Source of the DNA: a virus
DNA length: 27,482 nt
Virus record (IMG/VR): IMGVR_UViG_3300035698_012370
Span: 1-27,482 of that record
Strand: one strand, 5' to 3'
Shown here: piece after piece, positions 1 to 27,482 of the stretch
Layout: each line of letters opens with the position of its first letter
Numbering within the stretch: position 1 is the stretch's first letter
The notes under the pieces: model-generated
What the model was told of the DNA's origin: nothing
The model's database searches: none
The model's input: the letters and a program-made list of their open reading frames with translations, nothing else
Position numbers and translations under genes: made by a program

Positions 1-94
1 ATACCACTACCCGCTTTTTCTGAGAGGAGGTTCTGAAAATTTACATCACAAAAGTCAGCTGTATTTCAAGCCTTTAATTACGAATGTTATTACA

Positions 95-515
95 CTGGAT
101 AGAATGATGTTTCGAAACTTAAAGAAAAGTTATGAGTTTAATAATGTTACTTATTGTTTGTTACTAAATTTTTGCTTGATGCTATTGCATCTTTATATTC
201 TTGAGTTGAGTCATTGAATTTGAATACTCCTGTAGCTGAATGTGCTAATCTAATTCTATCTTGATCGGGTGCCATTTCAAAAAGAACTTGATCGAGAGTA
301 AAGTCTCCCTCTTTGATAAAACCTCTATAGGTTGTCATTTCTTTTAATAAATAAGAACCTACGTAAATTGCTAGGAATGAATTGTCACTAACAATATGAG
401 TAACTTTGTAAACATCTGCTCCATCGATGCTAAATTCTAATCCTTCTTTTATTTTTCCTTTTTTCATAATAATTTTATTTTGTTTCTTTAAGTTCCAGAA
501 CATTATTCTATTCTG
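95..515 (-). repeat. Cassette 1: matched inverted-repeat arms around a 106-aa gene
   Basis: The left arm at 95-127 and right arm at 483-515 are inverted copies of one another (27 of 33 positions by hand count). They enclose the gene at 147-467. The left core is TTTCGAAA (110-117). The right core reads TTCCAGAA on the plus strand (493-500), which is TTCTGGAA on the coding strand. The outer segment (GATAGAATGATG against its partner) is specific to this cassette and does not match the other four. The stop codon lies about 30 nt from the left core and the start codon about 26 nt from the right core. No further arm is seen in 1-94, so this is the gene-downstream end of the array as visible here. 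Confidence 0.85.
147..467 (-). CDS. Hypothetical protein of cassette 1 (106 aa)
   Basis: The family is not recognised. From the ATG at 467 the protein begins MKKGKIKEGLEFSIDGADVY and ends NLVTNNK. It is soluble and mixed in character, with likely beta strands in the first 55 residues and an acidic-basic C-terminal part; there is no signal peptide, membrane segment or cysteine motif. The frame stays open upstream to 620, but that extension runs straight through the right arm of the inverted repeat. The ATG at 467 lies 26 nt from the arm core, as in the neighbouring cassettes, and follows an A/T-rich leader (AATTATTATG) of the sort seen across the window, so I chose it. It is the most downstream gene of the leftward array. 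Confidence 0.7.
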   Translation of the reverse strand: MKKGKIKEGLEFSIDGADVYKVTHIVSDNSFLAIYVGSYLLKEMTTYRGFIKEGDFTLDQVLFEMAPDQDRIRLAHSATGVFKFNDSTQEYKDAIASSKNLVTNNK

Positions 516-518
516 GCT

Positions 519-710
519 GCAAATCTGTCCTATAATTACGTTCTGATGTTTACTTTTACATAAGTATATGATATTATATATAATGACACCTATGACTATA
601 TGCATTCTAATCTGACACATAGCTGTATAATTGCATTATAATTAGTGTATAACATCATAGCTAACCGTAAGTAGACCAAAACTATTGACATCACAAATTT
701 ACCTTGTTTT
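519..710. other. Gene-free spacer between cassettes 1 and 2
   Basis: This 192-bp stretch separates the right arm of cassette 1 from the left arm of cassette 2. Other neighbouring arms are separated by only 1 to 17 nt. I see no credible gene. The DNA is about four-fifths A+T, with TATATATAATG-like tracts that could hold a minus-strand promoter for cassette 1, but no clear pair of promoter boxes can be assigned. It could be the remnant of a lost cassette or an insertion. Confidence 0.4.
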
Positions 711-1160
711 GATATTGAATAAGTATTTCGAAACTTAATAGATTATATTAGTATTATTTATAAATTGGATTGTCTACAATTTCTATTTCCTTTTCATCAA
801 AACCTTTAGAAAGTAAAAACGTTTTGATAATTTTTTTATCTACTCCTTTCCCTCCTATGTGCCAAGTGGTTACATCATCAATTTGTTTTTCACTCTTATA
901 ATCATATATAGTAATAACTTGTTTTTTATTCATTTCATTCTCTTCCTTTGTGAATATCCAAGTAAGTCTTACTTTATCATCTCCTGAACCATCAACTGAT
1001 TCATTATTTAATAACTTATATAATTTTAGAGTGATAGCTTTTAAATATACCCCTTTAAAACTGGTAGAGTATGAGTCATCAATTAAATGTGATTTGTTAA
1101 ATGTTTGCATAATTTTTATTTAATTACATCCATTAAGTTCCAGAATACTTATTCAATATT
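711..1160 (-). repeat. Cassette 2: matched inverted-repeat arms around a 118-aa gene
   Basis: The left arm at 711-739 and right arm at 1132-1160 match as inverted copies at 25 of 29 positions. Apart from the outermost base, every difference falls in the core: TTTCGAAA (726-733) against TTCTGGAA on the coding strand (plus-strand TTCCAGAA, 1138-1145). The cassette-specific outer segment is ATATTGAATAAGTA. The arms enclose the gene at 754-1110, with 21 nt between left core and stop codon and 28 nt between start codon and right core. Confidence 0.88.
754..1110 (-). CDS. Hypothetical phage protein of cassette 2 (118 aa), possibly DUF7448-like
   Basis: The protein begins MQTFNKSHLIDDSYSTSFKG. Its central part reads KVRLTWIFTKEEN followed by ITIYDYKSEKQ and WHIGGKG (roughly residues 47-90). 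A Trp-containing strand, then an 'IYDYK' strand, then 'WHIGG' recalls a small conserved phage family that I associate with DUF7448; this is from memory and unverified. There are no membrane segments or cysteines. The leader is A/T-rich without a Shine-Dalgarno. The gene sits alone inside its own inverted-repeat pair and is read leftwards like the other cassettes. Confidence 0.75.
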   Translation of the reverse strand: MQTFNKSHLIDDSYSTSFKGVYLKAITLKLYKLLNNESVDGSGDDKVRLTWIFTKEENEMNKKQVITIYDYKSEKQIDDVTTWHIGGKGVDKKIIKTFLLSKGFDEKEIEIVDNPIYK

Positions 1161-1177
1161 ATTTTAAAATAACGTAT

Positions 1178-1417
1178 CATAAGAATAAGGTTTCGAGACT
1201 CAACAACGTTAGTTTAATTATAATTAGCTTTAGTTTCCTTATTTTCCTTTTTGGTTTTATGAACCAACTCATTATAACAATGTTCACAAAGAACATCATA
1301 CTCATATATAGCAAATACTTCATCAACATAGACTTTGTCTCCACATACTTCACAATAATTTATATCATTAGGCATAATATTTTAATTTGTGTTAAGTCCC
1401 AGAATCTTATTCTTATG
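1178..1417 (-). repeat. Cassette 3: matched inverted-repeat arms around a 53-aa zinc-ribbon gene
   Basis: The left arm at 1178-1204 and right arm at 1391-1417 match at 22 of 27 positions. The cassette-specific outer segment is CATAAGAATAAG. The cores differ from those of the other cassettes by the same A-to-G change in both arms: left TTTCGAGA (1191-1198), right TTCTGGGA on the coding strand (plus-strand TCCCAGAA, 1397-1404). The change therefore occurs jointly in both arms, which is direct evidence that they evolve as a pair. The right arm abuts the left arm of cassette 4 with one base between them. Confidence 0.88.
1214..1375 (-). CDS. Small CxxC/CxxC zinc-ribbon-like protein (53 aa)
   Basis: A short gene from ATG at 1375 to TAA at 1214. 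The protein begins MPNDINYCEVCGDKVYVDEV, continues through CEHCYNELVHK, and has a Lys/Glu/Asn-rich tail. Cysteines at residues 8, 11, 30 and 33 form a CxxC-x18-CxxC arrangement typical of a single zinc-ribbon or treble-clef knuckle; metal binding is inferred. It is flanked by cassette-3 arms: stop 16 nt from the left core, start 22 nt from the right core. Its function is unknown. Small zinc ribbons in phages are often nucleic-acid binders or host-protein modulators, but nothing here decides that. Confidence 0.75.
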   Translation of the reverse strand: MPNDINYCEVCGDKVYVDEVFAIYEYDVLCEHCYNELVHKTKKENKETKANYN

Positions 1418-1418
1418 T

Positions 1419-1655
1419 AATCAAAGGAATGTTTCGAAACTCAAATGGGTTGAGTAATAATTTAAATGAATAGACTTATAATACTTTTAGTAATAACTCC
1501 AAGATAGAAATTACTCACTGGTAATTGTCCTGATAATATCCAAGCGATGAAACAAAAACAATCGATCGATAAAATAGTAATAATTGAATAAAATAAAAAT
1601 TTTAACATAATATATATTTAAGATTAGATTTGAGTTCCAGAATATTCCTTTGATT
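1419..1655 (-). repeat. Cassette 4: matched inverted-repeat arms around a 48-aa membrane-peptide gene
   Basis: The left arm at 1419-1445 and right arm at 1629-1655 match at 23 of 27 positions. The outer segment AATCAAAGGAAT is specific to this cassette. The cores are TTTCGAAA (1432-1439) and TTCTGGAA on the coding strand (plus-strand TTCCAGAA, 1635-1642). Both arms carry CTCAAA just inside the core where cassettes 1, 2 and 5 carry CTTAA, another change shared by the two arms. Only two bases separate the right arm from the left arm of cassette 5. Confidence 0.88.
1462..1608 (-). CDS. Small hydrophobic membrane peptide (48 aa)
   Basis: A short gene from ATG at 1608 to TAA at 1462. The protein begins MLKFLFYSIITILSIDCFCF and continues IAWILSGQLPVSNFYLGV before a hydrophobic C-terminus. 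Nearly the whole first half is aliphatic/aromatic, which predicts one or two membrane passes, or an N-terminal anchor. No family is recognised. The reading frame fits the cassette geometry (stop 23 nt from the left core, start 27 nt from the right core), which supports its being real despite its size. A role at the host membrane, such as superinfection exclusion, is conceivable but not shown. Confidence 0.6.
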   Translation of the reverse strand: MLKFLFYSIITILSIDCFCFIAWILSGQLPVSNFYLGVITKSIISLFI

Positions 1656-1657
1656 TT

Positions 1658-2024
1658 ATATTGATAAGATATTTCGAAACTTAATAATATAATTATTATT
1701 AAATTTATTTAGTTTGCTCTAAGAGTATAGTTTTTGCAATTTCTAATCCTTCAATCTTTGCAATAGCCATATCTACATTTAGTGCTTTGGTTTGATACTC
1801 TCCTGATGTATTAAATACATTTGGATATGTGTATTGTTTATACCTATCATCGGTTAGTTTAAGTTTAATATCATTTGCTGTAAATAATATCCTTTCATTA
1901 TACTCTCTAATTTCATTATACGCATAATCAATTTTCTTTTGAATTTCTAAAATAGCATTTTTGTTTGTCATAATATTATTTTTATTATTTAATATTATTA
2001 AGTTCCAGAATATCTTATCAATAT
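1658..2024 (-). repeat. Cassette 5: matched inverted-repeat arms around an 88-aa gene
   Basis: This is the longest and best pair: left arm 1658-1691 and right arm 1991-2024 match at 30 of 34 positions. Three of the four differences are the usual core positions (TTTCGAAA at 1672-1679 against coding-strand TTCTGGAA, plus-strand TTCCAGAA at 2003-2010). The outer segment ATATTGATAAGATA is specific to this cassette. The right arm is the promoter-proximal end of the array. A TTGACA box on the minus strand (2042-2037) lies just outside it. Confidence 0.9.
1705..1971 (-). CDS. Hypothetical helical protein of cassette 5 (88 aa)
   Basis: The protein begins MTNKNAILEIQKKIDYAYNE and ends EGLEIAKTILLEQTK. 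The first 35 and last 25 residues look strongly helical, with heptad-like spacing (ILEIQKKIDYAYNEIREYNERI). A more polar middle (DDRYKQYTYPNVFNTSGEYQ) separates them. A small coiled-coil or helical-hairpin protein is plausible. No family, cysteine motif or membrane segment is recognised. The ATG follows an A/T-only leader and lies 32 nt from the right arm core. It is the first gene of the leftward array. Confidence 0.75.
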   Translation of the reverse strand: MTNKNAILEIQKKIDYAYNEIREYNERILFTANDIKLKLTDDRYKQYTYPNVFNTSGEYQTKALNVDMAIAKIEGLEIAKTILLEQTK

Positions 2025-2042
2025 TTATTATTTATTTGTCAA
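2012..2042 (-). promoter_or_regulatory. Candidate promoter of the leftward cassette array
   Basis: On the minus strand a perfect TTGACA (2042-2037) is followed after 19 nt by TAAGAT (2017-2012); the alternative GATAAG sits at 17 nt. The -10-like hexamer lies inside the right arm of cassette 5, so transcription would begin around the TTCTGGAA core. If so, most of the 5' arm of cassette 5 would not be in its own mRNA. Spacing is not ideal and the region is very AT-rich, so chance is a real alternative. Confidence 0.3.
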
Positions 2043-2094
2043 CGAACTTAAAAATATATAACTATATTCTTATATATATTATAATATGGAATAG

Positions 2095-2117
2095 GTTAAA
2101 AGTACATGCCTTTTAAC
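2095..2117. other. Perfect 8-bp hairpin in the gene-free region
   Basis: GTTAAAAG (2095-2102), a seven-base loop, and CTTTTAAC (2110-2117) form a perfect stem. No clean T-run follows on either strand, so a simple intrinsic terminator is not convincing. It may be a protein-binding palindrome in the control region. Confidence 0.4.
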
Positions 2118-2184
2118 ATTCAAATACAACTCTTAGGTATTGTAAACAGCTTGAAACGTAGTCCAAAATGATACTGAGAGATAC

Positions 2185-2215
2185 GTATGTAAATAACATA
2201 TATGAATATACATAC
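2185..2215. repeat. Interrupted palindrome GTATGTA...TACATAC
   Basis: GTATGTA (2185-2191) and TACATAC (2209-2215) are inverted copies that enclose the perfect palindrome CATATATG (2197-2204). It lies about 100 bp outside the iteron block and could be an operator or part of an origin. Confidence 0.35.
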
Positions 2216-2313
2216 CTTTATGAATGTATCGTATGTGACTCATACTTAACATATAAGAACTTTAACCGTATATAGGCATATACTATTATTTTAAAATAAT
2301 CTATAGATATGAT

Positions 2314-2522
2314 TGTACAATAACATATTCTTATTACATAATATTATAAGACATAGTAATAGATACCTAGCCTGTACAACTATTAGTATTGTTACATAAT
2401 ATATCCTACCCTAAAATACTACTTCCTTAAGAATATCATATTTTCTACTTAGCCTTTACAAATATCATATATTATTACATAATAATAACCTGTACAAGTA
2501 TGTAAATATATTACATAATATC
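2314..2522 (+). repeat. Four iterons: TGTACAA-N12/13-TTACATAAT
   Basis: A two-part motif occurs four times in the same orientation: TGTACAA at 2314, 2373 and 2491 and the variant TTTACAA at 2455. Each is followed after 12 or 13 bases by TTACATAAT (2334, 2392, 2475, 2511), usually extended to TTACATAATAT. Three copies are preceded by CC. Unit-to-unit spacings are 59, 82 and 36 bp. The fixed internal spacing shows the two boxes belong together, as expected for binding sites of a replication initiator, ParB-like or other sequence-specific protein. The block lies about 200 bp upstream of the ParB-like gene. Confidence 0.65.
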
Positions 2523-2548
2523 GATAAAAAAAATCACTCTTTCTCTGG

Positions 2549-2585
2549 GCCTTATAGGCAACCTAAATTCTTTAGCAAAGTTTAG
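2549..2585. other. Two adjacent hairpins in the gene-free region
   Basis: GCCT-TAT-AGGC (2549-2559) is a short stem. It is followed by CTAAA-TT-CTTT (2563-2573), loop AGC, and AAAG-TTTAG (2577-2585), a nine-pair stem with a two-base bulge. The local sequence is less AT-rich than its surroundings. It could be a small structured RNA, a terminator-like element or a protein site; nothing in the sequence decides this. Confidence 0.35.
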
Positions 2586-2603
2586 ACTTGAGAATGGGGT
2601 GAA

Positions 2604-2653
2604 CAGTGTGTACTTATTTGTTAGTGTGTAAATGTGTGTATTTAGTGTGTACT
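2604..2653 (+). repeat. GTGTGTA direct repeats upstream of the ParB-like gene
   Basis: GTGTGTA occurs four times within 50 bp (starting about 2606, 2624, 2634 and 2645). Two copies sit in the longer identical string AGTGTGTACT (2605-2614 and 2644-2653). They differ from the iterons just upstream and lie 75-125 bp before the ParB-like start codon. An operator for autoregulation is a reasonable guess. Confidence 0.45.
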
Positions 2654-2675
2654 ATGTATTATAATAAAAAAACAA

Positions 2676-2684
2676 GGGGGGGGG
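2676..2684 (+). repeat. Nine-G homopolymer tract
   Basis: A run of nine G follows seven A's (2666-2672 region) in otherwise AT-rich DNA, about 45 bp before the ParB-like start codon. Such tracts slip in replication and can vary promoter strength or spacing. They are also a common place for assembly error. Confidence 0.6.
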
Positions 2685-2729
2685 AAGATTAGATAGCTGC
2701 TCTCATAATTTTTCGAAAAAAAATTTCTT

Positions 2730-3584
2730 ATGCAAAATATTTTACTTACATTAATAGATGCTGATAAAGAACAACCTAGACAGCATTTTGTCAAAACAGA
2801 GCTTACAGAGCTGAAACAATCTATTTCTGAGAATGGTATCCTTCAACCTTTAATTGTTGAAAGTAATTATGACCCATCACAAGCTGGCAGATATCTGCTT
2901 ATAGATGGAGAAAGGAGATATAGATGTGCTCTTGACTTAGAACTTGACTCAGTGCCGATTGTTATTATTGAGGGCCCTCTGACTTATGAAGAAAGAACGG
3001 TCAAACGTTTTAATATACAAGAACAACACAAGAACTGGAATATGTTTGATAAAGCTAGAGCAATCATGCAACTGAAGCAAGAGTCTGACATGTCTATTAT
3101 AGAGATTTCCAGAAAACTTAACATTCCAGCGCCGATAGTGCACAACTGGTTGAGTATCAATGAATTTTCAGTGAGGGCACAGGAATTGATAGTCAATAAA
3201 CAATTGAAATTTACATATTTAATTTTCTTAATTCGTGTAATTAAGTATTACATCAGTATAACTGATTTTACTAGAGAAGAGATTGAGGACAAGTTAATTG
3301 CAAGATTAGAGAACGATGAGTTCAAGGTGGTAGCTGATATGCAAAAATTTTCTAAGTTTATTTTAGAAGACGGTTATGAAGATGAAAAGATTAAGTTCCT
3401 ACAGACACCTGAGTATACATTACAAGCATTCTTTGAAAAGACAGCAGTGGACATACAATTGTTAAATGAAATGATTAACAGGAAAGCAAAAGAATTGTCA
3501 GCACTATTAGATACATGCAGAAAAGTTAGTCAAAAAAATTTAGATGAATTAGAAATATTAATTGGAGCAATTGAAATGTTATGA
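2730..3584 (+). CDS. ParB/Spo0J-like DNA-binding protein (284 aa)
   Basis: The N-terminal half has the ParB signature: QPRQHF (residues 15-20), the ELKQSISENGILQPLIV segment (25-43), and IDGERRYRCAL (58-68), the box II region that in ParB relatives contacts CTP. Residues about 118-143 (MSIIEISRKLNIPAPIVHNW) form a helix-turn-helix. The remaining 140 residues are mostly helical with coiled-coil character and lack a recognised domain. No ParA partner is seen. In phages such proteins serve in partition, as transcription regulators, or with packaging and DNA-modification genes. It is the first rightward gene after the iteron region, and its TGA stop overlaps the next start (ATGA). The leader (AAAAAAAATTTCTT) has no Shine-Dalgarno. 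Family call is firm; the role is open. Confidence 0.85.
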   Translation: MQNILLTLIDADKEQPRQHFVKTELTELKQSISENGILQPLIVESNYDPSQAGRYLLIDGERRYRCALDLELDSVPIVIIEGPLTYEERTVKRFNIQEQHKNWNMFDKARAIMQLKQESDMSIIEISRKLNIPAPIVHNWLSINEFSVRAQELIVNKQLKFTYLIFLIRVIKYYISITDFTREEIEDKLIARLENDEFKVVADMQKFSKFILEDGYEDEKIKFLQTPEYTLQAFFEKTAVDIQLLNEMINRKAKELSALLDTCRKVSQKNLDELEILIGAIEML

Positions 3585-4363
3585 AAATATGTATCCCTTC
3601 AAAAGGTAGAGCTCACTTGATTAAAACACATTATTTCTTTAACCCGAAAGATGTTTTAATTTTTGTAGAACCTCAGGATGTTGAGATATATAAGAAAATG
3701 AATAGAGAATACACAGTCGTAGATATTCTGGAGAATGACAAAGGTTTAATTTATGCTAGGAAATTTATTATTGATTACATTGATGATGACATTATAATTA
3801 TGTTAGATGATGACATCAATGGATTTTATCTTAGAAATAGTGAAGGGAGGTATGACACATACTATGATATCATGTCAATCTGTAAAGATGCTGAAGAACA
3901 ATTAAAGAAGTATGCAGGATATACCATAGCAAATTTAACTACTCAGCCATATTCTTATTTTGATAATGTCAAGTTGCTAAAAAATTCGGACAGACACATT
4001 TTAAACAAAAGACACATCAGTGCTATGCATTGTTATAATTCTAAATTCATGAAGGACCATAACATTGTAGCTACATTTAATGAAGGGGAAGATGTTGACA
4101 TCTCATTACAAATATTAAAGCATGGTGGAGATATAATGTTTGATTACAATTATGCCTTAGACCATGATTTAATTACACCTGGAGGTATGTCTACGTTAAG
4201 AAAGAAAAATAGCACAACAATTGACACCACAGACAAGGTCCTTAACAACGTTAGAGAGAAATATGGAGACAACTTTATTACTATTACATATGACAAACTT
4301 GGACATGTACTTACTCACAAGATTTCTTTTTCAAAAGCTAAGCAATTGTTTAGTATGACTTAA
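3581..4363 (+). CDS. GT-A glycosyltransferase, likely TAGT (TET-associated) type (260 aa)
   Basis: The N-terminus IPSKGRA (5-11), the early arginine after 'GLIYAR' (55-60), and the metal-binding IIIMLDDDINGF (71-82) fit the phage TAGT glycosyltransferases, which are predicted from comparative genomics to add sugars to modified DNA bases. EGEDVD (168-173) is in the position of the downstream acidic motif of GT-A enzymes. Some other GT2-like phage enzymes share the DDD motif, so the substrate is uncertain. The gene starts inside the stop codon of the ParB-like gene, so the two are probably translated together. No base hydroxylase or other base-modifying partner is recognised in this window; it may lie outside. 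Confidence 0.65.
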   Translation: MKICIPSKGRAHLIKTHYFFNPKDVLIFVEPQDVEIYKKMNREYTVVDILENDKGLIYARKFIIDYIDDDIIIMLDDDINGFYLRNSEGRYDTYYDIMSICKDAEEQLKKYAGYTIANLTTQPYSYFDNVKLLKNSDRHILNKRHISAMHCYNSKFMKDHNIVATFNEGEDVDISLQILKHGGDIMFDYNYALDHDLITPGGMSTLRKKNSTTIDTTDKVLNNVREKYGDNFITITYDKLGHVLTHKISFSKAKQLFSMT

Positions 4364-4380
4364 TGTACATACACTGGATA

Positions 4381-4410
4381 TTGACATATAATTAACATAA
4401 ATAATATATA
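4381..4410 (+). promoter_or_regulatory. Candidate promoter before the portal gene
   Basis: TTGACA (4381-4386) is followed after 18 nt by TATATA (4405-4410) in the only 56-bp gap between the TAGT-like gene and the head genes. A start site seven bases on would fall about three bases before the portal ATG at 4420, giving a nearly leaderless mRNA. The AT-rich context makes chance matches common. Confidence 0.35.
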
Positions 4411-4419
4411 TTAAAACAT

Positions 4420-5898
4420 ATGAGTATACTTGATTTAATCAAAACAGGAAGTTGGACTCCTGTAAAGAAAGCAAAAAAACAAAAGAAAAACATCATGCCA
4501 ATCAGTGAACTGATGGGTGAATTAGGAGTTCGTACTTCTGCTACAATTGGTTCTTACGAAACTGAAGAAAGACCTGATAATAGAACAATTGACTCTTACT
4601 TAGCTATGCAAGATAATGATGGTACTGTGAAAGCAATCACTAGATTATTTTCTATGCCAATCCAAAGTACTCCAATCAAGATTATGGCTGGAGAAAATGA
4701 TAAAGGGGAAAGGCAATTCATTGAAGATGTTTTAATGGGTTCCGAAAGTATGGGTGGTATGTCTACTCCACTACCTTTTGTTATTGCTGATATGACAAGA
4801 GCAATCTTTGAAGGGTTTAGAGTATATGAAAAAGTTCCACAAATAATTAAGGATGGACCACATAAAGGAAAAATAGGTTGGAGAAAGCTTGCACCTAGGG
4901 ATGCAGATACTGTTGAAATCAGAGCGGACAGACATGGAGGATTCAATGGAGTACATCAACAAGCTTATTTTGGTGGAAACTTAGTTGACACTAACATTCC
5001 AGCTGAAAAGTGTATGCTCTTTACATTCCAGAAAGAGAAGCATCCTTTATATGGTGAAAGTATATTGAAGACAGCATACTATCATTACGATAAGAAACAC
5101 AAACTATATTATCTAGCCCACAAGAAGGCTGAAATTGATGCTGTAGGACTAAAGATATTAAAACTAAGTAAAGCAATGGGGTCATCAGAGGTAACTGCCG
5201 CTGAGGATGTTGTGGATTCAATTGGTGTTAATTCAAGAGTTACATTACCACAAGGTGTTGAGCTAGAAGTGAATAGATCGAGCACTGGATATGATGTTCT
5301 ACCATTAATTGAGCACCATGATACACAAATGGTGTTGTCTACACTGACTCAAGCCATGAGCATGGGGACAAAACAGACGTATGGATACACATATGGGTCT
5401 GGTTTTAAACAACAAGGGGAGTTTATTGTGCAAACACTATCTACTATCATGCGTTCAATGGAATATACCCTAAACGAGTGGGCTATTCCGCAGTTAATTG
5501 ATTGGAATTTCAATGGAGGTAGTTATCCAAAGGTTAAATTGATGCCATTGAATAACGAAACACAGGCATATATGCTTTCATTGTTTGAATCACTACTTAA
5601 GAAAGACCCTGATAGAGTTCCACAAGAATTTATTGATAGATTAAGTAAAGAAGCTGCTGAAAAATTAGGATTTGATTTGGAAAAAGAAGAACCTGCTACA
5701 CAGTCTGCTAAAAAAGCTTTTGAAAATGGTAAGAAAACTATTGCAGATGAAAGAAAAGTAGCAGCACCATCTACAGATAACATAACAAAGAAAAAAATAA
5801 ATAGATTAGCAGAAGAATTAAAAGATGAACCTAACTTCTTAGACCACTTTGAAGCTTTAGGACGAGATTATGCAATTAAAAAAATCGAACAAGAGTAA
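4420..5898 (+). CDS. Mu gp29-like portal protein (DUF935 family, 492 aa)
   Basis: The portal is the dodecameric ring at one capsid vertex through which DNA is packaged. Recognisable family features include the early DGTVKAITRLFSMPIQSTPI region (about residues 67-86), the WRKLAPRDADTVEIR segment (150-170), and the YGESILKTAYYHYDKKHKLYYLAHKKAE stretch (about 207-235). The C-terminal tail (about 400-492) is charged and probably faces the neck. The length agrees with Mu-like portals (about 500 residues). It starts the head-gene block, 56 bp after the TAGT-like gene. In Mu relatives a large terminase directly precedes the portal; here that gene is not upstream, so it must lie elsewhere. Confidence 0.85.
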   Translation: MSILDLIKTGSWTPVKKAKKQKKNIMPISELMGELGVRTSATIGSYETEERPDNRTIDSYLAMQDNDGTVKAITRLFSMPIQSTPIKIMAGENDKGERQFIEDVLMGSESMGGMSTPLPFVIADMTRAIFEGFRVYEKVPQIIKDGPHKGKIGWRKLAPRDADTVEIRADRHGGFNGVHQQAYFGGNLVDTNIPAEKCMLFTFQKEKHPLYGESILKTAYYHYDKKHKLYYLAHKKAEIDAVGLKILKLSKAMGSSEVTAAEDVVDSIGVNSRVTLPQGVELEVNRSSTGYDVLPLIEHHDTQMVLSTLTQAMSMGTKQTYGYTYGSGFKQQGEFIVQTLSTIMRSMEYTLNEWAIPQLIDWNFNGGSYPKVKLMPLNNETQAYMLSLFESLLKKDPDRVPQEFIDRLSKEAAEKLGFDLEKEEPATQSAKKAFENGKKTIADERKVAAPSTDNITKKKINRLAEELKDEPNFLDHFEALGRDYAIKKIEQE

Positions 5899-6037
5899 AA
5901 TTGACATTGCAGTTGTTTGTAATAAATGTGGAAAGCATCAAACAGCTGACAAGAAAGAGAGTACCTGCAATTGGCAAGTGTTTAGCGTAAATGAACCTTG
6001 CAGTTGTGGTGGTAAATTTATTATTAAATTAATTTAA
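5870..6037 (+). CDS. Small zinc-ribbon-like protein overlapping the portal end (55 aa)
   Basis: An ATG at 5870, 29 bases inside the portal gene in another frame, opens a frame to TAA at 6037. The protein starts MQLKKSNKSKIDIAVVCNKC and contains NEPCSCGGKF near the end. Cysteines at 17, 20, 33, 44 and 46 (CxxC...C...CxC) suggest a small metal-binding ribbon. Without it there would be a 145-bp gap in an otherwise tightly packed operon, which favours a real gene. No Shine-Dalgarno is present, as elsewhere. Its function is unknown; it is one of three unrelated-looking small CxxC proteins in the window. Confidence 0.65.
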   Translation: MQLKKSNKSKIDIAVVCNKCGKHQTADKKESTCNWQVFSVNEPCSCGGKFIIKLI

Positions 6038-6043
6038 AATGTT

Positions 6044-6517
6044 ATGCCATACAAAAATGTATACACATCAAAAATAAGAGACATACCCTTATTTAAGTCA
6101 GGTTCTTTTAAAACTTTGAAAGCAAAATTGACAGGATTGACATTTGTCACTGGCATATTGAAATCAAACAATGAGTCAGCAGTTCAGTCTTATATATATA
6201 GGAAGGCTGACTGGACAGCGGATGATGTAAGGGACCATTGTTTAAAACACAATGGTATATTTGAACAAGCAACTTCTAGAGAAGCATTAAACCTAGATGA
6301 TGTTGAAAAAGATTATCTTAAAGTCGATGAGATATCAAAAGAATTGGTAACAGATATTGGTATGAGTTTCCTATATAGGACGCACATGCAGCTCCACAAC
6401 ACTAAAGGTGTAAATGCTGTGGAAATAGAGAGAGCTCATGATGTTGTTGTAAAAGAGATGTTACAACGAGGAATGATGCATCACCAATGGGACAAACTAG
6501 ACACAGTTTACCAATAA
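6044..6517 (+). CDS. Head-region protein with a prohead-protease-associated motif (157 aa)
   Basis: The family is not firmly recognised. The segment VQSYIYRKADWTADDVRDHCLKHNG (about residues 47-71) resembles a short 'Wt.e.a..wl..h' motif that often accompanies phage prohead-protease and XkdF-like proteins. The rest (EISKELVTDIGMSFLYRTHMQLHNTKG, then VVKEMLQRGMMHHQWDKLDTVY) looks helical. It sits between the portal and the protease-scaffold, where Mu relatives carry the minor head protein gp30, but it is far too short to be that protein. The start follows AAAATGTT without a Shine-Dalgarno, six bases after the zinc-ribbon gene. Confidence 0.6.
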   Translation: MPYKNVYTSKIRDIPLFKSGSFKTLKAKLTGLTFVTGILKSNNESAVQSYIYRKADWTADDVRDHCLKHNGIFEQATSREALNLDDVEKDYLKVDEISKELVTDIGMSFLYRTHMQLHNTKGVNAVEIERAHDVVVKEMLQRGMMHHQWDKLDTVYQ

Positions 6518-6542
6518 GTATTAACAAGTTATAATTAGTTAT

Positions 6543-8510
6543 ATGCAAAACATCAAATTTAATTTTGAGCCAGAAATCATTAAAGCAAAAACTTCGAAGG
6601 AGAAGGGGTCTTTGGCAGTTTGGGCGTATGCATCTACATATGATGTGGATTCAGACGATTGCCAAATTACTAGAGAAGCTTTAGCAGAAGCGAAAGACGA
6701 TTTGCTAACTTATAGTACTGTACTATTTAATCATGATACTAATAGACCAGTCGGCAAGACAGTGGAAACTAAAATTGACGACAAAGGATTGTTAGTAAAA
6801 ATCATTGTTTCTAAGTCAGAACCTGATTTAATTGCTAAAATAGAAGATGGAACTATAAGTAAATTATCTATTGCAGGTAGAGCGTATGAAACGAACTACA
6901 CCGCACCAGATGATAAAGGTCGAGAAATATTACAAATAACAAAAATAAAGTTGTTTGAAGTATCCTTTGTACCAGTACCAGCTAATTCAAACGCAAAAAC
7001 TATTAGCTCAGCATTTGAAAAGAGTTTAATTACTAAGATGATGAATGCCGATGACGTAGATGTCAAAAATAGTTTATTAGCTGATTTACAATTATTGTCA
7101 GGAAGAATGGTAGGAGATGACAAGGCAGTAGTTGACAAGGTATTAGAGTTCTTTAAAACAACAAATACGAATATGAAAAAAGAATTGAAATACAATTTCG
7201 ATGAAACAACAACAGATAGACCAGTGTTTCAACTAAATCTATCAGATGATAGTTCAGTCGAACTTAGTGAGGACAACACATTCAGAAAACAAATTCTTAA
7301 GAAAGGTAAGTGGCATCACTGGAGTGCAGACAACGGTGTGCTTGACATTACAGACAAGAATTTAGATGACATGGTTGCCAATTTCGAAAAAGGTTTATTG
7401 GATTCAGTTCCTGTACCTTTGACTCATTCAAACAATCCATCAGATAATACAGGATGTGTAACAGAATTGATTAAAACAGAAGATGGACTTGATGCAGTTA
7501 TTGAAATTAAAGATGCTTCTGTGGTTGAAAAAATCAAGGAAGGTTTAATCACTGCAATTTCAGCAAGTTTTGACCCTAACTATATGGTAAAGAAAACAAA
7601 GGAATTTGTTGGCCCAGTACTATTACATGCAGCATTAGTTGCTGAACCATATATCAAAGGCATGACAGGATTTGTTGCGCTCAGTGAGGATTTCGAAGGA
7701 CGGACAGTTGTTTCTTTAGAAGATTCAGAACCTAACGTACAAACTCAATTAAACATGGTATTCAAATTGTTGGGTAACATTCAAAAACAAATTGGGGAAG
7801 ACGAAGAAACTGAAACTACTGAAGAAGATACATCTGCAACAGATGAGAGTACAGACACAGATGAAACAACAGAAGAAGACGTGGAAAAAGCAAAGAAGGG
7901 AGATAAGAAAGGAGACAAATGTAAAACATCAGATGGGAAGGATGGATTATATGCAGAAGATAAAGATGGTAAGTTAGTTTGCAAGGCCACTAAAAAATCA
8001 ATTGAAGACGATGAAGATACAGAAGATAAATCTTCTACGGAGGAATCTTCAGATGAAACGGATGTAGAGGAATCTACAGAAGGGACAGAGGAAGACAAGT
8101 CCGAAGAAGTTGCTAAGACAGATGTTGACCTGTCAGACGCAAATACACTTTATGATAGTTACTTAGAAGCAGGACAAATTGTTCCAGCACAAAAAGAAGC
8201 TTTCATAAACCTTTGTGAGGTAATGAAGTCAGTACAGCTTTCAGATGAAACGGTCGACGTTAAGAAAGCTTTGGATTCATTCCTTAAGTCACAACCTAAG
8301 GTTGTTAACTTCGACGAAGCAGGTGGTGTCGATGACGGTTCAGGTGAAGATGACAAAACAGAAGAAAGCACAACAGTTGTTATGCCAGAAGATGTTAAAT
8401 CATTCTACACTGAAAAAATGAACATGTCAGAAGACCAAGCCACTAAAGCTTGGGGAGAAGCACAACAATCAAATGTTGGGCAAACAGAGAAGTCAACACT
8501 GTTTGAATAA
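6543..8510 (+). CDS. Prohead protease-scaffold with two protease-like domains (655 aa)
   Basis: The protein matures the procapsid by cleaving scaffold and capsid precursors. Residues about 20-160 form an HK97/XkdF-type serine-protease domain with LFNHDTNRPVGK (His64) and KLSIAGRAYE (Ser109). Residues about 225-382 form a second domain like Mu gpI, with VPLTHSNN (His295) and ITAISASF (Ser340), ending LVAEPYIKGMTGFVAL. A very acidic Glu/Asp/Thr/Ser stretch follows (about 410-545), broken by a basic piece with two cysteines (KKGDKCKTSDGKDG and KLVCKATKK). The C-terminus (IVPAQKEAFINLCEVMKS and EDQATKAWGEAQ) resembles the scaffold end of gpI proteins. Which His-Ser pair is active cannot be told from sequence. 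Mu gpI is much shorter. Confidence 0.8.
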   Translation: MQNIKFNFEPEIIKAKTSKEKGSLAVWAYASTYDVDSDDCQITREALAEAKDDLLTYSTVLFNHDTNRPVGKTVETKIDDKGLLVKIIVSKSEPDLIAKIEDGTISKLSIAGRAYETNYTAPDDKGREILQITKIKLFEVSFVPVPANSNAKTISSAFEKSLITKMMNADDVDVKNSLLADLQLLSGRMVGDDKAVVDKVLEFFKTTNTNMKKELKYNFDETTTDRPVFQLNLSDDSSVELSEDNTFRKQILKKGKWHHWSADNGVLDITDKNLDDMVANFEKGLLDSVPVPLTHSNNPSDNTGCVTELIKTEDGLDAVIEIKDASVVEKIKEGLITAISASFDPNYMVKKTKEFVGPVLLHAALVAEPYIKGMTGFVALSEDFEGRTVVSLEDSEPNVQTQLNMVFKLLGNIQKQIGEDEETETTEEDTSATDESTDTDETTEEDVEKAKKGDKKGDKCKTSDGKDGLYAEDKDGKLVCKATKKSIEDDEDTEDKSSTEESSDETDVEESTEGTEEDKSEEVAKTDVDLSDANTLYDSYLEAGQIVPAQKEAFINLCEVMKSVQLSDETVDVKKALDSFLKSQPKVVNFDEAGGVDDGSGEDDKTEESTTVVMPEDVKSFYTEKMNMSEDQATKAWGEAQQSNVGQTEKSTLFE

Positions 8511-8542
8511 TTATTAATTTAGTTCATTTACATTCAAAAATT

Positions 8543-8956
8543 ATGACCGCATTAAGTGCTGCTTACGAAGCAGCTCGTAAAGATGGAATTATGGTGGATG
8601 TTCCTGTGTTAGCAAGTACAACTATTTACAAGGGTGCTCTAGTAGTAGACCTTGGAACTGGTTTTGCTTCAGTGGGTGACGATGGTTCTGGTTATGTCTT
8701 TTTAGGCGTAGCTGTAGAAACTGTTGACAACTCAGCAGGAACAGATGGAGCTAAAAGTGTTAGAGTTAATAAGACTGGTTCTTATAAATATGCAATGTCA
8801 GGCGGAGCAACCCAAACTAATTTGGGAGTGCGCGTTTACATTACAGACGACAACACTGTGGCTACTTCTACTACTAACTCCGTTGCATGTGGATATGTTG
8901 TTGAGTATGTAGATACAACCTATGTTCAAGTTAGAATTGATAGGGATGTTGTATAA
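8543..8956 (+). CDS. DUF2190-like capsid decoration or head-fibre protein (137 aa)
   Basis: The sequence is beta-rich and Gly/Thr/Val-rich: IYKGALVVDLGTGFASVGDDGSG and FLGVAVETVDNSAGTDGAKSVRVNKTGSYKY, then GVRVYITDDNTVATSTTN and YVVEYVDTTYVQVRIDRDVV. This layout is that of DUF2190-type proteins, which commonly lie directly before or after the capsid gene and sit on the shell as cement or decoration. It lies between the protease-scaffold and the major capsid gene, nine bases from the latter. The leader CATTCAAAAATT precedes the ATG. The call is by pattern and position, not by a unique motif. Confidence 0.65.
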   Translation: MTALSAAYEAARKDGIMVDVPVLASTTIYKGALVVDLGTGFASVGDDGSGYVFLGVAVETVDNSAGTDGAKSVRVNKTGSYKYAMSGGATQTNLGVRVYITDDNTVATSTTNSVACGYVVEYVDTTYVQVRIDRDVV

Positions 8957-8965
8957 TAAAACATT

Positions 8966-9907
8966 ATGTTAGTAAAAAGCGATATACCTAAATTACTCTT
9001 AGCTGGAATGAAGACAGAATTTATGTCTGCCTTCGAGAAAGCTGATAAACAATATTTAACTATAGCAACAGAGATTAAGTCTACGAAAGACCAAGAAACT
9101 TATCCATGGTTAGGTTCCGTTCCTAAAATGAAGGAATGGACAGATGAAAGAGCGCCTAAAGGACTATTAGAACATTACTTCACTGTTCCAAACCGGGACT
9201 GGGAAGCTTCAATTGCCGTTGATAGAAACGCACTTGAAGATGAACAATACGGACAAATTGAAATCCGTGTTAAAGAACTTGCTACTGAAGCTGTTCGATT
9301 CTTCGATGAATTGACATTCACATTAATTCCAGAAGGAGTTAATACTACAGGTTCTACAGGTTCATTGTTCGCAGGTCAAAGCGTTGCGTGTTACGACACC
9401 AAAGCTTACTTTGCTACAAACCATAGTGAAGGTCAATCAGGAACTCACTCGAATAAAGGTACTACAGCAATGTCAGTATCTGCAATTCAAGCTGCTATTA
9501 CAGCTATGAGAAAGTTCAAGAATGACCAAGGTAAACCGTCTCACATCCGACCTAACACTCTTGTGGTTCCAGCCGACTTAGAATGGGAAGCTATGAAAAT
9601 TCTTAACTCACAATCAGACCCCTCAGAAGGTACAACAACATCATTTGATGCTGTTAACACTTTGAAAGGACGTCTGAACGTTGTAGTTAATGACTATTTA
9701 ACTGACACTAATAACTGGTATCTATTTGATACTAAGGGTGTAGTTAAACCAATTATTCTTCAAATGAGAAAAGCTCCTGCATTTAGTCAATTGACTAATA
9801 ACACAGAAGCTATGTTCATGAGAAAGAAAATGTACTTCGGTATAGATTGGAGAGGAGCTGTTGCATTCGGAGACTGGAGAACAGGATATGCATCTATAGT
9901 TACTTAA
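8966..9907 (+). CDS. Mu gpT-like major capsid protein (313 aa)
   Basis: This is the shell-forming protein (HK97 fold in this family). Features shared with Mu gpT include TYPWLGSVPKMKEWTDERA (about residues 45-63), the internal VDRNALEDEQYGQI region (about 88-102), FATNHSEGQ, RPNTLVVPADLEWEAMKILNS (about 197-217), LKGRLNVVVNDYLTDTNNWYLFD (about 230-252) and a final FGIDWRGAVAFGDWRTGYASI. Length is as expected for gpT. It follows the DUF2190-like gene closely and is followed by a 112-bp structured spacer. Codons here look less AT-biased than in the sugar genes, as is usual for an abundant protein. Confidence 0.92.
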   Translation: MLVKSDIPKLLLAGMKTEFMSAFEKADKQYLTIATEIKSTKDQETYPWLGSVPKMKEWTDERAPKGLLEHYFTVPNRDWEASIAVDRNALEDEQYGQIEIRVKELATEAVRFFDELTFTLIPEGVNTTGSTGSLFAGQSVACYDTKAYFATNHSEGQSGTHSNKGTTAMSVSAIQAAITAMRKFKNDQGKPSHIRPNTLVVPADLEWEAMKILNSQSDPSEGTTTSFDAVNTLKGRLNVVVNDYLTDTNNWYLFDTKGVVKPIILQMRKAPAFSQLTNNTEAMFMRKKMYFGIDWRGAVAFGDWRTGYASIVT

Positions 9908-10019
9908 TAAGTAATTTCGAAGTGTAGCCTACTTTATTAATCAAAGGCGATAACCCTTAAGTTCCTGCTTTCGAGCAGGTGGAGAGGCTTTAAGGAAACC
10001 TTAATTAAATATTAAATTT
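9908..10019 (+). ncRNA. Structured RNA element between the capsid gene and a glycosyltransferase
   Basis: This spacer is unusually GC-rich and foldable. CCTGCT-TTCG-AGCAGG (9964-9979) is a six-pair hairpin with a UUCG loop. CCTTAA (9955-9960) can pair with TTAAGG (9990-9995) to enclose it. The same TTAAGG can instead pair with CCTTAA at 9999-10004 across an AAA loop, so the two folds exclude one another. AAGT/ACTT (9920-9923 with 9931-9934) makes a small hairpin whose loop AGCCT (9926-9930) matches AGGCT (9985-9989), a possible pseudoknot. From memory, a published candidate RNA called Mu-gpT-DE lies downstream of gpT-like genes, as here; I cannot confirm identity. Confidence 0.65.
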
Positions 10020-10703
10020 ATGTCAGAAAAAGAACAAGTTATAGCAATAGGACTACCTACAACAGGAAACCCACATTGGAGATTTTCTGCTGATTTGATG
10101 GGTCTACAAATGGTTTGCAATACAGTTGTGTTATGGCAACCAAGAACGATGATAGATACTGCTAGAAATATTTTAGTAAAGAAAGCATTAAGTAATGTAG
10201 ATGTTACTCATCTATTAATGATTGATGATGACATGACATTCCATCCAGACATGCTTAAAAGATTGTTAGAACATGATGTAGATATTGTTGGTGGATTAGC
10301 ATTTAAACGAACTGCTGATTTTGCACCATGTGTATATAGAAAAAATCCTAAAGATGGAGAGCATTATTCTATTTTACCAGAAATATTTCAAGAAGTTGAT
10401 GCAATCGGTACTGGGTGTATTTTAATAAAAAGAGAAGTATTAGAAAAAATTAAAACTCCTCAGTTTGAAACATGGTATGACAAAGATAATCCTGAAAAAC
10501 ATTGGAGTGTAGATTTTGATTTTTGTATGAAAGCCAAAAGACAAGGGTTTAAAATTTTTGTTGACCCTGACGTAGAAGTTGGACACATCGGAGATGCTCC
10601 AATTATTTCAAAACAAACATTTTTGTATCATCAAAAAATGACTAATAAAGCTTTAGAAGCTGGAAAACAGGTCGAAGAGGATATTAATAAAAATAAAAAA
10701 TAA
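10020..10703 (+). CDS. Small GT-A glycosyltransferase, first of three related copies (227 aa)
   Basis: The enzyme has ARNILVKKAL (48-57), the metal/nucleotide-sugar motif HLLMIDDDMTFHPDML (64-79), DIVGGLAFKRT, DAIGTGCILIKREVLEKI and WSVDFDFCMKAKRQGFKIFVDPDVEVGHIG, in the order found in GT2-like GT-A enzymes that lack a C-terminal extension. It closely resembles the protein at 20342-21055 and more distantly that at 21284-21874. No signal peptide or membrane segment, so it acts in the cytoplasm. It sits between capsid-region genes and directly behind the structured element at 9908-10019. A role in glycosylating a virion protein is a guess from position. Confidence 0.8.
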   Translation: MSEKEQVIAIGLPTTGNPHWRFSADLMGLQMVCNTVVLWQPRTMIDTARNILVKKALSNVDVTHLLMIDDDMTFHPDMLKRLLEHDVDIVGGLAFKRTADFAPCVYRKNPKDGEHYSILPEIFQEVDAIGTGCILIKREVLEKIKTPQFETWYDKDNPEKHWSVDFDFCMKAKRQGFKIFVDPDVEVGHIGDAPIISKQTFLYHQKMTNKALEAGKQVEEDINKNKK

Positions 10704-10706
10704 TAT

Positions 10707-10973
10707 ATGCAAGTTATAAAAGTTACAGCCTCAGGTGTAGTTAGAACAGGTAAAACCGGTGTTCAAGGTGTTACCCTTGTAGCAGGAGCAGATGCAGCAG
10801 CTATTACATTACAAGATACTCTTACTGGAGCAACTGCAACTAAAGACAAAGGTGGAGCAAAAGCATTAGCCAACACTTCACAAGACTCAGCAATGTATGG
10901 TAATCAATTTGATAAAGGTGTGTATGCAACACTAACAGGTACTAACCCTGTAGCGTACGTGTATATAGAATAA
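10707..10973 (+). CDS. Small beta-rich probable structural protein (88 aa)
   Basis: The family is not recognised. The sequence is Ala/Gly/Thr-rich with alternating hydrophobic strands (MQVIKVTASGVVRTGKTGVQ, GVTLVAGADAAAITLQDTLT, then GNQFDKGVYATLTGTNPVAYVYIE), like many small phage head-decoration or capsid-cement proteins. It has no cysteine or catalytic motif. It is packed tightly between the glycosyltransferase (three bases) and the next beta-rich gene (one base), so it is surely translated from the same operon. The start follows AATAAT. Confidence 0.6.
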   Translation: MQVIKVTASGVVRTGKTGVQGVTLVAGADAAAITLQDTLTGATATKDKGGAKALANTSQDSAMYGNQFDKGVYATLTGTNPVAYVYIE

Positions 10974-10974
10974 A

Positions 10975-11274
10975 ATGTCTACAATATTACAATACCCTAT
11001 TGCAGGAACAATTGTTGCTGGAAGTTTATCTGATACAACACTTAAATTTGTGTCTAGTGTATTAAAAATGGTTGCTGTTAAAACAACATCTACAGATATT
11101 ACATATACATTAACTATTACAGACCCAGCATCATACATAATTTATCAAAGAACTGCAGAAACAGGCTCATTTGCTGAAGAAGTTTCATTACCTATGAGAG
11201 GTGTATATACAGTAGCTATTTCTAGTGCTTCAAAAAATGAAGCTATCTCTATACAACTTGCAATTAAAGAATAA
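10975..11274 (+). CDS. Small beta-rich probable structural protein (99 aa)
   Basis: It begins MSTILQYPIAGTIVAGSLSD and has a regular strand pattern (LKFVSSVLKMVAVKTTSTDITYTLTITDPASYIIYQ, then GVYTVAISSASKNEAISIQLAIKE) suggesting an immunoglobulin-like or jelly-roll beta domain. No family is recognised. It shares the Thr/Ser/Ala-rich style of the preceding 88-residue protein and the following 286-residue protein, and the three probably form one structural sub-operon. Spacing is one base from the gene before and two bases to the gene after. Confidence 0.6.
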   Translation: MSTILQYPIAGTIVAGSLSDTTLKFVSSVLKMVAVKTTSTDITYTLTITDPASYIIYQRTAETGSFAEEVSLPMRGVYTVAISSASKNEAISIQLAIKE

Positions 11275-11276
11275 TT

Positions 11277-12137
11277 ATGACAGGAACAGATAAATTTGGT
11301 AAAAAAAGACCCTACGTCAAAGATGTAGGTGTTTCTGATGCAAGTGGTACACGAATTAGTCCATCCACAGAAGAAAAACAAGATGAAATAAAAACTGCAT
11401 TAGACACTGTAGGTATTTCTAATATCACTGATGATAGAATTAACCCTGCAACATCTGACAAACAATTAGAAAATGACCATGACGTCAATGTTAGCAATAT
11501 GATTCCAGCAGTGGAAACAGATTTAGCTACATCAGACAATCAAACAGACGGTTCACAAAAAACACAACTTTATGATGCAGGTGTTGGACCTGCTGAATTA
11601 GATAACTCAACAAACTCATTACAGACAATAGAGTATGAACATCATGAAGTACATTCAGGTAGTGCTTTTGAAGATACAACATACGATTTAGACTTAGACT
11701 CAGGAGATGTATTGTCAATATCTTTCAAAACACCAGATTCAATAAAACAAATTCATATGGTTGCTGCATTTAAAAGTTCTTCAGAAGGACTTGCTGAAAT
11801 ACTAGAAGCACCAACAATAACAGTTGATTCAGGAATAGAACAATCTGCTTATAACAGGAATAGAACTGTCCCAATGTCAACAAGTGATGTTTGGTCTATT
11901 GAAACTGTACCTGTAGTTTCAGAGGTATCTGTTAATGCAACAATTACAGCAGATGGTACAGTTCTTGAGTCTGAAGGCATTGGTACTGGAAAAGATAAAG
12001 GTACAAGTGAGGCACGTAGTGCTGCTGAACTTATTTTAGCAAGAAATACAATTTATGCTTTCAGAATAACAGGTAGTGCTGACAATGGAAATGCATCAAT
12101 AAGACTTTCTTGGTACGAACATACACCAAAGAATTAA
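11277..12137 (+). CDS. Probable virion surface or fibre protein (286 aa)
   Basis: The N-terminal third repeats a motif typical of phage structural proteins that contain 'INPATEEKQD': GTRISPSTEEKQDEIKTAL (about 24-42), DDRINPATSDKQLEN (about 52-66) and ETDLATSDNQTDGSQ (about 79-94). From about residue 125 onward it is beta-rich (YDLDLDSGDVLSISFKTPDS, ITADGTVLESEGIG), ending with NTIYAFRITGSADNGNASIRLSWYEHTPKN, which looks like a compact beta-sandwich. The exact place in the virion is unknown. It is the last structural gene before the sugar island; a 62-bp gap with a hairpin follows. Confidence 0.6.
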   Translation: MTGTDKFGKKRPYVKDVGVSDASGTRISPSTEEKQDEIKTALDTVGISNITDDRINPATSDKQLENDHDVNVSNMIPAVETDLATSDNQTDGSQKTQLYDAGVGPAELDNSTNSLQTIEYEHHEVHSGSAFEDTTYDLDLDSGDVLSISFKTPDSIKQIHMVAAFKSSSEGLAEILEAPTITVDSGIEQSAYNRNRTVPMSTSDVWSIETVPVVSEVSVNATITADGTVLESEGIGTGKDKGTSEARSAAELILARNTIYAFRITGSADNGNASIRLSWYEHTPKN

Positions 12138-12150
12138 CAATGATTACTTC

Positions 12151-12176
12151 ATATGTTATAATATTAAATAACATAT
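12151..12176. other. Nine-pair AT hairpin before the sugar island
   Basis: ATATGTTAT (12151-12159), an eight-base loop and ATAACATAT (12168-12176) form a perfect stem in the 62-bp gap before the CgeB-like gene. A T-run follows 9 bp later (12184-12188), too far for a classic terminator. It may be an operator or a weak terminator separating structural genes from the island. Confidence 0.35.
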
Positions 12177-12199
12177 ACAAATGTTTTTAAAACAGCCAT

Positions 12200-13222
12200 A
12201 TGAAAAAATCACTACACATCGGAGTATTCAATCCTGCATTGATAAATCAAGCATCACCATATTGTGGTGATAATGTTTTTGCAAAAGGGCTTGAATTAAA
12301 TGGATATGAAGTTACTAGGTTTGACTACCGTGCTACTCAATCTCCAGATGTTGATTTGATTAATTTGGCAAACCAATTAGATAAGGACCTGTCCATTGTT
12401 TGGATGGGTAAGTGTGAAAGAATAGCCCCGGAGACAATTGATACATTACGGTCAATATTTCCTGAGGCTATTTTTGTTAAGTGGGTTGCAGATGTTAGAG
12501 ATGAACCTACACAACATGATTTAGCACATAACTCTAAAGTGGATTGGTTCTTTGGTACTTTTGGTGGTGATTATTTAAAGAAACATTTGCTGCCTAACAT
12601 GAAAGGGGTTGCTTCAATAATAACATTTACTGACTCAACATATTATACAGCTGAAGAAGTAGATGATTCTTATTGTTCTGACATTTTATGGACTGGACGA
12701 AGAGGGTTTGGAGATAACCCTGTTAGAAATGAAGTAATTGATACTTTATTAAATGTTGTAGACATTCAATCACAAGAAGCTAAGAATGATAATCATTTAA
12801 ACATTAAGATGTTTGGACATGATGGTAGAACATGGGTTGGGCATCCTGATTATGTAAAATACATTAACGGTACAAAAGTAGGTATTGGGTCAAATAGCTT
12901 TAATCGTAGAAAATACTCTTCTGACAGATTAGGCAACTACATGGCATGTGGTACATTCTATTTAACTCAATATATAGAAGGGTTAGAAGAAGTTTTTACT
13001 AGAGGTACTCATTTAGATTGGTTTTCTACACCTGAAGAGATGTCTGACAAAATTAAATTTTATTTAGAAAACCCAACAGAACGTTACAAAATAGCACAAG
13101 CAGGGAGACAGTTTATATTAGACCATTTTGATGCTAAACCATTAACACTAACATTATTAAGAATAATTGAGACAGGCAAAAAACAAAATGCTTGGGAAGA
13201 TGTATATGTTCAAACAAATTAA
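12200..13222 (+). CDS. CgeB/GT4-like glycosyltransferase (340 aa)
   Basis: The N-terminal half (HIGVFNPALINQASPYCGDNVFAKGLELNGYEVTRFDYRA) is a Rossmann-like acceptor domain, and IVWMGKCERIAPETIDTLRSIFPEAIFVKWVADVRDEP continues it. The C-terminal half carries GIGSNSFNRRKYSSDRLGNYMACGTFYLTQYIEGLEEVF (about 232-270), followed by PEEMSDKIKFYLENPTERYKIAQAGRQFILDHF, the usual end of CgeB-type (Glyco_trans_1_2) GT-B enzymes. Sugar donor and acceptor are unknown. This gene opens the sugar island after the 62-bp gap. A 37-residue frame overlaps its last 17 bases. Confidence 0.82.
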   Translation: MKKSLHIGVFNPALINQASPYCGDNVFAKGLELNGYEVTRFDYRATQSPDVDLINLANQLDKDLSIVWMGKCERIAPETIDTLRSIFPEAIFVKWVADVRDEPTQHDLAHNSKVDWFFGTFGGDYLKKHLLPNMKGVASIITFTDSTYYTAEEVDDSYCSDILWTGRRGFGDNPVRNEVIDTLLNVVDIQSQEAKNDNHLNIKMFGHDGRTWVGHPDYVKYINGTKVGIGSNSFNRRKYSSDRLGNYMACGTFYLTQYIEGLEEVFTRGTHLDWFSTPEEMSDKIKFYLENPTERYKIAQAGRQFILDHFDAKPLTLTLLRIIETGKKQNAWEDVYVQTN

Positions 13223-13319
13223 AAGATTTTTATATTTATCTGCACGTCTAGGTTATTTGAAATTAAAAGAGTGGAAACTTAAGGTATTATTAAGCAAATT
13301 AAATAAACTAAAAAAATAA
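13206..13319 (+). CDS. Small basic peptide linking two glycosyltransferase genes (37 aa)
   Basis: ATG at 13206 lies 17 bases before the end of the CgeB-like gene, in another frame, and the TAA at 13317-13319 overlaps the next ATG (TAATG). The peptide starts MFKQIKRFLYLSARLGYLKL and ends with KEWKLKVLLSKLNKLKK. It has 13 Lys/Arg and one Glu, and forms an amphipathic helix on paper. It fills an otherwise empty 96-bp gap, and start-stop coupling is used by neighbours. It could also be a chance frame or the remnant of a larger gene. Confidence 0.45.
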   Translation: MFKQIKRFLYLSARLGYLKLKEWKLKVLLSKLNKLKK

Positions 13320-14404
13320 TGAAAATAGGTTTTATATCAATATTAGGAGAACGAGGTCAATGGCATGTTACTAAAAATTTCATGAATGCATTACAACATG
13401 ACCATGAGCTATTTTTACTTGCCAGACCTTTTCATGTAAGAGATGGTGTTTATATAGGTGAACTTGAAAATTATGATATTAAAGCTACTGCTACATATGC
13501 TTCAACATATCAATTAAACCCAGAGTATGTAGAAAATTGGGTAAAGGTAAATGAACTTGATGTTGTAGTATTTAACGAAGAGTATGACTGGAGGTTAGTT
13601 GATGCATGTAATAAACATGCTAAGACAGTAACATACTTAGATTATTTCACAGCAGATCAGATAATAATGTTTACTAAATATGATTTAGTAATTGCTTGTG
13701 CAAAACATGCACACAATGTGTTTACTCGACTTGGAGCTAAAAATATGCAATTTATTAATTGGGGTGTAGATGATAAATTATTTAAGCCTACAAAAAATAA
13801 AGATAAATTTACATTTTTCCATTCAGCTGGGTGGGGTGGTATTAATTGGAGAAAATGTTCACCTGATGTTTTAAAAGCATTTGATAGAATTAGAAAGAAA
13901 GGTTATGATTTTACATTACATTTTCATAGTCAAACAGATTTACATTTTTATGACCAAGCATGTAAAGACATTATTGATAAATATTCTGAGGAGGGTTGCT
14001 TAAAAACAACATGGGGGACTGTTGAACATCCTGGGTTATATCATACAGGAATAATTAATGTTGCCCCTTCTATATTAGAAGGACTTGGTTTATTTTTACC
14101 GGAAGGATTGTCATGTGGAATGCCAACAATTACAACAGATGCGGAACCAATGAATCAATTTGTCCAACATGATGTTAATGGTTTACTTGTTAAAACAACA
14201 GGAAGTCATTATAGAAAAGACCCTTATTATTTTCCAGAATATGATGTATCTAGTGAATCATTGGAAGAGATGATGATTACCTTAGGTTCGGACCTTAAGA
14301 TGCAAGAGAGGATGAGTTTGAAGGCACGAGAGGATACACTAGCTATAAATGCATTGGACAAGTTTAATAAAAGTGTATTAACTACATTTAATAAATTATT
14401 TTAG
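13319..14404 (+). CDS. GT4-family glycosyltransferase (361 aa)
   Basis: A GT-B enzyme with the GT4 C-terminal signature EGLGLFLPEGLSCGMPTI (about 254-271), an E-x7-E pair that holds the sugar-nucleotide donor, and downstream DVNGLLV (about 284-290). The N-terminal domain (MKIGFISILGERGQWHVTKNF) is typical of retaining transferases, and NWGVDDKLFKPTKNKDKFTFFHSAGW marks the domain linker. No membrane segment is seen. The start codon overlaps the stop of the basic peptide upstream. It ends with TAG, one of few TAG stops in the window, one base before the next start. Donor and acceptor are unknown. Confidence 0.88.
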   Translation: MKIGFISILGERGQWHVTKNFMNALQHDHELFLLARPFHVRDGVYIGELENYDIKATATYASTYQLNPEYVENWVKVNELDVVVFNEEYDWRLVDACNKHAKTVTYLDYFTADQIIMFTKYDLVIACAKHAHNVFTRLGAKNMQFINWGVDDKLFKPTKNKDKFTFFHSAGWGGINWRKCSPDVLKAFDRIRKKGYDFTLHFHSQTDLHFYDQACKDIIDKYSEEGCLKTTWGTVEHPGLYHTGIINVAPSILEGLGLFLPEGLSCGMPTITTDAEPMNQFVQHDVNGLLVKTTGSHYRKDPYYFPEYDVSSESLEEMMITLGSDLKMQERMSLKAREDTLAINALDKFNKSVLTTFNKLF

Positions 14405-14405
14405 T

Positions 14406-14996
14406 ATGAACCATGATGAAATTCTAAAAAAATACAATTTAAGCATAAGCACTATAAGGTGTACATTTTTAGGTAGACCTATGGGGCAAACATTTGCTGC
14501 ATTACATGTTTTTGAAAAAGTTTTTTTAGAATACCCATTTAAACAACTAATAGAATTTGGCACCTGGAAAGGTGGATTAAGTATGTATTTTTTACTTTAT
14601 TGTTTAAGTGAGAATGCAAAGTTTACTACATATGACACTCTTAAATTACCTGCTTATATAGATGATAATAAAAAAGATATACTTAGACATGTTTTACATT
14701 TTGACAAATATTTTAAAAACAAAGATATTTTTAAAGAAAAAAAGAATATTGTTAATTCAATACAGTCTGCAGGAAGAACATTTTTATTCTGTGATGGTGG
14801 TGATAAACAATTAGAGTTTAATACATTCGCACCATTACTAAAACAAGATGACATTATAGCAGTGCATGATTGGAACACTGAAATATTTTTAAGTCAAATA
14901 ATTGATACTATCAATTCATACAAATTAGAAATGATATATGAAGAAGACTGTCTGCTGTATGACAATAACATTAGAATTTTTAAAAAATTAATTTAA
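14406..14996 (+). CDS. Class I SAM-dependent methyltransferase, CmcI/macrocin-O-methyltransferase-like (196 aa)
   Basis: The SAM-binding motif I is LIEFGTWKGGLSMYFLLYCL (about 48-67). A later acidic pair (FCDGGDKQLEFNTFAPLL, about 127-144) and IIAVHDWN (about 149-156) match the metal-assisted sugar O-methyltransferases in which DGG and HDW sit near the active site. That substrate assignment is an inference from the motifs and the sugar-enzyme neighbours. Length is at the short end for the family. The gene begins one base after the GT4 stop codon. Confidence 0.7.
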   Translation: MNHDEILKKYNLSISTIRCTFLGRPMGQTFAALHVFEKVFLEYPFKQLIEFGTWKGGLSMYFLLYCLSENAKFTTYDTLKLPAYIDDNKKDILRHVLHFDKYFKNKDIFKEKKNIVNSIQSAGRTFLFCDGGDKQLEFNTFAPLLKQDDIIAVHDWNTEIFLSQIIDTINSYKLEMIYEEDCLLYDNNIRIFKKLI

Positions 14997-15019
14997 TACA
15001 CTAACTTACAACATTCATT

Positions 15020-15682
15020 ATGATAACATTAGCTAAACTAAAAGATTTAGAAAATACTAAATTTAAAAAATTACATTCTGCTGTTGAAGACTACCACAAT
15101 ATAGTTGATTATTTTTTTGATTGGTCAAGACAGTGGGAATACCCATGGCTACTTAAAAATGTACCTTTTAACAAAAAGAAAACAGTATTAGATGCAGGTG
15201 GTGGCACTTGTTATTTTCCAGACATTGTAGATTACTATGTTAAGTCTGTAACAATTTTAGATAGAGATAAAAGTTTTATTAAAAAAGGTAAGGGCGAGGT
15301 ACATGATTTTATCAAACAGGATTTGTCAGAAGAACTTACTACAACAGAACAATTTGATATTGTTTTATGTGTTAGTGTATTAGAACATATCCCTGATTAT
15401 TTATCTGCAATACAACGTCTTGTACCATTGGTTAAGTCTGGTGGATATTTAGCAATGACTCTTGACATGTTTTTAGATAATTCTAAACCTTGCAGGAAAG
15501 CAGATATTCCAGCTATCGTTAAAATGTTAGAAAAAGATTTTGACTTAGGAGATGTTGATTTGTCAGAAGACAAATTGTACAGTAAATTAACATTACAAGA
15601 AATGAAATGTGACATGCCTAATTTATATAGCAAAAATTATAAGGACAGAACAATATTAGGAATAATAGTAAAAAAGAAATAA
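15020..15682 (+). CDS. Class I SAM-dependent methyltransferase (220 aa)
   Basis: Motif I is TVLDAGGGTCYFPDIV (55-70), the acidic end of strand two is VTILDRDKS, and motif IV/post-motif is FDIVLCVSVLEHIPDYLSAI followed by LVKSGGYLAMTLDMF. These are the standard marks of a Methyltransf_11-type fold. Residues 1-50 are a helical cap of unknown specificity. The C-terminus (DMPNLYSKNYKDRTILGIIVKKK) closes the sheet. Neighbouring sugar enzymes suggest a glycan or small-molecule acceptor. It lies 23 bp after the previous methyltransferase and 10 bp before the fusion enzyme. Confidence 0.8.
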   Translation: MITLAKLKDLENTKFKKLHSAVEDYHNIVDYFFDWSRQWEYPWLLKNVPFNKKKTVLDAGGGTCYFPDIVDYYVKSVTILDRDKSFIKKGKGEVHDFIKQDLSEELTTTEQFDIVLCVSVLEHIPDYLSAIQRLVPLVKSGGYLAMTLDMFLDNSKPCRKADIPAIVKMLEKDFDLGDVDLSEDKLYSKLTLQEMKCDMPNLYSKNYKDRTILGIIVKKK

Positions 15683-15692
15683 TTAAATTATT

Positions 15693-17045
15693 ATGAAAAG
15701 ATTACATGAAATGAACATTAATACACCTGTTTACTGGGAAAAATATCAAGGGTCTACATATGAGAGTAATGTTAGAAAAAGTGGGTTGCCTAGATATAAA
15801 GAAATAGTAAAACATATTGAGCAAGATTCAAATATTATAGATGTCGGTTGTAATTTTGGAGATTTTCTTCAATACATGCAAGCAAATGATATTCCATTTA
15901 GTTCATATGCAGGGTTTGACTTTTCACCTGTAGCAATTGATAGAGCTAAACAACTTAATCCAGAGTTTAGATGGTTGACCGGTGATTGTTCTACATTTAT
16001 GGTAGAGTATAACAAGTATGACACTATTGTATGTATGCAAATGTTAGAGCATATTGACAGTCCTCTTAATTTTTTAAAATTAGCATACAAAAGGTTAACA
16101 AGTGATGGTACATTATTATTAACTGTGCCAAATGCATTACAGATTACACATGTCTCACATGTTTGGACTTTTGATGAAGAGGGTATTACCAAATTATTAT
16201 CTGATGCAGGATTTATAGATATAGAAGTTAAAACAATAGATGTTAAAGATAGAATTCTATTTGTCAAAGCTAAAAAACATAGAGTAATAACTGTTGTCAC
16301 TCCTGTATTATGTCCAAGTGAGAATGTATTTAATAGCCTTCAAAAATGTTTTGAAACAATCAGAAAGGCTGTTGATAAAGTGCATGGGGAGTGGATTATT
16401 GTAGATGACAACTCTGCAGTAGGTAGTGAATATTTTAGAAATATTGCTGATACATATATTAGGAACAATGAAACTACTGGAGTGTCAACATCATTAAATA
16501 GGGGATTCAAAATAGCTAAAGGTGAATTTTTAGTAAAATTAGATTCAGACTATTTAGTGCCTGACAATTTGTTTGAAGTATTGTTAAATGATTGGACAGA
16601 TGATTTAGCATTTATAGCACCTTCATTCACAATAGGCAATCCTACAAGAAAAGAACATTTTGAGTTATCAACATTACCTGAACCAGAAGGTGGGGTAATA
16701 GAAAAACCAGCAGGATTATCTACTAAGTCAGCTCATTCATGGGGAGGAGGTATAATAATGTTTGACACTAAAAAATTAAAAGAGGTAGACTACTTTGATG
16801 AAGACTTTGACATCGGTAGTGCACAAGACAATGATGTCATTTATAGAATTTTAATGAAAGGGTACAATTGGAGATGGTCAAATAATGTTTTAACAAGACA
16901 TTTTGCTTCAATCTCATCAAATGACCCAGCAGCACCAGATGCTAGGGGAGAACGAAGAAGAATAGGTACTGAGATATTTACTAACAAACATGGATTTAAA
17001 CCGGGAGGATTTATATCATATGTTAAATTACATTATAAGTATTAA
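15693..17045 (+). CDS. Methyltransferase-glycosyltransferase fusion (450 aa)
   Basis: Residues about 1-192 are a SAM methyltransferase: NIIDVGCNFGDFLQYM (47-62), FDFSPVAIDRAKQ (75-87), DTIVCMQMLEHIDSPLNFLKLA (110-131) and GTLLLTVPN. Residues about 196-450 are a GT2 GT-A enzyme: HRVITVVTPV, EWIIVDDNSAVGSE (233-246), TGVSTSLNRGFKIAKGEFLVKLDSDYLVPDNLF (262-294, with LDSD as the metal motif), and WGGGIIMFDTKKLKEV followed by DNDVIYRILMKGY. The join has no stop or frame shift, so one polypeptide probably adds a sugar and a methyl group to the same glycan. Confidence 0.85.
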   Translation: MKRLHEMNINTPVYWEKYQGSTYESNVRKSGLPRYKEIVKHIEQDSNIIDVGCNFGDFLQYMQANDIPFSSYAGFDFSPVAIDRAKQLNPEFRWLTGDCSTFMVEYNKYDTIVCMQMLEHIDSPLNFLKLAYKRLTSDGTLLLTVPNALQITHVSHVWTFDEEGITKLLSDAGFIDIEVKTIDVKDRILFVKAKKHRVITVVTPVLCPSENVFNSLQKCFETIRKAVDKVHGEWIIVDDNSAVGSEYFRNIADTYIRNNETTGVSTSLNRGFKIAKGEFLVKLDSDYLVPDNLFEVLLNDWTDDLAFIAPSFTIGNPTRKEHFELSTLPEPEGGVIEKPAGLSTKSAHSWGGGIIMFDTKKLKEVDYFDEDFDIGSAQDNDVIYRILMKGYNWRWSNNVLTRHFASISSNDPAAPDARGERRRIGTEIFTNKHGFKPGGFISYVKLHYKY

Positions 17046-17056
17046 TAACAATAAAT

Positions 17057-18106
17057 ATGAACAAAACAAAAAGTCAAGAATGTTTCATTATTGGAACAAG
17101 ACCAACAGTAATAAAATTTGCTTCATTGGTTAAAGAAATGAATGGGTTTGTCATTCATACTGGACAACATGCAGAATTAGCACATGATATGTATAAAGCA
17201 TTTGATATTATACCAGATATTGATTTAAAATTAATGACAGACAATCAAACATTAACTGAATTTTTATCTAAAACAATAGTGGAGTTAGATAAAATAGTTA
17301 AAAAACATAAATTCAAACGAATATGGGTGCATGGTGATACAAGTTCAGGTTTAGCTGGAGCAATAGTTGCAGCAATTAATCAAATCCCATTAATTCATAA
17401 TGAAGCAGGCCTTCGTTCTTTTGATAAGAAAAATCCATTTCCTGAAGAAATTTTTAGAAAGATGATTGACTCAACAACAGACATTTATTTTGCCCCTACA
17501 AGAAAAGCTGTAAAACATTTACAACATGAAGGCATCATAGAGAATGTACATAGGGTAGGCAACACAGTAATTGATGCTCTAAAAATTATTGATTCAAAAT
17601 TACCTGCAGATAGGCCTATTAAAGAAAAATATGTTTTAGCTACAGTACATAGACGAGAAAGTTTTGGTTCAGATTTAGAAGAAATATTTAAAGCATTGAA
17701 AGAACTATCTAAAGAAATTAAAGTTGTCCTTCCAGCACATCCAAACCCAAATGTTAGAAAAATACTTGATAAGGTAGGTTTGAAATATGTTGAACCTATG
17801 AACTATATTGATTTCATTTGGCATTTAAAACATTGTGAGTATGTCATTAGTGACTCAGGTGGTATACAAGAAGAAGCACCTACATTCAATAAAAAGGTAA
17901 TTATTCTTAGAAAAACAACAGAACGACAAGAAGTTGTTGAATTAGGGTATGGTATTTTAATTGATGTTATGCAAAAAGATAACATTTTAGAAAAAATTAA
18001 AACATTCACAGGTGGACCAGACATAGAGATGGAGAACCCATTTGGGGATGGTCAATCTGCAAAATTAATTAATAACATAATCAAAACATATTATGAAAAA
18101 GGATAA
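17057..18106 (+). CDS. wecB: UDP-N-acetylglucosamine 2-epimerase (349 aa)
   Basis: The enzyme interconverts UDP-GlcNAc and UDP-ManNAc. Family motifs are GTRPTVIK (13-20; most members have Glu where Thr17 stands), HGDTSSG (92-98), EAGLRSF (116-122), PFPEEIFR (127-134), ATVHRRESFG (195-204) and SDSGGIQEEAP. Asp94, Glu116, Glu130/131 and His198 correspond by position to the catalytic residues of bacterial WecB. The length is slightly short of the usual 370 or so. It supplies an activated sugar to the surrounding transferases. Its last 14 bases overlap the start of the next gene. Confidence 0.92.
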   Translation: MNKTKSQECFIIGTRPTVIKFASLVKEMNGFVIHTGQHAELAHDMYKAFDIIPDIDLKLMTDNQTLTEFLSKTIVELDKIVKKHKFKRIWVHGDTSSGLAGAIVAAINQIPLIHNEAGLRSFDKKNPFPEEIFRKMIDSTTDIYFAPTRKAVKHLQHEGIIENVHRVGNTVIDALKIIDSKLPADRPIKEKYVLATVHRRESFGSDLEEIFKALKELSKEIKVVLPAHPNPNVRKILDKVGLKYVEPMNYIDFIWHLKHCEYVISDSGGIQEEAPTFNKKVIILRKTTERQEVVELGYGILIDVMQKDNILEKIKTFTGGPDIEMENPFGDGQSAKLINNIIKTYYEKG

Positions 18107-19451
18107 ATCATCTAAAATATGTGTTATCACAATGACACATGAAAGACCAGAGTATATAGAACGTACATTTGATAGTTTATATAAACGTGCAGGTGAGGCA
18201 TTTGACCATTATGTGTTTGATGATGCTTCTGGATTAGAAACACAAAAGGTGTTAAATAGATTAGTTAAAAAGTATAAATTTAAACTGATAGTTAATCAAC
18301 AACAATTAGGCATACATAAAAATTTTTATACTAACATCATAAACATCCCTGATGAGTATGATTATTATGTTAAGTTAGATAGTGATATAGAATTTTTGTC
18401 AGACAATGTATTGACTGGATTGATAGATGTTGTCAAGGACTCAGGTTTTAGTGGAGCCTCTCCTAGAGCTGAAGGTATTTTTAACTCAGAACGGATATAT
18501 GAAAAAAATCCAAGAGTTGAGTTTTACAATGGTCATGCAATATTACCTGAAACAAATTTAGTGTATGGTTGTTGTATGCTATTTCCAAAAGATATCTTTT
18601 TATCATGTTATAGATTTACAGCTAAAGAATTACATGACTCTAAAGAAAAGTGGGGAGTTGATGCAATGTTATATAAACATGCTTTAACATTCGGTTCATT
18701 CCCATTAATTGAAGATTTAAGTGTATATCATATTGACAATACATATGGACAACGTATTAAACATATGGAATATTTTACTCAACGTAACAGATGGGGTATA
18801 ATAGATAATGATGAGGTGTGGTTTTTAAAGGCTTCAAAAGAGTTGTACCCAGCACATTTATCAAGAGATGTCTTTGAAATGACTAAACGTGAAGCAAGCA
18901 AAAATTATACTGAATTTATTAAAACATGTAAAAACATTATTAGTAAAGGTTTAGACAAAGTAGTGTTTAAAGATGTTAACGAAATCAAAATAGCAACTGA
19001 AAAAACAGGTGTTGTGCAAATACTAAAAGACAACAAAGAAATTGAAATATTTGAATTAATTTCTCCAGAAAACTTTATAAGTACAAAATATATACCGCAT
19101 GGTGCAACCCATTATTATATCAGTTTACCTGAGTGGGCTATCAACAATCCGGCTATAGTAGTTGAAAAAACAACATTGTCTATAGAAAAAATTAAAGAAC
19201 TTACTATTGAAGATGCATCAAAAGAATTACTTAATAAATTGACATCATCAACACTAGAAAAGAAAGAAAGTGAGTCAATCAATACTAATAAAGCAATTAA
19301 CATTTTAACAAATGTTAATAAAACTAATCTCGATAAAAGAGAGGGCAAAAGTACGAAACAGAAAAAGTCTACAAAAAAGACAATTAAACGTTCTACTAAA
19401 ACAGGTAAAACAAAAAAAATTGTTAAACATGGAAAATCTAAGAAAAAATAA
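18093..19451 (+). CDS. GT2-like glycosyltransferase with a lysine-rich tail (452 aa)
   Basis: The catalytic part (about 1-260) has CVITMTHERPEYIERTFDSL (10-29), YVFDDAS (40-46), YYVKLDSDIEFLSDNV (91-106, LDSD metal motif) and YGCCMLFPKDIFLS. About residues 260-390 form a second, unidentified domain (VQILKDNKEIEIFELISPENF and ATHYYISLPEWA are its strands). The last 45 residues are extremely basic and low in complexity (KSTKQKKSTKKTIKRSTKTG and HGKSKKK), unlike normal GT2 enzymes. The tail could bind nucleic acid or acidic polymer or membrane. It starts within the epimerase gene and ends the sugar island. Confidence 0.8.
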   Translation: MKKDKSSKICVITMTHERPEYIERTFDSLYKRAGEAFDHYVFDDASGLETQKVLNRLVKKYKFKLIVNQQQLGIHKNFYTNIINIPDEYDYYVKLDSDIEFLSDNVLTGLIDVVKDSGFSGASPRAEGIFNSERIYEKNPRVEFYNGHAILPETNLVYGCCMLFPKDIFLSCYRFTAKELHDSKEKWGVDAMLYKHALTFGSFPLIEDLSVYHIDNTYGQRIKHMEYFTQRNRWGIIDNDEVWFLKASKELYPAHLSRDVFEMTKREASKNYTEFIKTCKNIISKGLDKVVFKDVNEIKIATEKTGVVQILKDNKEIEIFELISPENFISTKYIPHGATHYYISLPEWAINNPAIVVEKTTLSIEKIKELTIEDASKELLNKLTSSTLEKKESESINTNKAINILTNVNKTNLDKREGKSTKQKKSTKKTIKRSTKTGKTKKIVKHGKSKKK

Positions 19452-19506
19452 GTGCTTTTTTAAACTAGGTCGAAATTTTTATAAATCTAATATTCTTCTT
19501 AAAATT

Positions 19507-19701
19507 ATGCGAGTTAAAGTAAAATTTAATACACCTATGATGAAAAATGGCTCAGTTAGAGCTATCGGTTCTGAGTTAGAAATCGATGCAACACAAGCTG
19601 TTTTACTTCAAGCTAAAGGTGCAGTTGAAATTCCTGGTTACAAAGTAACTAAAGAAACAAGGGAAGTTCAAGTAAACGTACTAGTTGCTGAAGACAATTA
19701 A
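19507..19701 (+). CDS. Small hypothetical structural-type protein (64 aa)
   Basis: The protein starts MRVKVKFNTPMMKNGSVRAI and contains GSELEIDATQAVLLQAKGAVEIPGY. The pattern of a short beta strand followed by 'A..L...GAVEI' is common in tiny phage head-tail proteins, but I cannot name a family. Longer starts in the same frame (near 19312 or 19430) run back through the end of the glycosyltransferase. The ATG at 19507 follows AAAATT, as many starts here do, so I prefer it. It lies 55 bp after the island and five bases before the next gene. Confidence 0.65.
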   Translation: MRVKVKFNTPMMKNGSVRAIGSELEIDATQAVLLQAKGAVEIPGYKVTKETREVQVNVLVAEDN

Positions 19702-19706
19702 AAAAT

Positions 19707-20192
19707 ATGATTCAACAAAAAGAAAATGACAAAGCCTTGATGAAAGGTAGAGTTAAAATTGAATTAACTGATGTTGATGGAAATGTTAAAGACTCAATTG
19801 AGTTTGATAACACTTTCATGGCTGTTGGTGATGCTCATGTAGCTGACCAATTAGCAGCAACACCAGGAGAAACTGCTATGGGGTATATGTCAGTTGGTAC
19901 TGGCGATACAGCATTTACTGTTTCAAGTACAACTCTTAATTCTGAGTTAGATAGAAATGCACTTGCAGCAGGGTACCCAGAACAACAAGCAGGCGCTGCC
20001 GACAACGATGTTGTCTATAAAGCAGCATGGGCTGCCGGCGATGGTACTGGTGCTATTACAGAAGCAGGTATTTTTAATTCTTCTGTAGCGGATGCAGGTT
20101 CAATGCTTGCAGCTTCCACCTTCTCTGTTATTAACAAAGGTGCAGCAGATACATTGACAATCACATGGACTGTGACTGTAGGGACATCATAA
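19707..20192 (+). CDS. Phage virion-associated protein, beta-rich (161 aa)
   Basis: It has a pattern shared by many phage tail or head accessory proteins: MGYMSVGTGDTAFTVSSTTLNSELDR (about 58-84), VVYKAAWAAGDGTGAITEAGIFN (about 101-123), and a closing strand pair SVINKGAADTLTITWTVTVGTS. The GTG.T..... .TLN.EL.R and EAGIFN elements are what I rely on; a precise family name is not assured. It returns the operon to structural genes after the sugar island. Its final codon overlaps the first hairpin of the structured element that follows. Confidence 0.65.
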   Translation: MIQQKENDKALMKGRVKIELTDVDGNVKDSIEFDNTFMAVGDAHVADQLAATPGETAMGYMSVGTGDTAFTVSSTTLNSELDRNALAAGYPEQQAGAADNDVVYKAAWAAGDGTGAITEAGIFNSSVADAGSMLAASTFSVINKGAADTLTITWTVTVGTS

Positions 20193-20212
20193 AATGACTT
20201 TTGAAGTCATTT
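20192..20212 (+). terminator. Nine-pair hairpin overlapping the preceding stop codon
   Basis: AAATGACTT (20192-20200), loop TTG and AAGTCATTT (20204-20212) form a perfect stem that starts at the last base of the TAA. It could act as a terminator or RNA-end barrier, although no long T-run follows. Its 3' half also belongs to the palindrome CATTTGTTCGAACAAATG (20208-20225), so the two stems compete. Confidence 0.5.
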
Positions 20213-20242
20213 GTTCGAACAAATGCCTTTACATACCACAAC

Positions 20243-20310
20243 AAATGTGTCTTGGTTCGTATATCAAAGTCTCTCTCAAGATATACGACCCAAGTAGAGA
20301 GACCACATTT
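20243..20310 (+). ncRNA. Pseudoknotted RNA element before a glycosyltransferase gene
   Basis: Three helices can form together. P1: AAATGTG (20243-20249) with CACATTT (20304-20310). P2: CTTGGTTCGTATATC (20251-20265) with GATATACGACCCAAG (20280-20294), 14 of 15 pairs. P3: GTCTCTCT in the P2 loop (20269-20276) with AGAGAGAC (20296-20303), eight pairs, directly abutting P1. Only one or two bases separate the helices, so they could stack as a compact pseudoknot. Such an arrangement is most unlikely by chance in a 68-base stretch. It lies about 30 bp before the ATG of the glycosyltransferase, so it may be a regulatory leader or a free small RNA. I do not recognise the class. Confidence 0.75.
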
Positions 20311-20341
20311 CTTATTAAAGTAGGTTAAATACTAAAAAGTT

Positions 20342-21055
20342 ATGGAAAATAAATTAAAAATTACAATAGGGGTACCAAATTCTAATGAATATCTGCATAG
20401 ACATTTTGTGCAAAGTTTAATGAGTTTACAATACCCAACAAATGTAGCTATTGATTTCAATATGATATTTGGTAATCAAATACCATTTGCAAGAAATAGA
20501 ATAGTACAAGAAGCATTAAAAAACGGATCTGACTATGTTTTATTCATAGATGCAGATATGGTTTTTCCGGCAGATATGTTAATACGATTGTTAAAACATG
20601 ATTTAGATATAGTTAATTCATTGGCATTCAGAAGAATTAAACCCCATTACCCATGTATCTTTAATTTTAATGAAAAAGAAAAGACATACGAGACTGTACA
20701 ATATACTAAAGGCTTGCTGGAAGTAGAAGCTACAGGAATGCCTGCAATATTGATTAAAACTGACGTATTCAAAAAGATGAAAGAAGTCAGTCCAGACAAA
20801 CCTTGGTATTATTATAGAGACAACATGTTTTCATCAGACTTAACATTCTGTGAAAATGCGAGAAAAGCTGGATATAAAATAATGATAGACACTGATTTAA
20901 AGCTTGGACATATTGGTGCTGAAATAGTAATAACAGAAGAGTTTTACTTAAAGCATTTAGATAAAGATGCAATCAAACAACATAATGATGGTCTAAGAAA
21001 CGATATCAAAAATGAGAAAGCAAATTATAAGTTAAATGACCCATCTATTAAATAA
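20342..21055 (+). CDS. Small GT-A glycosyltransferase, second related copy (237 aa)
   Basis: It parallels the protein at 10020-10703 throughout: ITIGVPNSNEYLHRHFVQSLMSLQYPTN, IPFARNRIVQEAL (47-59), YVLFIDADMVFPADMLIRLLKHDLDIVNSLAFRRI (65-99, DAD metal motif), EVEATGMPAILIKTDVFKKM, and SDLTFCENARKAGYKIMIDTDLKLGHIG. The C-terminal 30 residues are charged. It follows the pseudoknotted element and is followed one base after its stop by the glutaredoxin gene. Cytoplasmic; donor and acceptor unknown. Confidence 0.8.
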   Translation: MENKLKITIGVPNSNEYLHRHFVQSLMSLQYPTNVAIDFNMIFGNQIPFARNRIVQEALKNGSDYVLFIDADMVFPADMLIRLLKHDLDIVNSLAFRRIKPHYPCIFNFNEKEKTYETVQYTKGLLEVEATGMPAILIKTDVFKKMKEVSPDKPWYYYRDNMFSSDLTFCENARKAGYKIMIDTDLKLGHIGAEIVITEEFYLKHLDKDAIKQHNDGLRNDIKNEKANYKLNDPSIK

Positions 21056-21056
21056 T

Positions 21057-21287
21057 ATGAAAAAAGTTATAATATATTCCACACCCACATGCGTACATTG
21101 TAACATTGCAAAAACATATTTTGATAACCTTAACATACCATATGAAACCTATGATGTCTCAGAAGACATGTCAAAACGTGAAGAAATGGTAAAATTGGCA
21201 CATGGACGGTTAGTTGTACCTATAATTACAATAGATGATGAAGTTTTTATTGGTTTTAACGAAATTAACATTCAACAAGCATTATGA
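21057..21287 (+). CDS. Glutaredoxin/NrdH-like thiol oxidoreductase (76 aa)
   Basis: The protein MKKVIIYSTPTCVHCNIAKT has the redox pair Cys12-x-x-Cys15 (CVHC instead of the classical CPYC), then LVVPIITIDDEVFIGFNE, where the cis-proline (VVP) and GF turn of thioredoxin-fold glutaredoxins lie. At 76 residues it is the size of phage glutaredoxins. It may reduce ribonucleotide reductase or other enzymes in the infected cell. A longer frame begins at 21036 inside the previous gene, but the ATG at 21057 fits the fold and the operon spacing. Its last four bases overlap the next start (ATGA). Confidence 0.88.
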   Translation: MKKVIIYSTPTCVHCNIAKTYFDNLNIPYETYDVSEDMSKREEMVKLAHGRLVVPIITIDDEVFIGFNEINIQQAL

Positions 21288-21874
21288 AAATCTATGTAGC
21301 AATATTACATACAGGTTGGGTTAAAAGTGAATTAGCTTTTAAATTGATTAAATGGCTACGTGAAAGCAAGTATGACATACATTACGAGTTTTCTAATTTA
21401 AGCCCAATAGCTCATAATAGAAACACTATTGTACAAAAATTCCTACTTTCTGATTGTGATTACCTACTCCAGATAGATAATGATAACATTCCTGTCAAAA
21501 ATCCGCTAGATTTAATACAATATAAAAAGGACATCATAAGTTGTCCTGTGTGGATATATCAACATAAAAAGGTATTAAATGTATATAAATATGACGACAA
21601 TGATGAATATTTGATACCGCTGGACCCAAAAGGGTATAATAATAAAGGTTTAATAGAGGTAGATGCCACAGGGTCAGGTATATTAATATGTTCTAGAAAG
21701 GTTTTAGAGGCCATAAAAGCCCCATTTGAACGTAAGTTTGATGAAAATGGGATAGAAACAAGAGGGCTTGACCTATACTTTTGTGATAAAGCAATAGAAA
21801 AAGGCTTTAAAATATTTACCCATATGGATTATATAGCCCAACATTATAAAATAATAGATTTAACAATACTATAA
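21284..21874 (+). CDS. Small GT-A glycosyltransferase, third and shortest copy (196 aa)
   Basis: It contains LSPIAHNRNTIVQKFLLSDCDYLLQIDNDNIPVKNPLDLI (39-78; DND in place of DAD/DDD), IISCPVWIYQHKK, LIEVDATGSGILICSRKVLEAI and GLDLYFCDKAIEKGFKIFTHMDYIAQHY. The order of motifs is that of the proteins at 10020 and 20342, but similarity is lower and the C-terminal lysine-rich end is absent. It begins inside the glutaredoxin stop codon, which suggests coupled translation. Substrate unknown. Confidence 0.75.
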   Translation: MKIYVAILHTGWVKSELAFKLIKWLRESKYDIHYEFSNLSPIAHNRNTIVQKFLLSDCDYLLQIDNDNIPVKNPLDLIQYKKDIISCPVWIYQHKKVLNVYKYDDNDEYLIPLDPKGYNNKGLIEVDATGSGILICSRKVLEAIKAPFERKFDENGIETRGLDLYFCDKAIEKGFKIFTHMDYIAQHYKIIDLTIL

Positions 21875-21898
21875 TATATCAACAAAAAATACAATAAT

Positions 21899-22078
21899 AT
21901 GTCAAAACTTAATGTCATAAAAACAGAAAATACAACATCAAAAAACTTTTCTTTTTCTAAAGGTGTTGTTTCTCTTAATTTTACATTGAGAAATGATGTC
22001 AAAACAGAATTAAAAGATTTTTTAGAGTTATTAAAGGTCGCTCAAAAAGAAGTTTTAACAGAAATAAATAAAAAATAA
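21899..22078 (+). CDS. Small hypothetical protein before the adhesin (59 aa)
   Basis: A short frame from ATG at 21899 (leader ACAATA, no Shine-Dalgarno) to TAA at 22078, two bases before the adhesin start. The peptide begins MSKLNVIKTENTTSKNFSFS. It has a beta-like N-terminal half (GVVSLNFTLRN) and a helical C-terminal half (KTELKDFLELLKVAQKEVLTEINKK). Small proteins of this make-up often precede phage fibre genes, but no family is recognised. It fills what would otherwise be a gap of about 200 bp. Confidence 0.65.
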   Translation: MSKLNVIKTENTTSKNFSFSKGVVSLNFTLRNDVKTELKDFLELLKVAQKEVLTEINKK

Positions 22079-22080
22079 TT

Positions 22081-24414
22081 ATGTCAGTAGCAAAAGTATT
22101 AGTAGTAGCTGGAGGAGGTGGAGGTGGAGCTAACGATACCTCAAGTTATTCAACTGGAGGTGGTGGTGCTGGTGGTTTTATATATAACTCTGCTTTTACA
22201 ATAACTGCACAAGGATATAGTATAACTATTGGTGGAGGTGGTGCTGGAGCTACATCAGATACAACAGCAAATGGAAGTAACGGTAGTAATTCTTCTTTTT
22301 CAACAATAACAGCAATAGGAGGAGGAGGAGGTAGTCGTTCTAGTAACGCAGGAAGTGGAGGTAGTGGTGGAGGTGGTGCTGTTGCTTTTAATGCTGGTAG
22401 TGGAACAGCTGGACAAGGAAATAATGGAGGAAGCCCTTCTGGGGATAAATCAGGTGGTGGTGGTGGTGCAGGAGAAGCTGGACATAATGGTGGAGCGAAT
22501 TGTGGAGCAGGAGGAGATGGAACATCTAATTCAATTACAGGTTCAGCAGTAACTTATGCTGGTGGGGGAGGTGGAGGTAGGAGTTACGAAACTTGGGGAG
22601 CAGGTGGAGCAGGTGGAGGTGGTCGTGGAGGTTCTTACGATAATCAACGATATGGTTCAGACGGAACTGCAAATACTGGAGGAGGTGGTGGAGGAAGTGG
22701 GCATTACACAGGAAAGGGGGGAGATGGAGGTTCAGGAATAGTTGTTGTTGCTTATACAACAGCAGAATTTAACCACACAGGAGGAAATTCAACAGGGACA
22801 ACTGGTTCAGAAACGTGGGTTAAATTTACTTCAAGTGGGACTTTAACTTTAACAACTCCATCTGTAGATTATACAAAATCATTAACATCTACTGCATCAA
22901 TGGCAGAAGATATGTCATCAGCAGGTGTATCAAAAGTGTTATCTTCTTCAATACAAATGTTAGAAGCTAATACAACAGCAGCAGAGTTGTTACATATGCT
23001 GTCTACAACAATGCAAATAACAGAAGATAGCATAACAGATGATGTTATAAAAGGACTAACAGCTTCAATGCAAATGTCAGAAAACATTGCACCAATTAGT
23101 GTGGTTAAAAAACTATCTACTGTCTTTACATTACTTGAGGCATTAGCTATTTCTACAAAAATTTCTCAAACTGAAGCATTTACAATATTAGAGCAATTAA
23201 CAAATGACATGTCGTTACAACATACTGAAATCATTACACTGTCAGATATACTAGCATATTATAAGACACTCCACACAACTGATACTATCTCAATTGCTAC
23301 ACAAATATCTGCAGTGACTACATATTCTAGACAGTTAGCATCAACATTGAATATTGTTGAAACAATAAATAATGCTACTTCAATAAGTAAAACAGAAAAT
23401 GTTACGTTAATAGAACAACTTGCTCAAAGTATGGAACAATTGCATACTGAAAATATTCAAATAACAGAACAATTCAATTTAACAATTCCAGTATCATTGA
23501 CAGATGCATTCACTATAACAGATGCTATAGTCAAAGGAGCAATGTTAGTCAAAACTGAAACAATTGTGTTAGCAGAATTGTTAAGACGTTCTATAGATAT
23601 TAATAAAACAGAAGCAGTACCGATTGCAGAATTACAAGCATTGCTGACATCATTATCTTTGCAAGAACAATTTTCTATCACTGAACTTATGTCAACATTA
23701 AAAGAGCAACTGTTGTCAGACTCTATTACTATTGTAGAACAACATAATGTAGGGATAGAACAACGTCGGTTAGAAAATATAACGCTGGTAGAGCAAACAC
23801 TAAAAGATATTGTTTATCAATTGACATCTACGTTAACGCTTACTGACATATCAAGCATTCTCAAGAGTAGACAACTAGATGTGGCAGACACATTCTCTTT
23901 TGCAGAACAATTATTTACTACAGTAGGACTTAGAAAAATAGAAAATGTTGTCTTTTCTGAAGTGTTAGCCAACGTTTCAAGTATGTCTATTAGTGATACA
24001 GTTAATTTGACTGTTGCATTAAGTAATGGATTAAATATTACACAAACAGATGCATTTACATTAATTGAATCAATGATTAACACAAGAAGTCTTGAGTTAT
24101 CTACTAATGTTTCATTTGTAGAAATCATTGCTAAATCTTTACATGTGTCACATGCAGATGCACTGTTACTTACACCAGTTATGTATAAAACAATTACTAA
24201 GCAGGTTGCAACAAATGTAGCTATAGTTGATGATATGCTTGCATGTTTAGATAAAGCATTAAGTATAACTGACTCATTCATAATAACTGAAACAAGCACT
24301 CAAAGTAATGGCTTTATTAAAACATTACTTACTTCTGTTGTAATGAGTGCTATCCTTGCAACAAATAGAATAGTACCAGGGAATAACAAAATAACAACAT
24401 TATTCTCTAAATAA
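22081..24414 (+). CDS. Glycine-rich phage adhesin/tail-fibre protein with about 20 short repeats (777 aa)
   Basis: Residues 1-about 225 are roughly 40% glycine with GGGGGG and GGGGAGGF runs around short strands (FTITAQGYSITIGGGGAG), the 'glycine-rich domain' found in phage adhesins. Residues about 265-745 repeat a unit of about 18-20 residues of the form (D/E)-x-h-(S/T)-h-x-E-x-h, for example DAFTITDAIVKGAMLVK, ENITLVEQTLKDIVYQLT and DSFIITET. I count at least fifteen clear units. The last 30 residues are plain hydrophobic (LLTSVVMSAILATN). The repeats probably form an elongated stalk and the glycine-rich part a tip or capping sheet; both are inferences. It could determine host range. Confidence 0.75.
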   Translation: MSVAKVLVVAGGGGGGANDTSSYSTGGGGAGGFIYNSAFTITAQGYSITIGGGGAGATSDTTANGSNGSNSSFSTITAIGGGGGSRSSNAGSGGSGGGGAVAFNAGSGTAGQGNNGGSPSGDKSGGGGGAGEAGHNGGANCGAGGDGTSNSITGSAVTYAGGGGGGRSYETWGAGGAGGGGRGGSYDNQRYGSDGTANTGGGGGGSGHYTGKGGDGGSGIVVVAYTTAEFNHTGGNSTGTTGSETWVKFTSSGTLTLTTPSVDYTKSLTSTASMAEDMSSAGVSKVLSSSIQMLEANTTAAELLHMLSTTMQITEDSITDDVIKGLTASMQMSENIAPISVVKKLSTVFTLLEALAISTKISQTEAFTILEQLTNDMSLQHTEIITLSDILAYYKTLHTTDTISIATQISAVTTYSRQLASTLNIVETINNATSISKTENVTLIEQLAQSMEQLHTENIQITEQFNLTIPVSLTDAFTITDAIVKGAMLVKTETIVLAELLRRSIDINKTEAVPIAELQALLTSLSLQEQFSITELMSTLKEQLLSDSITIVEQHNVGIEQRRLENITLVEQTLKDIVYQLTSTLTLTDISSILKSRQLDVADTFSFAEQLFTTVGLRKIENVVFSEVLANVSSMSISDTVNLTVALSNGLNITQTDAFTLIESMINTRSLELSTNVSFVEIIAKSLHVSHADALLLTPVMYKTITKQVATNVAIVDDMLACLDKALSITDSFIITETSTQSNGFIKTLLTSVVMSAILATNRIVPGNNKITTLFSK

Positions 24415-24428
24415 TATATAATATACTT

Positions 24429-25445
24429 ATGCAAATATTACTAGCACCATTAGAAGAATACATTTTAGGTGAAAAAACATCATTTAGTGCAGAAGAGGCT
24501 GCAAGCCAGACTATTTTGTCATGTGAAAATGCAAGTAATTTTTCAGTAAATGATTATATAATTCTAGGTGTGATTGGAGCTGAAACTACTGAAGTCAGAA
24601 AAATTTCAGCTATCAGTGCTGACTTGACAACTTTCACAGTGTCAGTTGCAACTAATTTTAAACACACTAAAGACACTCCTATCACAATGGTTAGATACAA
24701 CCAACGTAAATTTTATAGAAGTGCAACAGAAGGAGGCATTTACTCACATCTTTCATCTGAAGGGTCTCCTGTAGATATTCAAGTTGATAAACCTGTAGGA
24801 ACTACATTTGAAGATTCATCTGGTACTAGTGATAGTTGGTACAAAGCAACATACTATAATGAAACAACCGGAGTTGAAACAGATGCCGGAGGTGCAGTAG
24901 CAACTAAAGCTGGTGATGCTGATGACTATACATCTATGTACAAAATTAAATCTGAAGCGGGCTTTGTAGATAATGATTATTTACCATTAGAAATAATTGG
25001 TAGATATAGAGATGAAGCACAAGCAATTATTGATGGTACTGTTGTAATGGCATATTCATTACCTTTTTCTACTATTCCTAAACTAATAACACATATATCA
25101 ACACTCTTATCTGCAGGGTTGTTATTACAGAAAGAGTATGGTGTTGAAAATGATTCAGACATTGCAAAATCAGGACAGGCAAAAATAGATAGAGCAGAAA
25201 TGTTATTGCAAAAGATACTTGATAATGATTTACTACTAGTTAATTCATCAGGAAGTGCATTAGCTAAGAAAACAACAATGAAAGTGTCTGGTAGTAATAC
25301 TTACTCTTCAGACAATGTTGACAAAGGTGCAATGTTTAACTTAAATGATGAAAACTTTAAATTGACAAATCCAGAAGAACCAACAGCATCATCTGATAGA
25401 ACAGCAGCTAAATATCAACGTAACACAGAGTGGTCACAAAAATAA
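24429..25445 (+). CDS. Mu gp36/DUF1320-like head-tail connector, with an extra N-terminal beta domain (338 aa)
   Basis: The segment LEIIGRYRDEAQAIIDGTVVMAYSLPFSTIPKLITHISTLLSAGLLLQKEYGV (about 187-238) has the helical layout of DUF1320/gp36-like connector proteins (an 'i..a...id.yl...Y.lP....P..l' pattern). The N-terminal 180 residues are beta-rich (FSVNDYIILGVIGAETTEVRKISAI, SADLTTFTVSVATNF) and resemble a phage-virion beta domain. At 338 residues it is more than twice the usual length of DUF1320, so a fusion of two domains is likely. It precedes gpG-like and terminator-like genes as expected for a neck protein. Confidence 0.65.
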   Translation: MQILLAPLEEYILGEKTSFSAEEAASQTILSCENASNFSVNDYIILGVIGAETTEVRKISAISADLTTFTVSVATNFKHTKDTPITMVRYNQRKFYRSATEGGIYSHLSSEGSPVDIQVDKPVGTTFEDSSGTSDSWYKATYYNETTGVETDAGGAVATKAGDADDYTSMYKIKSEAGFVDNDYLPLEIIGRYRDEAQAIIDGTVVMAYSLPFSTIPKLITHISTLLSAGLLLQKEYGVENDSDIAKSGQAKIDRAEMLLQKILDNDLLLVNSSGSALAKKTTMKVSGSNTYSSDNVDKGAMFNLNDENFKLTNPEEPTASSDRTAAKYQRNTEWSQK

Positions 25446-25449
25446 TATC

Positions 25450-25947
25450 ATGTCAGTCATTACAATAAAAGTCACAGGAGTCAAAGAACTTGTAACTGAT
25501 TACAGTGCTTTTAGAAATGATATGAAAAATATGACAGTGCCCTTAGAAGCATCAGCAAAACAATATTTAAACGTTATTCATACTAACTTTACAGATGAGG
25601 GACGGACATTTGGTCAAGCTTGGCCAGCATTAAGTCCTACAACTATAAAATTGAAACAAGAGTTGAAGAAAAAAGGTAAATCTATAGCAACTAAAAAACC
25701 ACTTGTCAGAACAGGCCTTATGAGAAAATCATTTGACAGTGAAATAACTAGCCCAGTTACAGCAAGTGTAATTAACAAAACTGATTATGCTAAAATTCAT
25801 CAAGAAGGAGCATCTGTCCAATTTAACAATAGAATTGTACAAATCCCTAAACGTATTCTTGCAGATGTAGATACTCAAAGAATTAACATGGTAGCTAACA
25901 TTTTTGTTAAATGGCTTGGTGGAGTAGTAGGTAAAAATAAAATGTAA
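25450..25947 (+). CDS. Mu gpG-like virion morphogenesis (tail completion) protein (165 aa)
   Basis: Signature pieces are FTDEGRTFGQAWPALSPTTIKLKQELKKKG (about 47-77), PLVRTGLMRKSFDSEI (about 83-98), and VINKTDYAKIHQEGA (about 106-120) followed by VQIPKRILADVD. These recur in Phage_tail_S/gpG-type proteins: 'F..eG..fG..W..Ls..T', 'L..tG.lr.S', 'Y...hq.G', 'iP.R.f'. The length is as usual. It acts in joining tail to head. Its stop overlaps the next start (TAATG), typical of this operon. Confidence 0.8.
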   Translation: MSVITIKVTGVKELVTDYSAFRNDMKNMTVPLEASAKQYLNVIHTNFTDEGRTFGQAWPALSPTTIKLKQELKKKGKSIATKKPLVRTGLMRKSFDSEITSPVTASVINKTDYAKIHQEGASVQFNNRIVQIPKRILADVDTQRINMVANIFVKWLGGVVGKNKM

Positions 25948-26414
25948 TGAAAAAATCAATAAATTTAATTAAAACAGAATTAGAAAGTAAAATGCAAGGT
26001 AAAATTAAGACATTTTACATTGGTGACCCTATTCATATTCCAGATTCAGCAATGCCGTGTATATCTATTTCACCTAACAACACGCAGGCAACAGTTGCAG
26101 ACAATCAACGTGATGCTAGAGCACACACCATTAGTGTTGCCTTAATTGTTGACGCTAGAAAGTATTTTGGTAAAATGCCTAATGAAATGGTAGGTACTAC
26201 ATTTTTATTAGAAACTATGTCTGAGGAAGCAGCAGATGGAACCATACAAAACAACACTATTCTAGGTATTATTAGAGATAATTTAACACTAGGGACAAAT
26301 AGATTTGTCACAGAAATTACATCTGTGGACTATACAACACGAAGACGGTCTGAAGATTTAGTTACATTAGAGGCTGTTTTAACACTGGAGGTTACACAAA
26401 TCAGCAATAGATAA
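25947..26414 (+). CDS. Probable tail terminator/gp37-like protein (155 aa)
   Basis: The position (after the gpG-like gene and before the tail tube) and an alpha-beta make-up fit tail terminators: helix (INLIKTELESKMQG), strand (PCISISPNN), strand (HTISVALIVDARKYFGK) and closing strand (EDLVTLEAVLTLEVTQISNR). In Mu relatives the equivalent is gp37 (DUF1834). I see no unique motif, so the call rests on position and pattern. The start overlaps the stop of the preceding gene. Confidence 0.55.
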   Translation: MKKSINLIKTELESKMQGKIKTFYIGDPIHIPDSAMPCISISPNNTQATVADNQRDARAHTISVALIVDARKYFGKMPNEMVGTTFLLETMSEEAADGTIQNNTILGIIRDNLTLGTNRFVTEITSVDYTTRRRSEDLVTLEAVLTLEVTQISNR

Positions 26415-26427
26415 TATAATATACTAT

Positions 26428-26616
26428 ATGAAGGATTTTAGATGTAAAAAATGCAATCAACTACAGTTTAAATGGAAATTTGACGGTGTTAAAATAACTG
26501 TGGAAGTGAAATGTTATGCATGCAATACATATAATTACTTCACAATTAATTTAGTATCATTATTAAAAGGTAACGTTAATAAAAAACATGATAAAAATAA
26601 TAAACAACTATCATAA
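26428..26616 (+). CDS. Com-like zinc-ribbon protein (62 aa)
   Basis: The start MKDFRCKKCNQLQFKWKFDG and continuation VKITVEVKCYACNTYNYF place cysteines at 6, 9, 29 and 32 (CxxC-x19-CxxC). This matches Mu Com, a small zinc protein that binds mRNA and lets the mom DNA-modification gene be translated. Mu-like prophages often keep Com homologues without mom, and no mom is seen here. The C-terminus (LLKGNVNKKHDKNNKQLS) is basic and polar. It overlaps the next gene by 29 bases. Confidence 0.75.
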   Translation: MKDFRCKKCNQLQFKWKFDGVKITVEVKCYACNTYNYFTINLVSLLKGNVNKKHDKNNKQLS

Positions 26617-26779
26617 AAAACTAACTTTTCCAATATTGGGTATTGTAATTGATGCGCATGAAACAATAAAAATAAGTAATGATGATACATCAATATTAAA
26701 TAACAAATGGATTAGTCAAGTTCAGAGCGATGACAAACAAGGTCGAAAAAATATTAATAAAAAACATAATCACAAATAA
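26588..26779 (+). CDS. Small hypothetical tail-region protein (63 aa)
   Basis: The protein MIKIINNYHKKLTFPILGIV continues IDAHETIKISNDDTSILNNKWISQVQ, with a Lys/Asn/His-rich tail. The pattern of hydrophobic strand, 'I.AHETIKIS', and '.L.NKWI..V' recurs in very small proteins next to phage tail tube genes, but I cannot name the family. It starts 29 bases inside the Com-like gene and ends two bases before the tail tube gene, which supports it. Confidence 0.6.
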   Translation: MIKIINNYHKKLTFPILGIVIDAHETIKISNDDTSILNNKWISQVQSDDKQGRKNINKKHNHK

Positions 26780-26781
26780 AT

Positions 26782-27482
26782 ATGACAATAAGACAAGGTA
26801 GAGAACCTTATATCGGAGTAGGAATAGAAAGTACAGCCGGTACAGCAGTTGTTGCTTCTAAATATTTACCATTTGTAACATGTACTCTTAGAGGTATTCA
26901 TGAACCAATGGAAGATGAAGCAGCTAAAGGTGTACGTGAAAGAGTGTGGGGTGTTATTGGAGGTAGAAAACGAGGTGAAGGTGATATAGAAATTTATGCA
27001 GATGTTGAAAATGCACCATACTTACTATATCCAGCACTTGGAACAATGACTACAACTACAGCATCAGGTGAATCAGCAGTGTATGAACATGTTATAAAAC
27101 GTTCAACATCAAGTACACCTAAAACATTGACAATTTTGTACAATGACACACAAGATACTAGAGCATATTCATATGCAGCAATCAATACGTTAGAATTAAC
27201 TGTTTCAGATGGGTTGGCAACAATCTCAGCAAACATCATTTCTAAATTCCCAACTACAGGAACAGCTTCATTATCTATTACTGAAGAAAGGATTTTCTCA
27301 TTCAAAGATTATACAATCAAATTTGGAAGTGGTTCAACTGGTACTCTGGCATTAGCAGCAGCTAATTCAGCAGATGCTACACAGGTTAGAAGTTTTACAT
27401 TAAGAATCAACAACAGTGCAGAAGCTGTTTACCAAAGTGGTGACGCTAGTGCACAAGATATTACTGTAGCTCAATTTGAAGC
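26782..27482 (+). CDS. Tail tube protein, Phage_tube_2-like (partial, runs off the window)
   Basis: The start MTIRQGREPYIGVGIESTAG continues TAVVASKYLPFVTCTLRGI, the standard opening of Phage_tube_2-type tail tube proteins. It then has beta-rich segments (GEGDIEIYADVENAPYLLYPALG, KTLTILYNDTQDTRAYSYAAINTLELTVSDGLATISANIISKF). At least 233 residues are present with no stop before the window end; the family is usually about 300 residues, so most is here. It builds the inner tube of the tail. No sheath gene is seen, so a siphovirus tail is likely but not proven. Confidence 0.8.
   Translation, partial: MTIRQGREPYIGVGIESTAGTAVVASKYLPFVTCTLRGIHEPMEDEAAKGVRERVWGVIGGRKRGEGDIEIYADVENAPYLLYPALGTMTTTTASGESAVYEHVIKRSTSSTPKTLTILYNDTQDTRAYSYAAINTLELTVSDGLATISANIISKFPTTGTASLSITEERIFSFKDYTIKFGSGSTGTLALAAANSADATQVRSFTLRINNSAEAVYQSGDASAQDITVAQFE

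Follow-up and report, generated by a model that had tools for sequence, protein, structure and literature searches.

Five open reading frames on the minus strand at the left end of the window (the whole 27,482-base stretch analysed here, an IMG/VR virus record) each lie inside an inverted repeat of their own, and gene-enclosing repeats of this kind recur in related phages. The panhandle stem that such a repeat forms around its gene is well supported. Our favoured reading, to which we give a probability of about 0.55, is that it acts in mRNA like the processing stalk of ribosomal RNA, with co-transcribed genes individually closed off and then released by a nuclease specific for double strands.

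Inverted repeats around five genes of the window

The record encodes a DUF935-type portal, a head maturation protease and a ParB-like protein. Its five cassettes (Table 1; the genes are simple open reading frame calls) lie where the original prediction had placed them, with the extent corrected from 95-2024 to 97-2024, and the identities between their arms (C1 26/31, C2 29/34, C3 23/28, C4 25/31 and C5 30/33) are close to those previously counted by hand. Among C3, C4 and C5 the neighbouring units abut or overlap by 1-2 nt. The shared core that had been noticed reads RTTCTGGRACTYAA in the 5' arms and TTRAGTYTCGAAAY in the 3' arms, each in five exact copies, one per cassette, and no further copies of either were found elsewhere in the window.

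Repeats were scored ungapped (match +1, transition -0.5, transversion -2), which gave 28.5, 26.5, 25.0, 23.5 and 20.5 for the five in the window and 14.5 for the next-best real repeat. The best repeats in 200 dinucleotide-preserving shuffles of window 1-2700 had a mean score of 13.5, a 95% point of 15.5 and a largest value of 19.5, so that repeats of such quality, whose appearance in shuffled sequence had been named as a ground for rejecting the prediction, did not arise there. Core-pattern scans of viral contigs returned nothing beyond chance matches or already known contigs; among 37 viral contigs with a chance core-like pattern there was no gene-enclosing stem except one weak, AT-rich case, and a second pattern set gave 18 stretches without stems, with stems solely in 3 stretches from contigs already known to bear them. 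Much longer stretches of the related phages, outside their arrays, held few stems or none. A search of Rfam gave no match in the window, and in the relatives solely tRNAs and a group I intron.

Table 1. Positions in the window of the five cassettes and of a candidate promoter
Feature	Position	Strand	Remark
Possible array promoter (tentative)	2018..2042	-	upstream; TTGACA and a weak -10 overlapping the first arm; consensus match only
Cassette 5, 5' arm	1992..2024	-	sense core at 1998-2011
Cassette 5, gene	1705..1971	-	88 aa, helical, without family match
Cassette 5, 3' arm	1658..1690	-	sense core at 1671-1684
Cassette 4, 5' arm	1628..1658	-	touches 3' arm of cassette 5
Cassette 4, gene	1462..1608	-	48 aa, membrane peptide
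Cassette 4, 3' arm	1416..1446	-	2-nt overlap with 5' arm of cassette 3
Cassette 3, 5' arm	1390..1417	-	
Cassette 3, gene	1214..1375	-	53 aa, zinc-ribbon-like; Pfam matches weak, below cut-off
Cassette 3, 3' arm	1178..1205	-	G-C inside core covaries
Cassette 2, 5' arm	1128..1161	-	
Cassette 2, gene	754..1110	-	118 aa; homologue L062:367-729, 42% identity
Cassette 2, 3' arm	710..743	-	
Cassette 1, 5' arm	483..513	-	
Cassette 1, gene	147..470	-	about 107 aa counted from start codon within stem
Cassette 1, 3' arm	97..127	-	

Arrays in related phages

No DNA match to window 1-6000 was found in the phage collection, and portal scans of viral contigs gave 32 and later 56 relatives, many of these records being fragments. 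The array recurs in the closest of them, L010 (portal 72% identical), L061, L062 and L067, with the same core and other arms, and comprises 5 cassettes in L062 and 16 in L067. The more distant G006, G008 and G009 have other cores in their gene-enclosing stems, and additional stems enclose other genes in L156 and L170. Gene orientation is uniform within any array. The single-gene plan that had been proposed describes most of the cassettes, the exceptions being a few stems that span 2 or 3 genes and one without an obvious open reading frame.

Arms around homologous genes were found to be unrelated from phage to phage, although the two arms of any one cassette still match. The arms of window cassette C2 differ outside the core from those of its homologue in L062 (Table 1), and the genes at L010:669-848 and L061:258-485 encode 56% identical homologues with arms unrelated between them. 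There is turnover of gene content between the arrays of related phages, and G008 and G009 have homologous, collinear arrays; near-identical contig pairs differing by the presence of one cassette were not found. In L067, 9 of the 15 gaps between cassettes measure -4 to 3 nt, and upstream of the array there is one sigma70-like site (TTTACA-16-TACAAT). Flavobacterium phage immuto has a region with a weak C2 homologue, in which tight single-gene stems are absent. A portal scan of genomes for possible hosts gave no match.

Structure and covariation of the stems

The stems were grouped into types and anchored on their cores by ourselves. With 29 stems aligned on the core, the type-1 helix extends between about -15 and +12 and has the core close to its middle. 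At position 0 a C stands opposite an A in most stems, with a Watson-Crick pair in 3 of 29; position +3 is G.U in 21 of the 29 and position -3 is often A.C. The flanks of the helix are free to vary in sequence while their pairing is kept: across 28 stems 91.2% of cells are paired, compared to 68.5% (sd 0.9) in shuffles, with 196 double-sided changes against 54 in shuffles, which do not model relatedness, and a covariation score of 0.731 against 0.259. If the partner is shifted by one column, pairing falls to about 49%. The covarying pairs include exchanges of A-U for U-A and of G-C for C-G.

Pairing is also specific to each cassette. For 25 of 26 cassettes the best partner of the 5' arm is the 3' arm of the same cassette, with mean energies of -31 to -37 kcal/mol for own arms and -14 to -16 kcal/mol for others. 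Within the window the means are -31.4 kcal/mol for own pairs and -13.7 kcal/mol for cross-pairing, which bears out the earlier observation that arms match within a cassette and not across cassettes. Minimum-energy folds of whole antisense transcripts contain the panhandle for 5/5 cassettes of the window and 14/16 of L067, the stem being absent from the fold in 2 terminal cassettes of the latter.

The duplex measures 21-34 bp (typically about 28) and its arms are 158-828 nt apart. In 74 nonredundant stems the median distance from the inner end of the stem to the ATG is 18 nt, the values peaking sharply at 17-19 nt, and that from the stop codon to the stem is 12.5 nt, which leaves the Shine-Dalgarno region outside the pairing. 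These distances are about the space that ribosome footprints need for initiation and termination, and the two may be linked.

The strongest evidence for selected pairing is covariation at orthologous positions in the stems of K, a small protein of late operons with the consensus GxxLTIIDASIxDxxQxKAxKDLI. The K gene is alone inside a stem in around two dozen of 38 homologues examined, the phages concerned being divergent, a count that depends on the threshold, and a clear stem is lacking in about 10 of the 38. In 20 orthologous K stems, when aligned, pairing reaches 91.7% compared to 64.6% (sd 1.6) in shuffles, with 122 double changes against 33.5 in shuffles, which ignore relatedness. A scan for K also found a contig in a WOR-3 MAG with one stem (core ATTCTGGGGTTAA) and had no match in the remaining genomes searched from this phylum (147 in all); this contig may be a binned phage. 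A further match to K was a domain in a protein of a Tunturiibacter phage, where a gene-enclosing stem is absent.

Proposed mechanism and alternatives

In the mechanism that we propose, the genes of an array would share one transcript, as the near-abutting cassettes suggest; those of L067 mostly abut, so that space for internal promoters or terminators is lacking. The flank before each start codon would pair with the flank after the stop codon of the same gene in a helix of about 28 bp, with the ribosome-binding site, open reading frame and stop codon in its loop, and the variable parts of the arms would act as a private address that leads a 5' arm to the matching 3' arm among up to 16. The core conserved in mid-helix (C.A at 0 and G.U at +3) would be read by a common factor, and it seems to be placed where a dimeric double-strand nuclease would cut. 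This factor would be an endonuclease specific for double strands, with RNase III or a relative of it as the most probable candidate; no RNase III is recognisable in the phage records, so the enzyme is assumed to be the host's. A cut near the core would then free each gene as a separate mRNA with its ends still clamped, and the phage would presumably benefit from independent, stable messages. RNase III is known to bind and cut the duplexes on either side of 16S and 23S rRNA, which frees the rRNAs from their precursor, and its cleavage of T7 pre-mRNA both matures and protects the mRNAs (PMC8708148). The original prediction had offered an RNA-based control of single genes as one of its explanations, and this is the one favoured by the covariation in type-1 and K stems, the G.U bias described below, the pairing of each arm with its own partner and the fixed spacing to the start codon.

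It is also possible, though we hold it to be less probable than the processing stalk, that the panhandle stays uncut and clamps the mRNA ends, or binds a phage or host protein via its core, thereby controlling stability or translation gene by gene. The structural evidence from covariation, own-partner pairing and the K stems fits this equally well, as does the position of ribosome-binding site and stop codon in a loop with barely sufficient space for initiation and termination. The core, moreover, is conserved beyond what RNase III needs, and a mismatched stem of 28 bp might be bound instead of cut. Against this, the stems of L067 lie nearly end to end on one presumed transcript, where clamping without a cut protects no ends, and RNase III acts on the closest known duplex between 5' and 3' UTRs, that of icaR (PMC3868564).

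RNase III lacks a strong sequence consensus (PMC8708148), and the conserved core, being unlike this, could point to another protein. In a more doubtful variant, a dedicated system other than RNase III would read the C.A/G.U core and turn long phage transcripts into individually closed, perhaps circular, single-gene mRNAs, with the variable arms as an evolved orthogonal address code. An RNA ligase was found in just 1 of 20 stem-bearing records.

The same repeats could be read in DNA, as the sites of a recombinase or transposase by which units are captured, inverted or mobilised (invertible genes, pdif-like modules or transposon ends), and cassette capture and mini-elements were among the original suggestions. 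Units that abut exactly around unrelated genes, the differences in gene content between related phages and a short common core plus flanks would all suit such elements. However, the half-sites match within a cassette and differ from one cassette to the next, a pattern for which a single recombinase would have no use, and the core is asymmetric in step with the direction of the gene (by 25:1 for position 0 and 21:0 for +3) in arrays of single orientation. Inversion or gene conversion would not preserve such an asymmetry, and so there is no trace of inversion. Collinearity of the G008 and G009 arrays also speaks against such elements, and 20 stem-bearing records, some of them fragments, gave no phage integrase or resolvase domain of a tyrosine (PF00589) or serine recombinase.

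The mismatches point the same way. Those between the arms of the window are, with few exceptions, transitions, and RNA of the gene-sense strand would show them as G.U wobbles or A.C pairs. Counted on the gene-sense strand, G.U exceeds A.C by 26:4 in type 2, by 30:7 in type 3 and by 43:14 in K stems (a set that overlaps type 2), with a modest excess outside the core in the type-1 helix body (22:8, P 0.008); in the L156 stems G.U and A.C are mixed. Part of the G.U excess could come from C-to-T mutation biased towards the coding strand; the excess thus supports action in RNA and does not prove it, but such mutation cannot explain covariation that includes exchanges of A-U for U-A and G-C for C-G. 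Taken as DNA cassettes for recombination, the units therefore seem unlikely to us and this part of the original prediction is not supported.

Less likely again is a panhandle of single-stranded DNA, formed by the sense strand in the course of replication or transfer and used, like the attC sites of integrons, as the substrate of a single-strand recombinase. DNA also tolerates G.T pairs, the arrays are cassette-like with one orientation, and some L156 junctions fold into local hairpins. An attC site is, however, a local hairpin at one end of a cassette, whereas here the stem encloses the cassette; hairpins between adjacent cassettes were rejected since local pairing at the junctions is far weaker than that of own arms; a tyrosine recombinase of any kind was lacking from the same 20 records; and the constant distances of start and stop codons to the stem point to translation. 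Action of the stem in RNA and not in single-stranded DNA is supported but not proven.

That the repeats are chance, or by-products of AT-rich spacers, terminators or mirrored promoters, is hardly credible in view of the shuffle control and the 37 contigs and 18 stretches with pattern matches that lack clear stems, despite the high AT content of the region and the -35-like TTGACT at the start of several type-2 3' arms. A promoter role for these arms was rejected (-10 score downstream 3.53, against 3.54 in shuffles), and loops of the lengths found here rule out intrinsic terminators.

Comparison with known systems

Stems that enclose mRNAs gene by gene with private pairing codes are, as far as we could find, apparently undescribed for protein-coding genes, and the earlier statement that no described phage element has this plan holds within the reach of our literature searches, which gave partial precedents only. 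If confirmed, the processing stalk would give phages a route from one transcript to many independent messages with protected ends. The arms would also be a natural source of long-range RNA duplexes that are orthogonal to one another, and the signature of the stem could be searched for in other genomes, where it could point to the hosts of these phages.

Among DNA elements, the attC cassettes of integrons likewise follow one another in a single orientation, one gene to a unit, and carry imperfect inverted repeats, but they have one local hairpin after the gene and an integrase, whereas here the repeats enclose the gene and no integrase was found. Genes likewise lie between inverted sites of about 28 bp in pdif modules and invertible segments; here, in contrast, the half-sites are not conserved among units, inversion is unseen and a recombinase was not found.

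Among RNAs, the 5' and 3' flanks of a single gene pair in the icaR mRNA of Staphylococcus aureus and form an RNase III substrate (PMC3868564). There a short anti-SD motif pairs with the SD and translation is blocked, whereas the stems described here spare the ribosome-binding site and extend over 21-34 bp. The early mRNA of T7, with its R1.1 type sites, is likewise a polycistronic early phage RNA with mismatched double-stranded sites that serve maturation and protection of mRNA, but these sites are local hairpins between genes, and here the duplex spans the gene. The RNase III stems of bacterial rRNA operons (16S and 23S) likewise provide one long-range, unit-specific stem for each unit of a polycistronic RNA. 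In either case the loop holds the functional RNA, here a protein-coding gene and its ribosome-binding site, in up to 16 consecutive units with a fixed C.A/G.U core and with cleavage that we infer. The stems described here share with such a stalk a long-range duplex per unit, compensatory change and a length of two turns around a central site, and in plan they resemble an rRNA-type processing stalk whose units would be single-gene phage mRNAs.

Atypical cassettes

One cassette of L062, a related contig with a five-cassette array, has two arms that do not match each other (1672-1873). Its 3' arm is similar to cassette 2389-2678, and the gene inside is a short relative of the one carried there. 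The cassette appears to be a broken copy or a hybrid. The cassette stem at 3233-3795 of L067, the relative with the longest array (16 cassettes), encloses no ORF of at least 35 amino acids; inside it there may be a noncoding RNA or the remains of a gene. L067 also carries a group I intron and a tRNA gene. At 7258-7779 of L156, a contig with stems around several genes, the 54-nt junctions between neighbouring cassettes are almost the same in sequence and fold into local hairpins, in contrast to the private arms found elsewhere.

Neighbouring repeats, RNAs and genes

Short repeated motifs (TGTACAA, TTATTATGTAATAA, TTGTATTACAATGTAATACA and TTACATATATTACTATATTAC), many of them palindromic, are clustered in the stretch that separates the array from the ParB or portal genes, and are candidate operator, origin or parS-like sites. 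In five contigs the portal gene is preceded upstream by a recurrent noncoding element of roughly 100-130 nt, inside a stem with conserved arms (TTAAGCAGGGACATAA / TTATGTCTCTGCTTAA), which had no match in Rfam and which in L025 adjoins a 12-tRNA array.

Features in the window and in related or further viral contigs
Feature	Contig	Position
Short-motif repeat cluster	window	2300-2520
Short-motif repeat cluster	L010	1602-2291
Short-motif repeat cluster	L062	3249-3476
Short-motif repeat cluster	L067	about 7430-7740
Stem-enclosed noncoding element	L025	4717-4870
Stem-enclosed noncoding element	L028	605-749
Stem-enclosed noncoding element	L030	740-928
Stem-enclosed noncoding element	L031	9717-9889
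Stem-enclosed noncoding element	L034	2399-2568
Group I intron and tRNA gene	L067	17636-17857 and 9378-9450

Between the head and tail genes of the window lies a run of genes (10020-21874) whose products, by eye, look like glycosyltransferases, methyltransferases and a UDP-GlcNAc 2-epimerase-like protein.
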